This document shows positions 1-64,000 of a stretch of 64,000 nt of DNA, one piece after another; positions within the stretch are counted from its first letter, which is position 1; each line of letters opens with the position of its first letter. This DNA comes from a virus. The DNA is taken from IMG/VR virus record IMGVR_UViG_3300032242_002477, positions 1 to 64,000 of that record. One strand, 5' to 3'. Position numbers and translations under genes: made by a program. The notes under the pieces are model-generated. The model did not search any database, had not been told where the DNA came from, and saw only the letters and a program-made list of their open reading frames with translations.

Positions 1-105
1 GGCTCAAGCAGCTCAGGCGGCTCAAGCAGCTCAGGCGGCTCAAGCAGCTCAGGCGGCTCAAGCAGCTCAGGCGGCTCAAGCAGCTCAGGCGGCTCAAGCA
101 GCTCA
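1..105 (+). repeat. 18-bp tandem repeat encoding GSSSSG
   Basis: Five full copies and one partial copy of an 18-bp unit, GGCTCAAGCAGCTCAGGC, run in frame through the tape-measure gene. The copies are identical at DNA level, so recent slippage expansion is likely. The array may continue to the left of the window. Confidence 0.95.
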
Positions 106-528
106 AACTCATCTTCTTCAAGCTCATCTAGTGATGGAAAATCTTGGTGGCGTTCTCTTACTGATTTCTTGTTTGGTGGGGGTAGTAATAACAGCACGTC
201 TATAACTGGTTCTTCTAATCCGTATGCTCCTAAACCAATTGACGTAATGAATGGAGCTCATTTATCAACTGGTTTTGGTGGAGCAATGTCTTCAGCAATG
301 ACTATTGGCGGTTTTAGAGCCGAAGGTGGACCTGTAAAAGCTGGAGTTCCTTATGTTGTTGGCGAACAAGGTCCTGAAATGTTTAAATCAACATCCTCAC
401 CGTCTGTAGTAAACTACGGAGGGGTAACTATAAAAATTGAAGGCTCTAAAAATCCTCACGAAACGGCACAAGAAATTAAAAAAGTTCTTGAGTACAATCA
501 CATGATGAAAGCAGCGGTGAGTTCATAA
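1..528 (+). CDS. Tail tape-measure protein, C-terminal end (partial)
   Basis: The frame is open from base 1 to the TAA at 526-528, so the start lies outside the window. It begins with a Gly/Ser linker of repeated GSSSSG units and ends in a segment containing GGPVKAGVPYVVGEQGPEMF, which is typical of tape-measure C termini (established family pattern). Tape-measure proteins span the tail lumen and set tail length. It is followed with a TAATG overlap by baseplate genes, which fits. The linker makes the last 120 residues look like a detachable tail domain. Confidence 0.8.
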   Translation, partial: GSSSSGGSSSSGGSSSSGGSSSSGGSSSSGGSSSSNSSSSSSSSDGKSWWRSLTDFLFGGGSNNSTSITGSSNPYAPKPIDVMNGAHLSTGFGGAMSSAMTIGGFRAEGGPVKAGVPYVVGEQGPEMFKSTSSPSVVNYGGVTIKIEGSKNPHETAQEIKKVLEYNHMMKAAVSS

Positions 529-1871
529 TGACTTCACAAAATTTAACCTCTAAACCTAAAAATACTTCAAAAGGAATAAGAATATCAACTAATTTACTTG
601 CAGTAGCTGCTACACCTAAAACTGGACTGGTAACCCCTGACCCAAATCCTTTGCACAATACTTCTATTGTTTTTTCAACTAATATTGTGGGAACTTTTCC
701 TACCATAAAAAGCTCGAGTACTAAAACAGTAACTCAAACAACTCCGTCTGGTGTTAAAAAAACTGGTCAATTAACATCACCAAGTGCGAGATTATCTATA
801 GGTTATCCTCAGCCAAGTCCGTCTGCTACAACATCTCCTATACCATCTCTTCTAACACCTGCTCCTAAACCGCACCCTACACCATCCCCCACACCAGGAC
901 CAAAACCAACACCGCCAAAAAATAACGGTAAAGACAATACTAATCAAACATCAGACCCAGGCGACGCTCAAACTGGTGCAAACTTTACAGATAGTGACTA
1001 TAAATGGAATTTACCACCGCATTTATGGAGTAGACCTATAAGTCTTAGTAGCGTTGATATCGGCCCAACTGCTCGTGAAAGAATTATTGGAGCAACGCAC
1101 GGAAAAAATACAGGCAAAGACCTCCGCCGCGGCCGTATTAAATGGTACGCAAACCCAAATGATGCTTATACAGTAGCTGACGGTACTAGTTCAGGAACTA
1201 CTCAACAAGCAGCTACTGGTATAGAAAGATGTTTTGGTTTTCAATTTTTATGGAATCCAGAAAGTTTTGCTACCCAAGTAACTTTAAATATGGACGTAAC
1301 ACCTTCTGTTGCCGATGCTTATGCTGGTGTTGCTTTAGCGTTTCCTAGCGGTGAAAATATTCAATTTGTTTTAAGAATAGATAGAACTAATGATTTCGTA
1401 ACATTTGGAAATATGTCTAGCGACGATGTGTATAAAACTAGTATTTCATTATTTAATAATTACTATTCTGGGTATGATTATGCCCCAAACCTTAGTAAAG
1501 CTCCATATGCTATTAGAAATCTTTTACAAGATTTAAGATTGCGTGGAACTTTAGCTGATATTGAATTTCTTTATCAAGCTATTAATGGCCCAAATTCAAA
1601 TTGGACACCAGGAAACTCACAAGTTTCAGGGTGGGGTAAAAGAGGTGTAACTGGTCAGCCTACATCTGACATTGGGTTTTTGTCGTCTACTTTGCTTAAT
1701 ATTGACATTGGGCCTACTTCATTTGTTGGATTCGTAGACCAATTAGCGATAAACCACACAGCATTTACAGAAGATATGATTCCAATACGTACAGATGTTC
1801 AAATTTCTATGAGTTTAATGGCCACAGCTTCATTTGGTTCTGTAGCTCCTACCTCAGCTAAACCTAATTAG
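528..1871 (+). CDS. Baseplate/tail-tube initiator-like protein (XkdP-like position)
   Basis: 447 aa. Residues 1-150 are Pro/Ser/Thr-rich and probably disordered, with a run of PTPSPTP-type repeats. The C-terminal part (from about 235) is a beta-rich domain beginning with FGFQFLWNPESF, a phrase reminiscent of XkdP/Afp7-type proteins that join tube to baseplate (inference). It sits between the tape measure and a separate LysM protein, the slot filled by XkdP in PBSX-type phages. The ATG overlaps the preceding stop (TAATG). A structural role is likely; the exact role is unproven. Confidence 0.55.
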   Translation: MTSQNLTSKPKNTSKGIRISTNLLAVAATPKTGLVTPDPNPLHNTSIVFSTNIVGTFPTIKSSSTKTVTQTTPSGVKKTGQLTSPSARLSIGYPQPSPSATTSPIPSLLTPAPKPHPTPSPTPGPKPTPPKNNGKDNTNQTSDPGDAQTGANFTDSDYKWNLPPHLWSRPISLSSVDIGPTARERIIGATHGKNTGKDLRRGRIKWYANPNDAYTVADGTSSGTTQQAATGIERCFGFQFLWNPESFATQVTLNMDVTPSVADAYAGVALAFPSGENIQFVLRIDRTNDFVTFGNMSSDDVYKTSISLFNNYYSGYDYAPNLSKAPYAIRNLLQDLRLRGTLADIEFLYQAINGPNSNWTPGNSQVSGWGKRGVTGQPTSDIGFLSSTLLNIDIGPTSFVGFVDQLAINHTAFTEDMIPIRTDVQISMSLMATASFGSVAPTSAKPN

Positions 1872-1880
1872 GAATTAAAA

Positions 1881-2165
1881 ATGACAATTTATCAAAATTC
1901 TAGATACATGAACGCAGATATTGAATTTATATCTTTAGTTGAATACGGGGATGCTAATCCTGTAGTTTTTTATGAAATACCTTCTATTGGTCAAATAGAT
2001 TATTTTAAATATACTTGGAAAAGTGGAGATAGGTTAGATTTATTAGCGGAAACTTTTTATAAAACCCCAAGAAAATGGTGGGTAATTGCAGAGGCAAACC
2101 CAGAAATTGTTGATATAGCAACTATTACTGCAGGAACTGTAATTAGGATTCCTCATAATGTATAA
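1881..2165 (+). CDS. LysM-domain baseplate protein
   Basis: 94 aa. The C-terminal half reads as a LysM-like fold: a GDRLDLLAETFY segment, a WWVIAEANP segment and a final TVIRIP strand. In contractile tails, LysM proteins (XkdP C terminus, T4 gp53-like) attach to the tube end or wedge rather than to cell wall. It overlaps the hub gene by 8 bases. Here the LysM part is a separate gene, whereas XkdP carries it fused. Confidence 0.75.
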   Translation: MTIYQNSRYMNADIEFISLVEYGDANPVVFYEIPSIGQIDYFKYTWKSGDRLDLLAETFYKTPRKWWVIAEANPEIVDIATITAGTVIRIPHNV

Positions 2166-3594
2166 ATATTTAACTATACAATTTCCAGAATCTGGTGTTC
2201 AACCAATAAGAGCTAATTCATTTCGTTTAATTCAAAATAATTATGAGCATGAGTTAGCATACATTACGTTTAATGATTGGAATATGGATTTATCCGATAT
2301 ACAACCAGGACTTCCTGTAACTATTGAGTTACATAATTTAACAAAAACTCGTTATTTTGTAGGATATGTGCATCATTTGGAGCCTAAAAAAACACCAGGA
2401 ACCGCTACTACAACTATGACTGTAATGGGCGCATCTTATGTTATGAAACAATCTTTTCAAAAAGTTTATAAAAACACAACAGCATCTGAGGTAGTCAAAC
2501 AAATTGCAGAAAGAAATAAATTTGCTTACTATGTAGTTGACCATCCTCGTGTTTATCCTCAAATTGTTCAGTCTGGACACAGTGATTGGGAACTTATAGC
2601 TCATTTAGCAAAACAATGCGGATATATGTTTATAGTTGAAAATACTGAATTATATTTTCAACCTCTTACCGAAGATTTTACTAATAAACGCTCAGAAGCG
2701 CCTAAATTTGTGCAAAGAAATAGAGGTAATCCAAAAGGAAGCACACTTTACTCATTTAATCCATTAATTGGAGAATCTTTGTCGTTTAATGGGGTAAAAA
2801 AAGCAGCTACTGCTATTTCTGGTTACGATTACATAACTAAACAGGGTGTATTTTCTATTACAAATCAAAATGGAGTAGCTAATACAAGAGTAAACGCTCA
2901 ACATCCTCATTTTGACCACTTTGCAACAATGACTACTGCTACGGACCCAATATCGGCAGCTCATGAAGCTGATTCAGCAGAAGAGCTTACAAGATTTCCG
3001 TATAGAGCTAGCGCTGTAGTACTTGGTGACCCATCTTTGCGCCCAGGTATGCCCGTATTTCTTGACGGACTTGGGTTAGATTACTCAGGTTACTGGATAG
3101 TTTTATCTGCTGAACATGAAGTAGAAAATAGAATCTATACAACTAAACTTGAAGTTGGAATAGATGCTTTAGGAAGTGCTACAACTTGGTCTGGAGGAAC
3201 TCTTAGAACTCAAATTAACCTAGTTAAACCTATATCTTCTGCTTCAACTAGTTCTTTTTATACCAATGGATTTGCAGGAGATAGAATGACTAGTGATTCA
3301 AGCTATGTTAGTGCTCCTTCTCCTAAATCAGCTAGAACCGTACACCCACTAGCAAAAACAACAAAAATAAAGTCTAAAAGTGTAATTACTGTGTCTAAAA
3401 AAGCTCCAAAAGCTAAATCAAATATAGCAGTTACTAAAGTAAACAACAGGGCGCCAAAAAATACGATAAATAAACATGTAACTAATTTATCGTGGACTAA
3501 CACCCACAAAAATATTAAAAATCCAGCTCCAGTAGCTCCTAAATCTAGAAGTGCTGTAGTCACACAAAGATTAAGGAGAGCAGGTCATCTCTAA
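2158..3594 (+). CDS. Baseplate hub protein (gp27/XkdQ/gpD-like)
   Basis: 478 aa. Residues 1-330 match the expected hub pattern: N-terminal beta barrel, a segment YKNTTASEVVKQIAERNK, then SDWELIAHLAKQCGYMFIVE, which is typical of XkdQ and late-control-D proteins. The last 110 residues are Lys/Ser/Ala-rich and probably extended. Hubs form the trimeric platform that carries the spike, and the spike gene follows directly, overlapping this gene's end if its ATC start is accepted. Confidence 0.8.
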   Translation: MYKYLTIQFPESGVQPIRANSFRLIQNNYEHELAYITFNDWNMDLSDIQPGLPVTIELHNLTKTRYFVGYVHHLEPKKTPGTATTTMTVMGASYVMKQSFQKVYKNTTASEVVKQIAERNKFAYYVVDHPRVYPQIVQSGHSDWELIAHLAKQCGYMFIVENTELYFQPLTEDFTNKRSEAPKFVQRNRGNPKGSTLYSFNPLIGESLSFNGVKKAATAISGYDYITKQGVFSITNQNGVANTRVNAQHPHFDHFATMTTATDPISAAHEADSAEELTRFPYRASAVVLGDPSLRPGMPVFLDGLGLDYSGYWIVLSAEHEVENRIYTTKLEVGIDALGSATTWSGGTLRTQINLVKPISSASTSSFYTNGFAGDRMTSDSSYVSAPSPKSARTVHPLAKTTKIKSKSVITVSKKAPKAKSNIAVTKVNNRAPKNTINKHVTNLSWTNTHKNIKNPAPVAPKSRSAVVTQRLRRAGHL

Positions 3595-4084
3595 TTTAAA
3601 ACATTATTACGGTATATATCCAGGTCAATGCGTGGAAAATGATGACCCAGATAAACAAAATCGAATCAAAGCGCTAATTCCTCAGGTATATGGTTCAGAA
3701 ATGTCTGAATGGGTTTATCCTTGTTTACCAGTAGTTGACAACGCTAACCACCCAGACCATGTAGCGCATTTGGCGGCAGATGTAGCAGCTTTATTATTAG
3801 ACCACTCGATATCTATCTCAGGAACCACAGATAGCAATGGAACCCCTGCTCATACTCATAATTTTAGCGGTGGTACTAACGTTTCTCATTCAGGAACGGG
3901 TGGGACTCTTGCACATCCTTATGTACCTAGTTCTGACCCATTAGACCAAGATGGTTCTGAACTCGGCCTGCCAGCTGCTGAACATACGTATCACCGTGCT
4001 GTACCCAACGTTGGTCAAACTGTATGGATTATGTTTGTTGGCGGCGACCCTAACTTTCCAATTTGGATGGGAGTAATGTCATGA
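3587..4084 (+). CDS. Baseplate spike protein (gp5/gpV-like OB domain), ATC start
   Basis: 165 aa if started at ATC 3587. No ATG, GTG or TTG is in frame between the stop at 3572 and GTG 3632, yet the GTG would cut off the first OB-fold strands (HYYGIYPGQCVEND). AAGGAG at 3573-3578 is spaced 8 bases from ATC 3587, giving MSNLKHYYGIYPGQ, a normal spike N terminus. The N-terminal DPDKQNRIKALIPQVYG segment is the gpV/VgrG OB domain; the middle is Gly/His/Thr-rich. The start overlaps the hub stop by 8 bases. GTG 3632 is the conventional alternative. Confidence 0.72.
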   Translation: MSNLKHYYGIYPGQCVENDDPDKQNRIKALIPQVYGSEMSEWVYPCLPVVDNANHPDHVAHLAADVAALLLDHSISISGTTDSNGTPAHTHNFSGGTNVSHSGTGGTLAHPYVPSSDPLDQDGSELGLPAAEHTYHRAVPNVGQTVWIMFVGGDPNFPIWMGVMS

Positions 4085-4479
4085 TAGCAAGAGCTATTTC
4101 ATTTCCTTTTTCTTTTAATTCCCAAGGCGAAGTTAATTACACCACAGATGAGGCAACTATGTGGCGGGACAGAGTTGCTATTGCCTGCCTTACAGGTATT
4201 GGTGAACGTTTAATGCTTCCATACTATGGAAGCCACATACCTAAAACAGTATTTGAAAATCAAGATGCCGCTACGGTAATAGTTAAAGACACTGTTCCAA
4301 AGGTTTTTTCTCAATCGTTACCTTTATTAAAATTAGACTCGATAAATACTGAAGTTAGCCTTGAAACTGGTCAAATAGACGTATTTATTTTATACACACT
4401 ACCTAACGCTCAACAAGATACAATTACTGTTAAAACCGAACTTTTTAGTCGTTCAGGCGATTTGATTCAGGAGCTATAG
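4081..4479 (+). CDS. Baseplate wedge protein, gp25/gpW-like
   Basis: 132 aa. The segment ERLMLPYYGSHIPKTVFE matches the gp25/GPW signature in which a conserved R...P..G element follows a helix (established family). These proteins clamp the wedge to the tail sheath. ATG 4081 overlaps the spike stop (ATGTCATGA); an in-frame ATG at 4063 lies inside the spike gene and has no better support. Its place just before the J-like gene is the standard order. Confidence 0.82.
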   Translation: MIARAISFPFSFNSQGEVNYTTDEATMWRDRVAIACLTGIGERLMLPYYGSHIPKTVFENQDAATVIVKDTVPKVFSQSLPLLKLDSINTEVSLETGQIDVFILYTLPNAQQDTITVKTELFSRSGDLIQEL

Positions 4480-4480
4480 C

Positions 4481-6661
4481 ATGGATAATTTTTTTGTACC
4501 ACAAGTAGATTATACGTCTAGAGATTACTTGGCTATTCGCGATGACATGACTAATCTTATCAACTCTTTTATTCCTCAATGGACTACCAGGGATAACTCA
4601 GATTTTGGAATAGTTCTTTTACAAATGTTTTCTTGGATGGGCGATTTGATGTCTTATTATATTGATAGGGCAGCAAACGAAACATTTATTTCTACGGCTA
4701 GCCAAAGAAATAGCGTTTTAAGAATTTCAAGCCTATTAGATTACTCCCCTACTTTAAGTAGTCCATCAACTGTAACGCTTTCATTTACAAATACCGACAC
4801 AGTTAATTCAAAATTAGTACCAGCTTTAACTCAAGTAGCGACTACCGCAATTGTAAATGGCACATCTACGCAAATTATTTTTGAAACAGATTCAGCTATT
4901 ACAGTCCCAGCAAATACTATTTCTCCAGGAATAAGCGTAACAGCTACGCAAGGAACAACAGTATCTAATGAAATTGTTAAATCAGCAGCTACTGGTTATG
5001 CCAATCAAATTTATCAATTAAATAATACATCTGTAATTGAGTCAAGTGTGCAGATAACTATTGACGGAGTATCATATCAAAGGGTTCAATATTTATTAGA
5101 TTACTCTGGAATTTCTCCAGTATTTTCTACTTATACTGATGGTGATGGATTTACTTATGTTGTATTTGGCGATAACATAGGTGGAAGAATTCCTCCATTA
5201 AACAAAACTATTTATGCAACTTACAGAGTTGGTGGAGGCATTCTTGGCAATGTTTCAGCTAAATCATTAACATATATTCTTACAAACTATCAAGCAGGAC
5301 TTAAAGTACTTAATCCACTAGCTGCCACTGGTGGTGCTGACCCAGAATCTACTGATTCTATTCGAGTTAACGCCCCTCTTAGCATTAAATCTCTTAATAG
5401 AGCAGTTTCGTTAGATGATTATGCTTCATTAACTTTACAAGTTTCGGGCGTAGCAAAAACAAATGCTGCAGCAGGAACTTATTCAAGTGTAACAACTTAT
5501 ATAGCTCCGTTTGGAGATACTGGGGTGCAACCAGATAATCTTACGCCTACCCCAGGTTTTAATACTCTTGCAGGAAATGTTTTAAATTATATGACTGGAA
5601 AAGCTCCTGTTAATACAACTCTTACAGTTTCTCCTCCTTCTTACGTAAATGTTGATGTAATTATTAACGTAAATGTTCTTCCACAATACCGTCAAACAAC
5701 TGTTCAGCAAGCTGTTTATGCGGCTATATTAGATTTATTAACTTTTGATAATGTTTTTTTTGCTGACAAACTTGTGCAACAATATTTTCATAACGCAATT
5801 TCATCAATTAATGGCGTAGATTATGCAACTATTAATTTAATTCGAAGAAATTTAAATCAACAGTATTTTAATATTTCTACAAAAGCTGCTAGTGGAACTA
5901 CCGCAACACTTACAACAACTGGACCGATTGCAACTATTACTGGCGCTTCTAGTGGTGGGACTATTATTTCAGTTGTTCCTGGATACGTTGGAAGCACACC
6001 TACATCTGGAAAAGTTACCTATTACACAACAAAACCTGTTGCTGTTGGTACATCTGTAACTATTACTGGTTTAGTGCCTACTGGGTATAGTGGAACGTTT
6101 ACAGTAACAGACTCAACCCCTTATACTTCATTTTCAGTGTCTAATGCAACCGTTACTACAGTTACTGATGGAATTGGAAGTTTTACTGACGGAATTGTTA
6201 CTTATGTAGGAGCTAATACTTTTAGCGCAGGTCAAACAGTAAGCATTACGGGGTTATCTACAACCGCATTTAATTTGACTGGTGTTACAATTGCTACGGC
6301 AAGTAATACAGGATTTACCGTAGCCAATGCAGCAACAGGAACAGAGGTAATTGGAGCAAATGCAATTGCCTCAACAACAGCCAACCATAATTTAACTCCA
6401 GGTCAATTAATAAAAGTATCTATTGGAGATACTAATCTTGATGGAACTTATGTAGTAACGGGAACACCATCTGCAACAACATTTACTTATACCTTGCCTT
6501 CATCACTTAGTCTTTCGTCTACTTCAACAAGTTCATCTGGCACATTACTTGGTGCTTCAAATGTAAGAGTTCTTGCAGTTGAAGATATAACTTGTACAGT
6601 TAATGAAATCCCTCAAGCTGGAAGCATAACGGTTACTGCTTCCAATGGAATCACAACCTAA
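4481..6661 (+). CDS. Baseplate wedge protein, gpJ-like, with Ig-like insert
   Basis: 726 aa. Residues 1-490 fit baseplate J-like wedge proteins (T4 gp6/P2 gpJ family): start VDYTSRDYLAIRDDM, then DFGIVLLQMFSWMGDLMSYYIDR, and later NRAVSLDDYASL. Residues about 505-690 hold three Thr/Ser/Gly-rich beta-sandwich-like repeats that are absent from typical J proteins. The middle repeat, containing FSAGQTVSITGLSTTAFNL, is nearly the same as repeats in the 59558-60940 protein. The insert probably decorates the baseplate periphery (inference). Confidence 0.82.
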   Translation: MDNFFVPQVDYTSRDYLAIRDDMTNLINSFIPQWTTRDNSDFGIVLLQMFSWMGDLMSYYIDRAANETFISTASQRNSVLRISSLLDYSPTLSSPSTVTLSFTNTDTVNSKLVPALTQVATTAIVNGTSTQIIFETDSAITVPANTISPGISVTATQGTTVSNEIVKSAATGYANQIYQLNNTSVIESSVQITIDGVSYQRVQYLLDYSGISPVFSTYTDGDGFTYVVFGDNIGGRIPPLNKTIYATYRVGGGILGNVSAKSLTYILTNYQAGLKVLNPLAATGGADPESTDSIRVNAPLSIKSLNRAVSLDDYASLTLQVSGVAKTNAAAGTYSSVTTYIAPFGDTGVQPDNLTPTPGFNTLAGNVLNYMTGKAPVNTTLTVSPPSYVNVDVIINVNVLPQYRQTTVQQAVYAAILDLLTFDNVFFADKLVQQYFHNAISSINGVDYATINLIRRNLNQQYFNISTKAASGTTATLTTTGPIATITGASSGGTIISVVPGYVGSTPTSGKVTYYTTKPVAVGTSVTITGLVPTGYSGTFTVTDSTPYTSFSVSNATVTTVTDGIGSFTDGIVTYVGANTFSAGQTVSITGLSTTAFNLTGVTIATASNTGFTVANAATGTEVIGANAIASTTANHNLTPGQLIKVSIGDTNLDGTYVVTGTPSATTFTYTLPSSLSLSSTSTSSSGTLLGASNVRVLAVEDITCTVNEIPQAGSITVTASNGITT

Positions 6662-6669
6662 GGACGGCT

Positions 6670-7272
6670 ATGGCATATTATCCATCATCGGTAGCTTCAT
6701 TTTCTACTCATCTCAATATAACTGAGATTATTGATGCTTCTCATCCAAATAGTATTCAAACTGAAGTAGTAGCAACTCAAACAGCTATAGGCACAACGCC
6801 GTCACTTGCTACTGCAGCAACTGCAACTGGTTGGGTGAATACAGCTACTGACTACACTACTATAACTGCTCGATTAGCTAATATTGAAAAAGGCATTGTT
6901 GCTGATGCTCACACCCAATACATAAAAAATTCTATAGCTACTGCAACAGGAGACATTTTATATGCTTCTGGTTCAGGAGCTTTTACTAAATTAAGTTCTG
7001 GTTCTGCTGGAACTTTTCTTCAAAGCAATGGTGTTGGGGTAGCTCCTTCCTGGGCAACAGTATCAACTACTGACTCTGCAAAAATTCCTTTGTCTACGGT
7101 CACGACTTCTGGAGACTTAATTGTTGCTTCTGGTTCTTCTGCTGTAACAAGACTCCCAATTGGAGCCAGCGGTACTATTTTATATAGTAACGGTTCTGCT
7201 ATATCTTGGCAATCTCTTGGAACAACAACTGCTGCAGACATAATTATGACAATCATGGGAGCGTATATCTAA
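6670..7272 (+). CDS. Tail-fibre-like repeat protein
   Basis: 200 aa. Small Ala/Thr/Ser-rich residues dominate, with two diverged copies of a fibre motif: GDILYASGSGAFTKLSSGSA...LQSNG and GDLIVASGSSAVTRLPIGAS...LYSNG. This motif is common in fibre proteins of aquatic phages. The N-terminal half has AHTQYI, often seen where fibre shafts attach. It lies between the J-like and I-like baseplate genes, so it is probably a baseplate-attached fibre or its connector. Confidence 0.6.
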   Translation: MAYYPSSVASFSTHLNITEIIDASHPNSIQTEVVATQTAIGTTPSLATAATATGWVNTATDYTTITARLANIEKGIVADAHTQYIKNSIATATGDILYASGSGAFTKLSSGSAGTFLQSNGVGVAPSWATVSTTDSAKIPLSTVTTSGDLIVASGSSAVTRLPIGASGTILYSNGSAISWQSLGTTTAADIIMTIMGAYI

Positions 7273-7273
7273 G

Positions 7274-9310
7274 ATGTCACGTTACGGTATTGATTACTAT
7301 GGTGTTTCCACATCTCTTTATGGAAATGTTACGGCTGCAACATTTGTTGTACAGTCTTTTATAGCCAAATCTGGCTACGTAATCGGTACTCCTACATTTA
7401 ATGCCTTTCAATACGGTTCGATAACAATTTCTTGGGTATCTCCTTCTGGGGGATGGCTAAACTTAAGACTTGTAAGAAACTCTTATGGTTTTCCAGTAGA
7501 TGCTGATGACGGAGATATTCTTGTAAATGTTGCTGCTGGTGCAGACCCAACTTTATACTACGATACGGGTAGTGGTATCGGAGGTTTACAGCAAGGACGT
7601 ACATATTATTATTCAATATTTGTACAAGAACCTACACTTAATACATGGGTTCGTGCTGGAAATACCTACGGTATCTCTGTAAAAGATTTTGGCACAAACG
7701 ATATAATGCTTAATAATTTACCAAATATTATGAAATCTTCTAGTCCGTATCAACTTACAAGTGGAACTGAGAACACGGACTTGTCTATGTTTTTAAGCTT
7801 GTTTGCTTTTGAGTATGACCTTGAAAAAACTCAAGCATATAATGTTTTAAATACTTACGATACTACATTTGTAGACGGCCGTTTAATTCCACCATTAATG
7901 CAGGAATTTGGACTTGTGTATGAACCAGAAATTGGTTTACAGCAATCTAGAATTCTTTTACGAAATATTATGAATATTTATAAAAATAAAGGTTCTTTAA
8001 ATGGTCTTAAAACATTTATAAAAGCGTTTACTGGATACGACGCGTCAATAAAAATGGGATACAACCTTTTCTTAGATTATAATTGTTCTTCTTTTGAAGA
8101 GAGTACTGGTTTTTGGGCAGCTAATGCAGCAACTTTAATTAGTTACAATAAAAATCAAACACCAACTATTGCACCCTATCTTGAAACAACAGAGCCTGCT
8201 CTTTTTGCAAATTTAACAAATGCTGTTTTAAAAGTAGTACCAACTGCAAACGGAACGTTAACTTTATCTTGCGGAGATTTAGACCCAGTAAACCAAGGCA
8301 TACCAGTAAGTGAAAAGACTAGTTATGTATTTAGTATTTATGGTCAGTCAGCAAATACGCGAACAGTTTCATTAGCTATTAAATGGTACGACTATAAAGG
8401 AAACTATTTAAGCACCAGTTCTTTTGGAACTGGAGCGGCTTTAACATCAGGGGGATGGTTAACACGACCTTCTGTAACGGCAACTTCTCCTGCTACTGCC
8501 GATTTTGCTGTACCCATTATTAGTGTTGCAAGTGCTGTGACTACTGACATATATTATTTTGATGCTGCTTTATTTAGGTTGTCTACTGCAGATTCTATTT
8601 ATGATGAGGCTCGTAATATAAAAATTACTCTTTTACCAACTCGTACAAATGAATTGGTAAACCCTAACTTTGCATCAACATCTAGTTGGACAACAACAAA
8701 CGGAACTCAAACTACAGTTACAGCTACCCAACCTAATGGTTTTAGTGGAAACGCCCTACAAGTTACGAGAACTTCTGGAACGGTAACTACAAAATCAACT
8801 AATGTAACCACAATTACTCCTAATTTTACTTATACTTTTAGTACTTATTTAAAGTTATCAGGCGGAACAGCTGGAAGCGACGCGGTTAATCTAAGCGTGC
8901 AATGGTACAACTCTCTAAACACTCTTGTGCAAACAGATAGTGGACCTATCATTTTGGGAACAAATCTGTCCACAACTGATTGGGCTAGAGCGTACGCTAC
9001 AGGGACTGCTCCAACTACTGCAAGCTACGCTGTTGTAAATATTATATGGACAGGTACTCAGACAGCTGTAAAGCTTTTAATAGACGAAGCATTATTTGAA
9101 TTAAGCTCGTTTGTCAACCCTTATTTTGATGGAACAACTGGAAGCGCTACCCCATCTAGTCTTATGTGGGAAGGTACGACCAACGCATCCCGCAGTTTTT
9201 ACTACAAAAATAGAACAGCTATACAAGGACGTTTAATCTCTGCTCTTCCAAAGTACTTAAATACAGGAAGTTTCTTTGAATTATACTTTTCCAGCTATCC
9301 GCAAGGGTAA
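7274..9310 (+). CDS. Tail protein, gpI-like, with lectin-like C-terminal region
   Basis: 678 aa. Residues about 150-255 resemble the P2 gpI tail-protein domain (NLPNIMKSSSPYQLTSG, later QQSRILLRNIMNIYKNKGS and LKTFIKAFTGY). Residues 1-130 look like a fibronectin-type beta domain. The C-terminal 400 residues contain two beta-sandwich segments beginning FEESTGFWAANA and ELVNPNFASTSSW, the pattern of carbohydrate-binding modules. A role in baseplate assembly and surface contact is likely. This is the last gene of the visible tail block. Confidence 0.72.
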   Translation: MSRYGIDYYGVSTSLYGNVTAATFVVQSFIAKSGYVIGTPTFNAFQYGSITISWVSPSGGWLNLRLVRNSYGFPVDADDGDILVNVAAGADPTLYYDTGSGIGGLQQGRTYYYSIFVQEPTLNTWVRAGNTYGISVKDFGTNDIMLNNLPNIMKSSSPYQLTSGTENTDLSMFLSLFAFEYDLEKTQAYNVLNTYDTTFVDGRLIPPLMQEFGLVYEPEIGLQQSRILLRNIMNIYKNKGSLNGLKTFIKAFTGYDASIKMGYNLFLDYNCSSFEESTGFWAANAATLISYNKNQTPTIAPYLETTEPALFANLTNAVLKVVPTANGTLTLSCGDLDPVNQGIPVSEKTSYVFSIYGQSANTRTVSLAIKWYDYKGNYLSTSSFGTGAALTSGGWLTRPSVTATSPATADFAVPIISVASAVTTDIYYFDAALFRLSTADSIYDEARNIKITLLPTRTNELVNPNFASTSSWTTTNGTQTTVTATQPNGFSGNALQVTRTSGTVTTKSTNVTTITPNFTYTFSTYLKLSGGTAGSDAVNLSVQWYNSLNTLVQTDSGPIILGTNLSTTDWARAYATGTAPTTASYAVVNIIWTGTQTAVKLLIDEALFELSSFVNPYFDGTTGSATPSSLMWEGTTNASRSFYYKNRTAIQGRLISALPKYLNTGSFFELYFSSYPQG

Positions 9311-9335
9311 TTTGGCTCTCTTTTAGATTTTAAGG

Positions 9336-9362
9336 TAGTCTTCGACTCCAACAAAGGGAGTC
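9336..9362 (+). promoter_or_regulatory. Possible promoter end plus hairpin that traps the SD of the next gene
   Basis: A 6-bp hairpin, GACTCC (9344-9349) with GGAGTC (9357-9362), encloses the AAAGGGAG ribosome site of the gene at 9365. A weak promoter, TTGGCT (9312-9317) and TAGTCT (9336-9341) with an 18-base spacer, lies just upstream. This is the boundary between tail and replication genes, where a new transcript is expected. The hairpin could tune translation of the first gene. Confidence 0.35.
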
Positions 9363-9364
9363 AT

Positions 9365-10015
9365 ATGGCAGAAAAATATGCAGTAATAATTACAGGCAAT
9401 GGCAACACTACTCGAGCTAACGTAGAGGCTCTTTTAGACGACCATTACTACGCAAAAGGAAAAAATGGCACTATTGTGCTTCCATTCTACGGTCGTCCAA
9501 GTCAAGGGCAGGTATGGTCAGCTCAATTGGCTAAATTCCGTGGTTTGGACATAGTAATTTTTTCACAGCAAAACGCATTTTTAGACAACATATCAAGCGC
9601 TTCATTAATTGAGACAGACACACCTATTGACGACGCTATCTCTCAGTTTAGCTCTAAAGAGCTGGATTTATTTATTCTTTGGGATGATGAAGATGAGGTT
9701 TCAGCCCGTGCTTTAGCCATATCTAAAAAGCTTAAGATTTCAGCTTTTGACCTCTGCGACGGTCTAGTTGTAATCACGCCAAATGCCTCTTTAGAGCCAC
9801 AAAATGTGCCTGACATGCCCGATATAGAGGTAGATGTTTCTGAGGCCTTTGAGGAGCCTTCTGAGGCCGAAGAAGAGGATTTAGAAGAAGTTGACTCAGA
9901 GGAGTCCGAAGATGAAGAAGAAACGTTTGAAGAAGTGTTTTGGGGGCTTCAAGCCCTTATTAAGGCACTAGCTAAAGCTGTAGTAGAGGAAATGAAGGCT
10001 CAAGGCCTAAAGTGA
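9365..10015 (+). CDS. Conserved-looking hypothetical with acidic C terminus
   Basis: 216 aa. Residues 1-140 alternate strands and helices in a Rossmann-like way (YAVIITGNGN at the start, DLFILWDDEDE near 105). Residues 145-190 are almost all Glu/Asp/Ser, then a short helix ends the protein. No family assigned. It opens the replication block and overlaps the next gene by GTGA. A nucleotide- or protein-binding role is only a guess. Confidence 0.6.
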   Translation: MAEKYAVIITGNGNTTRANVEALLDDHYYAKGKNGTIVLPFYGRPSQGQVWSAQLAKFRGLDIVIFSQQNAFLDNISSASLIETDTPIDDAISQFSSKELDLFILWDDEDEVSARALAISKKLKISAFDLCDGLVVITPNASLEPQNVPDMPDIEVDVSEAFEEPSEAEEEDLEEVDSEESEDEEETFEEVFWGLQALIKALAKAVVEEMKAQGLK

Positions 10016-10857
10016 TATCTGCTCGAGCTTGGATGGTCTTAATTGAGGCTGCAGTAAACCACGTAGACCTTAGCGGGTACGCCATGTCTAAATCCTTTAA
10101 GGAAGGTCGAGATGCGATGGAGGCTGCCCTAAAAGAGCTTCGTGAGGTTGGTTATATTGAACTAATTAAGCAACAAATTAAGGGAAAATGGGTTACAAAC
10201 CAGTCTATTACGAGCACTGGTTACCGAGCCCTGGAAACCCGTTGTCAGATATCACTAGCTATGCAGAATAGCAATAACGCTGTTATATCTAATTCTTTAA
10301 ATAGTAAACCAGGTACACCGAACGAGTCGGTGGAAGAGTTCATGAAGGTAGACATTAACGTGGGATATGAGTTCTTTGAAAAACAATCTTCTATGGATAA
10401 AGACGAGCAGTTGGCCGAACGAAATAAAGCCGAAGCTAAAAAGAAAGCCGAGTACGTTGAGTTTCGTGAGAAAAAACGTTCTGAAAAACGAATTAGCCGT
10501 CATGAAGTTGCTCAAGAGCTTTGGACTGTAACTGATGTTGGTTACGATTTTGCTGACCGCATTCATAAATACTGGCACATTAAGCCTTGGTCCGTTACCA
10601 ATAGTAAATTTATCCCTGCACTTGACACGATGCGTAAAAAACACGACACTAACGGTCGTATAGAGGTTTTAGTTATGGACCAATTTTTTTCCAGCATTAA
10701 CTTTGAAAAGTACGATGATGCTGAAGCTGTTTGGCGTTTATTTATATCTAGATTTCCAAATTTTGTTCAACGTGCTAAGTTATCTATACTGCCCGAAGAA
10801 GTTTCAGATAAAGAGCTAGCTATTCAAACCAAATCTCGTTCATGGTTGGAGGATTAA
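10012..10857 (+). CDS. Winged-helix replication-initiation-like protein
   Basis: 281 aa, GTG start overlapping the previous stop. Residues 1-75 look like a winged helix (ALKELREVGYIELIKQQIKGKWVTN). Residues 120-165 are a charged helix, probably coiled coil. The C-terminal part (HEVAQELWTVTDVGYDF to the end) is helical. Because a DnaC-like loader and a DnaB-like helicase follow, a DnaD/initiator-type role is plausible; no diagnostic motif was seen. Confidence 0.55.
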   Translation: MISARAWMVLIEAAVNHVDLSGYAMSKSFKEGRDAMEAALKELREVGYIELIKQQIKGKWVTNQSITSTGYRALETRCQISLAMQNSNNAVISNSLNSKPGTPNESVEEFMKVDINVGYEFFEKQSSMDKDEQLAERNKAEAKKKAEYVEFREKKRSEKRISRHEVAQELWTVTDVGYDFADRIHKYWHIKPWSVTNSKFIPALDTMRKKHDTNGRIEVLVMDQFFSSINFEKYDDAEAVWRLFISRFPNFVQRAKLSILPEEVSDKELAIQTKSRSWLED

Positions 10858-11546
10858 TGTTTAAGTCAATAGACGTACCGCTTCGTCGCCGTACTTGGAT
10901 GCAGATTGCGGCGATTCCTAAAAATCGTATTGGTTGGGAGTTTGAGGATTGCAGCGACACTTCAGAAGAAGATATCCGTTTAATTAAGGCTTGGATTCGT
11001 AAAGTAGAAAGTGGACATGTAATTCGCGCTGAAGGAGAAAAAGGTTGTGGTCGCGGGTTGCTACTATACGGAGAGCCAGGGCACGGTAAAACCACCCTTT
11101 CATTGGTAATCTTGCAGGATTTGTTACTTCGTGTAACTCCCTCGGTGTTTGTTCCTGCAGAAAATAAGACTTTAGTTCGCCCGTGTTATTTCATCACCTA
11201 TAATGCTTTGTTAGATTTAAAAGGTTCAACAATGGATGACCCAACCTCTGAAGAATTAACTTTGTTTGATGGAATTATGGGGAATTGCATTGACGACGCG
11301 TACAACATTCGTGTTTTAGTTATTGACGATGTAGGCAAAGAGCATAATTCTGGTTCTGGATGGCAAAAAACAATGTTGCATCATGTATTACGCACGCGGT
11401 TTAATAATGGTCTTCCTACTATCGTTACATCAAATCTTCCACCAGAAGCTTGGGATGCAACATATGGTTCTGCAACAGAATCGTTTGCCCGAGAAGCTTT
11501 TGTACCTATTGCATTAAAATCTCCTCAAGGAGATTTGCGAAAGTGA
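10857..11546 (+). CDS. AAA+ ATPase, DnaC-like helicase loader
   Basis: 229 aa. Walker A GEPGHGKTT at residues 72-80 and Walker B RVLVIDDVG at about 152-160 are clear; sensor-1-like TIVTSNLPPEAW follows near 200. This is the DnaC/IstB type of AAA+ ATPase that loads the replicative helicase. ATG 10857 is chosen over an in-frame ATG at 10842 because GGAGG precedes it at correct spacing and it overlaps the upstream TAA (TAATG). The partner DnaB-like helicase is at 12254. Confidence 0.85.
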   Translation: MFKSIDVPLRRRTWMQIAAIPKNRIGWEFEDCSDTSEEDIRLIKAWIRKVESGHVIRAEGEKGCGRGLLLYGEPGHGKTTLSLVILQDLLLRVTPSVFVPAENKTLVRPCYFITYNALLDLKGSTMDDPTSEELTLFDGIMGNCIDDAYNIRVLVIDDVGKEHNSGSGWQKTMLHHVLRTRFNNGLPTIVTSNLPPEAWDATYGSATESFAREAFVPIALKSPQGDLRK

Positions 11547-11557
11547 TGGAGGGTGCA

Positions 11558-11851
11558 ATGGACCAAGATGTAAAGCTAATCCAAATATTTTTGGGGGCTT
11601 CGTCTACACCAGCAGTTTTTGAGGTTAGCACTACTCAAGATGGGGATTTAATATGTAATTGCCCTGGGTATAGAGGGCGACGACGTTGTAAGCACGTTCA
11701 ATTTGTACAGGCTAGAATAGATGGAAATAATGGTTCATATCCATTAGAAATTTCAAAACGAGCTACGCAAGAAGAAGCTGATAAAGCCCAAACATCTACA
11801 GAACTTTTTAGAGAGTTCATTATTAAATTTGGAAAAATAGAGGTTTTTTAA
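11558..11851 (+). CDS. SWIM-type zinc-finger protein
   Basis: 97 aa. Residues 32-43 hold CNCPGYRGRRRCKH, a CxC...CxH arrangement that matches the SWIM zinc finger (usually CxCx(n)CxH), preceded by a beta segment as in SWIM domains. SWIM domains bind DNA or proteins, often in SNF2 and recombination factors. GGAGG lies just upstream of ATG 11558; ATG 11546 is an alternative. It lies between the helicase loader and the helicase. Confidence 0.65.
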   Translation: MDQDVKLIQIFLGASSTPAVFEVSTTQDGDLICNCPGYRGRRRCKHVQFVQARIDGNNGSYPLEISKRATQEEADKAQTSTELFREFIIKFGKIEVF

Positions 11852-11852
11852 A

Positions 11853-12257
11853 ATGTACAAAGGGGACTTAAGTAATGAGCTTACTAAACGTGTTTTAGTT
11901 ACTACAGACATTGTGATAACTAAATACAAAACATTTACTAAAAAATTTAAAGTAATTCCTAAGATAAACAATTATTACACGTTAAACAAAAAAGCTTTAA
12001 GTGGTTATTATTTGTTTGGCGATAGGACTCAGTTTACTTTAGAGTTAATTATGTTTGGTGATTCCCAAGAAGATTTAGACGAAATTGTTGAGTACTTAGA
12101 AAACTCTGGTACTAATCCTTTTCGTTACGCCAACTTGTACGCTTCGCCCGCAGCTCTTGTAGAAGACTTGCCTTATAGACCTGAAGTTGTGGGAGTTATA
12201 GATATACCTGAAAGACAATTACGATACGGACATTGGGGAATGGATTCAATACGATGA
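11853..12257 (+). CDS. Hypothetical protein in helicase operon
   Basis: 134 aa, starting one base after the SWIM gene and overlapping the helicase start by ATGA. Lys-rich N terminus, then a mixed alpha/beta segment with DSQEDLDEIVEYLENSGTNPF. No motif recognised. Its fixed place between loader-associated genes and DnaB suggests a replication accessory role (inference only). Confidence 0.6.
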   Translation: MYKGDLSNELTKRVLVTTDIVITKYKTFTKKFKVIPKINNYYTLNKKALSGYYLFGDRTQFTLELIMFGDSQEDLDEIVEYLENSGTNPFRYANLYASPAALVEDLPYRPEVVGVIDIPERQLRYGHWGMDSIR

Positions 12258-13489
12258 ATAATGAAAAAAAATTATTAAGTAAAGCTATTTTAGGTCGTGA
12301 CATTGTTCCACTATTAATGCGTAATGTAAACTTAAATTGGTTTGGCGACGACGACGACAAGCGTGTTTGGACTTTTGTACGCGACCACTATTCAAAATAT
12401 GGTGAATGCCCTACTCAAGATGTTATACACAATAACTACCCTACGTATGTTATTTTAGACAACGTATACGATAGTCTTGATTACTTAATTGACTCTGTGG
12501 TTGAGCAACGTAGAAAGATTTCTACGGTAAACATGATTCGCGAGGCAGTTAACTCGATTGATAAAGACCAAAATCATGAAGATGCTTTATTAAAGCTTCA
12601 ACGCGGATTAATTCGTTTAGAAGATGATGGCTTAAGTGGTAGCACTGATATTGATTTAACCAAAGACCCCCTGCGTAGATGGGATGATTATTTAGAGCGT
12701 AAAGATTTACCTAATGGTTTGCGAGGAATTCCTACGGGATTTCCCACAATTGACCAAGCAACCAGCGGTTTGCAAAACGGGCAGCTTGTGGTAATTATTG
12801 CTCCGCCTAAAACAGGTAAGTCAACACTTGCTTTGCAAGTAGCTCTAAATTTACACCGCGAGCATGGAAAAGTTCCTATGTTTCAGTCTTTTGAGATGAG
12901 CAACATAGAGCAAGAAAACCGCTATGATGCTATGCGTTCACTTATTTCTCATCACCGTTTACTTACAGGTACTTTAACTCAAGATGAAGAAGCTAGATAT
13001 AAGAAGATTCTTGAGGGCTTAGAAAAAATAGACCATAAATTTTGGTTAGTTGATTCCGCAGCTGGCTCAACCGTTTCAGGTATCGCAAGCAAAATTCAAA
13101 CATTACAGCCTGATATTGTATTTATTGATGGTGTCTACCTCATGATAGACGAGCAGTCTGGTGAGGCTAATACCCCACAGGCATTGACAAATATTACTCG
13201 CTCCTTAAAACGTTTAGCTCAGCGTTTTAACAAGCCAATAGTCATCACTACCCAGGTCTTGACTTGGAAAATGAAAAAAGGTAATGTTACCGCCGACTCA
13301 ATTGGTTATTCATCTTCATTTTTTCAAGACGCGGATATCATCTTAGGCTTACAACGTGAAGATGAGAATGTTGATGACACTCGTTTACTTAAGGTTGTTG
13401 CCAGCCGTAACTCTGGCCCAGCTGAGGTAACCTTAGAATGGCAATGGAACGAAGGTCGTTTCCGAGAAATGGATGCAGGTGATTTATGA
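12254..13489 (+). CDS. Replicative DNA helicase, DnaB-like
   Basis: 411 aa. Walker A APPKTGKST at 183-191, SFEMSN near 212, and Walker B DIVFIDG near 287 define a DnaB/RecA-fold helicase; FNKPIVITTQ and the final FREMDAG also fit. The N-terminal domain is about 120 residues. ATG 12254 overlaps the previous stop as ATGA. It should unwind DNA 5'-3' ahead of the phage polymerase, with the primase encoded next. Confidence 0.9.
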   Translation: MNNEKKLLSKAILGRDIVPLLMRNVNLNWFGDDDDKRVWTFVRDHYSKYGECPTQDVIHNNYPTYVILDNVYDSLDYLIDSVVEQRRKISTVNMIREAVNSIDKDQNHEDALLKLQRGLIRLEDDGLSGSTDIDLTKDPLRRWDDYLERKDLPNGLRGIPTGFPTIDQATSGLQNGQLVVIIAPPKTGKSTLALQVALNLHREHGKVPMFQSFEMSNIEQENRYDAMRSLISHHRLLTGTLTQDEEARYKKILEGLEKIDHKFWLVDSAAGSTVSGIASKIQTLQPDIVFIDGVYLMIDEQSGEANTPQALTNITRSLKRLAQRFNKPIVITTQVLTWKMKKGNVTADSIGYSSSFFQDADIILGLQREDENVDDTRLLKVVASRNSGPAEVTLEWQWNEGRFREMDAGDL

Positions 13490-13608
13490 GCATTTCCGAA
13501 CGCATGAAGCGCGTACTAGAGCTTCGTCGTTCGTCTGCCTCCACACCAGTAAAGAATAAAAAGAAATACACACGCAAAAAAAAGTATAAGGGGAAAGATG
13601 ACGATTGA
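13486..13608 (+). CDS. Small basic protein
   Basis: 40 aa. It begins MSISERMKRVLELRR and continues with a Lys-rich tail. The start overlaps the helicase stop (ATGA) and the end overlaps the primase start by 11 bases, the same coupling as its neighbours. Nucleic-acid binding is likely from its charge; nothing more can be said. It is short enough to be a chance frame. Confidence 0.45.
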   Translation: MSISERMKRVLELRRSSASTPVKNKKKYTRKKKYKGKDDD

Positions 13609-14527
13609 AGATATGCAGGAGCTACTTGACCGACTAGGTGTTGAGTACTACAACACTAGAGGTTCAGAGATTCAAGGGGCTTGCCCTGCTCACTTTCAAC
13701 GCACTGGGCATGAAGACCACAATCCTTCTTGGTGGATTAACTCCGAGACTGGTGCTCATATCTGTTTTTCTTGCCATTTCAAGGGAGGATTGCAGTCTCT
13801 TGTTTCTTACGTAAATGGTATAGACTTTGAACAGGCTAAAGATTGGTTGTCTCAAGGAGAGACCAACCTAACTAAGGCATTAGAACGCCTTGAAAAAAAG
13901 AAAGAACCAGTATTTAAAGATGTTCCAGAGTTAACTGAGGCAAATCTTGCGGCTTTTATTTCCCCTCCGCAAGATATGTTGAAGGAGCGCGGCCTTACTG
14001 CCGAGGCCGCCTCTTTCTACGGTATTCAATGGGATAAACAAAAAAATTGTTGGATTTTACCGATTCGTGACCCGTTTACTGGAAAGTTATGGGGTTGGCA
14101 AGAAAAAGGTTCTAACCGTTATTTTAAAAATTACCCTACAGGCGTTCAAAAAAGTCAAGCATTATTTGGTTATGGAAATTATTTAACGGGAACGATGATT
14201 GTGGTCGAGTCCCCATTAGATGTGGCCAGACTCTTGTCTGTAGGGATTACAGGGGGAGTTTCTACATACGGGTCTGCTATATCTGTTACCCAACTTAATT
14301 TAATACGTGGAGCTGAAAATATTATATTTGCAATGGACAACGATGATTCTGGCCGTTCTTCTTCTGAGAATTTACTTCAATGGTCAATTAAGCTAGGGTT
14401 TGAGGCACGATTCTTTAATTATAAAGATATAGACGTTAAAGACATAGGTGGAATGAGTAAGGCAGAGATTTTGATGGGATTAGAGTCGGCAAAACATTCG
14501 ATATTAGGAGAGAAGGCGCTTTGGTGA
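13598..14527 (+). CDS. DNA primase, DnaG-like (zinc finger plus TOPRIM)
   Basis: 309 aa. The zinc ligands C29, H32, C56 and C59 form a CHC2 finger. The TOPRIM core shows IVVESPLDVARL (E204) and AMDNDDSGR (D248, D250). The protein is shorter than bacterial DnaG and lacks its helicase-binding tail, as usual in phages. AAGGGG precedes the ATG. It works with the adjacent DnaB-like helicase to prime lagging-strand synthesis. Confidence 0.9.
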   Translation: MTIEDMQELLDRLGVEYYNTRGSEIQGACPAHFQRTGHEDHNPSWWINSETGAHICFSCHFKGGLQSLVSYVNGIDFEQAKDWLSQGETNLTKALERLEKKKEPVFKDVPELTEANLAAFISPPQDMLKERGLTAEAASFYGIQWDKQKNCWILPIRDPFTGKLWGWQEKGSNRYFKNYPTGVQKSQALFGYGNYLTGTMIVVESPLDVARLLSVGITGGVSTYGSAISVTQLNLIRGAENIIFAMDNDDSGRSSSENLLQWSIKLGFEARFFNYKDIDVKDIGGMSKAEILMGLESAKHSILGEKALW

Positions 14528-15051
14528 TTATTGGACTATCAGGATACGCACAGGCTGGAAAAGACACAGTTGCAAAGTATTTAATTGAGGAGCACGGATT
14601 TGAGCGCATAGCATTTGCTGACACTATTCGCGACATTCTTTGGGAGATGAATCCCTTATTAGGAGATGATTTACATTTACAAACCGTAATTGATGACTAT
14701 GGTTGGGATGTAGCAAAAACTAAGTTTCCAGAAGTTCGTCGTTTACTTCAAGAAATAGGTGTTAGCGCAAGAAAGTATTTAGATGAAAACATTTGGATTG
14801 CTGCTGCTTTGAGAAAGATAGACAGCGAAGGTAACTATGTTATTACTGACGTTCGTTTTGCAAACGAAGCCGTTATGGTGCGTCAACTTGGAGGACGAGT
14901 ATGGCGCGTAGAACGCCCTGGGGTATACGCCGTAAACAATCACGTATCAGAAAATGATTTAGTTGGTTGGAAGTTTGATGCTTACCTACTTAACTTTGGA
15001 ACTATAGAAGAATTAAACGAGTCTGTTAAGGCTTGCTTAGAGCTCGTATGA
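14524..15051 (+). CDS. Deoxynucleoside monophosphate kinase-like protein
   Basis: 175 aa with GTG start overlapping the primase stop. P-loop GYAQAGKDT at residues 7-15, then FERIAFADTIRDILWEMNP, as in T4 gp1-type dNMP kinases and related phage kinases. VITDVRFANEAVMVRQLGG near 105 is the usual second motif. It should raise dNTP supply for replication. TTG 14521 is an alternative start. Confidence 0.85.
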   Translation: MIIGLSGYAQAGKDTVAKYLIEEHGFERIAFADTIRDILWEMNPLLGDDLHLQTVIDDYGWDVAKTKFPEVRRLLQEIGVSARKYLDENIWIAAALRKIDSEGNYVITDVRFANEAVMVRQLGGRVWRVERPGVYAVNNHVSENDLVGWKFDAYLLNFGTIEELNESVKACLELV

Positions 15052-16637
15052 CTTTTAAAGGTACCTTACTTCCATATCAACCTGAGGCCGTTGAGCTTAT
15101 GTGCAAACGTAAAAAGGTTTTAGTGGCGTACGATTTAGGGCTTGGTAAGACGGTATTAACAATTGCCGCAATTGAACGCCTTATGGATGAAAAGAAAATA
15201 AAAGAACCTGGTCTTGTTATTTGCCTTTCAAGTATTAAGTATCAGTGGCATAATCAAATTGCAAAATTTACTGAGAGTACTTCTAAGTCCATAGTTATTG
15301 ACGGAACAAAAGCTAAACGTGAAAAACAATATGCCGAAGCACTTGACTGGGAAAACAGTGGCATTGACTACATTATTATGAACTACGAACAAGTGGTCAA
15401 CGATTGGGATATTGTAAAGAAACTTCCTCGTGGCTTTGTGGTGTTAGATGAAGCCACTGCTATTAAGTCTTTTCGTTCTAAACGTTCTAAGCATGTTAAG
15501 CGTTTAATTAATGCTCCGTTTAAATACGCGTTAACAGGCACTCCTATTGAGAACGGAAAACCCGAAGAACTGTTCAGCATAATGCAGTTCGTTGACGATA
15601 CTGTGCTTGGTAGATTTGATATCTTTGATAAGGCTTTTATTATCCGCAACAACTGGGGTGCCGTGGAAAGATATCGCAACCTTCCAGTGCTTCACGAAAA
15701 GCTAAAAGAAGCTTGCGTAAGAAAAGCGCAAAAAGACCCCGATGTGGCGCCGTACCTTCCAGACGCAATTCATAAAGACCCAATTACTATCACTTTAGAC
15801 CGTAAGACCGCCAAGCTGTACGGAGTTATCTTGAACGACCTACTAGCTGACTTGGACGACGCACAAAACCTATTTGGTAAATCTTTTAATATTTTTGCTC
15901 ACTATGGTCTGGAATCGGGATACGGCGGTGAGGCCGAAGAGATTCGGGGAAAAATTATGGCTAAGGTTGGGTGCCTAAAGATGCTGTGTGCCCACCCAGA
16001 CCTACTTAAAACTAGCGCTCATAAATACGACATGATGACTGGTGAAGGGTCCAAATATGCCTATGAATTGGTTCAAGAAGGGTTCTTAGACGGCCTAACT
16101 TCGTCCCCAAAGTTTGACTACCTCATTGAGTATGTAAACGATTTTTTGGACGAAAATGAAAACAATAAAGCAGTAATATTCGTCACATATGTTGACATGC
16201 TGGACAAGATTGCCGATACTTTAGGCAGAGATAAATGCGTAGTTTATTCGGGCAAATTAGATGCTCAGACTAAAGAGGAGAACAAAATTGCTTTCAATAC
16301 TGAGCCTTCTACTCGGGTACTTGTTTCTAGCGATGCTGGTGGTTACGGCGTTGATTTGCCCGCTGGAAATCTACTTATCAATTACGACCTACCGTGGTCG
16401 GCAGGCCTTGCCACACAAAGAAACGGACGTATCAAAAGAGCCTCGTCAACCTGGGAAACCATTGTAATTCAAGACATTTTAGTTGCGGGGTCCATCGAAA
16501 TTCGACAGCATTCGATGCTAAACCAAAAGAATGCGGTAGCAAATGCCGTATTAGATGGGGAAGGCATAAATGAAGAGGGCGGCGTTACTATGTCTGTGGG
16601 CAGTTTGAGCGGATTCTTGCGCTTAATGTCCGTATGA
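15048..16637 (+). CDS. SNF2/DEAD-type superfamily 2 helicase
   Basis: 529 aa. Walker A YDLGLGKT near 28-35, a DEAT box at 134-137 in place of DEAH, LTGTPIENG, and a C-terminal helicase domain with SSDAGGYGVDLP and QRNGRIKR. This is the SNF2-like family common in phages, probably used in branch migration, repair or replication restart. ATG 15048 overlaps the upstream TGA. It is full length for the minimal core. Confidence 0.88.
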   Translation: MTFKGTLLPYQPEAVELMCKRKKVLVAYDLGLGKTVLTIAAIERLMDEKKIKEPGLVICLSSIKYQWHNQIAKFTESTSKSIVIDGTKAKREKQYAEALDWENSGIDYIIMNYEQVVNDWDIVKKLPRGFVVLDEATAIKSFRSKRSKHVKRLINAPFKYALTGTPIENGKPEELFSIMQFVDDTVLGRFDIFDKAFIIRNNWGAVERYRNLPVLHEKLKEACVRKAQKDPDVAPYLPDAIHKDPITITLDRKTAKLYGVILNDLLADLDDAQNLFGKSFNIFAHYGLESGYGGEAEEIRGKIMAKVGCLKMLCAHPDLLKTSAHKYDMMTGEGSKYAYELVQEGFLDGLTSSPKFDYLIEYVNDFLDENENNKAVIFVTYVDMLDKIADTLGRDKCVVYSGKLDAQTKEENKIAFNTEPSTRVLVSSDAGGYGVDLPAGNLLINYDLPWSAGLATQRNGRIKRASSTWETIVIQDILVAGSIEIRQHSMLNQKNAVANAVLDGEGINEEGGVTMSVGSLSGFLRLMSV

Positions 16638-16644
16638 TTTAACC

Positions 16645-16797
16645 ATGCCTAACGCACCTAAGACACCTACGCGCACTATCCGCGTCTCGGACGAGCTCTG
16701 GACAGCCGTACAAAAGAAGGCTGCCTCTGAGAAGGTCACCGTTACCAGCGTCATTATTGAGGCGCTAGAGGCTTATTTAGACCAAGTTGACAACTAG
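16645..16797 (+). CDS. Ribbon-helix-helix DNA-binding protein
   Basis: 50 aa. TRTIRVSDELWTAVQKKAA followed by a second helix with SVIIEALEAYL is a standard Arc/CopG ribbon-helix-helix. Its codons are more GC-rich than those of its neighbours, which may mean a recent origin. There is no clear SD before ATG 16645. It is probably a transcription regulator; a possible promoter overlaps its 3' end. Confidence 0.75.
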   Translation: MPNAPKTPTRTIRVSDELWTAVQKKAASEKVTVTSVIIEALEAYLDQVDN

Positions 16798-16838
16798 TAT
16801 TTACCTCCACTAATGTCTCCCCTTGAAAGGGGTAATCA
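16787..16838 (+). promoter_or_regulatory. Possible promoter and SD-sequestering hairpin
   Basis: TTGACA at 16787-16792 is a perfect -35, but the best -10, TAATGT at 16811-16816 with an 18-base spacer, is weak. Immediately after, CCCCTT (16818-16823) can pair with AAGGGG, which is the ribosome site for ATG 16838. The combination suggests a new transcript whose first SD is in a small hairpin. Confidence 0.3.
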
Positions 16839-17242
16839 TGACATTAGATACCAACAACTTAAAGCGCGAAGTGCAGCAATACGCTGCCCTTAAAGAGCAA
16901 ATTTCTCAGTTAACAAAGCGCCAATCTGAAATAAAAACTCGCCTTATTGATACTCTTAAAGAGTACGGCGAAGAAGATTCCAAAGGACATATCGTTCTTG
17001 ATGTGAACGATGAGGTTTCTGGCATTCAAAAACTTACTCATCAACGCAAAGTATCAAAGCAATTTGATGAGGATGTTGCTGAAGATATACTTACAGATAA
17101 AGGGATTTATAAGCAGTGTATTCAAGTTGTTGAAGTGCTTGATGAAGCTGCTATTATGGCTGCGTATTACCAGGGCACTTTAACTGAAGCCGATATTGAT
17201 AATATGTTCCCATCTAAAGTTACTTACGCATTTATCGCATGA
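16838..17242 (+). CDS. Coiled-coil hypothetical protein
   Basis: 134 aa. Residues 1-40 form a helix with heptad spacing (LKREVQQYAALKEQISQLTKRQ). The remainder has alternating strands and helices. AAAGGGG precedes ATG 16838; a TTG at 16823 is less likely. It overlaps the next gene by ATGA. No family recognised. Confidence 0.6.
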   Translation: MTLDTNNLKREVQQYAALKEQISQLTKRQSEIKTRLIDTLKEYGEEDSKGHIVLDVNDEVSGIQKLTHQRKVSKQFDEDVAEDILTDKGIYKQCIQVVEVLDEAAIMAAYYQGTLTEADIDNMFPSKVTYAFIA

Positions 17243-17712
17243 CCGAAGATTTTATTGACGCCACGTTTGCTGACCTGTACTATCCAGGCAGTAAACGTAA
17301 ACGTCGTGAACCCGTAACTAAGGTTGTAGAAGATACGACTTGGGATGCAAAGGGTTTTAAGAAGACTTTGCCAAATGGTAAAGAAGTTGATATGTTTACT
17401 ATTGGTGCGTTAGCGGATGCTTTAGGGCGTCCGATTATCACACTAAGAAAATGGATGGAAGAGGGTTACTTACCTACGTCTCCTTACCGATTGCCAGCAA
17501 AAGTTGACAAAAAAGGAAAAGTAGTGCAAGGTAGACGCTTGTATACCCGTCCAATGATTGAAAAAGCTGTCGAGCTCTTTTCTAAAGCTGGCGTATTACA
17601 CGCAAAGCGTATAGAATGGTCCTCGCATCAGAAGCTCTCCAAAGAGATTTCTGATTCTTGGAGTAATATCCAAGCAATGGAAACGGAAACAATAGAAACA
17701 ACGGATAGATAA
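17239..17712 (+). CDS. MerR-like helix-turn-helix protein
   Basis: 157 aa. The segment FTIGALADALGRPIITLRKW with the following EEGYLPTSPYRL is a MerR/excisionase-type winged HTH around residues 53-82. The N terminus is basic. It is coupled to the upstream gene by ATGA. A DNA-binding regulator or replication accessory is likely; the target is unknown. Confidence 0.65.
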   Translation: MTEDFIDATFADLYYPGSKRKRREPVTKVVEDTTWDAKGFKKTLPNGKEVDMFTIGALADALGRPIITLRKWMEEGYLPTSPYRLPAKVDKKGKVVQGRRLYTRPMIEKAVELFSKAGVLHAKRIEWSSHQKLSKEISDSWSNIQAMETETIETTDR

Positions 17713-17721
17713 GGAAAATAA

Positions 17722-18408
17722 ATGGCCGTAAACCGCCAGGCGCCAAGCGTCGAAGAATATCTGATTGAGAACGAAGATTTCTCAATTGATGACCGTCCAG
17801 TGTCTTCTGTAAAGCAGACAACATCACCAACAACTGCAGTAGGAGAAGGTTGGGATGCGGGCGATAGCTTAAGCACTCCAGCAGGAGATTATCCTGTTGA
17901 AATGAAACTTAATGAAGACTTTCAAGTAATTAAGTTTCTTGACCCAGACGGTCCTTTTGCAACATATAAGCAACACTTTTTGTCACAGAAGACCGTAGGA
18001 CGCCGTTCGTACATCTCACTTGGTGCGGATGACCCACTAGCTATTAAACTTAATAGCAAGCCTGAAGATAAGCGTGCGTTTACTGTCGCTAATCTCAGCG
18101 CGGTAGGTGGTGCTCAACGCCAGATGTTGATTGCAACTCCACGTCTATATAAAACATTGCATGCTGCACACTTCTCTCCTCAAGGACCTTTGAATAAGGT
18201 TTATTGGGCGATTAGTCGTACAGGAAAAATGCAACAAACTGTTTATCACCTAACACCAATCAAGGGTCGTGACCTCATGGAGGACTGGGCTATTGACGAG
18301 GCAGAAGCTGAAGCCGCAATTAAAGATATGACGTGCTATACACGCGCTGATATCAAAACCCATTCATGGGAAGAGTTGGATGAAATTGCCAACTCATTGT
18401 TGGGCTAA
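17722..18408 (+). CDS. Putative ssDNA-binding protein
   Basis: 228 aa. The central region (about 55-185) is beta-rich: FQVIKFLDPDGPFATYKQHF is reminiscent of the OB fold of T4 gp32, and the C terminus is acidic (DEAEAEAAIKD, EELDEIAN), as in SSBs that recruit partners by an acidic tail. The gp32 zinc cysteines are missing. It lies directly upstream of the DNA polymerase. The family call is inference. Confidence 0.5.
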   Translation: MAVNRQAPSVEEYLIENEDFSIDDRPVSSVKQTTSPTTAVGEGWDAGDSLSTPAGDYPVEMKLNEDFQVIKFLDPDGPFATYKQHFLSQKTVGRRSYISLGADDPLAIKLNSKPEDKRAFTVANLSAVGGAQRQMLIATPRLYKTLHAAHFSPQGPLNKVYWAISRTGKMQQTVYHLTPIKGRDLMEDWAIDEAEAEAAIKDMTCYTRADIKTHSWEELDEIANSLLG

Positions 18409-18420
18409 AGCAAACTAGAT

Positions 18421-18472
18421 GTCTAAAGGTTGGGCGCGTGTTTCCCCCTTTCTTCGCGCTCAGCCTTTAGAC
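18421..18472 (+). promoter_or_regulatory. Strong 18-bp hairpin in the polymerase leader
   Basis: Arms 18421-18438 and 18455-18472 pair over 18 bp with two G-U wobbles and a 16-base loop. No T-run follows; instead AAAGGGG and the polymerase ATG (18489) come next. It may be a translational operator, comparable in place to the T4 gene 43 operator, or a processing site. It is unlikely to be a simple terminator. Confidence 0.7.
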
Positions 18473-18488
18473 CTTAAAGGGGATAAAC

Positions 18489-20486
18489 ATGAACATTATT
18501 ACGACAAAAGAACAATTAAATGAATTCGTTCAGCACTATTCAACTGTAGATGCTTTTGCATATGACGTTGAAACTGTTGGCGATAGACGTGGTGACACGC
18601 CTTTAAATCAAGTTCTGTGGATTACATTTGCAACACACGGAAGAACCGACGTAATCCCCATGGGTCACCCACATGGCGAATTAATGGACACTGTTTATCC
18701 TCTTACTGGCCAAGGCGAAAAACGTGTAGAAAAAGGTTTAACTGCACGTCCTAGCGATTATTCTCGAGACATTAAAAAAGCCACACAATTATTTTCAGAC
18801 GCACCTGCTCAGTTATTCCCAGCAGAAGTATTTACCGCTATAAAGCCTTTAATGTTTAATCCCAACATACTAAAAGTTGGTCACAACCTACTATTTGACT
18901 TGACCTCTGTTGCCAAATACTTAGGTGGCGAGGTTCCTGTTGGTCCTTACTTTGACACCATGATTGGTTCGTTTGTTTTAAGCAATAAAAACAAGCACCA
19001 TGTGGGCCTTGATGATTGCCTTAAACGCGAGTTCGGTTACGAAATGGTAAAAGGTGTGGGTAAAGAGGTTGAAAAGTACGCTTTCTCAGTAGTTGCTAAG
19101 TATGCTTATTTAGACGCTAAGTACACGTTTTTACTTTGGAAAAAAATTGCGCCTTTACTTACGGAGTCTAAGTTAGATAACGTAATGAAATTAGAAATGG
19201 ATGTTCTTGTTGTATTATGCGATATGAAGTTATCTGGAGCTCCGATTGATACAGGTCTATTGTCTGATTTACACGACAAGCTACTTGTCGATATTGAGGC
19301 AGCCAAAGCTGAGATTTACAAAGTAGCTGGGCGTCAATTTAATATTAACTCTAACCAAGAAAAACAGTATTTACTCTACTCAGCTAAGAAAGATGGAGGA
19401 CGCGGGCTTTCCCCTAAAATTTTAACCCCTAAAGGTATTAAAAAAGACCAAGAAGGCAAAGATTTAGAATATTTAGATTATTCCGTATCTGCTGAAGCTT
19501 TAGAACATTACCGTGACTCTGACCCACTTGTAACTGCGATTCTTAATTATTCTGATTTAAATAAATTGTTAACTACATATGTAATTCCATATTTGGGCGG
19601 TTCAGTTACGCATGTTACAGGCGGTAAAGCTAAGACTGAATACAAGGAAAGTCTTTTAATTAATGGCCATATTCATGGAGATTTTGTTCAACATGGTGCA
19701 GAAACTGGTCGTTTTTCTAGTCGTAACCCTAATCTTCAAAATATCCCTAATCCAAAGAAAAGCGATATTGGGCGTGAGATTCGTAACTTATTTTGTGCTC
19801 CTTCAGGTTATAAATTAGTAGTTGCTGATTACTCACAAATTGAACCTAGAGTTTTAGCTTCCATGGCTCAAGACCCGATTCTTATGTCTACGTACACCAC
19901 ACCAGGGGTCAAAGGCGACATTTACACAACTATTGGCGATACTATGAACGTAACTCGTGACGCAGGTAAGGTTTTAGTGTTATCTCTTATGTATGGAGTA
20001 GGTCCAGACAAAATTTCAAAAACTATTGGCTGTACGGTTCAGGAAGCTAAAGACCTACTTAACCGATTTTCTAAACAATTTCCTTCAGTAACTAAATACC
20101 GTATGAAAGTTATCCAAGCAGTTCGTGAAAGCGACTCAAAAAATCCTTATATTCACACCTTATTAGGTCGTAAGCGTTATTTATCCGAAATTAATTCCCG
20201 AGATAATGGTGAAAGAGCCGCTGCAGAACGTCAGGCTTTTAATACAAGAATTCAAGGCTCAGCTGCGGATATCATTAAATTGGCTATGGTTCGCGCACAC
20301 GCTATGCTTCCTACTGAGTCAAAATTGATTTTAACTGTTCACGATGAACTTGTTACTCTTTGTCCAGACCATTTAGTTACAGAAACAGAGAACGCAATTA
20401 AAGAAGCTATGGAAGGAATCAATGTGTTAAAGGTACCGCTGATAGCTGAGATGGCAACCGTACAAAGTTGGGGAGAAGCAAAATGA
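18489..20486 (+). CDS. DNA polymerase, family A
   Basis: 665 aa. The 3'-5' exonuclease Exo I motif YDVETVG gives D26 and E28, with later HNLLFDLTSV and YAYLDAKYT. The polymerase domain has motif A VVADYSQIEPRVLA (D446), motif B-like VLVLSLMYGVG, then FNTRIQGSAADIIKLAM, and motif C VHDEL near 617-621. There is no 5'-3' exonuclease domain. This is the phage replicase. It starts after a long hairpin leader and overlaps the next gene by ATGA. Confidence 0.93.
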   Translation: MNIITTKEQLNEFVQHYSTVDAFAYDVETVGDRRGDTPLNQVLWITFATHGRTDVIPMGHPHGELMDTVYPLTGQGEKRVEKGLTARPSDYSRDIKKATQLFSDAPAQLFPAEVFTAIKPLMFNPNILKVGHNLLFDLTSVAKYLGGEVPVGPYFDTMIGSFVLSNKNKHHVGLDDCLKREFGYEMVKGVGKEVEKYAFSVVAKYAYLDAKYTFLLWKKIAPLLTESKLDNVMKLEMDVLVVLCDMKLSGAPIDTGLLSDLHDKLLVDIEAAKAEIYKVAGRQFNINSNQEKQYLLYSAKKDGGRGLSPKILTPKGIKKDQEGKDLEYLDYSVSAEALEHYRDSDPLVTAILNYSDLNKLLTTYVIPYLGGSVTHVTGGKAKTEYKESLLINGHIHGDFVQHGAETGRFSSRNPNLQNIPNPKKSDIGREIRNLFCAPSGYKLVVADYSQIEPRVLASMAQDPILMSTYTTPGVKGDIYTTIGDTMNVTRDAGKVLVLSLMYGVGPDKISKTIGCTVQEAKDLLNRFSKQFPSVTKYRMKVIQAVRESDSKNPYIHTLLGRKRYLSEINSRDNGERAAAERQAFNTRIQGSAADIIKLAMVRAHAMLPTESKLILTVHDELVTLCPDHLVTETENAIKEAMEGINVLKVPLIAEMATVQSWGEAK

Positions 20487-20929
20487 GGTGGAAGTTTTGG
20501 AAACGTAATCAACCCTTTAATTTTAAAGTATCTTCTGAAGAAATTCCCGTTAGTACCATTCTTCGTTGGTATTGTTACGATTTAGACATTGAAGACACAA
20601 ATAATTTAGTTACAGAATTTAATTTAATACCTGTAAGTGAAGAGGGCGAGGAACACGAAAGAAAAGAAAGTGATGAAAGAATGAAAGAAGTTACTCAGTT
20701 TTTTCCCTTTTTTGACTTGATGTCGGAGATTAATTCAAGAGCTATCACAGCTTTACAATTAAAAGAATTGCCCACCGAAATGCAAGAAGTTGGTCCAGAA
20801 GTTTTAGAACTTATGTACAAACATGTTTCATTATCAGCTTTAATATCTTCATTCTCAACTGCAATTGCATTAGGTTTAGTTCACTCAAATCCAACGTTAA
20901 TAAATATGATGGAAGGAAAATATGAGTAA
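20483..20929 (+). CDS. Hypothetical protein downstream of polymerase
   Basis: 148 aa; ATG 20483 overlaps the polymerase stop. Basic N terminus (MRWKFWKRN), an acidic stretch near residues 52-70, then mostly helical sequence with hydrophobic segments near the end. No motif recognised. It is translationally coupled both upstream and downstream, so probably a replication-block accessory. Confidence 0.55.
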   Translation: MRWKFWKRNQPFNFKVSSEEIPVSTILRWYCYDLDIEDTNNLVTEFNLIPVSEEGEEHERKESDERMKEVTQFFPFFDLMSEINSRAITALQLKELPTEMQEVGPEVLELMYKHVSLSALISSFSTAIALGLVHSNPTLINMMEGKYE

Positions 20930-21302
20930 TAATTGGTGGGCCGCTAAATTGGGACAACCTCAAACACGACCGAGTAATATTCCTCCCGCTCCCCCGTCCC
21001 AACAACCTATGACGCCAGTTACTATGCCTCAGCAATTAGATAGCACACTTCCGCCTAGTTCTCAAACATCTACTAAGTGCCCAGGATGTCGTGGAAATAA
21101 TTATGCTTTGATTGGTACCCAAGTCACCATGAATGGCTCGGTTCCTACTTATCGTTGTTATGACTGCGGTTATCCATTAGTACAAGCTGGTAGTCAACAT
21201 GGAGGAGCTTCTTCGGCACCGTCATCAGGTTCCGCCACTCCTGCTAAACAGGTTTCTACTGGCGGTTGGAATCCTACGACGATTATTGGTAAGCTAGGAT
21301 AA
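20922..21302 (+). CDS. Pro-rich zinc-ribbon protein
   Basis: 126 aa. Residues 1-50 are Pro/Gln/Ser-rich and disordered; CPGC near 53-56 and CYDC near 80-83 form a zinc ribbon; the tail is Gly/Ser-rich. Similar small Pro-rich zinc-ribbon proteins lie next to RecA genes in other actinophages (recollection, not checked). It overlaps the RecA-like gene by one base (TAATG). Confidence 0.65.
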   Translation: MSNNWWAAKLGQPQTRPSNIPPAPPSQQPMTPVTMPQQLDSTLPPSSQTSTKCPGCRGNNYALIGTQVTMNGSVPTYRCYDCGYPLVQAGSQHGGASSAPSSGSATPAKQVSTGGWNPTTIIGKLG

Positions 21303-22372
21303 TGAAAACAATGAATCCAGATTTAGCAAAAGTACTTAACATAATTAATAAAAAATTTGGCGTGGATACTGTTGTACAAGGCGACCAAATTCGTGATGGG
21401 TTAATTGGTCGCGTTCCCACTGGTTCTTTAGGACTAGACGTAATTTTAGGTGGAGGATGGCCTACTAATCAATGGCATGAAATTATCGGTGAAGCCAGTA
21501 ATGGAAAGACAGCTATCGCTTTAAAAACCGTAGCTGCTAATCAACAACGTGACCCTGAGTTCACTACTGTGTGGGTTGCTGCCGAACAATGGGTCCCCTC
21601 ATACGCAGAACTTTGCGGAGTTGACCTTTCTCGAGTATACGTAATTTCTACAAATGTAATGGAAGAGGCTTATGAAGCAGTTATTCAAATCACAAACAGC
21701 AAAGCTGTTGATTGTATTGTTATTGATTCCCTCCCTGCTCTGGTACCTAGTTCAGAAGACGAAAAAGAAATGGAAGAGTCAACCGTAGGTCGTTCGGCTT
21801 TATTGACAAACAAATTTTTTCGTAAAGTTGGTAAGGCTTCAAAGCGTTCCCTAACCGAAGAAGAACGCCCGTTTATCGGTCTTATGATTAATCAATGGCG
21901 TTCTAAAATTGGAGTTCAATACGGTGACCCACGCACTACTCCAGGCGGTTTGGGAAAAGATTATGCTTTTTTTACCCGCCTAGAGGTCAAACGCGATGAC
22001 TGGGTTGAGGTTGGAAAAGGCGATTATAAGCGTCGTATAGGCCAAACTATCAAGATTCGCACATTAAAAAACAAATCCGCTCCTCCATCTCAGGTAGCCT
22101 ACGTAGACTTTTACTTTGCTGATGGTGGGTTGGCCCTTCCTGGTGAGTATGACTTCGCAAAAGAAATCGTAGCTCTTGGTATACTTAACAAGGTAATTAC
22201 TCGAGCTGGAGCGTACTACCGTTACTCCGAACGCCAATGGCAAGGAGCAGACGCGTTAGTGGTCTCAATTCGAGAAGAAATTGACCTCAAGGAAGCACTG
22301 GAGAAGGAAGTTCTTGAGACCGTTAAAGCTGGTTCTAAGTACGTTGTAGAACCTATCGACGATGCGGAGTAA
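21302..22372 (+). CDS. RecA/UvsX-like recombinase
   Basis: 356 aa. Walker A GEASNGKT at 63-70, Walker B DCIVIDSLPAL near 138-148, PTGSLGLDVILGGG near the N terminus and a conserved QWRSKIGVQYGDPRTTPGG loop. It is the RecA superfamily in a phage UvsX-like context. It should form filaments on ssDNA and promote recombination-dependent replication. Nucleases, a resolvase and a possible mediator follow in the same operon. Confidence 0.88.
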   Translation: MKTMNPDLAKVLNIINKKFGVDTVVQGDQIRDGLIGRVPTGSLGLDVILGGGWPTNQWHEIIGEASNGKTAIALKTVAANQQRDPEFTTVWVAAEQWVPSYAELCGVDLSRVYVISTNVMEEAYEAVIQITNSKAVDCIVIDSLPALVPSSEDEKEMEESTVGRSALLTNKFFRKVGKASKRSLTEEERPFIGLMINQWRSKIGVQYGDPRTTPGGLGKDYAFFTRLEVKRDDWVEVGKGDYKRRIGQTIKIRTLKNKSAPPSQVAYVDFYFADGGLALPGEYDFAKEIVALGILNKVITRAGAYYRYSERQWQGADALVVSIREEIDLKEALEKEVLETVKAGSKYVVEPIDDAE

Positions 22373-22700
22373 AGGACAAAAAGAATCAAGGAAGCACGAG
22401 GATAGACTTGCAAAAGCTATTGGTGGTAAGCGCAATGCTGCCAGCGGTGCCTTTTGGAGTCGAAAAGGCGATGTTCGTTCAGACGATTTGCTCATAGAGC
22501 ATAAGTGGACGGGCAAGCTATCCGTATCCGTTAAGGCTGCGGTTCTAGAAAAGATTGTCAAAGAAGCAATTCTTGACAGTCGAATGCCCGTCCTCGGGTT
22601 TCATCTTAACGGTGAAAATTACGTATTGTTACAAGAGGATGACTTTCTGGAGCTGCGTCACTATCTCCAGGAGTGCACTTGTACGAAGACGAAGGTGTAG
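22362..22700 (+). CDS. PD-(D/E)XK-type nuclease, Holliday-junction-resolvase-like
   Basis: 112 aa. RKHEDRLAKAIGGKRNAASGAFWSR leads into DVRSDDLLIEHKWT, giving the D...ExK active-site pattern of small PD-(D/E)XK enzymes, like those found in phage resolvase-like proteins. It overlaps the RecA-like gene by 11 bases. A role in trimming or resolving recombination intermediates is likely. A second resolvase candidate is at 24357. Confidence 0.72.
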   Translation: MRSKGQKESRKHEDRLAKAIGGKRNAASGAFWSRKGDVRSDDLLIEHKWTGKLSVSVKAAVLEKIVKEAILDSRMPVLGFHLNGENYVLLQEDDFLELRHYLQECTCTKTKV

Positions 22701-22993
22701 AAAAATGGCGTTACGACGCTAAATGTTCAGGTATGGATACCGAACTTTGGTTTCCTCCGCGTGATAAAGACTTATATAAACCCATTGCTGATAGAGCTAA
22801 GGCGATTTGCTTTGGCAGGGATGGTCTGGAAGAATGTCCAGTAAGGTTGCAGTGTTTGTTGTACGCTGAAAGCAACAACGAACAGCACGGTATCTGGGGC
22901 GGGCTATCGCATCGTGAAAGAAACGCGTTAAAAAGAAAAGCTGAAAAAAACGGTTCAACATTAGAAGAATGGGTATTAGCTGGTAAAAAATGA
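22679..22993 (+). CDS. whiB: WhiB-family iron-sulfur regulator with unusual cysteine spacing
   Basis: 104 aa from TTG 22679, which is 6 bases after CCAGGAG; GTG 22673 is the alternative but sits directly against the SD. Cysteines C16, C44, C53 and C59 and the GIWGG turn with RER identify WhiB (actinobacterial hallmark). The usual C-x2-C-x5-C is here C-x8-C-x5-C because of an insertion of about six residues. WhiB proteins bind a 4Fe-4S cluster and the RNA polymerase sigma factor. Phage WhiB genes are known to alter host transcription and exclude superinfection. Confidence 0.85.
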   Translation: MYEDEGVEKWRYDAKCSGMDTELWFPPRDKDLYKPIADRAKAICFGRDGLEECPVRLQCLLYAESNNEQHGIWGGLSHRERNALKRKAEKNGSTLEEWVLAGKK

Positions 22994-23853
22994 AATATAA
23001 ACCAACGGGAGATTTAAAAAAGTTAGTTGATTTAGGAAAATCTAATTCACGCGTCCTAGCTTCAGTAGAGCGGTTTGTTATATCAAAGCCACAAGAGAAT
23101 GACCGACGCACAGATGTGCTTCATCCTTCCGCTATGGCTAAAGCTGATTGGTGCCATCGTGCGTCCTTCTTCGAGTTAACTGGTCGTAAACCTGCTCCGT
23201 CTAAATACGGTCGCAGTCTTCGCATGGATAACGTATTTCAAAACGGTCACGATATGCACGCTCGTTGGCAAAATTATTTTGGCGAAATGAATCGTTTATA
23301 CGGTATTTGGGAGTGCACAGGGTGTGGTCTACGTGAGTGGGGTCTGCGTACAGATATCCATGTTTGCAATGATTTGCCCCCAGTCTATAGAGAAGTTGCG
23401 CTTAAATATGAACCCCTAAGAATCCACGGTCACGCGGATGGTTGGTTAAAGGGTTTTGGAGACCCACTCCTTTTAGAGCTAAAGTCTGTAGGCGCAGGAA
23501 CCGCTCGTTTTGAAGACCCAGATTTATTTTATAAACATGACGGCAACCCCACCAAGATTTGGGATAACATTAAAAACCCATTTTATAGCCACATCCAACA
23601 AGCTCAGATTTATATGAAGCTTATGGAGCTGTTAGAACTATCAGATGCTCCGCAAGAAGCCATTTTTATCTACGAGAACAAAGGCACTCAAGAAGCTAAA
23701 GAATTTATTATGGCTAAGAGTGATTTTAGTATCGCCCCCATTTTTGAAGCCGCTCAGATGATTATTGACGCAATTGGCGTTGACAGCCCTCCTATGTGTA
23801 ATATTAACGGTATCGCTGGATGTGCCCAGTGCAGTTATCACACGGAGGATTAA
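22990..23853 (+). CDS. Cas4/RecB-like PD-(D/E)XK exonuclease
   Basis: 287 aa. HGHADGW (D150) and LLLELKSVG (E163, K165) are motifs II and III, followed by QQAQIYM (QxxxY). C55 and three C-terminal cysteines near 271-280 could hold a 4Fe-4S cluster as in Cas4/AddB. An extra CTGCG pair near 109-112 suggests a small zinc insert. It overlaps the WhiB stop by ATGA. It probably generates 3' ends for the RecA-like protein. Confidence 0.82.
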   Translation: MKYKPTGDLKKLVDLGKSNSRVLASVERFVISKPQENDRRTDVLHPSAMAKADWCHRASFFELTGRKPAPSKYGRSLRMDNVFQNGHDMHARWQNYFGEMNRLYGIWECTGCGLREWGLRTDIHVCNDLPPVYREVALKYEPLRIHGHADGWLKGFGDPLLLELKSVGAGTARFEDPDLFYKHDGNPTKIWDNIKNPFYSHIQQAQIYMKLMELLELSDAPQEAIFIYENKGTQEAKEFIMAKSDFSIAPIFEAAQMIIDAIGVDSPPMCNINGIAGCAQCSYHTED

Positions 23854-24360
23854 GTGAGTAAGATGGAAATCAGCGTAGGAGAAAGCAAATCAACTATTGA
23901 TTCTATGCACTCCCAAGGACTTACTCTGCGTACCAGTATGCAGATTGATACTCCTCAACTTCCTGCAGATATTACCGAGCTTGGAGACGAGCAGTTAATG
24001 GGGTTATTTTCCCAACTAACTGCCTATAACAACTTTCTATCTACCCAGTTAGCTTGTGCTTTTATTGATGAGCGCGACGTTGAGCGCGAACTAGACACCC
24101 ACGAAAGCATCGCCTTTTTGCAATTTTATGATGCAAAAAAGACCAAAGATACTATGAGCTTGTTAAAAGCTCAGGTGTCAACCGACCCTAAAGTTAAGCA
24201 CCTTAAAGAGATGCATTCGGCCCGCTACAACTACCGTAAATTAATTGAAGTAATGGTAGATAATGTAGAGCGGGATACCGCACTAGTATCCCGAGAGTTA
24301 ACTCGCAGAACCTCTGGTGCAAGTGCAAGCCGATATCGTGGGGAGCGCATGGTTCCGTGA
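23854..24360 (+). CDS. Possible UvsY-like recombination mediator
   Basis: 168 aa, GTG start (ATG 23863 possible). It is a helical, charged protein; residues 55-160 resemble the layout of T4 UvsY, with KVKHLKEMHSARYNYRKLIE leading to a final helix that ends TALVSRELTRR. It lies between the exonuclease and a RuvC-like gene, a few genes after UvsX. Similarity is by eye only, so this is inference. Confidence 0.4.
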   Translation: MSKMEISVGESKSTIDSMHSQGLTLRTSMQIDTPQLPADITELGDEQLMGLFSQLTAYNNFLSTQLACAFIDERDVERELDTHESIAFLQFYDAKKTKDTMSLLKAQVSTDPKVKHLKEMHSARYNYRKLIEVMVDNVERDTALVSRELTRRTSGASASRYRGERMVP

Positions 24361-24929
24361 AAGTTAAAACCTTTGGTCCTGGCCTAACCCCAGGTAGCAA
24401 GTGTTATCTTGGAATCGACCAGTCTTATAGCGGGTTTGCTACAACTTATTTAGCTGAAGACAATTCGTATGTAACAATTGTTAGAAAATTTGAAGGCGTT
24501 GGAATCTCCAGATTAGCGGAGGTTTATAAGACATTAAATATGGAGATTGACCATTTATTTGACGAGTACCAATGTACCGTAGAGGACGCGGCAATAGAGG
24601 GATACGCTTTTGGTAGCCAAATGGCTAATATGGCGGGAGAACTTGGGGCTATCACAAAATTAGCTTTATATAATCGTTTTGATAATAACGCCAAGTATCC
24701 TCTTATTGTACCCCCTACTAATTTAAAAAAATATGTTGCAGGTAAAGGTACTGGTGTTGCAAAAAGCCAAATGCTACTGCATGTTTTTAAAAATTGGGGC
24801 GCCGAATTTTCTGATGACAACGCCGCTGATTCATTTGGTTTGGCTCACCTAGTGGCTAAAAAATATAAAAAAGCAGTAGAAAAAGAAGTATACGAAAAAC
24901 TACAAGACCCTAAGTTTAGGGAGGGATAG
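24357..24929 (+). CDS. RuvC-like Holliday junction resolvase
   Basis: 190 aa. GIDQSYSGFA gives the first Asp (D21), AAIEGYAFG gives E81, and DDNAADSFGLAHL supplies the C-terminal acidic residues, the RNase H-fold pattern of RuvC. A basic KKYVAGKGTGVAKSQM helix precedes the last motif as usual. It should resolve branched recombination intermediates before packaging. It overlaps its neighbours at both ends. Confidence 0.82.
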   Translation: MKVKTFGPGLTPGSKCYLGIDQSYSGFATTYLAEDNSYVTIVRKFEGVGISRLAEVYKTLNMEIDHLFDEYQCTVEDAAIEGYAFGSQMANMAGELGAITKLALYNRFDNNAKYPLIVPPTNLKKYVAGKGTGVAKSQMLLHVFKNWGAEFSDDNAADSFGLAHLVAKKYKKAVEKEVYEKLQDPKFREG

Positions 24930-25477
24930 TGACTACAATCGTAGCTGTTCAATATAAAGATAAATGCGTAATAGGTGCTGATAACCAGGTAACTGATGGT
25001 ACTGGTCGCATTTACCGTCATTCCGATATGTTAAAGATTAGTAAACGAGGTTCTTTTTTAATTGCGGGTAGTGGTGAGGTTCAGCCTTGTGATATAGCCC
25101 AACATATTTGGAAGCCGCCAGTTCCAACAGCTGCTGATAAAAAAGACGTATATCATTTTGTAATTACTAAAGCAATGCCTTCATTAAGAGAAGTTCTAAA
25201 AACTAACGGGTATAACTTTGATGAGTCAAATGATAAGTCAGAATCTACTGTTCGTTTTAATTTCCTTATTGCGGTATGTGGAGAGCTTTTTGATATTTCA
25301 GAGGATTTATCCGTATGCCGAACCGATATGGGGTTTTATGGGGTAGGAAATGGTGCTCCGTATGCTTTAGGAGCTCTTAAAGCTGGAGTTTCTATTAAAA
25401 AAGCATTAGAAATTGCTTCCTCATTTGATGCTTACACTTCAGGACCGTTCATTCAAATCGAACAGTTTAAGGATTAA
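24929..25477 (+). CDS. HslV/proteasome-beta-like Ntn hydrolase
   Basis: 182 aa with GTG start. After removal of Met the chain begins TTIVAVQY, giving an N-terminal nucleophile Thr1, with D17 in GAD and K35 in MLKIS close to the canonical Lys33. LIAGSGEV and GVGNGAPYALGAL match the S2/S3 region and the GxGxxxA helix of HslV and 20S beta subunits. Length fits HslV. No HslU-type unfoldase is visible. It could be a phage peptidase or an inactive decoy for host proteolysis. Confidence 0.75.
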   Translation: MTTIVAVQYKDKCVIGADNQVTDGTGRIYRHSDMLKISKRGSFLIAGSGEVQPCDIAQHIWKPPVPTAADKKDVYHFVITKAMPSLREVLKTNGYNFDESNDKSESTVRFNFLIAVCGELFDISEDLSVCRTDMGFYGVGNGAPYALGALKAGVSIKKALEIASSFDAYTSGPFIQIEQFKD

Positions 25478-25480
25478 ATT

Positions 25481-25648
25481 ATGCCGATATATGATTTTAA
25501 ATGCGATAAGTGCGAGTCAGTTGTAGAGATGCACATGGTGCATGATTCTACTATTGCCCCTATATGTAACCAATGTAGCGGAACTATGTCTAAAAATTGG
25601 ACGCCCCCAGCTATAATTTTTCGCGGCGGAGGGTGGGGCGGCCAATGA
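25481..25648 (+). CDS. FmdB-type zinc-ribbon protein
   Basis: 55 aa. MPIYDFKCDKCESVVE, then PICNQCSGTMSKNW, is the FmdB/CxxC-CxxC regulatory zinc-ribbon pattern, ending in a Gly-rich tail. It begins 3 bases after the Ntn hydrolase and overlaps the next gene by ATGA. The family is poorly characterised; a DNA- or protein-binding role is assumed. Confidence 0.75.
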   Translation: MPIYDFKCDKCESVVEMHMVHDSTIAPICNQCSGTMSKNWTPPAIIFRGGGWGGQ

Positions 25649-25890
25649 GTAAAACGCAAGAGAAAAGAGCCCATCGTTTGAATGAACAACAAGAATTTAT
25701 TAAAGCTCGCAGAATAATGCAGTTAAATATATTTAAACAAAACTTTGAAGCTGGTTTGACGGTGTACGAAAACAGCAAGGACAAGCTAAGCACAGAAGAT
25801 ATAACCCTTATTGAAGCTGAAATTGAACGAAATAAAGCTCTTATTGAGCAGCTACAGGCTGAGGTAAATGGCTTCAATACGGGAAATTAA
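25645..25890 (+). CDS. Coiled-coil hypothetical protein
   Basis: 81 aa from ATG 25645, which overlaps the FmdB-like stop. Nearly all helix, rich in Glu/Lys/Gln, with heptads through TEDITLIEAEIERNKALIEQLQ. No family recognised. It overlaps the next gene by 23 bases. Confidence 0.5.
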   Translation: MSKTQEKRAHRLNEQQEFIKARRIMQLNIFKQNFEAGLTVYENSKDKLSTEDITLIEAEIERNKALIEQLQAEVNGFNTGN

Positions 25891-26086
25891 GCCTGATTAC
25901 ACAGGCAGCATGGATTATGAAAACACGATATGCCATGAGTGCCCCCACTGCGGGTCCAATCTTTGGAACCTCAAGGTTTCTTTTGCAGACTATGAAATAG
26001 CTCAATATTTATTGCCCATGGAGTGTGCTATTTGTGGAACATATGCCACTGCACCTACACCTTTAGACAGATTAAACGCCGACTAA
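25868..26086 (+). CDS. Zinc-ribbon protein
   Basis: 72 aa. CHECPHCG near residues 22-29 and CAICG near 53-57 make a CxxC-CxxC zinc ribbon. No catalytic domain is present. It is the last gene of this overlapping run; about 55 noncoding bases separate it from SpoVS. Confidence 0.6.
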   Translation: MASIREIKPDYTGSMDYENTICHECPHCGSNLWNLKVSFADYEIAQYLLPMECAICGTYATAPTPLDRLNAD

Positions 26087-26140
26087 CCTTCATAATATTT
26101 ACCACGGGAACACTACTAATAGTAAACCGAGGTACAATAT

Positions 26141-26422
26141 ATGTCAGAGATAAACAGTGAAGAAAACATTTTACGCGTTAGCGCTGGGTCTAACCCCCAA
26201 TCCTTAGCGTCTGCAATTGCCCATGCAATTTATGAGGCTCGCACGTGTAAAGTTAGAGCGGTAGGCGCTGGGGCTGTAAATCAGGCTGTAAAGGCAATAG
26301 CAATTGCACGCGGTTATACCGCTCCACGAGGTATAGATTTGGTCTGTATTCCTGGATTTGCATCTATTGAGTCCCATGACGGTCAAATTTCAGCCATCGT
26401 ATTTGTTGTAAACGCAAGTTAA
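26141..26422 (+). CDS. spoVS: SpoVS-family protein
   Basis: 93 aa. The central stretch VRAVGAGAVNQAVKAIAIA followed by GIDLVCIPGFASI is almost a textbook SpoVS core (Alba-like fold; known from Bacillus stage V sporulation and from Thermus). Such proteins may bind nucleic acid. GAGG precedes ATG 26141. It is unusual in a phage; possible roles are RNA/DNA binding or altering host cell-cycle control. Confidence 0.85.
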   Translation: MSEINSEENILRVSAGSNPQSLASAIAHAIYEARTCKVRAVGAGAVNQAVKAIAIARGYTAPRGIDLVCIPGFASIESHDGQISAIVFVVNAS

Positions 26423-26482
26423 GGCAGACATACAGCCTTAATAAGCCTATTCTTAATTAAACCTTAGGCCAAAGGAAACCAA

Positions 26483-26815
26483 ATGATAGATAAGAACCCA
26501 AAGCCAATTGCTCCTGTCTCAGACAAACCAGCAAATGCTTCAGGTATGAAAGTAACAGACGTTTCATCCGCACCATCTAAAAATACAAAGTTAATGCCCA
26601 AAAAGAACGTAGCAGCAGGAAATCCAACTTTAGAAGCAAAGCCTTCTCGCAAGATGGAGCGTGCAGGTGCTTCTTATGGTATTCGCGTAAGCATGCCCGC
26701 TCATCAGGCTCCCGAAGCTGGGTTGACCCAAGCTAACGGACGCCTTTTTACGGCTTCGATTAACCGTTCTCGTCCTAATTTTCAGGACGCGGTTAACGAG
26801 TCTGTGTCCCGCTAA
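26483..26815 (+). CDS. Disordered hypothetical protein
   Basis: 110 aa, rich in Lys, Pro, Ser and Ala with little predicted structure; the only patterned part is the C-terminal ANGRLFTASINRSRPNFQDAV. AAAGGAAA precedes the ATG. It is followed directly by a strong terminator, so it closes the replication transcription unit. No function can be assigned. Confidence 0.55.
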   Translation: MIDKNPKPIAPVSDKPANASGMKVTDVSSAPSKNTKLMPKKNVAAGNPTLEAKPSRKMERAGASYGIRVSMPAHQAPEAGLTQANGRLFTASINRSRPNFQDAVNESVSR

Positions 26816-26830
26816 CCACACAGACACTGC

Positions 26831-26875
26831 GCCCCTCACCTAGAGCCTTTTTATCTAGCTGAGGGGCTTTTTTTT
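26831..26875 (+). terminator. Rho-independent terminator
   Basis: GCCCCTCA pairs with TGAGGGGC, and inner CTAGA with TCTAG extends the stem; eight T residues follow. It ends the replication operon that starts near 9365. Confidence 0.9.
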
Positions 26876-26901
26876 GAAATTACAAGTTTGTATGTTATTC
26901 T
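26874..26901 (+). promoter_or_regulatory. Probable promoter after the terminator
   Basis: TTGAAA (26874-26879) and TATTCT (26896-26901) with a 16-base spacer lie immediately after the terminator and before the gene at 26931, where AGAGGAAA serves as SD. Position supports it more than sequence does. Confidence 0.4.
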
Positions 26902-26930
26902 TGCAGCGTCTACAGTCGAGAGGAAAATTG

Positions 26931-27167
26931 ATGCTGGAAGTATTAAATAAGCACCTAAAAGGCAATCATTCAGTGTGCTCAGTAGCATTGTGGATGTCTT
27001 CACTAGATAAAGAAGAACAAGAAGCTTTTATACTTTTAAGAGATAATAGCGAAAAAGTAAATGTATCAGAACTATATGGAGATTTAGCAGATACTACCGA
27101 CCTTCCATTTAAAACAACCACATTCCGCGCACATTTAAGAGGTTATTGCGTATGTCCGAAAAACTAG
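26931..27167 (+). CDS. Small hypothetical next to phosphoesterase
   Basis: 78 aa from ATG 26931, preceded by GAGAGGAAA; an upstream in-frame start at 26874 would lie in the terminator. It contains CSVALWMSSLDKEEQEAF and ends TTFRAHLRGYCVC, a layout I associate with small HTH-like actinophage proteins. It overlaps the phosphoesterase by 16 bases. DNA binding is possible. Confidence 0.55.
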   Translation: MLEVLNKHLKGNHSVCSVALWMSSLDKEEQEAFILLRDNSEKVNVSELYGDLADTTDLPFKTTTFRAHLRGYCVCPKN

Positions 27168-28177
27168 ACATTTTAAATATTATTAATAACGCTATTAATA
27201 AACCTATTGCTCCTGATGGGTGGTTATGGCCACCTATTCAACAAGCAAAACCAACTATTATTAAACCTTATGAAAAAACGGGCCCTTCTAAATCCAAACA
27301 TGATTACAATTTGGTTGTTTTTGTACCTGACCCACAAATTGGGTATCGTAAATATGAAGATGGTACATTAGACCCGTTTCATGATGAAGCAGCGATTGAT
27401 GTGCATTTTCAAATACTTCGTTACTTAGAAGATGAGTACGGCGTAGATAAAATTATTCATTTAGGAGATTATTTAGACTTGCCAACTATGGGTAAGTATG
27501 CACAAGAAGAAATGTTTGCCCACACAGTGCAGCCTGCTTTAGACTATGGTCATAAATTATTAGCACAGCAACGCGCTACTTGCCCAAATGCTAAAATTAT
27601 ATTATTAGAAGGTAATCACGACTGTCGAATGCAACGCTATGTTATAGCAAATGCAATGGCGTCAAAAGGAATTAAACGCGCAGGAGCAACGCCAGAAGAT
27701 TGGCCCGTTATGTCCTTGCCGTATCTATTACGTTTGGAGGAATTAAATGTGGAGTATGTGGGAGCTTACCCTGCAGGAGAGTATTGGCTCACCAAAAGCT
27801 TACGAGCAATTCATGGAACCACGGTTCGCTCAAATGGTTCGACAGCATCAGCTTATGTCAACAAAAACCCCCACATCTCGACAGTCTTCGGACACGCCCA
27901 TCGACAAGAACTACAGTACAAAACTGTAGCAAATCAGGACGGACCTATTCGTAGTGTTTCAGCTAGTCCAGGGTGCCTATGCCGAATAGATGGTGCAGTT
28001 CCTTCTTATGGGGGAGGCGTAAATGACCAAGGACGTCCAGTAAAACATTGGGAAGATTGGCAACAGGGAATTATGATTGGTTGGATTCGAGATGATGGAC
28101 ACTTTACTCTACAACCAATTCATATTATGGATGGTTGGGCAGTTCATGAAGGTGTAGAGTTTAAGGCTGGAGAATAG
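27152..28177 (+). CDS. Calcineurin-like metallophosphoesterase
   Basis: 341 aa. DPQIG (D60, Q62 in place of the usual DxH), HLGDYLD (D106), LLEGNHD (N and H near 157), and a final GHAHR define the fold and metal site. The family includes nucleases such as Mre11/SbcD and phosphatases; no capping domain points to a particular one. It is followed by a palindrome and a bank of small genes. Confidence 0.85.
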   Translation: MSEKLDILNIINNAINKPIAPDGWLWPPIQQAKPTIIKPYEKTGPSKSKHDYNLVVFVPDPQIGYRKYEDGTLDPFHDEAAIDVHFQILRYLEDEYGVDKIIHLGDYLDLPTMGKYAQEEMFAHTVQPALDYGHKLLAQQRATCPNAKIILLEGNHDCRMQRYVIANAMASKGIKRAGATPEDWPVMSLPYLLRLEELNVEYVGAYPAGEYWLTKSLRAIHGTTVRSNGSTASAYVNKNPHISTVFGHAHRQELQYKTVANQDGPIRSVSASPGCLCRIDGAVPSYGGGVNDQGRPVKHWEDWQQGIMIGWIRDDGHFTLQPIHIMDGWAVHEGVEFKAGE

Positions 28178-28182
28178 CTAAA

Positions 28183-28208
28183 TAGGCGTACCATATATGG
28201 TATGCCTA
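28183..28208. promoter_or_regulatory. 26-bp near-perfect palindrome over a start codon
   Basis: The sequence around TACCATATATGGTA reads the same on both strands over 26 bp except for one wobble pair, with no loop, so a protein-bound operator is more likely than a terminator. It covers the ATG at 28202 and the space after the phosphoesterase. It could control the 28-31 kb gene bank. Confidence 0.6.
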
Positions 28209-28741
28209 GTACACATCAAAATATTCAGTACCTTGGTGCTGGAGGCATGTCTGGAACTTACACCAATTACGGCGGTGGCGGCACCCCAGTAGCGCGTTCT
28301 GAACTTGACTTCCTTCGTATTGGTACAGGACGAGAGCCTTCTGCGGAGTATCCAGATGGTTATCTTGGAACAATTCGTACACGACGAGATGATAAAGGTC
28401 GTCCAAATAGTGTATCTGAGCAGGTACTTGATGGGTTAAAGGTACGTGCAGGTCAACGTTCATACCAACGCGGCGTTCATCGCGGTGAGCGTATTGACCC
28501 CTCTGATTATTATTATCCAGGTGGATTAGAAGCCGACCGCGGAATTAGGCGGCAGATGCGCGGCGTTATTAACGGTACTACTGTTATGGTTAAACGCAAT
28601 TCTGATAAAGCAACACTCGCACCCGCACCTCATTTACCAAACGATGGAAAAGCTGGCCCCAACGTTCGCAGTGATTCACCGATGGTAGTTAATAAGCGCC
28701 GTGTAGACCAGTTCTCACGCATGAGACCAGCCTGGAGTTAA
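28202..28741 (+). CDS. Hypothetical protein, possibly virion-associated
   Basis: 179 aa. Gly/Tyr-rich N terminus (LGAGGMSGTYTNYGGGG), then many Arg/Asp/Pro residues and little hydrophobic core. It opens a series of small, polar, partly disordered proteins resembling injected or head-associated phage proteins (inference). It ends one base before the next ATG. The start codon lies in a palindrome. Confidence 0.55.
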   Translation: MPSTHQNIQYLGAGGMSGTYTNYGGGGTPVARSELDFLRIGTGREPSAEYPDGYLGTIRTRRDDKGRPNSVSEQVLDGLKVRAGQRSYQRGVHRGERIDPSDYYYPGGLEADRGIRRQMRGVINGTTVMVKRNSDKATLAPAPHLPNDGKAGPNVRSDSPMVVNKRRVDQFSRMRPAWS

Positions 28742-28742
28742 T

Positions 28743-28928
28743 ATGTCAGATAACATGCCAACTTGGGACGACGAAGAGCCAGAATCTCCAAGAGATAGAG
28801 CTAAGGACGAGCGTCGTCGATACAGCCATTTGACTTGGAAATACCTAACTGAACCAGGCGGAGTAAGACCAGGAGACGAAGATTCTCACGGTCACCGTTT
28901 TGGTGAGTGGGACCCTGAGAGGTACTAA
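28743..28928 (+). CDS. Small acidic/basic hypothetical protein
   Basis: 61 aa, very polar: an acidic start (TWDDEEPESPRDRAKDE) and a C terminus ending FGEWDPERY. No motif. The gene begins one base after its neighbour and ends two bases before the next, so it is clearly part of the operon. Confidence 0.5.
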   Translation: MSDNMPTWDDEEPESPRDRAKDERRRYSHLTWKYLTEPGGVRPGDEDSHGHRFGEWDPERY

Positions 28929-28930
28929 CT

Positions 28931-29257
28931 ATGGGACTTACTAGGTCTGTTTATCATGTAGGTAAAGCTGTAGCAAAGGGCGGGGGCGCCTCAGAAATTG
29001 CTAGAGGTCTTGTTGTTGGAATGCTTCCTCCAGTAATCGGTACGGTTGTAAATGGCCTTGCTTCAGACGCAAATATTTCTAGAGTGGCTACAGGTATTAG
29101 AAATGTAGCTGACCGCGGTAGACGCTCAACATTTCATTCTGAAACTGGCCTGCCTCAGGCTCCAAGTACAGTTGATGATGCCCCAATTTCCAGACCAACT
29201 TCAGGTTTTGAATTAACAGCTACAGGTCGTAACCCTTATACGGGTGAGCGTGAGTGA
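28931..29257 (+). CDS. Small protein with hydrophobic Gly-rich segment
   Basis: 108 aa. Residues 10-46 (VGKAVAKGGGASEIARGLV, then VGMLPPVIGTVVNGLA) are hydrophobic and could be a membrane or amphipathic segment. The C-terminal half is polar. It overlaps the ADP-ribosyltransferase-like gene by GTGA. A membrane-active partner for that protein is conceivable but unproven. Confidence 0.5.
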   Translation: MGLTRSVYHVGKAVAKGGGASEIARGLVVGMLPPVIGTVVNGLASDANISRVATGIRNVADRGRRSTFHSETGLPQAPSTVDDAPISRPTSGFELTATGRNPYTGERE

Positions 29258-29658
29258 TACCCAATCAAAGCCAACTTGATAAATGGCGTCAACCTGAGCT
29301 GAGCACAGAAGTTCATCGCGGAATTAAACTTAATAGTAGAAACAACTACACCGTAAGTCCTAATTTAGGTACGCATTGGAGCACTAATCCCGAGATGGCA
29401 GCTTTATTTTCAGGTTTAGAGCGCAATGCTCACGACAGTATAGTTTTTCACGGCGAAGTTCCCATCAGCTCAGTAGAAGGTGACAAAAATATACTTAAAG
29501 AAAACGGCGTAAGAAATTTTGATACGTCAGAAAAAGAAGTACCAGTCAAACAAGGGTCACCCGTAAAAGTGACGGGTATAAGTAAATTTAGAGATGTAAA
29601 CGGTATAATTAAAGAACGTAAACGTAGTTACAATCCCCCAAGGGAGATGAAAGCATAA
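29254..29658 (+). CDS. Small ADP-ribosyltransferase-like protein (copy 1)
   Basis: 134 aa, GTG start. The motif order fits R-S-E mono-ADP-ribosyltransferases: R22 in VHRGIK, S43-T44-N45 in GTHWSTNPEMAALF, a core strand SIVFHGEVP, and E93-x-E95 in SEKEVPVKQG followed by a KVTG strand. The paralogue at 56484-56900 keeps the same order and the same C-terminal tag YNPPREM. Such enzymes transfer ADP-ribose from NAD+ to proteins; T4 Alt and Mod do this to host RNA polymerase. The assignment is by motif only. Confidence 0.55.
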   Translation: MIPNQSQLDKWRQPELSTEVHRGIKLNSRNNYTVSPNLGTHWSTNPEMAALFSGLERNAHDSIVFHGEVPISSVEGDKNILKENGVRNFDTSEKEVPVKQGSPVKVTGISKFRDVNGIIKERKRSYNPPREMKA

Positions 29659-30017
29659 TGGCAGGTAAATATGCAGACGGAGTATACAGTCGTCATCCTT
29701 GGACTGCCCCTGCTGAAGCGGCGTATCCTCCGCAGGAATATATAGGTCCGTTTCAAAGTAACCAGGAACGTATGATTAGCCAAGCCATAGCGGTAGGCAC
29801 TATGACAAGCGAAGAGATTCAAGAATATGTTCGTCCAAACCTTCCACAAATACAATTATTTCCAGAAAAGTTTGGGTATCCCACGACAGAAGTGGGAATT
29901 GAAGATATTGTAGAGCTACGTGGACGCCCTGCAGCTCAACGTGTGGAATCAGACTTCTCGCAGAAGCCTAACTCACAGCAATCAAGCAGCCGAAATACCT
30001 TAGGAGATTCAATTTAA
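29658..30017 (+). CDS. Hypothetical protein
   Basis: 119 aa. It has a Tyr/Pro-rich N terminus (HPWTAPAEAAYPPQEYIGPF), a helix (ERMISQAIAVGTMTSEEIQEYV) and a Ser/Gln-rich tail. It starts on the last base of the ADP-ribosyltransferase-like gene and its last base starts the next gene (TAATG at both ends). No function recognised. Confidence 0.5.
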   Translation: MAGKYADGVYSRHPWTAPAEAAYPPQEYIGPFQSNQERMISQAIAVGTMTSEEIQEYVRPNLPQIQLFPEKFGYPTTEVGIEDIVELRGRPAAQRVESDFSQKPNSQQSSSRNTLGDSI

Positions 30018-30250
30018 TGGCATACGACCCAGGTTTATTGACCGACTCCACAGGCGAAGGCATGGCTGGAGCGGAAGATGTGTCCTTAGAAACGCAACAA
30101 AAATTGAAAGAAACGTACTACAATGGGTCTAAGCCTTGCATCAGTTGCGGGCTAACCTTGAACCCAGTTCAGGCATTAACTTCGGAGCACTGCCCAAGCT
30201 GTGCCCGTAAAAAGAAAGTTAATTTAGTAAAGAATAGGATGGCACAATGA
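30017..30250 (+). CDS. Small zinc-ribbon protein
   Basis: 77 aa. CISC near 41-44 and CPSC near 61-64 with a basic C terminus (ARKKKVNLVKNR) form a zinc ribbon. It overlaps the next gene by ATGA. Likely nucleic-acid or protein binding. Confidence 0.55.
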   Translation: MAYDPGLLTDSTGEGMAGAEDVSLETQQKLKETYYNGSKPCISCGLTLNPVQALTSEHCPSCARKKKVNLVKNRMAQ

Positions 30251-30456
30251 CAGTTCGCCACGCACGTTCAGAGAACACCTCACTTGAAGAGGGCGCAACA
30301 GACGGTAAGTATCGTAAGCGTCGTCCTAACACAGAGGTAGCGACAGGACAAGGCGACCAGTTGGTCGTTAAGAACCGCGCAGACCTTCACCCATACTTCA
30401 ACTATGGCTTCATCAATTCTGAAGAGCCAAGCATGGTAAATCCAGCAGGTAACTAA
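30247..30456 (+). CDS. Small polar hypothetical protein
   Basis: 69 aa, Arg/Glu/Asn-rich with no hydrophobic core, ending FINSEEPSMVNPAGN. It overlaps upstream by ATGA and downstream by one base (TAATG). No motif; the pattern suggests a disordered accessory or virion-packaged protein. Confidence 0.45.
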   Translation: MTVRHARSENTSLEEGATDGKYRKRRPNTEVATGQGDQLVVKNRADLHPYFNYGFINSEEPSMVNPAGN

Positions 30457-30644
30457 TGAAACTACCGCACCGTAGAGAAAAAGACGAAACCCGCGTCTTA
30501 CAAAATATGGGAAAAGCCCTAGGGTGGGAGCGTTCTGACAATAACCCACGCATTACCTACCAACAAACAAGTCCCAATACTAAGAAGGCTGTTATTACTG
30601 CAAAGCCTCACGTTAACATGGTAAGAGAAGAAGATGAAGAGTAA
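30456..30644 (+). CDS. Small basic hypothetical protein
   Basis: 62 aa, basic at first (MKLPHRREKDETRV) with an acidic end (REEDEE). No recognised domain. It overlaps the following gene by 11 bases, in keeping with the coupled arrangement here. Confidence 0.45.
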   Translation: MKLPHRREKDETRVLQNMGKALGWERSDNNPRITYQQTSPNTKKAVITAKPHVNMVREEDEE

Positions 30645-30828
30645 TCCATCACAATTTCCTGATAATGACAAGCCAGACGATGATGAAGAAAAACTAGGTA
30701 AACCTTTAGTTTCCCCTGCTTTAGCTCGTGCTTTTGAAGCCACGAGAGGCTGGGGTGAAGAGGAATATATCCCCTGGGTGCAACGTTGGCATGAAAAGTT
30801 TGGTAAGGGTTCTGGAGCAAAAGGCTAA
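30634..30828 (+). CDS. Small hypothetical protein
   Basis: 64 aa with an acidic linker (DNDKPDDDEEK) and a Trp/Glu-rich amphipathic stretch (WGEEEYIPWVQRWHEKF). No family recognised. The ATG lies inside the preceding gene. Confidence 0.45.
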   Translation: MKSNPSQFPDNDKPDDDEEKLGKPLVSPALARAFEATRGWGEEEYIPWVQRWHEKFGKGSGAKG

Positions 30829-30829
30829 T

Positions 30830-30889
30830 ATGGTTAACCGTTGGCGCAAGCAACGGAAAATAATAAATACTATGACTGGAGGTAAGTAA
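30830..30889 (+). CDS. Possible 19-aa basic peptide
   Basis: ATG 30830 opens MVNRWRKQRKI and stops at 30889, one base before the GTG of the next gene. It fills the only gap between two coupled genes, which is the main argument for it. There is no SD of note. It may simply be leader sequence. Confidence 0.25.
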   Translation: MVNRWRKQRKIINTMTGGK

Positions 30890-31330
30890 GTGAGTGATTT
30901 TGAGTGGGATGAAGAACCTCAAGATAGCCGTGCGTCAAAAGCGCGTAAACTAGATGCAGAACGCGCTGCCCGTGACGCTAGGTCTGCTGCAATTGATAAG
31001 GAAATAAATGAGTCTTACGGCACTCCAGGATATTTTCGCGACCCAAATGACCACGAAAACCGCATGATAAACTCCTCATTAGAGGGATTTCGTAGAGAAA
31101 AACCTGGGCCTAAAAAAGAAGCTCATCGCACAACTTTTTGGAACATTGTTCAGGGAACTGGTCGGGGCCGAACACAGGCTACCCGAGGTGCCTTTCCGCA
31201 CGGTTCAGCAGCTCCTTGTGCAAATCCAGGCTGCAACAATGAAGTTGGGTATGACGAAGGCGATGTAACCTGCGGGCCAAACGGCTGTGATATGCCTAAC
31301 AGTGTAGACGTTCAGCGCGAAAAAGAATAA
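30890..31330 (+). CDS. Hypothetical protein with Cys-rich C terminus
   Basis: 146 aa, GTG start 8 bases after GGAGG. N-terminal half is a charged helix (SRASKARKLDAERAARDARS); the C-terminal CANPGCNNEVGYDE and TCGPNGC hold four cysteines, probably a zinc knuckle. The motif HENRMINSSLEGF is loosely echoed in the 53603 protein (DDRMINNGLISG). It ends the first small-gene bank. Confidence 0.5.
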   Translation: MSDFEWDEEPQDSRASKARKLDAERAARDARSAAIDKEINESYGTPGYFRDPNDHENRMINSSLEGFRREKPGPKKEAHRTTFWNIVQGTGRGRTQATRGAFPHGSAAPCANPGCNNEVGYDEGDVTCGPNGCDMPNSVDVQREKE

Positions 31331-31384
31331 ACATTTAAATATTATTTGTAGTATTATTTAGCTTGTCTAATATTAGGAGTATAA

Positions 31385-31924
31385 ATGGAAGACATTGAGA
31401 ATGAGCGTTTCAACCTTTTAATTTGCAAAACTTGCAAAACAATTGAAGAGCTTCCGTATACTAAAACTGGCGAGTATCTTGGCCAGGGTAAGTACAAGCA
31501 GGATGATAATCCATTTGTACAACAAGCTGCCGATAGGCATCCAGACCATGTAGGCGCCCCGTTAATGGATGTGCAATTTGCTGTTTGGATGACTCAAAAG
31601 TATAAAGATGGTGTCGTAGAGCAGCTTCGTGAAACTTTTTTTGGAAAAGGCGCGTCTCAAGGTTTGGACGTTTTTGGTACAGGATTTTATGGACTAAAAG
31701 ATACTTATAGTCAAGACGCGATGTCATGTTGGAAACTACATAACAGTCCTAAAGGTCAATGCGACGATTACAAATCTGAGCGTAAGCTTTTGGACCCAGG
31801 CACATCTAAAGAACGTGCTGCTGAAGGCTTAGGCAAATCTAATATTAAAGTTTATTTATGCGATTTTTGTCCAGTTAAAATGTATAACCAAAAGAAAGCA
31901 TATGAAGAACGAGGGCTATACTAA
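31385..31924 (+). CDS. Conserved-looking zinc-binding hypothetical protein
   Basis: 179 aa. CKTC near 14-17 and CDFC near 159-162 could share a zinc ion across the fold. The arrangement NLLICKTCKTIEELPY ... GTGFYGLKDTYSQDAMSCW ... LCDFCPVK recalls a hypothetical protein family common in actinophages (recollection). TAGGAG precedes the ATG. It begins a new run after a 54-base gap. Function unknown. Confidence 0.6.
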   Translation: MEDIENERFNLLICKTCKTIEELPYTKTGEYLGQGKYKQDDNPFVQQAADRHPDHVGAPLMDVQFAVWMTQKYKDGVVEQLRETFFGKGASQGLDVFGTGFYGLKDTYSQDAMSCWKLHNSPKGQCDDYKSERKLLDPGTSKERAAEGLGKSNIKVYLCDFCPVKMYNQKKAYEERGLY

Positions 31925-32166
31925 TGGAAGAATTACCAACTAAAGAAGAAAGCCCCGATGTAGAGACGGCGTTTATTGTTTATAAAACATTTGACGGGTC
32001 GTTTCACGCTACACCAGCCTTAGATATATCGTTTATTGTTGACCATTTAGCTACAAAACAAGATATAAAGACCGCAATGTCTGAATTACTTGAATCCATG
32101 CACCAAACTGCTATAGCAGAAGTTTTATTACGTAAATTAACTGAAAAAAATAACGAGGATAGCTAG
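31924..32166 (+). CDS. Small acidic hypothetical protein
   Basis: 80 aa; TAATG overlap with the gene before. Acidic N terminus, a beta hairpin-like FIVYKTFDGSFHA, and a C-terminal helix. No domain recognised. The 74 bases after it hold no convincing gene. Confidence 0.5.
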   Translation: MEELPTKEESPDVETAFIVYKTFDGSFHATPALDISFIVDHLATKQDIKTAMSELLESMHQTAIAEVLLRKLTEKNNEDS

Positions 32167-32240
32167 AAAAAAACGGGTGAGATACGTCAAACTTTACGTG
32201 ATAGAAAAGACATGGCGTAACTACAAACTTAGGCGGTACT

Positions 32241-32444
32241 ATGTTCATCGAAATGAATTGCCAGTGCATGGCTAACGTGCATATTGAAACAGAAGAAAAC
32301 GAATCGTTAGCCGTACTATGGGCACAAAAGTTTGTAGAAGCGCATGAATCATGCGGATATATGGCTCCGACTAAAGTTGATACTCCTGAAGTAACTAAAC
32401 GATATCACATTTCAACAGAGATAAAGCGTAGAGAAAAGGAATAA
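32241..32444 (+). CDS. Small hypothetical protein
   Basis: 67 aa with three cysteines (CQC near 8-10, C38), mixed alpha/beta, ending in a Lys/Arg/Glu helix. The upstream context GGCGG is a weak SD. No known family. Confidence 0.45.
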   Translation: MFIEMNCQCMANVHIETEENESLAVLWAQKFVEAHESCGYMAPTKVDTPEVTKRYHISTEIKRREKE

Positions 32445-32461
32445 TCCAGTAGTATTAGGGA

Positions 32462-33394
32462 ATGGATTACCAAGAGTTATTGAGCGAGCAAGCTGAGCCA
32501 GTGGATATTGAGCCTGGTTCTACTTCTTACTTTAGCAAGCCCGAAACTCACTTAGACCCCCGTCTATTTCGCAGCGGCAAACTTATTCCCAACGTTCGTG
32601 ACGCCATCCTTAGTATTTTATTTGGGTATTTAAATAATACTTACCAAAGCGCTGAGTCTTGGACACACGCTTGGATAGCAGGTTCTGGAGCATCCTACCA
32701 ATGGGCAGCGGCCAGAGAGCCAGCAGATTTGGATTGTTTAGTTGGCATTGATTATATTATATTTCGCCAATCAAATGATAAATACGCTGGATTTAGCAAC
32801 CAAGAAATAGCTAATATGTTAAATTCCGAATTTCGGAATTACATTTGGCCAGATACTGAGCATTTTTTAAACACTTTTGAGTTAACTTTTTATGTAAATG
32901 TGCAGACAGATATTAAAAATATTAAGCCGTATGCCGCCTATTCATTGACGGACGATACTTGGGTTGTAGAGCCTCAGTTAATAGAGACAAAGCACAAACC
33001 CGAATGGGACGTAAAAATTATAAGAGATAAATCTATGGCATTAGAAATATTAAGCCGTTACACTCAGGCTTTAAATAAAATTCATGCAGCTACAAATCCT
33101 TCAGCCAAATTAAATGCAGAGAACGAGCTACAGCTAGCTGTACAGCAGGGAGCTGCTTTATTTGATTCTATACATTTAGGTCGTAGAGTAGCCTTTAGCC
33201 AAAGTGGTCAAGGATATTTAGATTATGCTAATTATCGTTGGCAATCCCACAAAGAAATGGGAATCGTTCCAGCTTTAAAAAAGCTAAAAGATATGTCTGA
33301 ATCTGCTAAAAAAACATATGAAGAAAACACTTACGGAGCAGAACTGCCAACAACCGATACGTTATTGCGGAGAGCAATCACTACTAACAAATAA
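32462..33394 (+). CDS. Nucleotidyltransferase-fold protein
   Basis: 310 aa. AWIAGSGASYQWAAAREPADLDCLVG matches the GS...DxD core of the polymerase-beta-type nucleotidyltransferase fold (G72, S73, and acidic pair in DLD near 90-92), with a third acidic residue possibly in ELTFYVN. Such proteins add nucleotides to RNA, small molecules or proteins (including MNT antitoxins). It is the first of three consecutive genes often seen together in actinophages (recollection). Confidence 0.68.
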   Translation: MDYQELLSEQAEPVDIEPGSTSYFSKPETHLDPRLFRSGKLIPNVRDAILSILFGYLNNTYQSAESWTHAWIAGSGASYQWAAAREPADLDCLVGIDYIIFRQSNDKYAGFSNQEIANMLNSEFRNYIWPDTEHFLNTFELTFYVNVQTDIKNIKPYAAYSLTDDTWVVEPQLIETKHKPEWDVKIIRDKSMALEILSRYTQALNKIHAATNPSAKLNAENELQLAVQQGAALFDSIHLGRRVAFSQSGQGYLDYANYRWQSHKEMGIVPALKKLKDMSESAKKTYEENTYGAELPTTDTLLRRAITTNK

Positions 33395-33408
33395 TTTGGG
33401 GTAAATAC

Positions 33409-33870
33409 GTGGCTTTATTAATGTATCTAGACGGAGTACTCAGAAACGGGAAAAAAGTTCCGATTCGCGAGTCAATGGCTTTTTATCGTAGTACAAAAGA
33501 AAATATTAAAATAATTCTAGCTGCTGACAGTAAGTCTGAAGGTGACCAATGGCTGCGTACTCATAATTTAAAGCAGTTTGACGATATTGTGGGCGATGAG
33601 GTACCTATGGTAGCCCCCACCTTGCAGATTAGTCAGGCAGAATACATTCGTTCTCAGGGACAAGGCAAGTTGTCGATGGTTATCACCGCAGACCCTGAGC
33701 TGGCTAAAGAGTTATTAGAGCGCGGGTTTACCGTAATGTTATTCCTAAACCCGTTGTACGCAGACCCAGCCAGCCGACCAGATAGTTCTGAAGGCCGCCG
33801 TAAATGGGAAGACATTACATCTGCCATAGACCGACAACAGGAATTATTTATGGAAGACCCACGAACTTGA
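33409..33870 (+). CDS. HAD-like protein lacking the usual nucleophile
   Basis: 153 aa from GTG 33409 (ATG 33421 possible). The start LLMYLDGVLRNG resembles HAD motif I DxDGVL, but the first Asp is replaced by Tyr; ITADPELAKELLERGFTVMLFLNP fits the later Rossmann part. If HAD, it is probably non-catalytic or uses another residue. It overlaps the next gene by TTGA. Confidence 0.5.
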   Translation: MALLMYLDGVLRNGKKVPIRESMAFYRSTKENIKIILAADSKSEGDQWLRTHNLKQFDDIVGDEVPMVAPTLQISQAEYIRSQGQGKLSMVITADPELAKELLERGFTVMLFLNPLYADPASRPDSSEGRRKWEDITSAIDRQQELFMEDPRT

Positions 33871-35342
33871 ACATAATATATTTGGGTGCCGAAGTCCCTA
33901 GTAATAGAACCATTTTGGAAGAATCTGGGGCCTCCCATGTTGGCGTCAGCTTTTGGCGGCTAACAAAGCGTGGGATGCCTAAAACTAAGGCTTATCTGTT
34001 ATCAAATTATTTTAGCCCTAATATGAATATATTTGTTCATCCAGGTATACCACGGGGAGAGAATTTAGACCGACTGCAGCTAGAAGCCTTTGCCGCCGAG
34101 TACGAAGAGTTTGTGGCAAATAATATAGACCGTATTAATATGTTTACAGAGGTTACCCATCCACAGCTTAGCCAAGCCTTTATAGAGGAACAACGTAGGA
34201 CTTGTTGGTCTGAGGTTACGCCGTCTAAATTCTTACCTGTATGGGCTACAGAGACTGGAAAACAGGGTCTTGAAGAGTTAGCCCTAAAATATTTAGATAT
34301 AGGTATATCGGGCGAAAGTATAGAGGAGTTTACTTGGTTAGCTTCTGAAACCCGTCGGTTGCGTCAATATGGCACTCGTTTTCACGCCCTAGCTTGTGCT
34401 AAACCTGATAATTTACGACAAGTTTGTGTTGAGTCAGCTTCGACTTTATCGTGGATTTCCCCTATGACTAGAGGCGAAACTATAGTTTGGGACGGTACTC
34501 GTTTAGTCCGTTACCCAAAGAAAATGAAAGACCAAGCCCGTACAAGATATCGTAAAGTGTACGAAAAGTCTGGTGTTGATTTCGATAAGATTATGGAAGA
34601 CGATGATAGAGAGGTTTGTAAATTAGCCGTATGGTCATACCAACAATTGGAGATAAAACTAAGCATGATTAACAATAATGGTTCAGACGGCTATGAGTTA
34701 TATGATAACAGTGACGATTTAGATGAGTCTTTATTTGAGGAAAGTACCCCCAGCGATGCTGATAAGAAGGGTATTGATGTACGGAAACTTGAACCAAGAA
34801 ACCCATCTGAAATGGTTGCGCTACCAGTATTTGGGTATGAGTTTAAAGAGGTAATTGAGAATGAAAATGGCAAGGATGTAATTAAAGAAGTTCCTGTTAT
34901 AAAGTCAAATTCAAGTACTTTAAGAGCATGCGATACTTGCTTTGTAGCTTCTAACTGTCCCGCATTTAAGCCTCAAACCATGTGTGCATTTAACTTACCA
35001 GTAGAGGTAAAGACTAAAGAACAACTTAAGAGTTTAATTAACACAATAATTGAAATGCAAGGTCAACGCGTTGCTTTTATGCGTTTTGCTGAGGAAATGA
35101 GCGGCGGATACGCTGACCCGAATGTATCGCAAGAAATCGACCGTTTGTTTAAGTTAATTAAAACTGTTAAAGAATTGGATGACTCTAGAGAGTTTATTAG
35201 AATGACTGTAGAGCGCCAAGGAGGGGCAGGTGTGTTGTCTTCTATATTTGGAGATAAGGCACAAGCCCTAAAAGAACTACCTAATAATGGGTTGGATGAG
35301 GACCAAACAACGCGTATTATCCAGCAATCTATTGAAGAATAG
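33867..35342 (+). CDS. TGT/DpdA-like TIM-barrel candidate with Cys-cluster domain
   Basis: 491 aa from TTG 33867, which overlaps the upstream stop. Residues 1-245 recall tRNA-guanine transglycosylase-type barrels: NIIYLGAEVPSNRTILEE, later KFLPVWATETG, KYLDIGISG, FHALACAKPDNLRQV and SASTLSWISPM. The place where TGTs have a DSGG loop reads HPGIP. The C-terminal part has CDTCFVASNC...C near 350-375. Members could modify DNA or RNA bases; this is inference. Confidence 0.4.
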   Translation: MNIIYLGAEVPSNRTILEESGASHVGVSFWRLTKRGMPKTKAYLLSNYFSPNMNIFVHPGIPRGENLDRLQLEAFAAEYEEFVANNIDRINMFTEVTHPQLSQAFIEEQRRTCWSEVTPSKFLPVWATETGKQGLEELALKYLDIGISGESIEEFTWLASETRRLRQYGTRFHALACAKPDNLRQVCVESASTLSWISPMTRGETIVWDGTRLVRYPKKMKDQARTRYRKVYEKSGVDFDKIMEDDDREVCKLAVWSYQQLEIKLSMINNNGSDGYELYDNSDDLDESLFEESTPSDADKKGIDVRKLEPRNPSEMVALPVFGYEFKEVIENENGKDVIKEVPVIKSNSSTLRACDTCFVASNCPAFKPQTMCAFNLPVEVKTKEQLKSLINTIIEMQGQRVAFMRFAEEMSGGYADPNVSQEIDRLFKLIKTVKELDDSREFIRMTVERQGGAGVLSSIFGDKAQALKELPNNGLDEDQTTRIIQQSIEE

Positions 35343-35444
35343 TTATATGATAATAAGCCAATTTCTATGGTGAATCGACACTGCTCCATTAATTAGACAT
35401 TGGTTCTACTGCGGAGTAAGTTTGGCTACGATAAAATTAATACC

Positions 35445-35470
35445 TCCCGCCAACGCGGGATTTTCTATTT
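35445..35470 (+). terminator. Terminator upstream of nrdJ
   Basis: TCCCGC (35445-35450) pairs with GCGGGA (35455-35460) around CAAC, then TTTTCTATTT follows. The 35343-35495 gap holds this hairpin and no gene; no convincing promoter for nrdJ was found, so nrdJ may depend on read-through. Confidence 0.7.
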
Positions 35471-35495
35471 ACGATAACAATAAGAGGAGATATAC

Positions 35496-37529
35496 ATGCT
35501 GACTTTCCGTTTAGCTGAGGATTTTGTAGCTAGTTACCAAAATGAGAAAGTTCCTTGGGGCTACCAAGACGCGGCAGGAAACAGCGTGGGCGAGATTACT
35601 TTTCTTCGAACTTACTCAAGAATAAAGCCTGATGGAACCAAAGAAACATGGACAGATGTTTGCGAACGAGTTATCAATGGGATGTACTCTATTCAAAAAG
35701 ACCACTGTAAAAGCCAACGATTACCTTGGAATGACTCTAAAGCGCAGTCTTCAGCTAAAGAAGCTTTTGACCGCATGTTCAAGTTAAAGTGGACACCGCC
35801 AGGTCGTGGACTTTGGGTTATGGGTACACCTATCGTCAATGAACAAAAAAACTCAGCAGCTTTGCAGAACTGCTCGTTCGTATCTACCGCAGAAATGACC
35901 AAATTAAATCCCGCTAAACCATTCGCTTTTCTTATGGAAGCCTCAATGCTCGGAGTGGGCGTTGGCTTTGATGATAAGGGTGCAGATAAGGACTTTACTA
36001 TTTATGAACCTCAACCCGATACCGACTCTATTGTCATCCCAGACACCCGTGAAGGCTGGGTTGAAAGCGCTGCCACCCTCATCAATTCCTACCTTAAGCC
36101 AGATTCGAAGAGCCCTAAATTCGACTACTCACTCATCCGACCAGAAGGAGCTCCGATTGCAACCTTTGGAGGTACCGCTGCGGGGCCTGAGCCGTTAATT
36201 AAGTTGCACAATCATATTCGTAAAATATTTAACGGTCGTGCTGGAGAAAAATTAACCCGAGTAGATATTGCTGATATTGGAAATCTAATTGGAGTTTGCG
36301 TGGTATCTGGAAATGTTCGCCGTAGTGCTGAATTGTTTATGGGTCGCGTAGATGACCAAGATTTTTTAAATCTAAAGAACCCAGATGTATATCCAGAACG
36401 CAACTCTTATAACCCAGAAGCTCCTGGTTGGGCCTGGATGAGCAACAATTCTGTAGCAGTAAATGTAGGAGATGACTTGTCTAATATTATTGACGGCATT
36501 GCTCGCAACGGTGAGCCTGGGGTAATCTGGATGGATGTCACCCGTAAATATGGTCGTTTAATTGACCCTGAAAATAATAAAGATTGGCGAGCTTCAGGCT
36601 ACAACCCGTGTGCCGAGCAATCTTTGGAGTCTTTTGAATGTTGTACTTTGGTAGAGACCTATGTTAACCGACATGATTCTTTAGAAGATTTTAAGCGAAC
36701 ACTTAAGTTTGCTTACCTTTACGCCAAGACTGTTACTTTGCTCCCGACTCATTGGGAGGAAACAAATGCGATTATGCAACGTAACCGTCGTATAGGAACT
36801 TCTATTTCAGGTATCGCTAACTTTGCCGACAGCAAGGGTTTGCCAATGCTGCGCGATTGGATGGATACAGGTTATTCTACTGTTACTTCCTACGATAAAA
36901 TATATTCAGAGTGGCTTGGTATTCGTGAATCTATTAAAATGACCACAGTTAAGCCCTCAGGAACCGTGAGCATCCTAGCTGGTGAATCTCCAGGGGTTCA
37001 CTGGACTGTTGGCGGAAAATATTTTCTACGCGCTATTCGTTTTCGTAATGGCGACCCAATGCTACCTCTCTTTAAACTGGCTCAATACACAGTTGAACCT
37101 GCAAGTGAGGACCCTGAGGGTACTTCTGTGGTGTTCTTTCCAGTTAAATCAGAAGCGGTTCGCTCAGAGAAAGATGTTTCTATCTTTGAAAAGATGGCTC
37201 TCGCGGCTACCGCTCAACGATACTGGTCAGACAATTCAGTATCAGTAACCATTTCTTTTGACCCTGAGACTGAGGCTTCTGCCGTTGGGACTGTGCTTCA
37301 CATGTACGACGGACAACTTAAGACCGTTTCTTTCTTACCTTCAGGAAATGCGGTATATCCGCAAATGCCTTACACTCAAATAGATGAGGAAAAATATAAT
37401 GACTATACAATGAAATTATTTCCTATTGACTTTTCGGGTGTATACGCTGGTATGGCAGCCGACGCTATTGGCGAAAACTACTGCACTACAGACGCTTGCG
37501 AGATTAAGTTGATTAAAGATAATCAATAA
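35496..37529 (+). CDS. nrdJ: Class II (adenosylcobalamin-dependent) ribonucleotide reductase
   Basis: 677 aa. The monomeric RTPR type is indicated by LQNCSFVS near residue 125, NPCAEQSLESFECC near 370, VKPSGTVSILAGESPG and a C-terminal CTTDAC pair for thioredoxin reduction. It converts ribonucleoside triphosphates to dNTPs with B12 and no oxygen requirement. AAGAGGAG precedes the ATG. No intein is present. A CobS/CobT-like pair lies on the other strand nearby. Confidence 0.92.
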   Translation: MLTFRLAEDFVASYQNEKVPWGYQDAAGNSVGEITFLRTYSRIKPDGTKETWTDVCERVINGMYSIQKDHCKSQRLPWNDSKAQSSAKEAFDRMFKLKWTPPGRGLWVMGTPIVNEQKNSAALQNCSFVSTAEMTKLNPAKPFAFLMEASMLGVGVGFDDKGADKDFTIYEPQPDTDSIVIPDTREGWVESAATLINSYLKPDSKSPKFDYSLIRPEGAPIATFGGTAAGPEPLIKLHNHIRKIFNGRAGEKLTRVDIADIGNLIGVCVVSGNVRRSAELFMGRVDDQDFLNLKNPDVYPERNSYNPEAPGWAWMSNNSVAVNVGDDLSNIIDGIARNGEPGVIWMDVTRKYGRLIDPENNKDWRASGYNPCAEQSLESFECCTLVETYVNRHDSLEDFKRTLKFAYLYAKTVTLLPTHWEETNAIMQRNRRIGTSISGIANFADSKGLPMLRDWMDTGYSTVTSYDKIYSEWLGIRESIKMTTVKPSGTVSILAGESPGVHWTVGGKYFLRAIRFRNGDPMLPLFKLAQYTVEPASEDPEGTSVVFFPVKSEAVRSEKDVSIFEKMALAATAQRYWSDNSVSVTISFDPETEASAVGTVLHMYDGQLKTVSFLPSGNAVYPQMPYTQIDEEKYNDYTMKLFPIDFSGVYAGMAADAIGENYCTTDACEIKLIKDNQ

Positions 37530-37543
37530 GCAAGCAAATAAAA

Positions 37544-37573
37544 AAGCCCCCGAAAGGGGGCTTTTCTATTTTT
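37544..37573. terminator. Bidirectional terminator between converging genes
   Basis: AAGCCCCC and GGGGGCTT pair around GAAA, with T-rich tracts on both sides. It ends nrdJ (+) and the large operon transcribed from 42.9 kb (-). Confidence 0.92.
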
Positions 37574-37934
37574 ACCACATCCCTAAATATTTCTCTCTTA
37601 AGTTGTCGTGACCTTCGTAGGCTTGGTACTTGGTAGAATATCTCTCTAAATGCACTGAGTTCATATCAGAGTCAAACACTACGGTTTGAAATATTAAAGG
37701 GGGTTCATTAGGTGTCCAGCGGTTATATGAGCTATTGACTGGGGTATGGGTTGGCATATCTACTCCAACCCATTTAGTAATAATTAAATACCCATTTAAA
37801 TCGTGCTTTCTATTAAATATTTTACCGCTGGATAAAGCGCACCACTCTTTTAAATTAATGCTTTCTCCATCTTCATTGAAGAATACATTAGAATCATAAT
37901 CCTTACGAGTAAGGACTATTTTATTTTTAGTCAT
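37572..37934 (-). CDS. Hypothetical protein
   Basis: 120 aa, mixed alpha/beta, with no recognised motif (segments EDGESINLKEWCALSSGKIF and PPLIFQTVVFDSD). It is the last gene of the minus operon. Its ATG overlaps the upstream stop (TAATG), so it is surely translated with it. Confidence 0.55.
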   Translation of the reverse strand: MTKNKIVLTRKDYDSNVFFNEDGESINLKEWCALSSGKIFNRKHDLNGYLIITKWVGVDMPTHTPVNSSYNRWTPNEPPLIFQTVVFDSDMNSVHLERYSTKYQAYEGHDNLREKYLGMW

Positions 37935-38227
37935 TAAACTGCCACTTTTACTCTAATAGTTGCTTTAAATGATTGAGGTTTTTCGTTAACAAAGTTATCC
38001 TCAACCCATTTAACAGACTTTTTACCTGTCCAAGAAAGCAAGAAAGCTTTAGCCTCTCTTTTACCTGCCGACGCACTTGTTGTGGCTGAGTAAACTGTTT
38101 TACTTTCCAAAAAATCATTTTCTGCGGTTTGTTCAAGTAGTGCTCCTGTAATCAACCAAGCACCGCCTTTAGTTTGAATTTTGTCAACTGTTAGGTGAAC
38201 TTCTACTTCTTTTTTCTTTATTGCCAT
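37934..38227 (-). CDS. Hypothetical protein
   Basis: 97 aa, basic, mostly beta-strand in appearance (KEVEVHLTVDKIQTKGGAWLI at the start, FKATIRVKVAV at the end). No family recognised. It shares its first base with the stop of the gene upstream. Confidence 0.55.
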   Translation of the reverse strand: MAIKKKEVEVHLTVDKIQTKGGAWLITGALLEQTAENDFLESKTVYSATTSASAGKREAKAFLLSWTGKKSVKWVEDNFVNEKPQSFKATIRVKVAV

Positions 38228-38652
38228 TATATTTTCTCCTTATATTTTTTTATTTTAGTTGGCCAATAATACGGAATATCATTACTTACCTGGAACTGAG
38301 GGCCGTAATGTTCTGGGTCTTTTCGCAGCAAATTTGATTGGTGGGAGATGTGGAACTCTGCGTCACCTAACCACTGCGGAAAGTTTGTGTTGGCATTATT
38401 TGTGAACTTGGGTAATAGACTATCATTAAAACCTCTATGAATCCACTCACGACAGATGATAAATCCGTATTTATTAAGGGCTGGCTCGAACCCCTGCCAC
38501 ATTAAAACAGCAGGGTGATTTCGCCAGCCTTTAGTATTACCTGCTAACACATTTAATATTTGATACGCCTCTACTCGTTGCTTACCGAGTCGCTTGTTAT
38601 CCAAGCTCTTCGCGGTTTGTTCAAAGTCGGGGTATGGCAAAAAAGTCTGCAC
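38227..38652 (-). CDS. MSMEG_6728-type / pyrimidine-dimer-glycosylase-like protein
   Basis: 141 aa from GTG 38652, with GGGAGG upstream. The start MQTFLPYPDFEQTAKSLDNKR, then LGKQRVEAYQIL and GWRNHPAVLMWQGFE, matches a family named from Mycobacterium and often annotated as pyrimidine-dimer DNA glycosylase-like. A DNA-repair role is plausible but not shown by catalytic residues here. Confidence 0.7.
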   Translation of the reverse strand: MQTFLPYPDFEQTAKSLDNKRLGKQRVEAYQILNVLAGNTKGWRNHPAVLMWQGFEPALNKYGFIICREWIHRGFNDSLLPKFTNNANTNFPQWLGDAEFHISHQSNLLRKDPEHYGPQFQVSNDIPYYWPTKIKKYKEKI

Positions 38653-38807
38653 TATTCCTCCCAATACTTTACGATAGTTTTAATGGTGGTGTGGATATGG
38701 CAATCACACTCATCACCACCCATATTCTCATCAAACTCAAAGTGTCCTAAGTTATCCTCATAAATTACATCTATAAGTTCCTTAATTGTGTAAAGTTTGT
38801 ATCCCAT
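38652..38807 (-). CDS. Small acidic protein with Cys-His motif
   Basis: 51 aa starting MGYKLYTIKELIDVIYEDN and holding CDCHIH near 35-40. The gene is tied in by a TAGTG overlap with the gene downstream and a 3-base gap from WhiB upstream. No family recognised. Confidence 0.55.
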   Translation of the reverse strand: MGYKLYTIKELIDVIYEDNLGHFEFDENMGGDECDCHIHTTIKTIVKYWEE

Positions 38808-38810
38808 AGG

Positions 38811-39065
38811 TTACGCTACTTTTCTTTTAGACACAACTGTCACAGGCGACTCATAGCCTGTGCCGTCGTAAACTCTACCGCCCCACACGCCATAAGTACC
38901 GACGTGACTGTCTGCGTATTTTCGGCAAGCTTCGATTAAGTGGCATTTGTTACAGATACTTATTGCAAGTGCTACCTCCTGCTTACGTCGAAAGTTGTTA
39001 GAAGGAAAGAACACTTCGGAGTCTGTTTGGGCGCATAACTGCGTTCCGTCATACGGATTATTCAT
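38811..39065 (-). CDS. whiB: WhiB-family iron-sulfur regulator, canonical spacing
   Basis: 84 aa from ATG 39065, with TGGAG 7 bases upstream. C11, C38, C41 and C47 give the normal C...C-x2-C-x5-C layout, followed by GVWGG and a basic tail (SKRKVA). It is a second, different WhiB in the same phage. It lies in the operon with CobS/CobT-like genes, behind a Crp/GlxR-type promoter. It probably reprograms host sigma-A transcription. Confidence 0.85.
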   Translation of the reverse strand: MNNPYDGTQLCAQTDSEVFFPSNNFRRKQEVALAISICNKCHLIEACRKYADSHVGTYGVWGGRVYDGTGYESPVTVVSKRKVA

Positions 39066-39195
39066 TAAAGTTCTCCACATATCTATCGCACTCCCGACAA
39101 TCACCTTCGTTAACTCCTGCGATATGAGTCCACTTTCGATTCTTACAAATTAATTCGTTTGGGACATATTCGCCTAATATTAATTCATCTTTCAT
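39058..39195 (-). CDS. Small Cys-containing protein
   Basis: 45 aa starting MKDELILGEYVPNEL, with C17, C33 and C36 (CREC), perhaps a small zinc site. It overlaps the upstream gene by ATGA and the WhiB start by 8 bases. It could be a partner of WhiB; unknown. Confidence 0.5.
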   Translation of the reverse strand: MKDELILGEYVPNELICKNRKWTHIAGVNEGDCRECDRYVENFNE

Positions 39196-39404
39196 AGTGT
39201 TAATCCTGCCTTTCGTAATGCTGCTCGTATTTTGTATAAAGCTCGTACATCGCTTGGAGTTTGCGATGAAAAATATATAAATCCGTCAGGTCTTATCCAT
39301 TTAATATGACCACCGTTACTTTTTTCCAACCTCCAACCCTCTGATACGGCTACCCGCATAATTTTTTGTAGCTCACGATTGTTCGATATTTTGCGTAATC
39401 GCAC
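39192..39404 (-). CDS. HicA-like (YcfA-type) mRNA interferase fold
   Basis: 70 aa, GTG start behind GGAGGAG. ELQKIMRVAVSEGWRLEKSNGGHIKWIRPDG follows the HicA double-stranded-RNA-binding-like fold; the catalytic His would be H33, with GGH in place of the usual GSH. HicA toxins cut mRNA and pair with HicB. No HicB-like gene is adjacent; the 50-aa gene upstream is the only candidate partner. Confidence 0.6.
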   Translation of the reverse strand: MRLRKISNNRELQKIMRVAVSEGWRLEKSNGGHIKWIRPDGFIYFSSQTPSDVRALYKIRAALRKAGLTL

Positions 39405-39525
39405 GTTCTTGCTCCTCCAATTTTTTTATGACTCGTTTGGTTTGGGCATTAGGTACTAATTGCCATAATATTTCTTTTGCCAATTTAATAGTATTAAGTT
39501 GAATATTTTTTTCTGTGTCGTTCAT
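39373..39525 (-). CDS. Small helical protein upstream of HicA-like gene
   Basis: 50 aa, almost entirely helix (MNDTEKNIQLNTIKLAKEIL, then RVIKKLEEQERAI). ATGA overlap with the CobT-like gene and a 32-base overlap with the HicA-like gene. It shows no HicB features. It might still bind the HicA-like protein. Confidence 0.5.
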   Translation of the reverse strand: MNDTEKNIQLNTIKLAKEILWQLVPNAQTKRVIKKLEEQERAITQNIEQS

Positions 39526-41501
39526 CGACGTGCTCCAATCTGTGCCTTAACGATATCGCTGGCAATCTCCACCAAGTGACGAGGTTCAGTAATAACATTA
39601 AAGAACTGGGCATAGTGTCGATACTGCTCAATGGACTCTACTTCATCAAACCCTTCGTAGATGTGACCAATAAACACGGTGCTGGTAATGACTCCCTTGT
39701 CGTTGAGTCGTTTTACTACATCATCGCAAGGTTCAGAATTATCAAATCCACCGTCAGTTATGATGAATAGTAATTTGGTAGAGCGCGAAGTCATATCAAA
39801 TATTTGTTCGGCTTCCGTAAGTGCACCAGTTGGATTTGTAGTTCCGTTTGTGTGAAGTACTGGAACTACATGGGGGTCTGTATCCTCATCAGCACTAAAC
39901 ATTAAACGGCTATTACTATTAAAAGAATATACGGTGGTGTTAGCGTTAAGTGCTTGAAGCCCACGCTTGATAGACCATACCGCATGGGAAGCGTGGAGAA
40001 CACGACCGCTCATTGAACTTGAGCAGTCTACAAGAATTACCGCTTCCATTTCTGTAGAATAATCAGCTTCCTCCCAGCGGTCAAACATACGATACAGGTC
40101 GTTGATACCTGAGTTCATAGTGCGTTGGACATTAAGTCGACCCTGAGGAACTTCGCGTACCCACGACTGCTCGTTATCTAATTCTAAGCGTTCGAGTTCA
40201 CGCGCAAACTCATCTGAAGCGTGACGATAATCCTCCATAACCGAACTTTTAGATGTGTTAGAGCGACCGAGAGTACCGTTGTATTCGTCGTTGAGATACA
40301 CGGACTCACGGAACTGTTGAATTTCTTGGGCAACGTGCGTGTTTGTTTTGAGTTTTTTAATGCGCTCGTTGATTTGGTCAGCTAACTTGTGGTCGGCTTC
40401 TGAGTATTGGTGCTCGTTTTCTATATCATTATTAGTGGTATCAAAATTATTATCATCACCTGAACCGCTATCTGAATTACTACCTGTTAATGATACTTCT
40501 GGAGCATTACCGAACATCTGTTCGGCTTTCTTGGAATCCTGCTCCTGAGCTTTTCCGCTAGTAGCACGACCTTTAGTAAGTGGGTTGTCTTTGCCACCGC
40601 AAGGGCTACTGATTTTAATATTATTACCAGCAGAATTATCGCCCTGTTTATCGCTTATTTCCTGGCCAGGAACTCCGCCACTACCGTTACCTTTTGGCAT
40701 ATCATTACCTGTGCCCACGATATCTGCAAACCGTTTGATGAGTGCTTTGGCTAAGTAATTATTGTCAGGAAAGGTAAGATAAATATATTCGTCGATGATG
40801 TCGGCAACGGATTTGGCGAGTTCCTGTCCATAATTATCTACGAACATTGAAGTAATCCGTTGGCGAATCCCAAAGTCCATATATTTTCTGCCATGAATTA
40901 ATATGAACGAATCAGCACTTTCGGACTCCAACATGACGTATCGCAGTGCGTTAGCTTCAAGAAAGAATCGAACGCTGGGAAAACGAGCCGTCATAAGTAA
41001 CTCGATACGTTGGTCCTCTAATATATTAAAGGCGTTCATAAAGTCGTTTTCAATTACCCACTTAACGAACTCCGACCCACCTCTAGGCGTGTAAAGGCTA
41101 TGGCAGATTTCGTGATAGTTAATTCCGTGAAGGCTAGGAATATCCTCCTCCGATAGCAACTTCACGACTTCACGGTTGAACGAGATATTTTTGCCGTCGT
41201 TCCAAGCCGACACCTGTGTAGGGATTTCGGGCGTTACGATTTGCACCGTAATATCCTCACCAGTAAGGATACGGTCGAACTTGGTATACACTTTTGTAGC
41301 TGATATCAAAGCCGAATCTTTTGAGCGGATAAAGCAGTCGATTTCTACTAATAATTGCTCATATTCGTGAATCGTATATACATCATCATTTAGAAGGTTT
41401 TTGACCGTATCAACACCGAACTCCTCGTCAATGATTTCCCAGTTGGCGCGTAAAAATTCGACAGTAATCTCCTTCTGAAGCTTTAAATGAGCGTGTGTCA
41501 T
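39522..41501 (-). CDS. CobT-like VWA protein with HEICH motif
   Basis: 659 aa. An N-terminal segment carries NYHEICHSLY (H130, E131, H134), a zincin-like HExxH. Residues 270-400 are a Gly/Ser/Asn/Glu-rich linker. The C-terminal VWA domain has the MIDAS DCSSSMSG near 488-495 and FIITDGGFDN. The layout is that of CobT/MoxR-associated VWA proteins, which work with the AAA+ protein encoded just upstream. Either cobalt chelation or a MoxR-VWA chaperone role is possible. Confidence 0.78.
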   Translation of the reverse strand: MTHAHLKLQKEITVEFLRANWEIIDEEFGVDTVKNLLNDDVYTIHEYEQLLVEIDCFIRSKDSALISATKVYTKFDRILTGEDITVQIVTPEIPTQVSAWNDGKNISFNREVVKLLSEEDIPSLHGINYHEICHSLYTPRGGSEFVKWVIENDFMNAFNILEDQRIELLMTARFPSVRFFLEANALRYVMLESESADSFILIHGRKYMDFGIRQRITSMFVDNYGQELAKSVADIIDEYIYLTFPDNNYLAKALIKRFADIVGTGNDMPKGNGSGGVPGQEISDKQGDNSAGNNIKISSPCGGKDNPLTKGRATSGKAQEQDSKKAEQMFGNAPEVSLTGSNSDSGSGDDNNFDTTNNDIENEHQYSEADHKLADQINERIKKLKTNTHVAQEIQQFRESVYLNDEYNGTLGRSNTSKSSVMEDYRHASDEFARELERLELDNEQSWVREVPQGRLNVQRTMNSGINDLYRMFDRWEEADYSTEMEAVILVDCSSSMSGRVLHASHAVWSIKRGLQALNANTTVYSFNSNSRLMFSADEDTDPHVVPVLHTNGTTNPTGALTEAEQIFDMTSRSTKLLFIITDGGFDNSEPCDDVVKRLNDKGVITSTVFIGHIYEGFDEVESIEQYRHYAQFFNVITEPRHLVEIASDIVKAQIGARR

Positions 41502-42874
41502 TAGAGGGTACCTCCTACGAATTCCTCAGTGCAAGAGAACCCCTCATCAGGTTGGAAAGTAATGTCGATTTTAATACCGAAGTCGCTGGCAATATTGACC
41601 TTGTAGGTATTCTCGACCGTCATACGGACTGCATTACGCTCCTTGCCTACATTAAAGCCGTTGAGAAAGGAATACATCGCGTAATCCAACCCTAGACGTT
41701 CGACATTTCGTGAGAAAGTAACTAGGTCGCGCGTAGATACTGGCGTGGCTAGTTCGCCCTTGATGTGGCTTTCGCGTAGCGCGTTCGCCATTTCGATGAG
41801 CGACTTTGATTTGACCAAAGCTTTCTCAATCTTAGGGTCGTAATCAAACTCCAACTTATGCGCCCAGCGGTTCTTGAACGCCTCATTTAGTGGTCGGGTT
41901 CCGCGGTACATTGGGTTCATATCAGCGACAATAAGAAGGTTTGGGTGAGCCTTGATAATTTCGCCGTCTTTGCCCATTAGTTGAATCTCACGTCGGTCGT
42001 CGAGGAGTGAGAATATAGCGGTTGTCACGCGCTCAGGGAGGAAGTTAACCTCATTGAGAAGCAATACACCGCCATTTCGGACAATTTGGGTAACTGCACC
42101 GTCTTGCCAAGCATAGTGTCCGTCTGTTGTAGGAATCCATTGACCAATCCACTGTGAAGGCTCTGAGCCGTTGTGACTGGAAATATTATAGTAATTGAGA
42201 TTTCGGGCTGAGGCATAGGCTAAAACGCTCATCGTCTTACCCGAGCCTGTTGGACCGAATACAAGCACGTTCTCAGCGTTAGCCATAGCGGAGTCGTAGA
42301 TATCGAACTCCGAGAGGTTGCCTAGCACTTTACGCTGGACATACTCTGTAGCCCACTTCTTGTCGGGAACTTGGGCAAGAACTACTTCATTGGAGGTCGT
42401 GCTTTGACGGGTATCGGTCTTAGCGGTTGCCTGTGGGGAAATTGGGGCTTGGCTGATTGGTTTAATATCAGTATGCCCACCGTCAATACGATAGGTATTG
42501 ATAGAGGAATCACCAATAAGCAAACGTTTATAGAACAGTTCAACCGCTATGGAATACGGCTCCAAGTCGTCGTGAGTTGGGTGCTCGTATTCAGCCCATT
42601 GGTTGATAATGCGAGAGGCTAGGGGAGTGATAATGCCGTTCTCAACCTGTAAGATATTATTAGCAGTAGTAGGAAAGGCGTACATATAGCAATTCGCTTC
42701 TACCTCAGGGAGCTCCTCTAAGGAAATTTCGCGCCAAGCTGAACCGCGACCACGTTGACCAGTATATTCTCTATGATAGATAGAGATACCATTAGATACA
42801 GGGACTAGAAGGGTCTGATATACCCCTTGACCTTCCCTCTTGCCGATAATGAGAACACTTAGGCTATTTGCCAT
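41501..42874 (-). CDS. MoxR/CobS-like AAA+ ATPase
   Basis: 457 aa. Walker A FGPTGSGKT near 207-215, Walker B GVLLLNEVN near 272-280 and the sensor region VADMNPMYRGTRPLNEAFKNR are those of CobS/MoxR-type ATPases. The first 170 residues are an extra domain. It is coupled to the CobT-like gene by TAATG. AAAGGGG precedes the ATG and a Crp/GlxR-type promoter lies about 30 bases further up. Confidence 0.82.
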   Translation of the reverse strand: MANSLSVLIIGKREGQGVYQTLLVPVSNGISIYHREYTGQRGRGSAWREISLEELPEVEANCYMYAFPTTANNILQVENGIITPLASRIINQWAEYEHPTHDDLEPYSIAVELFYKRLLIGDSSINTYRIDGGHTDIKPISQAPISPQATAKTDTRQSTTSNEVVLAQVPDKKWATEYVQRKVLGNLSEFDIYDSAMANAENVLVFGPTGSGKTMSVLAYASARNLNYYNISSHNGSEPSQWIGQWIPTTDGHYAWQDGAVTQIVRNGGVLLLNEVNFLPERVTTAIFSLLDDRREIQLMGKDGEIIKAHPNLLIVADMNPMYRGTRPLNEAFKNRWAHKLEFDYDPKIEKALVKSKSLIEMANALRESHIKGELATPVSTRDLVTFSRNVERLGLDYAMYSFLNGFNVGKERNAVRMTVENTYKVNIASDFGIKIDITFQPDEGFSCTEEFVGGTL

Positions 42875-42904
42875 TTATAAGCCCCTTTCATTGGGTTATG
42901 GCTG

Positions 42905-42960
42905 ATAATGCCATATATAGCAGACAATACCTACACCCTCTCTCTGTGAAGTAGGTCACA
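42905..42960 (-). promoter_or_regulatory. Crp/GlxR-type promoter of the CobS-CobT operon
   Basis: Box TGTGACCTACTTCACA on the minus strand (42945-42960), -35-like TAGGTA (42928-42933), 17-base spacer, -10 CATTAT (42905-42910). CCTACACCC starts exactly 15 bases from the box, as in all cassettes. It should drive genes down to the terminator at 37544. Confidence 0.7.
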
Positions 42961-43253
42961 TCTCTTTGGCTCTCGCTCTCTCGCTCTTGTTCTTTAGCTC
43001 TCTCACTCTCTCTGCTCTCTTATCTCTTATCTCTTTTGTGGCTATCTATTGCCTGTGGTACTTATCACATAACAAGCCTGAGACGGCTTCAAATATCTGG
43101 TGGTGCCCGTGTCGCTTTGTCGACATTGTGGGCAGTAGCCAAAATTGCCTATAAAGCAATAAGCAGATATGTTGATTTGTCGACATTTCATGTCGCATAA
43201 TCGTGCATATCAGGCTAGTTCTGCAAAATCAAGCCGACACGCCGAATTAGCAG
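42961..43253. other. Gene-free stretch with CT tract and paired 12-bp repeat
   Basis: No gene was seen. 42961-43035 is a CT-rich tract (GA-rich on the transcribed strand). TTTGTCGACATT occurs twice, at 43116-43127 and 43176-43187, exactly 60 bp apart and centred on palindrome TGTCGACA. The stretch separates two halves of a promoter cassette and may be the scar of a lost gene. Confidence 0.6.
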
Positions 43254-43269
43254 TGTGAGATTGGTCACA
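43254..43269. promoter_or_regulatory. Orphan Crp/GlxR-type box
   Basis: TGTGAGATTGGTCACA (plus strand) has intact half-sites but an altered centre, and CCTACACCC is not at the expected distance, so no promoter is visible. It lies 46 bases from an intact upstream arm. Confidence 0.6.
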
Positions 43270-43301
43270 ACTCTCTTCACACACTATTCCCAATAGAGAA
43301 T

Positions 43302-43325
43302 GGGGTGGGTGGGCCAACACAAACA
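43302..43325 (-). repeat. Upstream arm, copy 1
   Basis: Plus-strand GGGGTGGGTGGGCC followed by AACACAAACA. This copy has no flanking stem. It is paired with the orphan box at 43254. Confidence 0.8.
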
Positions 43326-43343
43326 AGCGGCGAGCACGCCAAG

Positions 43344-43373
43344 AAGCCCCCACGCACGCGGCGCGGGGGCTTT
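43344..43373 (-). terminator. Terminator of the Gp88-like gene
   Basis: AAGCCCCC and GGGGGCTT arms just after the stop of the minus-strand gene; only a short T-rich tail follows on the minus strand. Confidence 0.65.
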
Positions 43374-43385
43374 GGGGCTGAGGGA

Positions 43386-44078
43386 TTACCTCTTCTTGAT
43401 GGAGAACAACACGTCCTTGCCTCCTTTCACGCATATATTGCAGGCGATACAGGCGCCTTTTAAGCTTATTTGCTTACGATTCTCGGGGCACATTGCAGCT
43501 CGGGGTAAAATCGCCTTACCGTCGGCAAATGTCTCTTCTAACATCGCTATTGATATCCCCATATCTTTTAATTCCATCGCCGTTGACAGATTCTCAGTGT
43601 CTGCGGAGAAATATAGGCTTAAATTTGTTAGCTCTAAGCTATGGAGAAATTTCGCGCTATGCGAATTACGCGTGTATACCCAAAATATAATATTAGGATG
43701 AGACTTAATGACATGAGCCCACGCCTCAGTGTAGGTCATGGAGAAAAAATCTCCATCCCAATGGATGCGGAATTTCTTATCGGCAGACCATTTCTCACAT
43801 TCACTCTCAAATGCGATAACCATGCTATTAAGTAGGTTAATCATGGTATCTCTCTTAGCCTCTCTCAATAGGCTATAGTTATACATGAGCACATCTCTCA
43901 CGCTAGGCCTAATTTTTTCTAGTTTGCCTGCGTAACAGATACTTTCACAGATAGAAGTAGCTCCTGGACAGGAATACGCCTTGCCACTAGGCAAGCCGAA
44001 GGAATTACCTATGCGAGCAGACCCGCTAGGCGTGAGGCTATTAGCCACTTTGACATCTTTAGACCTTTTAAGTTCCAT
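43386..44078 (-). CDS. Gp88-family protein (mycobacteriophage L5 gp88-like)
   Basis: 230 aa. NSFGLPSGKAYSCPGATSICESICYAG is the signature of the L5 gene-product-88 family, and C-terminal CPENRKQ, CIAC and CVKGG add cysteines that might hold a metal cluster. The family is common in actinophages; function is unknown. The ATG lies 7 bases after its -10, and no SD is present, so the mRNA is probably leaderless. Confidence 0.75.
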   Translation of the reverse strand: MELKRSKDVKVANSLTPSGSARIGNSFGLPSGKAYSCPGATSICESICYAGKLEKIRPSVRDVLMYNYSLLREAKRDTMINLLNSMVIAFESECEKWSADKKFRIHWDGDFFSMTYTEAWAHVIKSHPNIIFWVYTRNSHSAKFLHSLELTNLSLYFSADTENLSTAMELKDMGISIAMLEETFADGKAILPRAAMCPENRKQISLKGACIACNICVKGGKDVLFSIKKR

Positions 44079-44084
44079 AGGTAG

Positions 44085-44140
44085 ACCTTATCTCGCTATA
44101 TCTAGCAGACCTACACCCTGATGGTGTGAATTAGGTCACA
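44085..44140 (-). promoter_or_regulatory. Crp/GlxR-type promoter of the Gp88-like gene
   Basis: Box 44125-44140 (plus strand TGTGAATTAGGTCACA), -35-like TAGGTC at 44108-44113, 17-base spacer, -10 TAAGGT at 44085-44090. The A of the ATG at 44078 is at the expected transcription start. Confidence 0.75.
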
Positions 44141-44177
44141 GTGAACTCTCTTTAATATATATTCCCTAAATGGACAT

Positions 44178-44200
44178 GGGAGGGTGGGCCAACACAAACA
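44178..44200 (-). repeat. Upstream arm, copy 2
   Basis: Plus-strand GGGAGGGTGGGCC then AACACAAACA. Flanking stem is minimal (TGG with CCA). Confidence 0.75.
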
Positions 44201-44202
44201 AA

Positions 44203-44250
44203 CGCGCCCCGCGAAAAGCGGGGAGCGGGTTTTAAGCCCGCCCCCCAGCC
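44203..44250 (-). terminator. Double-hairpin terminator region
   Basis: On the minus strand GCGGG pairs with CCCGC, then CCCCGC pairs with GCGGGG around TTTTC. The two share CCCGC-type arms and may be alternatives. It follows the 44258-44698 gene. Confidence 0.6.
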
Positions 44251-44257
44251 TTTCCGC

Positions 44258-44698
44258 TTAGAGGTACTGTTTCGACCAATCGACAGGTAGAGCAATCTCA
44301 TCTTTGCTAGTCATCTCAAGATAAGAGAGCATATTTGCGCGTTCATTGTAATTACTGTTATTTTCAGGCTTAATCGGCTCACTAGGCTTATTAGGCATAG
44401 TGTCAAACTCAGAGGCGAAAATGCCCTTGATAGTTAGCCGAATATCAACACCTGTACTTTGGCGAGCGTTATTTACCCACTCCCAATCGTCAGACACATT
44501 GGCATAGGTAATCTCATTACTCTTAGCAAGCAAGGAAGACACTTTCTTGACATATAAGGTTATGGACTTTTCATAAGCAATTTTCGCCTTTTCATAAGCC
44601 TTAACCTCTCTCTCATATTCTTTGAGAGTATCAGCCTGTTTTCTTTCAATTTTAGCGATAAGTAGCGTCTTATCAACTACGAGCCTTGTGGTTGCCAT
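44258..44698 (-). CDS. Coiled-coil hypothetical protein
   Basis: 146 aa. Residues 10-60 form a long charged helix (KIERKQADTLKEYEREVKAY onward). The remainder has Ser/Asn/Pro-rich stretches. AAGGGGGG precedes the ATG. A single-gene cassette. No family recognised. Confidence 0.55.
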   Translation of the reverse strand: MATTRLVVDKTLLIAKIERKQADTLKEYEREVKAYEKAKIAYEKSITLYVKKVSSLLAKSNEITYANVSDDWEWVNNARQSTGVDIRLTIKGIFASEFDTMPNKPSEPIKPENNSNYNERANMLSYLEMTSKDEIALPVDWSKQYL

Positions 44699-44722
44699 AA
44701 GGCGAACCCCCCTTATTTATCT

Positions 44723-44748
44723 GTAACAGAACCCTGTTGTTCAGTTAC
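44723..44748 (-). other. 5'-end hairpin of cassette mRNA
   Basis: GTAAC and GTTAC outer arms with GAAC/GTTC inner pairs and one T-T mismatch. It begins at the predicted transcription start (about 44749), so it would cap the mRNA. Confidence 0.55.
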
Positions 44749-44755
44749 ATAGCAG

Positions 44756-44811
44756 AACCTATCGCACCAAACTCCTAAGACCTACACCCTCCGCGTGTGA
44801 CATACATCACA
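44756..44811 (-). promoter_or_regulatory. Crp/GlxR-type promoter
   Basis: Box 44796-44811 (plus strand TGTGACATACATCACA), -35-like TAGGTC at 44779-44784, 17-base spacer, -10 TAGGTT at 44756-44761. Drives the 44258-44698 gene. Confidence 0.75.
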
Positions 44812-44856
44812 CTCTAGTTTTATCTCTCTTACTCCATACTCCCTATAATATTAAAC

Positions 44857-44880
44857 GGGGTGGGAGGGCCAACACAAACA
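44857..44880 (-). repeat. Upstream arm, copy 3
   Basis: Plus-strand GGGGTGGGAGGGCC then AACACAAACA. No flanking stem. Confidence 0.78.
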
Positions 44881-44910
44881 TATTTTCGCAGCGGGCAATC
44901 TCGCGACAAA

Positions 44911-44937
44911 GGTCGTCAAGGTCGTCAAGGTCGTCAC
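44911..44937. repeat. 9-bp tandem repeat
   Basis: GGTCGTCAA occurs twice followed by GGTCGTCAC between an upstream arm and a terminator. Noncoding; probably slippage. Confidence 0.85.
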
Positions 44938-44939
44938 CT

Positions 44940-44979
44940 AAAAAAATAGCGGGCTCTGCCTAGAAACAGAACCCGCTAT
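44940..44979 (-). terminator. Terminator
   Basis: AGCGGGTTCTG pairs with CAGAGCCCGCT on the minus strand, followed by a run of seven T. Ends the 45014-45536 pair. Confidence 0.9.
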
Positions 44980-45013
44980 GTAGTCAGGGGGTGACTACCT
45001 CACTAAAACCCCG

Positions 45014-45262
45014 TTAGTCACGCTCCCAATTGTCATAATCAACGGGGTCATATTCTCCCCCAGAACTATAACTCTCAGAACAATCAGGGCATGTCCAATC
45101 TGCCGTCCAATAGACTACCCCATGCTCGTAGACTTCGAGAGTAGGTATTTCTCCCGAAAACCCACATTCGCACTCTAAGTCTTGAACTCCATCAGACTCA
45201 TCATATCCAGAAATAGCGGGCTCATTACCCGATACCCCAGGAGGATAATTACTCAATGACAT
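45014..45262 (-). CDS. Small acidic zinc-ribbon protein
   Basis: 82 aa from ATG 45262, inside the end of the gene upstream (14-base overlap). CECGF near 31-35 and CPDC near 57-60 make a zinc ribbon; the C terminus is acidic. A longer frame upstream only shadows the neighbour. No function assigned. Confidence 0.55.
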   Translation of the reverse strand: MSLSNYPPGVSGNEPAISGYDESDGVQDLECECGFSGEIPTLEVYEHGVVYWTADWTCPDCSESYSSGGEYDPVDYDNWERD

Positions 45263-45536
45263 CTTCAACCTCCAATATAGTGTTAAGGAACTCTTCCAAA
45301 TGGTGTTGCTCAACAATAGCGTTAGCAGGTGCCGTTGCCTCACCCTTGAAAGTGACAGGACTAGGCAATTCAATCTGCCGATAGCTGTCACCCTCTGCCA
45401 CAGCATAGAGAGCCTCAATACATGGTATAACCATGCTTGATGGAATAGGCGGATAAAAATTACCCGTCAAATGAACCTTGACTCCAACTTCCAATGGAAC
45501 TGATACTGATAAGTCTTGTGCGAAATTACGCCCCAT
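45249..45536 (-). CDS. Hypothetical protein
   Basis: 95 aa from ATG 45536, placed by AAAGGGGG nearby. Mainly beta-strand with Pro-rich loops (VKVHLTGNFYPPIPSSMVI), acidic at the end. No known family. It heads a two-gene cassette. Confidence 0.55.
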   Translation of the reverse strand: MGRNFAQDLSVSVPLEVGVKVHLTGNFYPPIPSSMVIPCIEALYAVAEGDSYRQIELPSPVTFKGEATAPANAIVEQHHLEEFLNTILEVEDVIE

Positions 45537-45561
45537 GACTTCCCCCTTTCTAGGTAAGCAA

Positions 45562-45617
45562 AACTTATCACGCCACAATAGGCAGACCTACACCCTCTTG
45601 ATGTGACTTATATCACA
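45562..45617 (-). promoter_or_regulatory. Crp/GlxR-type promoter
   Basis: Box 45602-45617 (plus strand TGTGACTTATATCACA), -35-like TAGGTC at 45585-45590, 17-base spacer, -10 TAAGTT at 45562-45567. Drives 45536-45014. Confidence 0.78.
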
Positions 45618-45649
45618 ACTCTCTCCACCACCTATTCCCTTTAGGGTTA

Positions 45650-45679
45650 GGAAGGGTGGGTGGGCTTCCAACACAAACA
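45650..45679 (-). repeat. Upstream arm, copy 4, with stem
   Basis: GGAAG (45650-45654) pairs with CTTCC (45665-45669) around the GGTGGGTGGG loop, then AACACAAACA. A further GGG upstream makes four G-runs on the plus strand. Confidence 0.8.
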
Positions 45680-45712
45680 TCCCACGCGTTCAAGCGTGTC
45701 GCGAAACGCGAG

Positions 45713-45743
45713 AACCCGACCCCCACCAAGCAGGGAGTCGGGT
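45713..45743 (-). terminator. Terminator
   Basis: CCCGACTCCC and GGGGGTCGGG arms on the minus strand after the stop at 45762, with a weak T-rich tail. Confidence 0.65.
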
Positions 45744-45761
45744 CGCGTTTTTGCTAGGGGG

Positions 45762-46244
45762 CTAGCAAATCTCGAAGCCACCACAAGCTAACAAAAATTC
45801 GGCAAATTCTTGGACATTCTCTACCGAGAACGGATAGTGAGTCTGCCAAGGTCGCTTAGTTTTTTTGCCATCACAGGAATTACAAGGGTCGCGGAAAGTA
45901 ACTTCACCCTCTACATAATCGAACCAACCTTCCTGAACTTGAACAATCCCCACACCTTTACAAAAATCGCAAGGTTCATCCTCAAGGCTATCCAACGACT
46001 CTTGATATTGACGAGCATATTCGGCAGTACGACCCGAAGCAATTTCCGCTAACAAATCCTCAGCGAGAGCAATCGCCCCTTCACTATCGAACCCGTCACC
46101 GCTATTGCTATGACCATCAATCTCTGAACACTCAGGTCGTATCTGCTCACAGTAATCCCAAAGTGGTCGCCACCACCACACATTATTGCGAAAATACTCA
46201 CCCTTAGTAGAAATCGGCGTTTTACCATAGACATCCATACCCAT
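45762..46244 (-). CDS. Protein with DnaJ-type Cys repeats
   Basis: 160 aa. CDFCKGVGIV near 95-104 and CNSCDGKKTK near 124-133 are the CxxCxGxG-like repeats of DnaJ zinc fingers. The N-terminal half is Trp/Tyr-rich (NNVWWWRPLWDYCEQI). It starts 2 bases after the gene upstream ends. Function unknown. Confidence 0.6.
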   Translation of the reverse strand: MGMDVYGKTPISTKGEYFRNNVWWWRPLWDYCEQIRPECSEIDGHSNSGDGFDSEGAIALAEDLLAEIASGRTAEYARQYQESLDSLEDEPCDFCKGVGIVQVQEGWFDYVEGEVTFRDPCNSCDGKKTKRPWQTHYPFSVENVQEFAEFLLACGGFEIC

Positions 46245-46246
46245 AA

Positions 46247-46540
46247 TTATTCACCCATACTCTCTGCTAGTTTTTGACACATCATAAAATCGTTATACTC
46301 ACTCGCCCCTAATTGAGTCGCCACAAGAGAAATAGTTTCAATCAAGGCTGATGCCTCATCTTTCTCCACATTGTGAACCTCAATCAAACGAGATATAGCG
46401 ACAGTTTTTAAGAAACTAAGGAACATTGACAGGTTATTATTCCACCATGCCATATCCTCATTACCAATTTCAAGATTATTTTTCATTAAATCCATTAAAT
46501 CGAACATCCGTTTAATTTTTTCAATATTAGGCTTATCCAT
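46247..46540 (-). CDS. Helical hypothetical protein
   Basis: 97 aa from ATG 46540 (AAAGGGGG upstream). All helix, with KIKRMFDLMDLMKNN near the start and repeated Met/Leu/Glu. No domain recognised. It heads a two-gene cassette with the DnaJ-Cys-type gene. Confidence 0.55.
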   Translation of the reverse strand: MDKPNIEKIKRMFDLMDLMKNNLEIGNEDMAWWNNNLSMFLSFLKTVAISRLIEVHNVEKDEASALIETISLVATQLGASEYNDFMMCQKLAESMGE

Positions 46541-46570
46541 AATATTGAACCCCCTTTCTTGGTAGACCAA

Positions 46571-46626
46571 ACATTATCCCACCGACTAGGGCAGACCTAC
46601 ACCCTGCCATTGTGACTTACATCACA
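46571..46626 (-). promoter_or_regulatory. Crp/GlxR-type promoter
   Basis: Box 46611-46626 (plus strand TGTGACTTACATCACA), -35-like TAGGTC at 46594-46599, 17-base spacer, -10 TAATGT at 46571-46576. The mRNA would start in a small TTGG/CCAA hairpin. Drives 46540-45762. Confidence 0.8.
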
Positions 46627-46662
46627 TTAAACTCTCTTCTTCCCTTTATTCCCTGTATTGGT

Positions 46663-46693
46663 AACTGGGTGGGTGGGCAGTTCCAACACAAAC
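46663..46693 (-). repeat. Upstream arm, copy 5, with stem
   Basis: AACTG (46663-46667) pairs with CAGTT (46678-46682), extended by GG/CC across a bulge; AACACAAAC follows. Confidence 0.8.
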
Positions 46694-46733
46694 TTTTCGC
46701 GGGCGGGCTTGCCACGCGTTCGGGCGTGTCGCA

Positions 46734-46772
46734 ATAAAAAAAACCCCCACCTTTCCTAAGGGCAGGGGTTCT
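46734..46772 (-). terminator. Terminator
   Basis: AACCCCTGCC pairs with GGTGGGGGTT on the minus strand (one mismatch region), followed by eight T. Ends the 46786-47304 gene. Confidence 0.9.
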
Positions 46773-46785
46773 TTCCGCTTGGGGG

Positions 46786-47304
46786 CTATTCCTCTAGAGG
46801 AATTATTAAATCAGAATTCTCTAGTATTTTATCAACTACTGTACTATGTAATTCTGTTCTCATCATAGAGAATCCGCTGGCTGGCCAACCTGCTTGATAA
46901 CATCTTGCTAGTAGATTGGTAAGATTAGACGCGTCAGACTTAGTTTCGCCATGACTAAGTGTTAAATACGAATTAGCGAGCGCGGTATCTCCTAATTCAT
47001 ACTTGAACGAGGAAAGTACGGCATAGATAGGAGCCTTATAACCATCAGGAAAGGACATCCCGATAATCTCTAGGAAATCGGCAACATCTGAAACGGAGGA
47101 CTCATTAGGTAATCCGATAACATAATCTCTTATGTCTAGGACTTCACTATTGACTCCCACTAGGAAATCAAGCAATAAATCGTCGGTAATCTCACTCTCT
47201 CGACCTTCACGCCATAATTTATACGCCGTATCAATCGCTAGTTTAGACTTGCCAACTGTGGTGCTATGTGCGGAAACCTTTTCCGCTTGGAGTGATGTAA
47301 TCAT
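46786..47304 (-). CDS. DUF4192-like hypothetical protein
   Basis: 172 aa from ATG 47304, placed by GGGGGAAGTG directly upstream; ATG 47340 is an alternative near the transcription start. The C-terminal IYAVLSSFKYELGDTALANS to QAGWPASGF resembles the helical C terminus of DUF4192 (inference). Related wording (YWRGDTARTVKAELNAHL) occurs in the 48253 protein. Function unknown. Confidence 0.55.
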   Translation of the reverse strand: MITSLQAEKVSAHSTTVGKSKLAIDTAYKLWREGRESEITDDLLLDFLVGVNSEVLDIRDYVIGLPNESSVSDVADFLEIIGMSFPDGYKAPIYAVLSSFKYELGDTALANSYLTLSHGETKSDASNLTNLLARCYQAGWPASGFSMMRTELHSTVVDKILENSDLIIPLEE

Positions 47305-47345
47305 CACTTCCCCCAATCTGTCGGGTGTACTGTCCGACATGGCAA

Positions 47346-47401
47346 ACACTATCTGACCAATACCCTTAGACCTACACCCTGTCTATGTGACTTATGTCAC
47401 A
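47346..47401 (-). promoter_or_regulatory. Crp/GlxR-type promoter
   Basis: Box 47386-47401 (plus strand TGTGACTTATGTCACA), -35-like TAGGTC at 47369-47374, 17-base spacer, -10 TAGTGT at 47346-47351. The leader can form a TGTCGG/CCGACA hairpin just after the start point. Confidence 0.8.
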
Positions 47402-47439
47402 CTCTGTAACTCTCTTCTTCCCATAATTCCCATAATAAA

Positions 47440-47471
47440 GAGATGGGTGGGAGGGCAGCTCAACACAAACA
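47440..47471 (-). repeat. Upstream arm, copy 6, with imperfect stem
   Basis: GAGAT and AGCTC flank GGGTGGGAGGGC with one mismatch, then AACACAAACA. Confidence 0.75.
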
Positions 47472-47507
47472 TTTTTTGCCCACGCGCTCGGGCGTGTCGC
47501 GGAGCGT

Positions 47508-47530
47508 GAAAAACGGGGGCTTACGCCCCC
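47508..47530 (-). terminator. Terminator whose loop contains the stop codon
   Basis: GGGGGC (47525-47530) pairs with GCCCCC (47515-47520); the loop GTAA includes the TAA of the 47521-47646 gene, and five T follow on the minus strand. Confidence 0.85.
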
Positions 47531-47646
47531 GCCTTCCTATGATTTTTGCGCGTACACTTACCGCAAGGCTTACCAGTAATTGCCACGAGTAAGTCATTAT
47601 CATCTCCGCATTGTGGGCAGACACTATCTAATAAGTGACGGCTCAC
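47521..47646 (-). CDS. Small zinc-ribbon protein
   Basis: 41 aa, GTG 47646 with an excellent SD AAAGGAGGTG. CPQC near 10-13 and CGKC near 29-32, basic tail. GTGA overlap with the gene upstream. A longer frame further up overlaps that gene and is rejected. Confidence 0.6.
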   Translation of the reverse strand: MSRHLLDSVCPQCGDDNDLLVAITGKPCGKCTRKNHRKAGA

Positions 47647-47888
47647 GCCGTCACCTCCTTTCGTAGTTGTGCCTCGCACTCTTCGAGGATTGCTAGAGCG
47701 TATTCGCGCCCCTTGATGCCACGACCTGGGTTGATACCTGTTAAACGGGTGAAAGCGTGGAGAGATGATTCTTTCGTGAGTTGTGCTCGTGATGTGTTCC
47801 ATGTGCGGATTTCAAGATTCAACCCTTGCTTAAGGATAAGAACCTGAATCGGTGATATCGAGAATTCTACTAATTGACCTTGTGTCAT
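47643..47888 (-). CDS. Hypothetical protein
   Basis: 81 aa, ATG 47888 with AAAGGGGG in the loop of a TAGTG/CACTA hairpin. It starts with beta-strands (QLVEFSISPIQVLILKQG) and ends in a charged helix. No family recognised. Confidence 0.55.
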   Translation of the reverse strand: MTQGQLVEFSISPIQVLILKQGLNLEIRTWNTSRAQLTKESSLHAFTRLTGINPGRGIKGREYALAILEECEAQLRKEVTA

Positions 47889-47911
47889 TTAGTGCCCCCT
47901 TTCACTATCAA

Positions 47912-47966
47912 ACATTACAGCCCCAACCAGCCAAACCTACACCCTGCCATTGTGATTTATGTCACA
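47912..47966 (-). promoter_or_regulatory. Crp/GlxR-type promoter
   Basis: Box 47951-47966 (plus strand TGTGATTTATGTCACA), -35-like TAGGTT at 47934-47939, 16-base spacer, -10 TAATGT at 47912-47917. Drives 47888-47521. Confidence 0.8.
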
Positions 47967-48003
47967 CGCTTAGACTCTCTTCTTCCCTTTATTCCCTTAT
48001 ATA

Positions 48004-48037
48004 TTGAGCTGGGTGGGTGGGCTGCTCAACACAAACA
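48004..48037 (-). repeat. Upstream arm, copy 7, with stem
   Basis: TTGAGC (48004-48009) pairs with GCTCAA (48024-48029) around TGGGTGGGTGGGCT, then AACACAAACA (overlapping). Confidence 0.82.
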
Positions 48038-48062
48038 TTTACCGCGCGACCGCGGACATGCG

Positions 48063-48089
48063 AAAGCCCCCACCTTTCGGCAGGGGCTC
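48063..48089 (-). terminator. Terminator
   Basis: GAGCCCCTGCC pairs with GGTGGGGGCTTT around GAAA on the minus strand; nearly the same design as the one at 49250. Confidence 0.75.
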
Positions 48090-48103
48090 CGCGTTAGCGG
48101 GGG

Positions 48104-48256
48104 CTAACCTTCTTGACCGCACGCCTTGAGGAAACGGTACGTGTCAAAATTACTGTTGAATTGTCGGCAAGCTCTCGCGACTGCTTGACATGTCGCTAAG
48201 TCTGCCCCGACTGCCTTCAGCTCATCCGCTAAGGCTTGAAAGTGTTTACGGCTCAT
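48104..48256 (-). CDS. Small conserved-looking actinophage protein
   Basis: 50 aa. It starts MSRKHFQALADELKAVGADL and ends FDTYRFLKACG, a pattern I recall from many small actinophage proteins of about 50 residues. ATGA overlap with the gene upstream. Function unknown. Confidence 0.65.
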   Translation of the reverse strand: MSRKHFQALADELKAVGADLATCQAVARACRQFNSNFDTYRFLKACGQEG

Positions 48257-48498
48257 GCTCTCACCCCCTTAAGATGAGCGTTTAATTCTGCCTTGACTGT
48301 CCGAGCCGTATCGCCCCTCCAGTATGTCAGATTAGACAATGCGTAGAGAACAATAGATGAACCGCTGTCCTCGTAATAATTGTCAGATATTGACGTGAGC
48401 GATTCCATAGCCGAGATGTAAGGCTCAGCGTAAACGTACCAATTCTTATAAGCACACTCAGATTTAACAATCTGAGCTAATTCTGCGAGAGTTCGCAT
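48253..48498 (-). CDS. Small hypothetical protein
   Basis: 81 aa from ATG 48498 (AAAGGGGGC upstream). Helical, with IVLYALSNLTYWRGDTARTV resembling part of the 46786 protein. No known function. It heads a two-gene cassette. Confidence 0.6.
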   Translation of the reverse strand: MRTLAELAQIVKSECAYKNWYVYAEPYISAMESLTSISDNYYEDSGSSIVLYALSNLTYWRGDTARTVKAELNAHLKGVRA

Positions 48499-48539
48499 TC
48501 TTGCCCCCTTTACTAGTTCGGCACTTTGCCGATAAGAGA

Positions 48540-48595
48540 AACCTACCACCCACCACCAGCAAGACCTACACCCTGCCATTGTGACATAAGTCACA
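48540..48595 (-). promoter_or_regulatory. Crp/GlxR-type promoter
   Basis: Box 48580-48595 (plus strand TGTGACATAAGTCACA), -35-like TAGGTC at 48563-48568, 17-base spacer, -10 TAGGTT at 48540-48545. The leader contains a TCGGC/GCCGA hairpin. Confidence 0.8.
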
Positions 48596-48633
48596 CGCCT
48601 AAACTCTCTCCTCCTTATTCCCTTTAGGGTTGT

Positions 48634-48664
48634 GACTGGGTGGGTGGGCAGTCCAACACAAACA
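48634..48664 (-). repeat. Upstream arm, copy 8, with stem
   Basis: GACTG (48634-48638) pairs with CAGTC (48649-48653), then AACACAAACA. A fourth G-run lies upstream on the plus strand. Confidence 0.82.
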
Positions 48665-48696
48665 AATAGGGCGAGCCCGCTTTCGCGAGCCCGCCC
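48662..48696 (-). terminator. Terminator
   Basis: A 12-bp stem (48669-48680 with 48685-48696, two wobbles) around GAAA, then TATTTGTTTG on the minus strand. Ends the 48713-49042 gene. Confidence 0.8.
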
Positions 48697-48712
48697 CTGC
48701 GGAAATTCGGGG

Positions 48713-49042
48713 CTAAACCCCTGCCCCCTCCTCCTCAATTTCCAAGTCCTCGCGTATTAAGTCCGAGAGACAAGAGCAGGAATCTTGCATTTCGAGACAA
48801 TAGCAATCATAGCCAGCGTTGAGATACCTACATTCATCACGGTGAAAAGCTCGCACTACACTATAGCCCTCATCTGTAGGCTTACCGCACACACCACACC
48901 ACTCGACTCTACCTAACTCAAAATTGGCGTGAAACTCGCACAGAACCTCATTATTAAGAGCATACCTTGCTACACCCCCACACTCGCGTGGAAAAAGGTC
49001 AGGACGGACGGAAGTAGAAACATTAAATTGGCAATTTGCCAT
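48713..49042 (-). CDS. Cys-rich zinc-binding hypothetical protein
   Basis: 109 aa. Ten cysteines, including CGVCGKP near 49-55 and CYC/CSC near the end, and an acidic tail. TAGGGGGC precedes the ATG. It looks like a structural zinc protein with two sites; no family recognised. Confidence 0.55.
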   Translation of the reverse strand: MANCQFNVSTSVRPDLFPRECGGVARYALNNEVLCEFHANFELGRVEWCGVCGKPTDEGYSVVRAFHRDECRYLNAGYDCYCLEMQDSCSCLSDLIREDLEIEEEGAGV

Positions 49043-49086
49043 GAGAAGCCCCCTAAAACGGTGTAGGCGGTGTTGCCTACGGCAAC

Positions 49087-49141
49087 AGTTTATTGCCCCG
49101 ATTACAGAAACCTACACCCTGACCATGTGACATAAGTCACA
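49087..49141 (-). promoter_or_regulatory. Crp/GlxR-type promoter
   Basis: Box 49126-49141 (plus strand TGTGACATAAGTCACA), -35-like TAGGTT at 49109-49114, 16-base spacer, -10 TAAACT at 49087-49092. The mRNA would begin with a GTTGCC/GGCAAC hairpin. Confidence 0.8.
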
Positions 49142-49186
49142 TATACTAGGCATTTCTCTTCAACAACCCCCTTACGAAGTAAGTTA

Positions 49187-49217
49187 GGAGCTGGGTGGGT
49201 GGGCTCCAACACAAACA
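49187..49217 (-). repeat. Upstream arm, copy 9, with stem
   Basis: GGAGC (49187-49191) pairs with GCTCC (49203-49207) around the G-rich loop, then AACACAAACA. Confidence 0.82.
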
Positions 49218-49249
49218 TTTCGCCGCGACACGCCCAACCGCGGACATGC

Positions 49250-49278
49250 GAAAGCCCCCGCCGTGTGGCAGGGGCTCC
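49250..49278 (-). terminator. Terminator
   Basis: GAGCCCCTGCC pairs with GGCGGGGGCTTT around ACAC on the minus strand after the stop at 49294. Confidence 0.75.
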
Positions 49279-49293
49279 GCATTTATCCGAGGG

Positions 49294-49698
49294 CTATTCG
49301 GAAACCTCGTGTGAGCACTCGATAACTTCCTCGCTATCCGATACCTTTCCGTCTAGTGAGATAACAGAAAGATTGTCGCTAACCCAATCCTCATCTATTT
49401 CATCGCTGGTAGTAATTGAGAATCGAGCCTTGATTAAGACCTCTACTACATAGTCATAACTCAATATAAGACCAAAGATGCTTGCGATTTCCTGAGTGTG
49501 TTCCTCAAGGTTGTCGCGGTTATCTTTGAGATAAGTTTCGAGCGAATCACGCTGACTATATAGGCGCGATAGTGTCTTAAGATGGTACTGATTAGTACCC
49601 TTGAGATTTTCGATTTCGGATTTTAGTGCGTCATACTCGCTGAGAGTAAGAGTTACTTCCATAGCTACTGCTGGTGTTACTGGTGTATCTGTATCCAT
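49294..49698 (-). CDS. Coiled-coil hypothetical protein
   Basis: 134 aa from ATG 49698 (AAGGGGGC upstream). Residues 20-75 are a long coiled-coil helix (LTLSEYDALKSEIENLKG onward), then an acidic C-terminal region. No family recognised. It is the outermost gene of the cassette array. Confidence 0.55.
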   Translation of the reverse strand: MDTDTPVTPAVAMEVTLTLSEYDALKSEIENLKGTNQYHLKTLSRLYSQRDSLETYLKDNRDNLEEHTQEIASIFGLILSYDYVVEVLIKARFSITTSDEIDEDWVSDNLSVISLDGKVSDSEEVIECSHEVSE

Positions 49699-49745
49699 TG
49701 TATAGCCCCCTTGTTTAGTTATAGTCACACTTTGACTATGCCCTA

Positions 49746-49801
49746 AGGCTACACCACCAACACCCCTCGACCTACACCCTGCTCGTGTGAGCTACCTCAC
49801 A
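49746..49801 (-). promoter_or_regulatory. Crp/GlxR-type promoter without upstream arm
   Basis: Box 49786-49801 (plus strand TGTGAGCTACCTCACA), -35-like TAGGTC at 49769-49774, 17-base spacer, -10 TAGCCT at 49746-49751. The leader has an ATAGTCA/TGACTAT hairpin. The G-rich arm is absent here, so it is not essential to the promoter module. Confidence 0.75.
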
Positions 49802-49813
49802 TTTACCCCCCGA

Positions 49814-49841
49814 CCCTTAATCGAACAGGTGTTCGAAAGGG
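49814..49841. other. Bulged hairpin at the edge of the array
   Basis: TCGAAC and GTTCGA inner arms plus CCCTT/AAGGG outer arms with a 2-base bulge and AGGT loop. It lies between the last cassette and the HNH gene. It might end HNH transcription or mark an insertion edge. Confidence 0.45.
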
Positions 49842-49876
49842 CCACCAGACTTCAGACCCAGGTCATACATAGAAAG

Positions 49877-50359
49877 CTAGGCAGTAGCCGAGTTTTTGAG
49901 CAAATTTGCGCTTTTGCGGATATTGCAGGTTGCGTGGGAGGGCTTTACATTTGAAATAATATTTGGGCCACCTTTGGCTAAAGGAATTACGTGGTCAAGG
50001 TGCAGACCGTACTCCCAGCCTGGTTCACCGCAATTTCGGGTTAATCTCATATCAATTGAGGTATTACAGATATGACACTCCGTACCCCATAGGTCTAACA
50101 CGTCTTTAGTAGAAAAATTAACAGACTTAACTTGTCGTAGTCGTGCTCGTGCTTTTCGGTCTTTTCTTCGGTTCCACTCTGTTTTTTTATGGGGATACCG
50201 CTTGTAATAGTCTTTATCTTGTTGTTTATACTTTTCTGGGTCTTTGGCTATTTGAGCGCGTCTATAAGCAGCTGCTATGGCTTTGCAATCAAGGCACGCT
50301 ATTTCGTTAAGCTTTTTGCAGCGGTAATAGTCCCCTATAGATACCCCATGTTGGTCCAT
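49877..50359 (-). CDS. HNH endonuclease
   Basis: 160 aa. CHIC near 107-110, LHLDHVIPLAKGG near 131-143 and a final ATCNIRKS give the complete HNH core with its zinc ribbon. An N-terminal CKKLNEIACLDC may be a second zinc site, and the middle is very basic. Likely a homing or packaging-type nuclease. It is a free-standing gene with a remnant of a sister gene just upstream. Confidence 0.82.
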   Translation of the reverse strand: MDQHGVSIGDYYRCKKLNEIACLDCKAIAAAYRRAQIAKDPEKYKQQDKDYYKRYPHKKTEWNRRKDRKARARLRQVKSVNFSTKDVLDLWGTECHICNTSIDMRLTRNCGEPGWEYGLHLDHVIPLAKGGPNIISNVKPSHATCNIRKSANLLKNSATA

Positions 50360-50381
50360 ATGAAAATAATACTACACTTCA

Positions 50382-50420
50382 TAGGCAGTAGCTAAGTTTT
50401 GCGGGTGTTGCAGGTTGTGT
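50382..50420 (-). pseudogene. Remnant of an HNH 3' end
   Basis: The sequence repeats the 3' end of the neighbouring HNH gene (compare 49878-49935): shared CTTTTGCGG-like and TTGCAGGTTG blocks and GGCAGTAGC, with about 19 bases missing. On the minus strand it encodes TCNTRKT then stop, matching TCNIRKS of the intact gene. Confidence 0.65.
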
Positions 50421-50432
50421 TAGTATGTGCGT

Positions 50433-50621
50433 ATGGATAAATTACTGTATACCGCTGTTGAGACTGCAAAGATGTTGAATGTTTCCAGAGCTACAATTTA
50501 CGTGCTTATTCGCGAGGGCAAGTTGAAGCCAGTGCATATCGGGCGTTCTATGCGTGTGCATATTGATGAAATTCGCGGGTTTGTAGATTCGCTTGTTGCT
50601 GATTCTGAGGTGACTGTATGA
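50433..50621 (+). CDS. Excisionase/AlpA-like DNA-binding protein
   Basis: 62 aa from ATG 50433. YTAVETAKMLNVSRATIYVLIREGKLKPVHIGRSMRV is the standard excisionase-family winged HTH. Such proteins act as recombination directionality factors or regulators. No integrase was recognised in the window. It overlaps the next gene by ATGA. Confidence 0.8.
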   Translation: MDKLLYTAVETAKMLNVSRATIYVLIREGKLKPVHIGRSMRVHIDEIRGFVDSLVADSEVTV

Positions 50622-51088
50622 GAGTTATGAGAGAGTTTTCCGACGGGTATATCGGGTTTACTCAAGGCTCTTTTGACGAGTGGGCCGTAGTGGTGAAAGT
50701 TGCGGGCTTTCCAGAATGGCCTAAGGACTCTTGGTACTTCACAAAGCTTGCAGAGTACGCTCAAGAGCTAGGAGAGGTCGTCTACAAGGACTTTGTAACT
50801 TTATACGAAGTCACAACTAAAGAGGCCTCAGAGAGCATTTTTGACCTGATTTCGGGTATTTCATTCAGATATCCTAAGCCAAAGGAAGCAGAGGTAATAT
50901 TCTGTATTCTCTACATGACAATGATTGCAGAAGAGAATAAAGACGGGGCTATCTTGAAAAAACGTATCAAACGCTTAGGAGTACACCAGATACTGGTCGA
51001 GGGTATGGCACCCGAGCTAGCTGCTAACTACTCTCGCGGCAAGAAGTCGGAAGAGCTAGTTATGGAATGTCATTCAAGAGGATTTTAA
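50618..51088 (+). CDS. Hypothetical protein
   Basis: 156 aa, mixed alpha/beta with an aromatic N-terminal half (GFTQGSFDEWAVVVKVAGF) and a helical, basic C terminus. ATGA-coupled to the excisionase-like gene (ATG 50627 possible). No family recognised. Confidence 0.55.
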   Translation: MRVMREFSDGYIGFTQGSFDEWAVVVKVAGFPEWPKDSWYFTKLAEYAQELGEVVYKDFVTLYEVTTKEASESIFDLISGISFRYPKPKEAEVIFCILYMTMIAEENKDGAILKKRIKRLGVHQILVEGMAPELAANYSRGKKSEELVMECHSRGF

Positions 51089-51126
51089 CGAAAAAATTGA
51101 AATACCAAATGATGGATAGTAAAGTA

Positions 51127-51149
51127 TCCAAGCCATAGAGAAGGAGTTA
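51127..51149 (+). repeat. Start-associated repeat, copy 1
   Basis: TCCAAGCCATAGAGAAGGAG plus TTA. Copies 2 and 3 sit just before real start codons; here no convincing gene follows, so this may mark a lost one. 51089-51336 otherwise holds no gene I can support. Confidence 0.8.
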
Positions 51150-51311
51150 GAGAGGTGATGTAGGTGGAGATTAAAGAACTTATTGGCATATTTGATGCCT
51201 CTAAAAGGACTTATAGGAACGATTGATGCATTACCGAAGACTTTAGGTCATAATTGATGCGGTGACTTATCAGCGAAAATCGGGTAGCCATGTATTATAC
51301 CTGCCCAACGA

Positions 51312-51334
51312 TTCAAGCCATAGAGAAGGAGTTG
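51312..51334 (+). repeat. Start-associated repeat, copy 2
   Basis: TTCAAGCCATAGAGAAGGAG plus TTG, ending 2 bases before ATG 51337 and supplying its SD. Confidence 0.85.
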
Positions 51335-51336
51335 AA

Positions 51337-51522
51337 ATGAGAGGGATATGCGATGTTTCAAATTGTTCCATTCCAGATGAATCAAGAAAAATCCATGAAG
51401 ATTTTGAAGTTCTGGACAGAAATGTCTGTTGGGAATGTGGTGAAAGAATCAAAAAAACTGTTGAAAACCACATGGCAAATTTTTTGAATGTCATCCAAGC
51501 CATAGAAAAGGAGTTAAAATGA
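51337..51522 (+). CDS. Small zinc-binding protein
   Basis: 61 aa from ATG 51337. CDVSNC near 5-10 and CWECG near 32-36 suggest one zinc site. Its last codons are encoded by copy 3 of the start-associated repeat (VIQAIEKELK). No family recognised. Confidence 0.6.
   Translation: MRGICDVSNCSIPDESRKIHEDFEVLDRNVCWECGERIKKTVENHMANFLNVIQAIEKELK
51494..51516 (+). repeat. Start-associated repeat, copy 3
   Basis: TCCAAGCCATAGAAAAGGAG plus TTA, just before ATG 51519. It is both coding (end of the previous gene) and the ribosome site of the next. Confidence 0.85.
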
Positions 51523-51665
51523 AATCTTACACAAAGCGTTTAATTAAAAATGAAAAGATATGGGTTCATGCAGGGTGGTGTAAACAAATTGCGCTTAGCA
51601 TAAAGATTACACCCTGGAGTTTTGATATTGATATTCTTTGTTTTTTTATTGCAGTGGAGTACTAA
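51519..51665 (+). CDS. Small hypothetical protein
   Basis: 48 aa, basic N terminus (MKSYTKRLIKNEKIW) and a hydrophobic C terminus (DIDILCFFIAVEY). SD from the repeat. ATGA and TAATG overlaps on either side. No family recognised. Confidence 0.5.
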   Translation: MKSYTKRLIKNEKIWVHAGWCKQIALSIKITPWSFDIDILCFFIAVEY

Positions 51666-51808
51666 TGACACAATGTGATTCATGCGGAAGCACGCTTAAT
51701 AGTACTGTTAGTCTTCATACTAATAAGTGCATTTTTTGCGATAGCGAGGCCCCCATCAAAAATTCTGGTGTACTGTCAGATGTCGCGGCGGAAAAAGAAG
51801 AAGATTAA
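51665..51808 (+). CDS. Small zinc-ribbon protein
   Basis: 47 aa. CDSCG near 4-8 and CIFC near 22-25, acidic tail. TAATG overlap with the gene before. Likely a zinc ribbon; role unknown. Confidence 0.55.
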   Translation: MTQCDSCGSTLNSTVSLHTNKCIFCDSEAPIKNSGVLSDVAAEKEED

Positions 51809-51856
51809 TTCTCTCTTTGGTGCACTTACTCAGCACCTCTTTGATATTTTTATCCT

Positions 51857-52090
51857 ATGTTTATGATGTGGTTGCAGGACCAAGAAGACAGAACAGATTC
51901 AACAGGAAGATTTGCTAGATTAGTTACAGACGATAAAAACAATGGGTGCTCTGGGCCTATCAAAACACCCGATGAACTACTAACGCATTTTTTTAACAAA
52001 CATGCCAAGGTATATAAAATTTTACGAGAAAACCTTGTAGTAGTTTATAAAGAATATGCCGCGCTTAACAATAAATTCCCCTTAATATAG
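51857..52090 (+). CDS. YozE-like small helical protein
   Basis: 77 aa (ATG 51857; ATGs 51863 and 51866 possible). MWLQDQEDRTDSTGRFARLV recalls the YozE SAM-like fold. The upstream 51809-51856 contains a small GGTGC/GCACC hairpin with T-rich tail. Function unknown. Confidence 0.5.
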   Translation: MFMMWLQDQEDRTDSTGRFARLVTDDKNNGCSGPIKTPDELLTHFFNKHAKVYKILRENLVVVYKEYAALNNKFPLI

Positions 52091-52104
52091 GAGAGAATAA
52101 GACC

Positions 52105-52776
52105 ATGGCAAAACCTCGTAAACCCCGCGCTGCTCGTCCTGCAAGAAGCGGACGGGGCAATCCTACTATAGGTAGGACCGCACAAGACAAACTTGTTTCT
52201 CCAGAGCGCATGCTTGGCCGTATTCGTCGGCCAGGTGAGTATGACGAGAGCCGCGAAGAGAACGAATATGGCAATACAGTTGATTTTGCCGATGCCAAAA
52301 TGCGTCGTGAAGCTGGAGAAGGCGTAAACCGATACCCAGGAAAGTGCGTTCACTGCTCTAAGAGTATTGCAGTTGGAATGGGAGAACCTATTCATCGCGA
52401 CGATGTTCCTGCCGAAAAATTGCGCGGAAAAGGCGAATGGCATGTTCAATGCGCTGGCGCATCATGCCTTAATAAAAAGGGAAATGTAAAAGGCCCAGCA
52501 ACTCAAGATGTACCTGTTGCTCAAGGAACTGTCGGTAAAAAAGTTCCAATTGGTAAGGCGGGCGGAGCACATCACGCTGTTCACGTGCACGATAGCCAGG
52601 GAGTTTGGCAAGGTTCACTTAGCTGGCATCCTCGTTCAGGAGTCATTCAAAGTATTGATATTAACCCAGACCACCCAAATCCAGATGTCGTACATAATCG
52701 TTTAATGCAGGACGCGCTCTCTATGTCAAATCAACGCGGATTATCAACTCCAAGAAATAGAGGCTTAAATCCATGA
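52105..52776 (+). CDS. Zinc-finger protein with GNAT-like C-terminal segment
   Basis: 223 aa. Basic N terminus (PRKPRAARPARSGRG), CVHC near 80-83 with HVQC near 112, then a C-terminal part LSWHPRSGVIQSIDINPDHPNPDVVHNRL which resembles the central strands of GNAT acetyltransferases, though the acetyl-CoA loop is not convincing. AGGAGAG precedes the ATG. It starts the second bank of small genes. Confidence 0.5.
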   Translation: MAKPRKPRAARPARSGRGNPTIGRTAQDKLVSPERMLGRIRRPGEYDESREENEYGNTVDFADAKMRREAGEGVNRYPGKCVHCSKSIAVGMGEPIHRDDVPAEKLRGKGEWHVQCAGASCLNKKGNVKGPATQDVPVAQGTVGKKVPIGKAGGAHHAVHVHDSQGVWQGSLSWHPRSGVIQSIDINPDHPNPDVVHNRLMQDALSMSNQRGLSTPRNRGLNP

Positions 52777-53033
52777 GTGATTCCCCACACGAACCAGTAC
52801 AGGCTGGATTAGTAGGAAAGCCTGATACTAGTAATGTGCGTCCTGTAAATAGGCGCGAAATGGATGTGCGCCGTAAATTGCGTAACTCCACAGACCCAAT
52901 TGATGTATCTGTGTATGAGGACCCGACCTCTCGCAAGAGGCATGTAGACCAAGAAATGGCTAAACCAGAACCTCGTCAAAGCGTATTTGATAAAGCTCTG
53001 GACTACTTAGGATTGTCGGAGAACCCTAACTAA
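52773..53033 (+). CDS. Small polar hypothetical protein
   Basis: 86 aa, Arg/Asp/Pro-rich, ending in a helix (FDKALDYLGLSENPN). ATGA upstream and TAATG downstream. No known domain. Confidence 0.5.
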   Translation: MSDSPHEPVQAGLVGKPDTSNVRPVNRREMDVRRKLRNSTDPIDVSVYEDPTSRKRHVDQEMAKPEPRQSVFDKALDYLGLSENPN

Positions 53034-53407
53034 TGGCAAAATCAAAACGTAAATCAGGTAACTTGGGCTCACTTCAAAACCAGTATCACAAAGATTCTGT
53101 TGATTATATGCTTTCTAAAACTGGTGGGCGAGTACCTTCTGGCAAAGAAGCTACAGCGTTAGACCAAGAGTGGGCAGCATCTAGAACCCGCGAATTTGCT
53201 GTAGGTCAAGGTATTGACCACCAGATTAACTACGAAGCATTAATGCAAGAAGTTCCTGGCAAAGCTCCTTCTACAAGTTCTAAAACAAAAAAAGAAATTG
53301 CAAAAACTGGTGAAGAACAGGGTCGAGAAGCGCAAGCTCAGGAACCTTATCTTGCAGATAATATTTACAAAAACGATTTAGGATACGTTAATCGTGCACC
53401 CAACTGA
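53033..53407 (+). CDS. Polar hypothetical protein
   Basis: 124 aa, Lys/Gln/Glu/Ser-rich and mostly helical or disordered (KATALDQEWAASRTREFAVG-like helix in the middle). It overlaps the next gene by 14 bases. No family recognised. Confidence 0.5.
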   Translation: MAKSKRKSGNLGSLQNQYHKDSVDYMLSKTGGRVPSGKEATALDQEWAASRTREFAVGQGIDHQINYEALMQEVPGKAPSTSSKTKKEIAKTGEEQGREAQAQEPYLADNIYKNDLGYVNRAPN

Positions 53408-53606
53408 CGGACAGTTTGATGAGTACGCACTTCCAGGTGATGAGCCTCTAAGACACCAATGGGATACAAACGTGCAGTTTGACTGGTACCGCCATCTTCC
53501 CAAAGAAAAGCAACAAGAGCTAAGTCCCGAAGGAGACCACGCAAAGGCGTGGGAAAAACACACTCGTATGCTTGATTTAGAGCACCGAGCTGAAAGCGAA
53601 GAATGA
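53394..53606 (+). CDS. Small hypothetical protein with ALPG motif
   Basis: 70 aa, GTG start inside the previous gene. DEYALPGDEPLRHQW near 9-23 contains an ALPG phrase like that at both ends of the zincin at 55689. The C terminus is an acidic/basic helix. ATGA overlap downstream. Confidence 0.5.
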   Translation: MHPTDGQFDEYALPGDEPLRHQWDTNVQFDWYRHLPKEKQQELSPEGDHAKAWEKHTRMLDLEHRAESEE

Positions 53607-53836
53607 CAGACCCAGCCACAGGTCGTGACCGATTAACACGAGCTTTAGGAGAGTTTACACCTCGTCGTGGCGTTAGGACTGACGGTTCCCGTAATAAGGC
53701 CTTTACAGGTAACAGCGATGACCGCATGATTAACAATGGACTTATCTCTGGGCCCCGTCAAAGCTTTCAACGCTACAATGTAGGCAAGAATGCAACTGAC
53801 GCAATAAATAGGGGCAAACCTACACTGGAGAGATAA
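53603..53836 (+). CDS. Small basic hypothetical protein
   Basis: 77 aa, Arg/Asn/Gly-rich, with DDRMINNGLISG echoing the 30890 protein. No structure evident. Coupled upstream by ATGA and directly followed by the GNAT gene. Confidence 0.5.
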   Translation: MTDPATGRDRLTRALGEFTPRRGVRTDGSRNKAFTGNSDDRMINNGLISGPRQSFQRYNVGKNATDAINRGKPTLER

Positions 53837-54286
53837 ATGCTTGAGATACTTCCAATGCCGAATGATGACTTGGTTATAGAGACTGTCTCCAGATGGAACG
53901 CGGATTTTTGGAAAGAACAAGGTGCAGAGCTCAGCACTCAGATAAAACATTATAAAGAGCTATTAAGTTCTGATGATAATGTTTTTGCCCTTGTCGCCTA
54001 TTATGACGGGATTTTGGCGGGTTCAATTTGCTTAGAAAAGCAAAATGGTATTTATTTAGGCGCAGGGTTATTTGTACCCAAAGAAATGAGAAAACATAGA
54101 GTTGGTCTGTCTTTAATAGAGGCAATGAAATCCCACGCTGCTAAACTTGGCGTAGACAAGATTTATGTTTGGACGCCTAATTTGACTCGTTTATATACGT
54201 ATTATGGTTGGGTAGTTATTCAAGAAAAAACAGAACATCTTGGTATGCTAGTAGACATACTAGTTTTAAATATTAAAGGAGAATAA
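53837..54286 (+). CDS. GNAT acetyltransferase
   Basis: 149 aa. AGSICLEKQNGIYLGAGLFVPKEMRKHRVG contains the beta4-loop-alpha3 acetyl-CoA site (K-x-R/V-G type), followed by SLIEAMKSHAAKLGVDKIYVW and a C-terminal TRLYTYYGW, as in GNAT enzymes. The substrate is unknown; phage GNATs can modify host proteins, toxins or DNA-linked groups. Confidence 0.78.
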   Translation: MLEILPMPNDDLVIETVSRWNADFWKEQGAELSTQIKHYKELLSSDDNVFALVAYYDGILAGSICLEKQNGIYLGAGLFVPKEMRKHRVGLSLIEAMKSHAAKLGVDKIYVWTPNLTRLYTYYGWVVIQEKTEHLGMLVDILVLNIKGE

Positions 54287-54287
54287 A

Positions 54288-54575
54288 ATGCCATTTTTAG
54301 CAGCGGCAGCGCCAGAACTACTCGCAGTAGGTGCAGGAGCTGGTGAGGCAGCGGCAGGTGGCGCAGCGGTAGCAGGGGAAGCGGGGGCGGCTACCGAAGG
54401 TGCAGCTGGAGCCGCGGAAGAAACGGCAGGTAGCCGTTCAGATGAGTTTAATAACGCAAAAGATGAACAGAAAAAAAACAATCAACAAAAACGCGAATCT
54501 GATAATAGTGGTGGAATAACTGTTGCTGGCATGCCTGTTGTTCCAAATATGGCAGAGTATTATAGTAAAAACTAA
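54288..54575 (+). CDS. Ala/Gly-rich small protein
   Basis: 95 aa. Residues 1-45 are almost only Ala, Gly, Val and Glu (APELLAVGAGAGEAAAGG), then a charged linker. It could form an amphipathic or collagen-like surface element. Starts one base after the GNAT gene. Function unknown. Confidence 0.5.
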   Translation: MPFLAAAAPELLAVGAGAGEAAAGGAAVAGEAGAATEGAAGAAEETAGSRSDEFNNAKDEQKKNNQQKRESDNSGGITVAGMPVVPNMAEYYSKN

Positions 54576-54751
54576 TGAAGCCAAATAGTATTCAATTTAA
54601 AGTTGATGGTGAAGAGCATGTGGTTGACAAGCACGGCAATAAGTACAAAGTTCACCACCCAGGCAAGAAAAATAAAACTTATACATTAGACGCTAATTCT
54701 TTGTCGGAAGCTAAAAATGCTGTAAAGGAGTGGCACAAAAAAAATGGCTGA
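54575..54751 (+). CDS. Small basic hypothetical protein
   Basis: 58 aa starting MKPNSIQFKVDGEEHVV, beta-rich then a Lys-rich helix at the end. TAATG overlap upstream, 8-base overlap with the next gene. No known family. Confidence 0.55.
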   Translation: MKPNSIQFKVDGEEHVVDKHGNKYKVHHPGKKNKTYTLDANSLSEAKNAVKEWHKKNG

Positions 54752-55052
54752 ATCACCAGCATGGCAACGTAAAGAAGGTAAGAACCCAAAGGGTGGCTTA
54801 AACGCTAAAGGCCGCGCATCGGCTAAGGCAGAAGGCCATAACTTGAAAGCTCCTGTTAAGTCAGGAGATAATCCGCGTCGTGCATCGTTCCTAGCACGTA
54901 TGGGACACGCATCTGGCCCAGAACATAAACCAAACGGCGAACCAACTCGTTTGCTACTATCATTGCAGGCATGGGGAGCTTCCTCTAAAGCTGATGCCGT
55001 AGCAAAAGCTGCTGCTATTTCTAAAAGAAATAAAGGTAAGGATAAGAAATGA
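54744..55052 (+). CDS. DUF6321-like protein
   Basis: 102 aa. WQRKEGKNPKGGLNAKGRAS and the later PRRASFLARMGHASGP are the diagnostic phrases of a small phage family that I recall as DUF6321. The function is unknown; many members are in virion-like clusters. ATGA overlap downstream. Confidence 0.65.
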   Translation: MAESPAWQRKEGKNPKGGLNAKGRASAKAEGHNLKAPVKSGDNPRRASFLARMGHASGPEHKPNGEPTRLLLSLQAWGASSKADAVAKAAAISKRNKGKDKK

Positions 55053-55240
55053 CAAAAGAAAAACCAGTATGGGATAAAAAAGACCCTGACAAGGGAAAGC
55101 ATACAAAGTTAAGTAAGTCACAGAAATCATCTGCTCGAGCAAAAGCTAAAGCAGCTGGGCGCCCTTACCCAAATCTTATTGATAATATGGCTGTGGCGAA
55201 GAAAAACAAACCTCCTAAAAATACAGGTAAAACAACATGA
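55049..55240 (+). CDS. Small Lys-rich protein
   Basis: 63 aa, about one third Lys/Arg (KLSKSQKSSARAKAKAAGRP). Nucleic-acid binding is likely by charge. ATGA overlaps on both sides. No family. Confidence 0.5.
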   Translation: MTKEKPVWDKKDPDKGKHTKLSKSQKSSARAKAKAAGRPYPNLIDNMAVAKKNKPPKNTGKTT

Positions 55241-55635
55241 GCGCCGAAGATAACCTTATCCCTAGACAATTTAATCCTCTAGAAAAAACTGCTGGATTTG
55301 AAAATCCACATGGTAAATGGTCATTTAAAGTTGGGGATATTGTTAATATGGCTGCTAGTAAAGGTGAGTTAAATACCTTTAATCCTCAGATATTTGCCCC
55401 TCAACTAGAAGGACGTCTAGGAGAGAGCACAGAAGAAAATAGAACACGAACCAATGCGGTAGATATGAGCCACCCTATTGTTGTACTTAAACATCCAGAT
55501 GATACACATAGCCTCCTTGATGGAACCCACAGAGTCCAAAATGCTTTGGAAAAGGGTATGGAAAGCATTAATGCACGAGTAGTGACTCATAAAGACATGC
55601 AACCATGGCAAAAAAGAAGAAAAAATAATGGCTAA
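55237..55635 (+). CDS. ParB/sulfiredoxin-fold protein
   Basis: 132 aa. PIVVLKHPDDTHSLLDGTHRVQNALEKGMESINARVV is the core of the ParB-like nuclease/sulfiredoxin fold, with the DGTHR loop in place of the ParB GxRR box. No HTH follows, so it is the catalytic-type domain alone. Such domains can be nucleases, CTPases or ATPases. It lies next to a zincin and an ADP-ribosyltransferase-like gene. Confidence 0.7.
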   Translation: MSAEDNLIPRQFNPLEKTAGFENPHGKWSFKVGDIVNMAASKGELNTFNPQIFAPQLEGRLGESTEENRTRTNAVDMSHPIVVLKHPDDTHSLLDGTHRVQNALEKGMESINARVVTHKDMQPWQKRRKNNG

Positions 55636-55696
55636 AATTAATCGACCATCACGTGCTTCTGGACAACGTAGTAGAAGGAGAGCACTTCGTGGGTAA
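55628..55696 (+). CDS. Possible 22-aa basic peptide
   Basis: ATG 55628 opens MAKINRPSRASGQRSRRRALRG and stops at 55696, overlapping genes on both sides by 8 bases. Very Arg-rich. The arrangement matches the coupled genes around it, but size makes it uncertain. Confidence 0.35.
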   Translation: MAKINRPSRASGQRSRRRALRG

Positions 55697-56444
55697 AAAC
55701 AAGTTTAGTCAGCCTGCTTTGCCAGGTATGCCTCGTCCTAGAGACCTCATGACTCCTGAAGCACGTTACCCTCGCGGGTATACCCCTGAACGTCAACGCG
55801 CTATTTCAGATGCGTTTAAAAATACTCATGTAGGTGGTACGATTAATCCAGATAATCCCGACCCTTCATTTCCAAAAGATATTAGAAAGTTAAGAGCTTT
55901 AGCTATTGATTCGGTAGCAAATAGTAAAATACAACCAGAACAATTACAAGGCATACACTCAATAAATTTTAATGAAGGTGATGAAAAAAACACGAATATG
56001 GATGAAAACGAGATGGGCAATTATAGGGGCGGAATTATAAATATTCGAGGTAGCATGACAGGAGTCGAAAGAAATGAAGGCGCATCTAATTTACGCCATG
56101 AAATTGGGCATCATGCTACTCTAGGCACGGTGCCACCGAATGGCACAGATACAAATAGGGGACTTCGTGAAGGTGTTGCAGATGAGTTTGCTCAAACAAC
56201 TGAAAATAAAATTCATAGAGGGGCCCCCTCAAGATTACCAAATCAACGTACTTATGTTCGTCGAGCATTGCGGGGAACTTCTTTCGGTGGTGAACATAAA
56301 GACTGGAGTGAAGGTTATTTTCAAGGCCGTGCTCCTGGAAGAAGAGAAGAATTTATAAAATCTTTAAAACCAGGTGACTATAGCGATAAATTTGCTGATG
56401 CTAATAATCTTGGTGTGCAATTAGCATTGCCAGGTATGGAATAA
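55689..56444 (+). CDS. Zincin metallopeptidase-like protein
   Basis: 251 aa from GTG 55689, 8 bases after AAGGAG. NLRHEIGHHATLG gives HExxH (H137, E138, H141), and GLREGVADEFAQ supplies a likely third ligand Glu (about E161). ALPGM occurs at residues 10-14 and again at the extreme C terminus. A small protease that could process phage or host proteins; similar zincins are found in phage internal proteins. Confidence 0.7.
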   Translation: MGKNKFSQPALPGMPRPRDLMTPEARYPRGYTPERQRAISDAFKNTHVGGTINPDNPDPSFPKDIRKLRALAIDSVANSKIQPEQLQGIHSINFNEGDEKNTNMDENEMGNYRGGIINIRGSMTGVERNEGASNLRHEIGHHATLGTVPPNGTDTNRGLREGVADEFAQTTENKIHRGAPSRLPNQRTYVRRALRGTSFGGEHKDWSEGYFQGRAPGRREEFIKSLKPGDYSDKFADANNLGVQLALPGME

Positions 56445-56483
56445 GATTGCAAAGAAAACCGCCGTCTACAGAAAAGATAAATA

Positions 56484-56900
56484 ATGAAGCATGACGAGGG
56501 CCGCCAGTGGAAAGAGGTTTTTAGAGGCCTTGGTCCAGGAAATTCAACAGTTAATAACCCAGTGGGTATTCATTGGTCATCGGATTACCGTATTGCAGCC
56601 ACCCGTTTTGCCAATCGAACAGTTCCAGCTAAGCGTGGGAGCGTTGATACCTCTATTGTTTTGCACGGACACGTACCACCTGCTAGTGTAGTTAATCCAA
56701 AAAGTAAGGAAGGAAAAGACTTAGTATCTAGGTTTGGTATTTGGCCAGGCTCAGGTGAAAAAGAAGAAACTGTGCGACCTGGTTCTACAGTTTTAGTAAC
56801 AGGTCAAACTCGTCTAAAGTCAAGAAAAGATAAAGGGGGGCACATTGAGTGGAAGTCTCGCCTCCGAACATACAACCCACCGCGAGAAATGCAAGCGTGA
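56484..56900 (+). CDS. Small ADP-ribosyltransferase-like protein (copy 2)
   Basis: 138 aa. R14 in VFRGLG, S32-S33-D34 in GIHWSSDYRIAATRF, strand SIVLHGHVP and E92-x-E94 in GEKEETVRPG followed by TVLVTG. Order and spacing agree with the paralogue at 29254-29658, and both end in YNPPREM plus K/Q-A. Likely an R-S-E mono-ADP-ribosyltransferase acting on a host protein (inference). Confidence 0.55.
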   Translation: MKHDEGRQWKEVFRGLGPGNSTVNNPVGIHWSSDYRIAATRFANRTVPAKRGSVDTSIVLHGHVPPASVVNPKSKEGKDLVSRFGIWPGSGEKEETVRPGSTVLVTGQTRLKSRKDKGGHIEWKSRLRTYNPPREMQA

Positions 56901-56915
56901 TGAAGGGGATAAATA

Positions 56916-57257
56916 ATGGCTGAACCAACTAGACAATTTAAATTAAACAGGTCAATGACCGCTTCCCCAGAAACTATGGCACATACAGGTGAGGCAGCAC
57001 CTGACTGGGATACTCATTATGGGACTGCTTTTCGTTTTGCTGAGACACCTAAAGGAGCTGCCACAATAAATGGTAAGACTGTAGACGCAGCGCCAGGAAC
57101 AGTTTCCTTAGTTACTCCTTATAACGGTGACGCTTGGAAGTCTTGGCCCGAGGCCTCTAATGAAGCAAAAATTAACTTTAAGTCTAATTGGGGTAGCATG
57201 TGGGACACCGCAGGTGGTTACAAACAACGTCAAATACTAGGAGCTATTAATGGCTGA
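56916..57257 (+). CDS. Hypothetical protein
   Basis: 113 aa, Thr/Ala/Trp-containing and polar, with HYGTAFRFAETPKGAATI and FKSNWGSMWDTAGGY. GGGGAT precedes the ATG. It overlaps the next gene by 8 bases. No motif recognised. Confidence 0.5.
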   Translation: MAEPTRQFKLNRSMTASPETMAHTGEAAPDWDTHYGTAFRFAETPKGAATINGKTVDAAPGTVSLVTPYNGDAWKSWPEASNEAKINFKSNWGSMWDTAGGYKQRQILGAING

Positions 57258-57546
57258 GACAAAAAAGTTTGGGCCTTACAAAGGCTCTGATGCTAACGGT
57301 GGCCGTCCTATTTATGTCTACAAGACTAAAGGCAAGGATGGTAAGTGGCATACCACTTCTAAAAACAAAGCTCGTGCGGATTACGAGTCTGAGCACGGAA
57401 AAATTAAAAACAAAAACAAAACAGTTGACCACAAAGATAATAACCACAATAATGATTCTAAAAAAAATCTTCAAATTCTTGACAAAGGAAAAAACACGGC
57501 TAAAGAAAATAAACGCCGTGCAGGTAAAAAACCAAATGCAAAGTAA
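57250..57546 (+). CDS. Small HNH-like protein
   Basis: 98 aa. KTVDHKDNNHNNDSKKNLQIL and the following N-K-E-N helix match the HNH core of homing-type nucleases (DH...NN...NL), without zinc cysteines. The N-terminal part is beta-rich and basic. It may be a small endonuclease. It lies in the second small-gene bank. Confidence 0.65.
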   Translation: MAETKKFGPYKGSDANGGRPIYVYKTKGKDGKWHTTSKNKARADYESEHGKIKNKNKTVDHKDNNHNNDSKKNLQILDKGKNTAKENKRRAGKKPNAK

Positions 57547-57571
57547 ACCACTAAGTTAAGGAGCGTTTCAA

Positions 57572-57772
57572 ATTACTGTATCTGCTGTTACTAGAGACCT
57601 TACCGCTCAAGACCGATGTGATTCCTGTGGCGCTGCTGCAAGAGTTGTAGCAACGTTTTTAAACGGGGAGCTGCTGTTCTGTGGGCACCATGCCCGCAAA
57701 TCAGTTGAAGCATTAAAAATTAAAGCTTTAGGGGTTCATGACCCTGAGGGTGAGTTGGAAAACCTAGTATAG
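57572..57772 (+). CDS. DUF7455-like protein, ATT start
   Basis: 66 aa. LTAQDRCDSCGAAARVVATF followed by LLFCGHHARK is the DUF7455 pattern common in actinophages. No ATG, GTG or TTG is in frame between the upstream stop at 57557 and the domain. ATT 57572 is exactly 8 bases after AAGGAG (57558-57563), giving MTVSAVTRDLT. A zinc-binding protein of unknown function. Confidence 0.75.
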   Translation: MTVSAVTRDLTAQDRCDSCGAAARVVATFLNGELLFCGHHARKSVEALKIKALGVHDPEGELENLV

Positions 57773-57774
57773 TT

Positions 57775-57867
57775 ATGGAAAATCCTTGGCAATGCGAGAT
57801 TTGTAAAAAAATTTATGTGGTTACTTCTTTGGCTAGACATTGCGAAGAAAAACACTTAGAAGAGTAG
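57775..57867 (+). CDS. Mini C2H2 zinc-finger protein
   Basis: 30 aa. CEICKKIYVVTSLARHCEEKH is a classical C-x2-C-x11-H-x4-H zinc finger and makes up almost the whole protein. It starts 2 bases after the DUF7455-like gene. It could bind DNA or a protein partner. Confidence 0.6.
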   Translation: MENPWQCEICKKIYVVTSLARHCEEKHLEE

Positions 57868-57878
57868 TAGTATTCTCC

Positions 57879-57899
57879 TAGACCGCCAAATGGGGTCTA
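57879..57899 (+). other. Small hairpin upstream of hsp20
   Basis: TAGACC (57879-57884) pairs with GGTCTA (57894-57899) around a 9-base loop in the 63-base leader before the Hsp20 gene. It could be a weak terminator or a leader element; there is no direct sign of a thermosensor. Confidence 0.4.
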
Positions 57900-57930
57900 T
57901 TAACCTATTTTCGTCTAAGGAGAAAATATA

Positions 57931-58440
57931 ATGGCATCAGGCTATCCACATTCAGAATATAACAAAGCACCGCACTGGGAACCAAAAGACTATTGGGCTA
58001 CGCCAAATACAAAAACCCAAGTAGCAACAGTAAATTTTCCCTCGTTGTTTAACGACCAATTCTTTTTAGGGTTTCATGACCAAATTGCTCGTTGGAATGC
58101 TTTAGCAACTATGAAGAAACCTGCTTCATTTCCACCTTACAACATCATTAAGATAGATGAGGATAACTACATAGTTGAACTAGCTGTTGCAGGCTACGGA
58201 AAAGAAGATATCGACATTACTATTGAAACAGACCTTTTAACTGTAAAAAGCAATAAGACATCTAAAACTAAAGAAGATTTTGTCCATCAAGGTATTGCTG
58301 AACGAAACTGGGAACAGCAGTTCGTACTTGGTGAGTGGATGTCTATTAAAGAGGCTGCCCTCAAAGATGGGCTCTTGACTATTAAGGTTGAGCGCGAGAT
58401 TCCTGAGGAATTAAAGCCAAAAACAATCAAAATAAAATAA
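57931..58440 (+). CDS. Small heat-shock protein, Hsp20/IbpA-like
   Basis: 169 aa. FPPYNIIKIDEDNYIVELAVAGYGKEDI begins the alpha-crystallin domain, HQGIAERNWEQQFVLGEW continues it, and IPEELKPKTIKI gives the C-terminal I-x-I tail. It holds unfolding proteins in solution. Hsp20 genes are frequent in cyanophages but less so in actinophages. AAGGAG precedes the ATG, and a terminator follows. Confidence 0.88.
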   Translation: MASGYPHSEYNKAPHWEPKDYWATPNTKTQVATVNFPSLFNDQFFLGFHDQIARWNALATMKKPASFPPYNIIKIDEDNYIVELAVAGYGKEDIDITIETDLLTVKSNKTSKTKEDFVHQGIAERNWEQQFVLGEWMSIKEAALKDGLLTIKVEREIPEELKPKTIKIK

Positions 58441-58454
58441 GTAAATAAAGCCTT

Positions 58455-58489
58455 AAGCCCTACAGATTAGCTTTGTAGGGCTTTTGTGC
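58455..58489 (+). terminator. Terminator after hsp20
   Basis: AAGCCCTACA (58455-58464) pairs with TGTAGGGCTT (58474-58483), then TTGTGCTTTT. Confidence 0.85.
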
Positions 58490-58512
58490 TTTTATACAGA
58501 CAAAGGTATGTT
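58484..58512 (+). promoter_or_regulatory. Possible promoter for 58532
   Basis: TTGTGC (58484-58489) and TATGTT (58507-58512) with a 17-base spacer follow the terminator. Start point would be near 58519, just upstream of the next gene. Confidence 0.4.
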
Positions 58513-58531
58513 TACCATAAATAATTAAGAC

Positions 58532-59188
58532 ATGTCATTTTATAATCCTAATCAAGCAGGTATCCCAGGAAATCACGGCTCTGGGTTTGGTAATTTATTT
58601 AGCGGTTTTAGATATGGAACGTACGGCGACCACCATCGTGGTCGTAGCGGGTTGACATTCGGTAGCGGCAGACAGATGAAACAGTACTTTGAAAACCAAG
58701 CTGAACTTGAACGAGTAAAAGCTCAACACAGCATGGACATGAAAACTCATGAAGCTAATGTAGGCGATTGGTCAGAGCAGCAGACTCACGGAAGAAACAA
58801 GGACGACCGCGAGCATTCTAATACTGAAATGCAAAAAATTATGGATGCAAATCCTCATCTCGCGCATTATGATGCAAATAACAACGTATACAAGTTTGGT
58901 AAGCGCGAAACACCAGCTGCAGGGCCAGCTGCAGGGCCAGCGGCAGGGCCAGCTGCCGACGGTCTAGTAGGTTCTTCTGAAGAAGGTCACGGTGGAGACG
59001 GAAACGCTAGCTATGAAGACGCATCTAATGCTGTGTTAGGTGGTCACATTGCACCATTGCAGGCTATGGATTTAAGCCCAGAGTACGGTCAGCAATGGGC
59101 ACTGGCCAAGGTAGATGCTGACGGTCGTACAGCAAAGATGGGACCACAGTTTAAGGTTGCAGATAACTTCGTTCACCCAGATGATTAA
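58532..59188 (+). CDS. Gly/His-rich hypothetical, possibly virion protein
   Basis: 218 aa. Gly-rich N terminus (GNHGSGFGNLFSGFRYGTYG), a charged helix in the middle (NQAELERVKAQHSMDMKTHE), an AAGP repeat array, and an acidic C-terminal part. It is predicted to be largely extended. Just upstream of the Ig-like surface protein region; a structural role is a guess. Confidence 0.5.
   Translation: MSFYNPNQAGIPGNHGSGFGNLFSGFRYGTYGDHHRGRSGLTFGSGRQMKQYFENQAELERVKAQHSMDMKTHEANVGDWSEQQTHGRNKDDREHSNTEMQKIMDANPHLAHYDANNNVYKFGKRETPAAGPAAGPAAGPAADGLVGSSEEGHGGDGNASYEDASNAVLGGHIAPLQAMDLSPEYGQQWALAKVDADGRTAKMGPQFKVADNFVHPDD
58913..58956 (+). repeat. 12-bp repeat encoding AAGP
   Basis: Three complete copies and one partial copy of CCAGCTGCAGGG, with one variant copy (GCGGC), in frame. 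Confidence 0.9.
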
Positions 59189-59315
59189 TGAGCAGGAAAC
59201 TCAATCGCTTAGTAAGGTAGACCCAAGAGAGTTTTGGGATGCGCTTACTAGAGCAAAAGGCGCCATTGATGGGCAAGAAACTGAAGCCCTGCAATGGAAT
59301 CGGTGGTCCGTGTGA
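59181..59315 (+). CDS. Small hypothetical protein
   Basis: 44 aa from ATG 59181, overlapping the previous stop by 8 bases. MINEQETQSLSKVDPREFWDAL then a helix ending LQWNRWSV. GTGA overlap with the next gene. No family. Confidence 0.5.
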   Translation: MINEQETQSLSKVDPREFWDALTRAKGAIDGQETEALQWNRWSV

Positions 59316-59467
59316 GAAGCAAAGAATTTGATAACTCTGTAGAAAAACCCTTAACTGTAATTGACAGTAGGTTTGGGCTTCGCAGATTACCTAAAAGCAA
59401 CGAAAAACCAACAGCATTTAGTTATGACACGCCTGGGCGTGGACCAAATGGTGAACATCAAAGCTAA
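59312..59467 (+). CDS. Small basic hypothetical protein
   Basis: 51 aa, GTG start overlapping the upstream TGA. VIDSRFGLRRLPKSNEKPTA, then a polar Gly/Pro-rich end. No family recognised. A 90-base gap with a GGGATATATCC palindrome follows. Confidence 0.45.
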   Translation: MRSKEFDNSVEKPLTVIDSRFGLRRLPKSNEKPTAFSYDTPGRGPNGEHQS

Positions 59468-59557
59468 CGCTTAGCAAGACTGCGTAAAGGGCTGCCAGTA
59501 AACTTATGAGGTCCCAACGCGCATGGGATATATCCTCTCTAGAGACAAGGAATCTTA

Positions 59558-60940
59558 ATGGCAATTCGCGACTCGGGTTATAAGAATAACTCGGCAGGAA
59601 ACATTCAGACAGATTTTGTGTATGGACCTTTTCCAGCACAAACAAATGATGACCGTTCTGGTACGGCAACAGATTACAAGACCCCTGCTTCATACAACGC
59701 AACTGGCGGGTCAACAGGAGATAAAGCTTGGGGCACAACCACAGATTTTGCCTCTGCACCAATTACAACAACAAATATTTCAGTAGCTGCTAACCAACTT
59801 ACTTTGACTGTTAACCCAGATAATCATGTTAACGTTGTTAACGGTTGGGACAACTACCCTAACTACACAGACCCAGGTAAAACAGGAACTGGCTACAACC
59901 CAGCTGGCTATCTCTATGGCGTAATCACTGCTGCATCAGGTAACGGTACAACTGTTACTTACACAGCTAACAACAACTTCACAGTTGGACAGACTGTAAC
60001 AATTACAGGTCTTTACAACTCTGTATCAGCTGGTTCATCTCAGCCAATCAGCACTCAGTACTACGCTCCAACTTACACGACCTCATCGGCTTTCAACTTG
60101 TCTGGCGTAACAATTGCTTCAGCTACAGCTACAGGTTTCACCGTTACAAACTCAACTACAGGCACAGCAGTATCTGGTGCTAATGGTCTTGCTACAGTTA
60201 CAATCGCTGCAGGTACTGGAACAGCGACTGTCCCAACACTTACGGGTTTAACACAGGATGAGGCCGACCGACTTCTTAACAACGCTGACTTTGACAACGG
60301 TACAGCTACCTATGTCACAGCTGGTGCTACTGAGGTAGACCTTGTTGCTACAGGAATCACGGCAGCATCTGCTACTGGTGGAACGGTTACCTACACAGTA
60401 CCTAACAATTTCACTGCAGGTCAGGTAGTAAGCATCTTTGGTCTTTCAACAGCTGCTTTCAATCTTTCTAAAGTAACAATTGCAACAGCTTCTGCTACAG
60501 GCTTTACTGTAACAAACGCTGCAACAGGTACTGCAGTATCTGGGGCATCTGCTACTCAAGTAGCAGTATATGGCGCAACAGCCGCTATCACAGGAACCAA
60601 TACATATACCTACACAGTTGCAAACAGTTTTGTAGCTGGTCAAATTGTAAGCATTTCTGGTTTTGCTTCAGCTAACTACAACCTAGTTAACGCTACAATT
60701 GCTACAGCAAGCTCAACTAATTTTACTGTAACAGGCACAGGGCTTACTAACAGCACTGCAGTTGGAACAGGAACAGTAGTTGCTAGCCCAGCAATTGCGC
60801 GTGTACCAGCTAATGCTAAGACAATCAAGAGCTACACACCAACAGGTACACAGACTGTTGGAACTGCAATCAACACTACCGTATGGAAAAAAGCTTTTGG
60901 CGCTGCTGTAGGTACTCAGGACGGAACATTCACTTACTAA
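59558..60940 (+). CDS. Ig-like repeat surface/structural protein
   Basis: 460 aa, Thr/Ala/Gly-rich. Three units of about 75-100 residues share the pattern (N)NFTAGQVVSI-GLSTAAFNL--VTIATASATGFTV, at about 125-225, 265-335 and 340-410. VPTLTGLTQDEADRLLNNADF near 228-248 looks like a PASTA-type half. The same repeat occurs in the J-like baseplate protein. A strong own terminator suggests high expression, so it is probably an abundant virion protein or decoration. Confidence 0.6.
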   Translation: MAIRDSGYKNNSAGNIQTDFVYGPFPAQTNDDRSGTATDYKTPASYNATGGSTGDKAWGTTTDFASAPITTTNISVAANQLTLTVNPDNHVNVVNGWDNYPNYTDPGKTGTGYNPAGYLYGVITAASGNGTTVTYTANNNFTVGQTVTITGLYNSVSAGSSQPISTQYYAPTYTTSSAFNLSGVTIASATATGFTVTNSTTGTAVSGANGLATVTIAAGTGTATVPTLTGLTQDEADRLLNNADFDNGTATYVTAGATEVDLVATGITAASATGGTVTYTVPNNFTAGQVVSIFGLSTAAFNLSKVTIATASATGFTVTNAATGTAVSGASATQVAVYGATAAITGTNTYTYTVANSFVAGQIVSISGFASANYNLVNATIATASSTNFTVTGTGLTNSTAVGTGTVVASPAIARVPANAKTIKSYTPTGTQTVGTAINTTVWKKAFGAAVGTQDGTFTY

Positions 60941-60950
60941 TTAATAAGTA

Positions 60951-60990
60951 AAAAGCCCCCTGCTTTTTTGGCAGGGGGCTTTTTTGTATT
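60951..60990. terminator. Bidirectional terminator
   Basis: AAGCCCCCTGC pairs with GGCAGGGGGCTT around a T-run, with T-rich sequence on both strands. It ends the Ig-like gene (+) and the SLT gene (-). Confidence 0.93.
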
Positions 60991-60995
60991 CCTTT

Positions 60996-61511
60996 CTAGT
61001 ACCAGTAATGTTTTTTCCAGAATTTAACAGCGGAACAGGCGGTTCCATATCTAGATTTTATGTAGTGTAGACCGTATGTAATTTGTAAAGATGGTACAGA
61101 AGTTTTCTTTACAGAGTAATTATCCCAAGTAGTGGGCATAAATTGAGCGATGCCATACGCTCCAGAGCCCTTATTTTGGGCTAATGGATTAAAGTTACTT
61201 TCTTTACTCCATAATTGATTTAGGCACTTCCATTGCGCCAGTTTCCAGCCTTTTACATAGACCATTAAAAATGTTAATGCTTGGGCATCATACATATCTT
61301 TGAATGGACTATTAAGGGCTTTAACAGCCTCTAATCGGGTCATAGTTAAGTTCATGTGATTGAGCCCAACTGACACTCTTAAAGACGCCTCTGCGACCTT
61401 CGCAGGTGCTGGCTCTGGCGTTACGCTTAGAGCCATAGCTGGACTTGCAAGATGGGAACCCATGATTAGGGTTATCGCCATTACAGCCAACTTCTTTCTG
61501 ATATTAAGCAT
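60996..61511 (-). CDS. Secreted SLT-type lytic transglycosylase
   Basis: 171 aa from ATG 61511 (GAGAGGAG upstream). Residues 1-28 are a signal peptide (basic start, hydrophobic core, ASPAMA cleavage region). QLWSKESNFNPLAQNKGSGAYGIAQFMPTTW holds the catalytic Glu (E104) and the GIAQ motif of SLT/goose lysozyme folds, as in actinobacterial secreted enzymes. It opposes the endolysin genes, so it may be made at a different time, perhaps from a bacterial origin. Confidence 0.8.
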   Translation of the reverse strand: MLNIRKKLAVMAITLIMGSHLASPAMALSVTPEPAPAKVAEASLRVSVGLNHMNLTMTRLEAVKALNSPFKDMYDAQALTFLMVYVKGWKLAQWKCLNQLWSKESNFNPLAQNKGSGAYGIAQFMPTTWDNYSVKKTSVPSLQITYGLHYIKSRYGTACSAVKFWKKHYWY

Positions 61512-61532
61512 TTCTGCTCCTCTCAGTAGTGC

Positions 61533-61556
61533 AAAAAAGAACCATCGCTGGTTCTT
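61533..61556 (-). terminator. Attenuator-like hairpin before the transglycosylase
   Basis: AAGAACCA and TGGTTCTT pair around a 4-base loop and are followed on the minus strand by six T, between any upstream promoter and the gene start at 61511. It would end transcription early unless overridden. 61557-61735 holds no gene; GTGTC...GACAC arms near 61591-61608 form a possible operator. Confidence 0.65.
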
Positions 61557-61735
61557 CATATCCTATGAAACACTAGAGTTACGGCCCGTGTCAAGTTCAA
61601 GACACCCGTCTTTACAGAGAAAAATAAAAAATATATGTGTAAAATATTAAAAACAGTACTTTTTGCGCTATTTATATTTGTAAAACTTGATTGTAGCTTG
61701 TACCCCACCTTCTACAGAACAGGCACCCTTCGCAA

Positions 61736-62035
61736 ATGACACCTTCTGATTGGTCAACCATCATATACTCCTATTTTTTTGTAAGCATTGGGGTGCTTAG
61801 TGGCCTTTGGTTTGTTATTAAAAGAACAATTAATCACGTAATAGCAGAGCATATAGAAGACATTAAAATTATTAAACATGAGGTAACTCCAAATAGCGGA
61901 GGGTCTCTTAATGACAAGATTAATAAAGAAGTTATACCGATGTTAACTACGCTGGTAGAAAAACAACAAAAGATTGCGGTAGATGTGGCAACTATCACAG
62001 GTAAGTTTGAGCAACATATACGGGAACATGAGTAA
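61736..62035 (+). CDS. Membrane-anchored coiled-coil protein (holin/spanin-like)
   Basis: 99 aa. Residues 8-28 (TIIYSYFFVSIGVLSGLWFV) are a transmembrane helix; the rest is a charged helix ending in KFEQHIREHE. One TM plus coiled coil is typical of accessory lysis proteins. It starts the lysis operon. Confidence 0.6.
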   Translation: MTPSDWSTIIYSYFFVSIGVLSGLWFVIKRTINHVIAEHIEDIKIIKHEVTPNSGGSLNDKINKEVIPMLTTLVEKQQKIAVDVATITGKFEQHIREHE

Positions 62036-62048
62036 TAGTTAAACATAA

Positions 62049-62246
62049 ATGATAAATTTTTTTAAAAAAAATAGAAGAAAATTTCGTTCTGTATTTTCTA
62101 CATGGTTTCAATCTTTTCTAGCTTTTGAGCTAGCACTTCACGCTAAAGATTTAATAACTAAAGACGTGGTAATACCAGCAATTATGGCGGCTATTATTCC
62201 TGTTATACTTCGGTGGGCTAACCCCAAAGATTCGTTTCCAGATTAG
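62049..62246 (+). CDS. Small holin-like membrane protein
   Basis: 65 aa. Basic N terminus (FFKKNRRKFR) and one or two hydrophobic stretches (FQSFLAFELAL and VVIPAIMAAIIPVILRW). A holin-like pattern directly upstream of the amidase. Confidence 0.6.
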   Translation: MINFFKKNRRKFRSVFSTWFQSFLAFELALHAKDLITKDVVIPAIMAAIIPVILRWANPKDSFPD

Positions 62247-62256
62247 GAGAGATTAA

Positions 62257-62802
62257 ATGACTTATAAATTCATACAAGCTAAACATTACAGCCCTGGACG
62301 TGGTGGCAAAAAACCACATTTAATTGTAATCCACACAATGGAAACCCCAGAAAATGAAGGAAGAGCTGCTCAGGTAGCCAATTGGTTTGCTGGAGCAACG
62401 GCTCCAGATTCTAGTGCTCACTATATGGTGGATGACAAACAAGTTCTTCAGTCAGTTAAGGATGAAGATACTGCTTGGGCTGTAGGTGATTTTCCCTTAA
62501 ATCAAGTTAGCATAAGTATTGAGCACGCGGGCACGGCTTCCCAAACAGCAGCTCAATGGGCCGACGATTACTCTAAAGCTGAACTAGCACTTAGTAGCGC
62601 TTTAGCAGCCGAACTAGCTCATAAATGGGGTATACCTGCAGTTAAATTAACTCCAGAAGATATTTTGGCTGGTAAGTCTGGTTTCTGTGGCCACGCTGAT
62701 ATAACTGCTGCTAAAAAAGTAGCTGGCGGTCACACAGACCCAGGCGCTCATTTTCCTTGGGACTTTTACCTGTCTACAATTAAAACAAAAATGGTAAAAT
62801 AG
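62257..62802 (+). CDS. Endolysin, N-acetylmuramoyl-L-alanine amidase (Amidase_2)
   Basis: 181 aa. LIVIHTMETP gives the first zinc ligand H26; SAHYMVD, then CGHADI and GGHTDPG supply the others, the Amidase_2/PGRP fold. There is no separate cell-wall-binding domain. It cleaves between MurNAc and L-Ala at lysis. GGAGAG precedes the ATG; holin-like genes flank it. Confidence 0.88.
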   Translation: MTYKFIQAKHYSPGRGGKKPHLIVIHTMETPENEGRAAQVANWFAGATAPDSSAHYMVDDKQVLQSVKDEDTAWAVGDFPLNQVSISIEHAGTASQTAAQWADDYSKAELALSSALAAELAHKWGIPAVKLTPEDILAGKSGFCGHADITAAKKVAGGHTDPGAHFPWDFYLSTIKTKMVK

Positions 62803-62829
62803 CTCCTAGAACTAAATTAGGGAGAGATA

Positions 62830-63120
62830 GTGAAAATAAATAGTAAAAAATTAATATCTTTGGCAGAACACTATGCTTATGCAACTCTTGCAGCAGGCCT
62901 AGCTATTTGGCAAAGTGGTAACCACAATATCAAAGAAGTAGCTTGGGCAGCGCTTATTGGAGTTTTAGGGCCAGTTGTTGCTCATGTTAACCCAAAAAGC
63001 CTTATTAACACTATTGCTAAAGAGGCTAATTTAGACGCAGAAACTACTGCTGTATTAGAAAAAATAGCTGAGCCAGTAGTTGAAGCTGCTATTGCGAAGA
63101 CTGAGCCCGTAAAAAAATAA
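62830..63120 (+). CDS. Holin-like protein
   Basis: 96 aa, GTG start after GGGAGAG. Residues 10-55 hold two hydrophobic segments (YAYATLAAGLAIW and VAWAALIGVLGPVVAHV), then an acidic helical tail. The pattern is like r1t-type holins common in actinophages. Confidence 0.65.
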   Translation: MKINSKKLISLAEHYAYATLAAGLAIWQSGNHNIKEVAWAALIGVLGPVVAHVNPKSLINTIAKEANLDAETTAVLEKIAEPVVEAAIAKTEPVKK

Positions 63121-63136
63121 GCTATCTAAAACTTGA

Positions 63137-63166
63137 GGGGACCAGATAATACCTGGTCCCCTTTTT
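63137..63166 (+). terminator. Terminator of the lysis operon
   Basis: GGGGACCAG pairs with CTGGTCCCC, followed by five T. Confidence 0.92.
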
Positions 63167-63170
63167 CGTA

Positions 63171-63176
63171 TATAAT
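63171..63176 (+). promoter_or_regulatory. Perfect -10 element TATAAT
   Basis: TATAAT lies directly after the terminator and about 18 bases before ATG 63194, but no -35 is visible (that region is the terminator stem). It may be a phage or activator-dependent promoter. Confidence 0.4.
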
Positions 63177-63193
63177 AAATGTAGGAGGAGTTT

Positions 63194-63421
63194 ATGCAAT
63201 GCGCCAATTGTTCTAACGTATCAGTTTTTAAAGTAGATGACCCAGGAGCTATGCCTGTTCATTACTGTGCAGTTTGTTTGCCTGTTCATATGCGAACTAG
63301 AGCTTCTGCTGGACACTTTGACATTAAAGTCGAAGAAGTTATTGTTGTAGAAGAACCTACACCAGAAAAAAATAAAACTGCGACTAAAAAAAAGGTAACT
63401 AGTGAGAGTAACGAGAACTAA
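63194..63421 (+). CDS. Small zinc-ribbon protein
   Basis: 75 aa. CANC near 3-6 and CAVC near 28-31, then an acidic/Lys-rich tail. AGGAGG precedes the ATG. It overlaps the next gene by 20 bases. No family recognised. Confidence 0.6.
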   Translation: MQCANCSNVSVFKVDDPGAMPVHYCAVCLPVHMRTRASAGHFDIKVEEVIVVEEPTPEKNKTATKKKVTSESNEN

Positions 63422-63668
63422 AGCCGTACAGGTGCATCCTGTTCCTTCTAGAATAACTTCACCTAAGGGCCCATTTCCTCCTGAACTTTTTCGCGAATCA
63501 AAGATTGTTACTGAATACGACTTTGCTTCCCCAGAAGACGGAAGCGATTTTCCTGTTGGAGCCACAGTTCAAAATGATTTTCAAGAAGTTAAGTGGATGA
63601 TTTGCGCTTCTTGCTATGAAAGAATGCCAGAAGCAAAAACTGGTGACCATGTTTGTGAGGAAGAATGA
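63402..63668 (+). CDS. Hypothetical zinc-binding protein
   Basis: 88 aa, GTG start within the gene before. Pro-rich N terminus; CASC near 68-71 and HVC near 83-85 at the C terminus form a probable zinc site. ATGA overlap with the KTSC gene. Confidence 0.55.
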   Translation: MRVTRTKAVQVHPVPSRITSPKGPFPPELFRESKIVTEYDFASPEDGSDFPVGATVQNDFQEVKWMICASCYERMPEAKTGDHVCEEE

Positions 63669-64000
63669 ATAGAAAAAAAGTTCAACTACCTTCTTGGGCA
63701 GAAATTACTAGCGCTAATCAAACTGAAGATGTAGCGGAAAACTTTGCTATGGGGTCTGAGCAACCTCCAGAAGACCCAGATTTTCAAACCTTAGATTCTC
63801 TTGCTATGCGCCCAACTTCATCGTCTAACCCAGCGCGTCCCCGAACTACTCAAGCTGGATACGATTATAGAACTGAAACTATGACAATAGTATTTAGAGA
63901 TGGTACTTGGTATGACTATTACAATGTGCCTCTTCCACTTTGGGAAGGATTTGTATTAGCACCATCTAAAGGAACGTATTTAAGAGAATCTGGTTTAGAT
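63665..64000 (+). CDS. KTSC-domain protein (partial)
   Basis: The frame is open to the window end (112 codons seen). Residues 1-60 are polar; from about 67, YDYRTETMTIVFRDGTWYDYY, then VPLPLWEGFVLAPSKGTYL, matches the KTSC domain (a small RNA-binding-like fold). The end of the protein is outside the window. A disordered N terminus before KTSC is common in phages. Confidence 0.65.
   Translation, partial: MNRKKVQLPSWAEITSANQTEDVAENFAMGSEQPPEDPDFQTLDSLAMRPTSSSNPARPRTTQAGYDYRTETMTIVFRDGTWYDYYNVPLPLWEGFVLAPSKGTYLRESGLD

What the first reader, a model, noticed from the sequence alone, without database searches (positions are those of the whole stretch)
29254..29658. Two paralogous small ADP-ribosyltransferase-like effectors
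The proteins at 29254-29658 and 56484-56900 share, in order, an RG near the N terminus, HWS(T/S) with a following A..F, a (S)IV(F/L)HG-VP strand, ExE in EKE, and the tag YNPPREM at the C terminus. This is the R-S-E layout of arginine-type mono-ADP-ribosyltransferases, in a very small size (134-138 aa). They lie 27 kb apart in two banks of small genes. T4 Alt/ModA show that phages use such enzymes on host RNA polymerase (established); the target here is unknown.
Basis: inference. Interest (0 to 1): 0.8.

Follow-up and report, generated by a model that had tools for sequence, protein, structure and literature searches.

The report
Phage mini-ADP-ribosyltransferases with shared leader
Two small proteins of a freshwater-type phage that infects Actinobacteria are predicted ADP-ribosylating enzymes from a family no database describes, and in related phages they sit in a cluster of unrelated small proteins that share one short N-terminal leader, which looks like an address label for packing proteins into the virus head and injecting them into the host.

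Summary
Both ORFs are real, 40% identical (E=6e-17), with the R, HW(S/T), ExE and YNPPREM features in order. They belong to a family of at least 37 proteins in uncultured phages. R22 and S/T43 are conserved in all 37, E95 in 35, E93 in 34. No Pfam, PDB-sequence or INPHARED match; PHROG only weakly, function unknown. AlphaFold models (pLDDT 87, 86) match almost only ART folds, pertussis/cholera-type R-S-E toxins first. The ART reading is well supported; activity and target are untested. The copies belong to different, old subfamilies. YNPPREM is part of the last beta-strand, not a tag. The new element is a leader, MSAxDNLSxx(Q/L)F or MSNL(S/N)xxQF, that starts most relatives and also unrelated neighbours (Arr-like ARTs, GNATs, ParB-like, papain-like): 46 of 381 neighbouring genes against 5 of 1906 control windows. 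Third codon positions and upstream DNA are not shared. The cluster lies upstream of lysis and head genes. Best explanation: virion-packaged, injected effectors, like T4 Alt and internal proteins with their capsid-targeting sequence. In the window the strict leader is on 55237-55635 only; the two ART copies carry a degenerate one or none.

The parts
29254..29658 (+). small R-S-E ADP-ribosyltransferase-like protein, copy 1 (134 aa, GTG start, overlaps the stop of the gene before); R22, H41-W42-S43, E93-K94-E95, Y126-NPPREM
   Evidence: syntenic orthologue in another phage (L098:8882-9307, 39% identity)
56484..56900 (+). small R-S-E ADP-ribosyltransferase-like protein, copy 2 (138 aa); R14, H30-W31-S32, E92-K93-E94, Y130-NPPREM; degenerate leader MKHDEGRQW
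29317..29319 (+). codon of catalytic-type Arg22 (strand 1), invariant in 37/37
29380..29382 (+). codon of Ser43 (HWS motif), S or T in 37/37
29530..29538 (+). codons of E93-K94-E95 (ExE); E93 34/37, E95 35/37
29629..29649 (+). YNPPREM, last beta-strand of copy 1
56871..56891 (+). YNPPREM, last beta-strand of copy 2
55237..55635 (+). ParB/sulfiredoxin-like small protein (DGTHRV motif, read by eye) with the shared leader MSAEDNLIPRQF; the only strict leader in the window
   Evidence: leader shared with unrelated families
56916..57257 (+). small protein with leader-like start MAEPTRQF; homologues elsewhere start MTSPENISDQQF and MSNLSSEQF
53837..54286 (+). GNAT acetyltransferase in the same bank, no leader
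   Evidence: PF13673 E=3.5e-9
55689..56444 (+). zincin-like protein with HEIGHH motif next to copy 2 (motif read by eye; no Pfam or PHROG match)
52105..59467 (+). bank 2 of small genes, same strand and upstream of endolysin (62257-62802), terminase, portal, scaffold-like and capsid genes (record 64784-71022)
28202..33870 (+). bank 1 of small genes, largely conserved gene by gene in phage record G004 (L098)

Best explanation
The two proteins are members of an undescribed family of single-domain R-S-E ADP-ribosyltransferases of contractile-tailed actinophages. The enzyme binds NAD+ through R22 and S/T43 and uses E95 (with E93, an ExE pair as in arginine-specific enzymes) to transfer ADP-ribose to a host protein. 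In this phage lineage they belong to a repertoire of small, mutually unrelated proteins (PT-S1-like ARTs, Arr-like and PARP-like ARTs, GNATs, ParB-like, papain-like proteins). Many share a short N-terminal leader, are encoded on one strand upstream of lysis and head genes, and most likely are built into the prohead through that leader and injected with the DNA at the next infection, as T4 Alt and the internal proteins are through their capsid-targeting sequence. Shown here: the family, residue conservation, predicted fold, the leader on unrelated proteins, the gene order. Inferred: catalysis (about 0.75), host-protein target (about 0.6), packaging and injection through the leader (about 0.5).
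For: Fold and residues. Leader on unrelated proteins: 85 distinct leader proteins in 14 BLAST clusters after the leader is cut off; profile comparison of the ART family with the ParB-like family aligns only the 12-residue leader. Leader enriched at N-termini in loci chosen only by the ART C terminus, ART genes removed: 46/381 genes against 5/1906 other windows, P=1.6e-31, reversed motif 1/381. Protein-level conservation: third-position identity between clusters 0.42, about what column composition gives (0.45), and upstream DNA 0.29. All strict-leader genes found in a record lie in one cluster; reversed-pattern control 0 in 18 records. Cluster upstream of endolysin, terminase, portal and capsid in relatives with 79% terminase identity. 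Same functions fused in mycobacteriophage proteins: the GNAT matches inside a ParB-like protein of phage Blubba, and BFVD models of ParB-like proteins of phages Stubby and Bigswole match the ART model. Precedent: head-packaged T4 Alt, CTS and diverse internal proteins (PMC3012670, PMC7411985); packaged ARTs enriched in myoviruses (PMC9503650).
Against: The two window proteins lack the strict leader (MIPNQSQLDKW.., MKHDEGRQW); 10 of 37 family members do, although 6 of these keep a partial one. No virion proteomics was found for this lineage. T4-type leaders are cut by a prohead protease; none was recognised here, and the gene between portal and capsid looks like a scaffold. Structural Z scores are middling (6.4-7.6), and plain Foldseek against PDB gave no E below 0.1. 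Two family members (L023, L036) lost both glutamates. No isolated relative of the ART family was found in INPHARED.
Confidence: 0.55

Rival explanations
1. They are genuine R-S-E ADP-ribosyltransferases but made during infection and never packaged, as T4 ModA/ModB are; the leader is a signal for something else in the infected cell (a partner protein, localisation or turnover, for instance by the phage's own HslV-like peptidase).
For: The fold and residue evidence is the same. Bank 1 with copy 1 lies near replication and nucleotide genes (RNR at 35496-37529), not next to head genes. An HslV-family peptidase gene is conserved in these phages.
Against: In relatives the leader cluster is directly upstream of lysis and head genes on the same strand. 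The leader sits on many unrelated domains of the kind found in packaged polyvalent proteins.
Confidence: 0.27
2. The ART fold is kept but catalysis is lost; the proteins act as binding or structural parts.
For: Two members (L023, L036) have NKP in place of EKE.
Against: R and S/T conserved in 37/37 and E95 in 35/37 at 20-50% overall identity, including both window copies.
Confidence: 0.12
3. They are toxins against protists that graze on infected bacteria (the 'Trojan horse' idea proposed for VIP2-like ARTs in freshwater phages).
For: Freshwater actinophages with VIP2-like ARTs are reported (PMC6802176). Several of the nearest folds are toxins that act on eukaryotes.
Against: No binding or translocation domain seen, single 134-138 aa domain. 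The company they keep (ParB-like, GNAT, Arr-like) points to the bacterial cell. Fold similarity says nothing about the target.
Confidence: 0.03
4. Toxin of a toxin-antitoxin or superinfection-exclusion pair.
For: Phage ARTs in such pairs are described (PMC9503650).
Against: No constant neighbour gene in the loci read: the neighbours of copy 1, copy 2 and the relatives differ.
Confidence: 0.03

Closest known systems
T4 Alt and internal proteins IPI-III with the capsid-targeting sequence (PMC3012670, PMC7411985)
   Same: A phage ART grouped with unrelated small proteins that have in common a short N-terminal peptide; contractile-tailed phage
   Different: Leader sequence unlike T4's as I know it; no prohead protease recognised; ART is 134 aa with no Pfam or PHROG match to Alt; packaging not shown
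Pertussis/cholera-type R-S-E ART toxins (PT S1, LT/CT A1, PltA, TreX, TreTu)
   Same: Predicted fold, R-S-E residues, ExE in the place of the catalytic glutamate
   Different: About 6-16% identity over the structural alignments, smaller than most, no delivery domains, phage gene
Polyvalent proteins of phages (PMC5512222)
   Same: Same kinds of domain: ART, ParB-like, metallopeptidase; some mycobacteriophage relatives fuse ParB-like with GNAT or ART
   Different: Here the domains are separate small proteins that share a leader instead of being fused
VIP2-like ARTs reported in freshwater actinophages (PMC6802176)
   Same: Host group
   Different: Those are assigned to the VIP2 family; this family has no Pfam ART match
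Rifampin ADP-ribosyltransferase (Arr)
   Same: Leader-bearing neighbours match Arr models (PF12120 E=0.004; NCBIfam rifampin_ARR E=1.6e-6)
   Different: A different (H-type) ART clade, not the proteins of this finding

Membership tests
ADP-ribosyltransferase (ART) superfamily | split beta-sandwich ART fold | tested here: met
   AlphaFold pLDDT 87/86; VIA-align top 36 rows are ART folds for 56484, first non-ART Z 3.3; top rows ART for 29254. Predicted fold, Z below 8
ART superfamily, R-S-E clade | R on strand 1, S/T on strand 2, (E)xE at the start of a later strand, conserved | tested here: met
   R22 37/37, S/T43 37/37, E95 35/37, E93 34/37
ART superfamily, R-S-E clade | the three residues meet at one NAD pocket | not testable with these tools
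   model coordinates are not released
ART superfamily, R-S-E clade | NAD+ binding and transferase activity | not testable with these tools
   needs bench work
Known Pfam/PHROG ART families (VIP2/Alt, ModA and others) | profile match above cut-off | tested here: not met
   no ART model among Pfam matches of any of 23 members; best PHROG is phrog_3147 (E=8.4e-6, unknown function)
CTS-type head cargo (T4 Alt/IP model) | short N-terminal peptide shared by otherwise unrelated proteins | tested here: met
   in relatives; in the window strictly only 55237-55635
CTS-type head cargo (T4 Alt/IP model) | the leader is on the two proteins of this finding | tested here: inconclusive
   27 of 37 family members strict, 6 partial; 56484 partial, 29254 none
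CTS-type head cargo (T4 Alt/IP model) | cleavage by a prohead protease | tested here: inconclusive
   no protease recognised near portal and capsid; scaffold-like gene there; not searched exhaustively
CTS-type head cargo (T4 Alt/IP model) | presence in virions and entry into the host | not testable with these tools
   no isolate, no proteomics at hand
Polyvalent proteins | several effector domains in one polypeptide | tested here: not met
   single-domain proteins of 134-138 aa

The most novel reading that the evidence does not exclude
Actinophages of this lineage use one short leader peptide, (M-S-A-x-D-)N-L-(S/N/G)-x-x-(Q/L)-F, as a general address for loading an exchangeable set of small effector enzymes (several ART families, acetyltransferases, ParB-like, papain-like proteins) into the virion for injection: the polyvalent-protein strategy split into separate tagged proteins, with a packaging signal not known before.
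Probability: 0.45. Interest if true: 0.82.

Novelty: new variant of a known kind. Interest (0 to 1): 0.66.

Why it matters
The ARTs add a new, very small R-S-E family in phages of Actinobacteria, a group dominant in fresh water; standard profiles miss it. The leader gives a sequence handle for finding candidate injected effectors in uncultured phages whatever their fold, and so turns 'which phage proteins are injected?' into a search and a simple fusion test. If it is a packaging signal, it would also be a short tag for loading chosen proteins into a phage head.

Tried and rejected
Single-sequence scans of IMG/VR with either protein found nothing; only the two-sequence alignment did. No relative in 84,980 bacterial and archaeal genomes with the C-terminal pattern, so no sign of host or prophage copies. 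No INPHARED relative for four family members. PDB sequence searches were empty. Idea that YNPPREM is an appended tag: rejected, it is a strand. Idea that the leader is inherited as a DNA cassette: rejected, no shared third codon positions or upstream DNA. Idea that the leader is only the first strand of one ART family: rejected, it precedes ParB-like, GNAT and papain-like proteins. Idea that the leader mimics the scaffold C terminus (window scaffold has SRQFT): not supported, relatives read QQTYT, QQSYT and QQTVS. Leader in the nearest isolated phages: not seen in Mycobacterium phage Phabba (read by eye) or in the terminase-proximal part of Streptomyces phage LuckySocke. A weak two-residue form (Q-F/W in the first 16 aa) is enriched in window bank 2 (5/19 against 2/87, P=0.002), but the banks were chosen after reading the sequence, so this is only a hint. 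Literature searches found no description of this leader, but the library holds open-licence papers only.

Full report
Observation. They are clearly homologous: 40% identity over 131 residues, E=6e-17 in a pairwise BLASTP, and a MAFFT alignment with the R, HWS, ExE and YNPPREM features in register. A search of the whole 74,580-bp record finds these two copies and no third.

Family. Neither protein has a Pfam, PHROG, PDB-sequence or INPHARED relative worth the name; the best PHROG match of any family member is phrog_3147, of unknown function, at E=8.4e-6. A scan of IMG/VR with the two-sequence alignment gave 21 loci, and a later scan more. In the final 37-sequence alignment R22 and G39 are invariant, position 43 is S or T throughout, H41 and W42 are nearly so, E95 is kept in 35 and E93 in 34. 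Conservation of just these residues at 20-50% identity is what a working R-S-E active site would leave. A tree puts the two window copies in different subfamilies; phage record G002 carries three ART genes in a row that fall in three places of the tree. The pair is thus an old split, not a recent copy.

Fold. AlphaFold models with family alignments reach pLDDT 87.0 (56484) and 86.2 (29254). Plain Foldseek against the PDB is weak, but VIA-align 2 on its candidates ranks 36 ART-fold chains first for 56484, led by pertussis toxin S1 (Z 7.6, 112 residues, 3.9 A) and the Rhs toxin TreX (Z 7.0), with the first unrelated chain at Z 3.3. For 29254 the list is again led by pertussis S1, cholera A1, Tpt1/KptA and PARPs; I take IcmQ and CNFy, which also appear, to have ART-like domains (own knowledge). 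Z scores of 6 to 8 alone would not settle a fold; that nearly the whole list is one superfamily, and that the conserved residues are those of its R-S-E clade on the expected strands, does in my judgement. In viral models the nearest are uncultured-phage proteins, then larger proteins of Mycobacterium phages Myrna, Stubby and Bigswole and Gordonia phage Pupper. YNPPREM is part of a long C-terminal strand with high confidence, so it is not an appended tag.

Setting. The phage is an actinophage (two WhiB genes) with a contractile tail (baseplate wedge), terminase at 64784-66370, portal at 67297-69015 and capsid at 69952-71022 of the record. Its nearest isolated relatives by terminase are Streptomyces phages such as BRock, 54% identity. 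Copy 1 is in bank 1, which is conserved nearly gene by gene in record G004 (L098), where the orthologue sits at the same place. Copy 2 is in bank 2, near a ParB-like gene, a zincin-like gene and a GNAT, on the strand of and upstream of the endolysin and head genes.

The leader. Many relatives start MSAEDNLSxxQF or MSAQDNLSxxLF, and so do neighbours of quite different kind. A scan for the leader alone gave 64 stretches of IMG/VR DNA against two or three expected by my own estimate; within 18 records the pattern is found in 15, always in one cluster, and its reversal in none. The 85 distinct leader proteins, with the leader cut off, fall into 14 BLAST clusters: ARTs including Arr-like ones (NCBIfam rifampin_ARR E=1.6e-6; PF12120 E=0.004), PARP-like ones (PF00644 E=0.002), ParB-like proteins (PHROG E=1e-4), GNATs (PF00583 E=4.6e-7), papain-like proteins (weak) and families I cannot name. 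A profile comparison of the ART family with the ParB-like family aligns the 12 leader residues and nothing else. Since loci found with the leader are biased, I tested loci found only through the ART C terminus and left out the ART genes: 46 of 381 genes have [NH][LI]x(1-4)[QL][FW] in their first 20 residues, against 5 of 1906 windows elsewhere in the same proteins; P=1.6e-31; reversed motif 1 of 381. Many of these have the short form MSNL(S/N)xxQF. Some genes are homologous between loci, so the P value overstates independence, but the ratio is about fifty-fold. Between unrelated leader proteins third codon positions agree no more than column composition gives and the 30 bases upstream are not alike, so the peptide, not the DNA, is what is kept.

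Mechanism. A short peptide kept on the N termini of unrelated small proteins, encoded in one cluster upstream of lysis and head genes, resembles the T4 capsid-targeting sequence on Alt and the internal proteins, which a review describes as a highly diverse set of defence proteins with only the CTS conserved (PMC3012670; PMC7411985). Packaged ARTs are thought to be common in contractile-tailed phages (PMC9503650), and the functions here are those of the fused polyvalent proteins (PMC5512222); in mycobacteriophages a GNAT relative lies inside a ParB-like protein a few genes before the portal gene, and models of ParB-like proteins of two such phages match the ART. I therefore hold it most likely that these ARTs are loaded into the head and injected to modify a host protein. 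Shown: family, conservation, predicted fold, leader, gene order. Inferred: catalysis, target, packaging, injection.

Limits. The window's own two proteins have at best a degenerate leader (56484: MKHDEGRQW) or none (29254: MIPNQSQLDKW); in the window only 55237-55635 has it in full. So packaging is argued from relatives. No prohead protease was recognised, so if the leader is a packaging signal it is perhaps not cut. Bank 1 is not next to head genes, so copy 1 may be an intracellular, ModA-like enzyme. All records are uncultured and of unknown completeness; gene calls other than the two ORFs are from a simple script.

Verdict. The ARTs are a new family of a known kind; the shared leader on an effector repertoire is the part that would surprise a specialist.

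Noticed in passing
window 24929-25477: HslV-family peptidase gene (PHROG 1040, E=3e-26), about 60% identical in relatives, where it lies near the leader cluster; a phage-encoded proteasome-like peptidase in actinophages.
   Followed up: partly
L097:8737-10314, L096:635-2080: 481-525 aa proteins that start MPLG(K/R)QF, a short form of the leader on a large protein of unknown function.
   Followed up: no
L095:565-831, L101:8353-8619, L097:6691-6951: Small family MPDNLNNAQFGD..GHSIGWHILKWH...HEHFTPK with leader and conserved histidines; a related member has no significant Pfam match.
   Followed up: no
window 55689-56444: Protein with HEIGHH zincin motif and no family match, next to ART copy 2.
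   Followed up: no
L035:3900-4409, L048:2983-3483, L016:3127-3630: Leader-bearing papain-like candidates (C..A...H..H motifs; weak match to Tox-PLDMTX, E=0.08).
   Followed up: no
L023:184-522, L036:8120-8461: Family members in which the ExE is NKP although R and HW/YW-S remain: possible inactive or altered versions.
   Followed up: no
window 57931-58440 and 35496-37529: HSP20 small heat-shock protein and B12-dependent ribonucleotide reductase genes; the HSP20 gene is near bank 2 here but near bank 1 in L098.
   Followed up: no

Follow-up and report, generated by a model that had tools for sequence, protein, structure and literature searches.

In one region of this phage of bacteria, the same short non-coding element sits between almost all of the small genes, and its folded shape is under selection: the stems change from copy to copy, yet they remain complementary. 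Covariation is the standard proof of a real folded RNA. In this case the covarying element is short and lies in a spacer that is apparently untranscribed, and the covariation is accompanied by a coupling between bases that pairing within one strand does not explain. Judging from its sequence and surroundings, the element probably serves to insulate each gene unit from its predecessor. We put at roughly 0.4 the probability that the conserved arm provides the structured core of a module marking the boundary between cassettes with independent regulation, and that its fold blocks read-through.

Architecture and placement of the element

Nine copies lie on the plus strand of the window (the whole 64,000-nucleotide stretch analysed), between positions 43303 and 49216, and serve genes encoded on the minus strand (Table 1). 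The template is therefore the G-rich strand, so that RNA made by read-through would be rich in C. Read along the genes, the element runs GTTTGTGTTG-[X]-CCCNCCCNCCC-[X']-linker-GGGA-AGAGAG. In type B copies CCCNCCCNCCC is closed by a short covarying stem; in type A copies it is closed by a coupled base pair. The element lies 3' of the upstream terminator hairpin and 5' of the Crp-like box and promoter, and the modules succeed one another as terminator hairpin, GTTTGTGTTG, CCCNCCCNCCC, GGGA, AGAGAG, and then the operators and promoter of the next cassette. In several copies GTTTGTGTTG is itself the T-rich tail of the upstream hairpin.

The preliminary description claimed nine arms, and all nine were found on the plus strand where it had placed them, far from chance. 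Allowing up to two mismatches, GGGTGGGTGGGC occurs 14 times against 1.8 expected, and no shuffle had as many; AACACAAAC occurs 11 times against 0.8, a count likewise unmatched in any shuffle. The match to GGGTGGGTGGGC is exact in six of the nine copies, the remaining three having a single T to A change, and the copy at 46667 lacks the final A of AACACAAACA. Two of the distances first given need revision. The gap to AACAC is 1–6 bases, not 0–5, and the arm is indeed upstream of the Crp-type box, but by 55–75 bases (from the AACAC end) or 33–51 (from the G-run block) rather than by 46–66. A tenth promoter unit, at 49771, has no arm; the gene there seems intact.

Table 1. Element copies, flanking hairpins and Crp-like boxes in the window
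Feature	Coordinates	Strand	Remarks
Element copy 1, type A	43272..43324	-	GTTTGTGTTGG-CCCACCCACCCC-A...GGGA-A...AGAGAG; N1=N2=A
Element copy 2, diverged type A	44147..44199	-	no X stem (CCC-ATGTCCATTTA-GGGAAT)
Element copy 3, type A	44825..44879	-	CCCC-G...GGGA-G; N1=N2=G
Element copy 4, type B	45620..45678	-	GGAA/TTCC stem around GCCCACCCACCC; CCCTAAAGGG hairpin after stem; four G3 runs on + strand
Element copy 5, type B	46633..46693	-	AACT/AGTT stem
Element copy 6, type B	47411..47470	-	GAGCT/ATCTC, one mismatch
Element copy 7, type B	47976..48036	-	GAGC/GCTC stem
Element copy 8, type B	48605..48663	-	GACT/AGTC stem; four G3 runs on + strand
Element copy 9, type B	49155..49216	-	GGAG/CTCC stem, AG in loop; second hairpin CTTAC-TTC-GTAAG
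Hairpin directly before copy 1	43328..43341	-	GTTTGTG within T-rich tail
GC hairpin before copy 2	44207..44223	-	tail into GTTTGTGTT
Intrinsic terminator-like hairpin, upstream of copy 3	44946..44979	-	T-run
Hairpin before copy 4	45683..45698	-	tail into GTTTGTGTT
Intrinsic terminator-like hairpin, upstream of copy 5	46743..46763	-	T-run
13-bp GC hairpin before copy 8	48668..48697	-	tail into GTTTGTGTT
Crp-like box, unit downstream of copy 2	44110..44140	-	TGTGA-N6-TCACA, then AGGGTGTAGG (probable -10 region)
Crp-like box, unit downstream of copy 3	44781..44811	-	with AGGGTGTAGG
Crp-like box, unit downstream of copy 4	45587..45617	-	with AGGGTGTAGG
Crp-like box, unit downstream of copy 5	46596..46626	-	with AGGGTGTAGG
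Crp-like box, unit downstream of copy 6	47371..47401	-	with AGGGTGTAGG
Crp-like box, unit downstream of copy 7	47936..47966	-	with AGGGTGTAGG
Crp-like box, unit downstream of copy 8	48565..48595	-	with AGGGTGTAGG
Crp-like box, unit downstream of copy 9	49111..49141	-	with AGGGTGTAGG

Three of 122 elements fall inside an ORF, the next start is a median of 176 bp away, and 106 of the 122 are oriented with the genes. The hairpins just upstream are strong, with a mean MFE of -16.8 versus -8.2 at random positions. These hairpins were judged by folding energy; a strict scan for terminators with perfect stems detected few, placing one upstream of 16 of 122 elements compared with 3 of 122 random positions. 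The hairpin and spacing analyses bear out the placement originally proposed, 3' of the terminator and outside the promoter.

A SigB-type promoter (GTTT...GGGAAT) was rejected by inspection, the spacing being at least 22 and variable, and a T7-like one (TATAGGGAG) because it lies at distances from the conserved block that differ by more than 10. The promoter hairpin of the N4 virion RNA polymerase has a stem of 5–7 bp and a 3-base loop, whereas the element has a stem of 4–5 bp and a loop of 11–14 bases.

Covariation of the stem

Five complementary pairs of arms had been listed (GGAAG/CTTCC, AACTG/CAGTT, TTGAGC/GCTCAA, GACTG/CAGTC and GGAGC/GCTCC), together with a sixth that has one mismatch, and selection for a structure was proposed on the strength of them. 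The pairs are as described, and the case for selection becomes far stronger when some 50 related contigs are added. Of the six window copies with an arm, five pair over at least 4 bp; shuffling the letters matched this in none of 20,000 trials, and re-dealing the 3' arms among the window copies gave the same pairing of at least 4 bp in 116 of 20,000.

When homologous intergenic regions were collected from relatives, as the preliminary description had advised, and pairing was tested against shuffles, stem covariation proved strong. In the X/X' stems 93% of the cells are paired (56% in shuffles), and the covariation score of 1.02 (0.28 in shuffles) was equalled by none of 500 shuffles. Some stem registers in alignment A2 were picked for complementarity, for which two other analyses control; in the one with a rule-based register, complementarity is complete in 32 of 58 copies, whereas re-dealing gave a mean of 4.4 and at most 11. 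The sense-strand minimum-energy fold lacks the covarying stem, which by itself is too weak, and neither strand folds better than its shuffles. The stem must therefore be assisted by something else, be it a structure formed by the G-runs, a protein, or the act of transcription.

A same-base coupling

In copies that have no stem, the base that follows CCCC (N1) is identical to the base that follows GGGA (N2), without exception among 44 distinct type A copies. The letter can be A, G or T, but is never C, and the mutual information of the two positions is 1.0 bit, versus 0.34 at most for any other column. Since the letters are the same, they cannot reflect pairing within one strand; they fit pairing between DNA strand and DNA strand, or between RNA and template. 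Viewed on two strands, N1=N2 amounts to Watson-Crick complementarity of N2 with the partner of N1. The preliminary description missed this coupling and the palindromic relatives discussed below, both of which alter the picture.

Perhaps no pairing is involved, and N1=N2 arises when replication slippage homogenizes short direct repeats around GGGA. Many copies do have short tandem repeats of period 2–4 after GGGA, and at one orthologous locus ATT...ATTATT gives way to GTT...GTTGTT (L078+3912 vs L093+4467). The coupling is confined to a single base, however, with neighbouring bases uncoupled (at offset 3, 33 of 44 are identical versus 31.2 expected), and examples such as GAA...GTATGTATG retain N where no repeat has been copied. 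We regard slippage as distinctly unlikely.

Nor do we give much credence to a protein site, in which GTTTGTGTTG plus CCCNCCCNCCC and GGGA-N10-AGAGAG would be half-sites for a protein, of phage or host, with an activating or silencing effect on the next promoter; N1 and N2 would then be alike because each is read by a subunit, the two subunits belonging to alternative paralogous proteins. The near-invariance of the sequence blocks speaks for this, as do the roughly constant spacings from GGGA to AGAGAG (9–11 bp commonest) and, in the window, from element to Crp-like box. But N1 and N2 lie at distances that differ by more than 10 bases, a single genome can contain A, G and T types, a duplex-binding protein needs no covarying stems, and the cassette at 49771 does without an arm.

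G-runs on both strands

The earlier remark that several copies have four G-runs overstated matters. Two of the nine window copies could form a canonical one-strand G-quadruplex, and the other seven have three G-runs; the DNA structure then offered as an option, if a plain quadruplex, fits those two copies and not the seven. All nine have a GGG on the opposite strand, 11–21 bases away, as do 115 of 132 collected copies. Eleven of the 132 have neither this nor a fourth CCC, and in one phage (G019; L027/L084) the majority of copies have GG in place of the opposite GGG, as do a few from elsewhere. The window copies thus have the sequence potential for an interstrand (3+1) G-quadruplex: three G3 runs plus one opposite.

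Relatives in other viruses

The element recurs in about 50 IMG/VR contigs, as 134 distinct copies. Relatives also carry equivalent elements closed by GTTTGTG...CACAAAC, and these are either long palindromic hairpins or have four template-strand G3 runs with a hairpin inside. Among the closed C-rich elements, 17 of 18 have at least four template-strand G3 runs, and the position of the hairpin loop differs. The palindromic versions occupy equivalent sites, in many of the same contigs. A blastn search of cultured phages with a type A query returned no similar element. A host or prophage origin was set aside: nine genome-contig matches appeared, none with the remaining element parts, and were judged to be chance.

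Integron attC sites (RYYYAAC...GTTRRRY, cleaved by IntI) have the opposite order to the ends of the closed relatives, and the window copies have no closing arm. Terminal inverted repeats, target duplication and scattered insertion are the hallmarks of MITE or REP/RAYT elements; by eye, the flanks of the closed relatives show no target duplication, and there is one copy per spacer, mostly oriented with the genes, rather than scattered insertion.

Could the element act as RNA? Read-through, or a promoter that escaped notice, might yield transcripts of the sense strand, in which a C-rich hairpin or pseudoknot (CCC with GGGA) might serve, for example, as a protein site, a Rho site or a 3'-end stabilizer. 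A pseudoknot can be drawn from stem X/X' and CCC:GGG. In the outer arms of the palindromic versions, to which the strand test was restricted because base composition confounds whole symmetric folds, G-U exceeds A-C on the sense strand by 31 to 10, an excess that points tentatively to RNA and not to duplex DNA. Type B stems have 14 G-U and no A-C, though 11 of the 14 are at the invariant first G. We nevertheless consider an RNA element unlikely. The C-runs are invariant, so covariation offers no evidence for CCC:GGG pairing; a pseudoknot does not account for N1=N2; the closed C-rich elements retain four C-runs with no GGG partner; the stem is absent from the RNA minimum-energy fold; and the site lies 3' of a terminator and 5' of a promoter. 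Rfam 15 gave no matches in the window, and none at or above the gathering score in four element-bearing loci. An antisense or small RNA, suggested at the outset, was rejected on the same absence of an Rfam family and because promoter-like matches in the region are not enriched (9, versus 12.8 in shuffles).

We are similarly doubtful that the element is mainly a site at which phages exchange cassettes, PeSL-like and possibly quadruplex-aided as at Neisseria pilE. Related phages do differ in gene order, with alignments that begin or end at elements; the genes flanking L078 elements 1 and 3 straddle one single element in L093; orthologous cassettes can carry unrelated element alleles between conserved flanks (L078+5854 vs L079-187, 85% identity); and the phage itself encodes a UvsX-like recombinase. 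Shuffling is to be expected at any intergenic repeats, however, dedicated function or not. A recombining repeat should also favour identical copies, whereas the stems differ in nearly all, and both the fixed orientation and N1=N2 are left unexplained.

A proposed boundary between cassettes

From the architecture, the covariation, N1=N2, the one-directional orientation, the position in spacers and the interchange with palindromic and four-G-run forms, we infer a fold and a block at the boundary between cassettes. The spacer would be opened by RNA polymerase running past the upstream terminator, or by negative supercoiling, allowing the template strand's three G3 runs to fold. Either strand could supply the fourth GGG, the other one as DNA or in the form of RNA hybridized to the template, and the stem, or a pair between N2 and n1, the template-strand partner of N1, would keep the fold closed. 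The fold would stop read-through, leaving each cassette under its own promoter, and the palindromic versions would do an equal job as long hairpins.

A more specific version is possible, if somewhat doubtful: the fold may be a two-strand quadruplex of three template G3 runs and one opposite GGG (DNA or RNA), closed by an interstrand base pair, that acts as an interchangeable insulator and is used in a large phage group beside all-hairpin and one-strand quadruplex versions. An interstrand closing pair would appear in evolution as the same base twice on one strand, N1=N2. If this reading is true, the element provides evolutionary evidence for functional quadruplexes that use both DNA strands, or RNA and template, and two single-base positions make the idea directly testable. 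If it is false, we are left even so with a widespread and previously undescribed class of elements at gene boundaries in phages.

Comparison with known systems

The SAS/ESAS of cluster K place GGGATAGGAGCCC at the start codon, with a 17-bp inverted repeat upstream. Cluster M mycobacteriophages have intergenic repeats, CR3/CR4, with upstream stem-loops (PMC7953290), and resemble the present case in combining a conserved motif with variable hairpins between small genes, in one arm of an Actinobacteria phage. The spacers of Estes, a cluster M phage, carry a ACACGGAGAAGGGA motif just before the start codon that we take to be CR3/CR4; the stretch read has no GTTTGTGTT, and no intergenic gap listed has a C-run block. 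The window elements, compared with these intergenic regions, are not ACACGGAGAAGGGA-like, and so are not this repeat.

The PeSLs (promoter-early stem-loops) of T4-like phages (Arbiol 2010 and Comeau 2014, as cited in PMC4503421) come closer. They are described there as cassettes that combine a stem-loop with a promoter, sit between the small genes of a plastic region and are linked to gene shuffling. Here, too, a hairpin and promoter-like unit are repeated and their order is shuffled. PeSLs occur in T4-like phages; no T4-like record matched the region, and only Streptomyces phages share DNA with it. The present element differs in having an extra component between terminator and promoter (GTTTGTGTTG, a C-run/G-run loop, covarying stem and GGGA), and in host-type operators that change from cassette to cassette. 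Going by its sequence, the module is probably a PeSL-like boundary with a new structural core that blocks read-through.

The pilE G4 of Neisseria gonorrhoeae is likewise a G-rich element upstream of a promoter, but is a full four-run quadruplex beside one gene, and needs an internally started transcript (PMC3547852); the present element has three runs on one strand and occurs once per cassette. Interstrand G-quadruplexes, predicted from patterns in the human genome (PMC4699641), share with the proposed fold the use of G-runs from two strands of one duplex. What sets the viral elements apart is that the fourth run, and the coupled closing base, are conserved.

Element architecture and placement

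All nine arms reported in the preliminary description were found in the window. The genes at 39522-50359 lie on the minus strand, and the element is therefore read on that strand. In gene orientation its layout is GTTTGTGTTG, a variable arm X, CCCNCCCNCCC, the opposing arm X', a linker, GGGA, about 10 bases, and AGAGAG (GGGG and AGAGAA, respectively, in copy 9). Downstream come a Crp-like box and then AGGGTGTAGG, a motif that in copy 1 lies much further downstream. Usually a strong hairpin directly precedes the element, with GTTTGTGTT as its T-rich tail in several window copies; averaged over 128 copies, the folding energy of the 45 bases that precede GTTTG is -16.8 kcal/mol, against -8.2 at random positions. 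One promoter unit lacks an arm altogether, and provides a natural control for the need of one.

When IMG/VR was scanned for the pattern, 42 records other than that of the window proved to carry the element; a looser pattern added more, for a collection of 134 distinct copies. The contigs that carry it are all viral; bacterial genomes yielded chance-like matches only. Among 122 testable copies, 106 lie on the same strand as the genes, three fall within an ORF, and the next start is a median of 176 bp away. Around one-third of elements lack the strong upstream hairpin, and many of these come instead after a motif like TTTAGGG-N-TGCC...CCCAAAGCC-TAAT. The operators downstream of AGAGAG vary by cassette (related virus stretches L027, L029, L044, L010, L074), and each cassette gene may be under a different host regulator.

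The window comes from a record of 74,580 bases that has the look of a tailed phage, carrying DNA polymerase, helicase, UvsX-like recombinase, ribonucleotide reductase and baseplate genes of its own. Because DNA similarity to the element region was seen in Streptomyces phage records only, and one cassette gene is a member of Pfam GP88, its host is likely to be among the Actinobacteria.

Features in the window and in related virus stretches (L numbers)
Feature	Location	Remarks
Element copies 1-9	43272-49216	minus strand
Gene like queuine tRNA-ribosyltransferase	33804-35342	possibly part of a phage DNA modification pathway
AAA ATPase and VWA-domain pair	39522-42874	CobS/CobT-like arrangement, under the first cassette
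Tenth unit of Crp-like box and AGGGTGTAGG	49771-49801	without upstream arm
HNH endonuclease gene	49877-50359	adjoins the armless unit, where the cassette array ends; may be a homing gene
Short tandem repeats between GGGA and AGAGAG	43272-49216; L020, L031, L036, L039 and others	many copies; period 2-4: GTTGTTGTG, GTATGTATG, ATATATAT, GTAAGTAAG; suggest frequent slippage at roughly fixed spacing
Elements without strong hairpin upstream of GTTTG	L024, L035, L036, L042, L050, L051
Operators downstream of AGAGAG		Crp-like TGTGA-N6-TCACA; LexA-like GAAC-N4-GTTC; DnaA-box-like TTATCCACA; tandem ATCGTTAT
Further operators downstream of AGAGAG		palindromes TATTCTAGCC...GGATAGAATA; CGGCGTGTCG
Long type D palindromes	L016, L023, L041, L117, L130, L133	near-perfect, between genes of related phages; GTTTGTGTTGG/CCAACACAAAC ends; outer arms up to 32 bp
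Closed elements G-rich on the sense, not template, strand	L141, L146, L158	some elements, e.g. GGGTGGCTGGGTGGGGTGG

Two forms of coupling

Where X is at least 3 bases long (type B), the flanks of the C-run block form a stem of 4-5 bp, around a loop of either of two forms, X-G-CCCNCCCNCCC-X' or X-CCCNCCCNCCC-NG-X'. The inner pairs of 56 copies comprise 178 Watson-Crick pairs, three G-U and five mismatches. Stems score 3.76 on average; dealing out the 3' sides at random over the copies lowers this to 2.42 (sd 0.10, maximum 2.77). With the register set by a rule blind to complementarity, 32 of 58 copies are fully complementary, compared with a mean of 4.4 and a maximum of 11 when dealt anew. The selection for structure proposed earlier is borne out by the 37 distinct sequences: 93.2% of cells are paired (shuffled, 55.6%; slid alignments, 28-43%), and covariation scores 1.023 (shuffled, 0.280), with none of 500 shuffles reaching the observed value.

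Type A elements, without a long X, read CCCC-N1-linker-GGGA-N2. Their linkers are diverse (3-16 bases), yet N1 and N2 are the same base in each of the 44 distinct sequences (G in 22, A in 18, T in four, C in none), with A, G and T types together in single genomes. No other column carries comparable information, and no coupling was found at neighbouring offsets. Identity within one strand amounts to complementarity between strands, such that N2 can, on sequence grounds, pair with the base opposite N1; in the antiparallel register where they pair, sense-strand GGG comes to lie beside template-strand GGG runs. Spacer length, too, seems to shift in step on both sides, since L020, L029 and L057 (three copies only) read CCC-TC-AT...GGG-AA-AT.

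Closed relatives

Many of the same phages also hold elements with an additional end, CAACACAAAC, in the same kind of spacer; none was found in the window. Type C retains the C-runs, and in 17 of 18 the template strand carries four or more G3 runs, among which a hairpin sits at varying positions (GGG-hairpin-GGGTGGGTGGG or GGGTGGG-hairpin-GGGTGGG); the exception (L015, 81 bases) has three such runs and a GGG on the opposite strand. Type D, found by scan in 38 stretches, consists of a long palindrome that usually contains a single asymmetric internal loop. This interchange of palindromes and G-runs fits a role that needs only strong non-B structure at that place.

Nature and role of the element

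Position after a terminator and before a promoter, together with the two-strand coupling, leads us to argue for action as DNA or as an RNA-template hybrid. The outer arms of type D give a hint that sense RNA matters, with 31 G-U against 10 A-C on the sense strand among 670 Watson-Crick pairs. By ordinary folding energy, neither strand does better than its shuffles, and we read the element as a co-transcriptional or supercoil-driven fold. For most copies, neither a classical quadruplex nor the antisense RNA that the preliminary description suggested is supported.

We infer, as the most economical reading, a boundary module, which would stop read-through and separate tandem, individually regulated cassettes. 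The main rival is that the element serves in the exchange of cassettes: L078 and L093 differ in gene order, with the changes at elements, and unrelated element alleles occur between conserved flanks of orthologous cassettes.

Comparison with known systems

No description of the element was found in the openly accessible literature, which does not by itself prove novelty. The nearest concept is the promoter-early stem-loop (PeSL) of T4-like phages, as cited in PMC4503421. Among phages of Actinobacteria, the nearest case is that of the cluster M mycobacteriophage CR3/CR4 repeats, which have stem-loops (PMC7953290) but a different sequence layout. Predictions of interstrand quadruplexes exist for the human genome (PMC4699641), and in the pilE G4 (PMC3547852) there is a precedent for a functional G-rich element next to a promoter.
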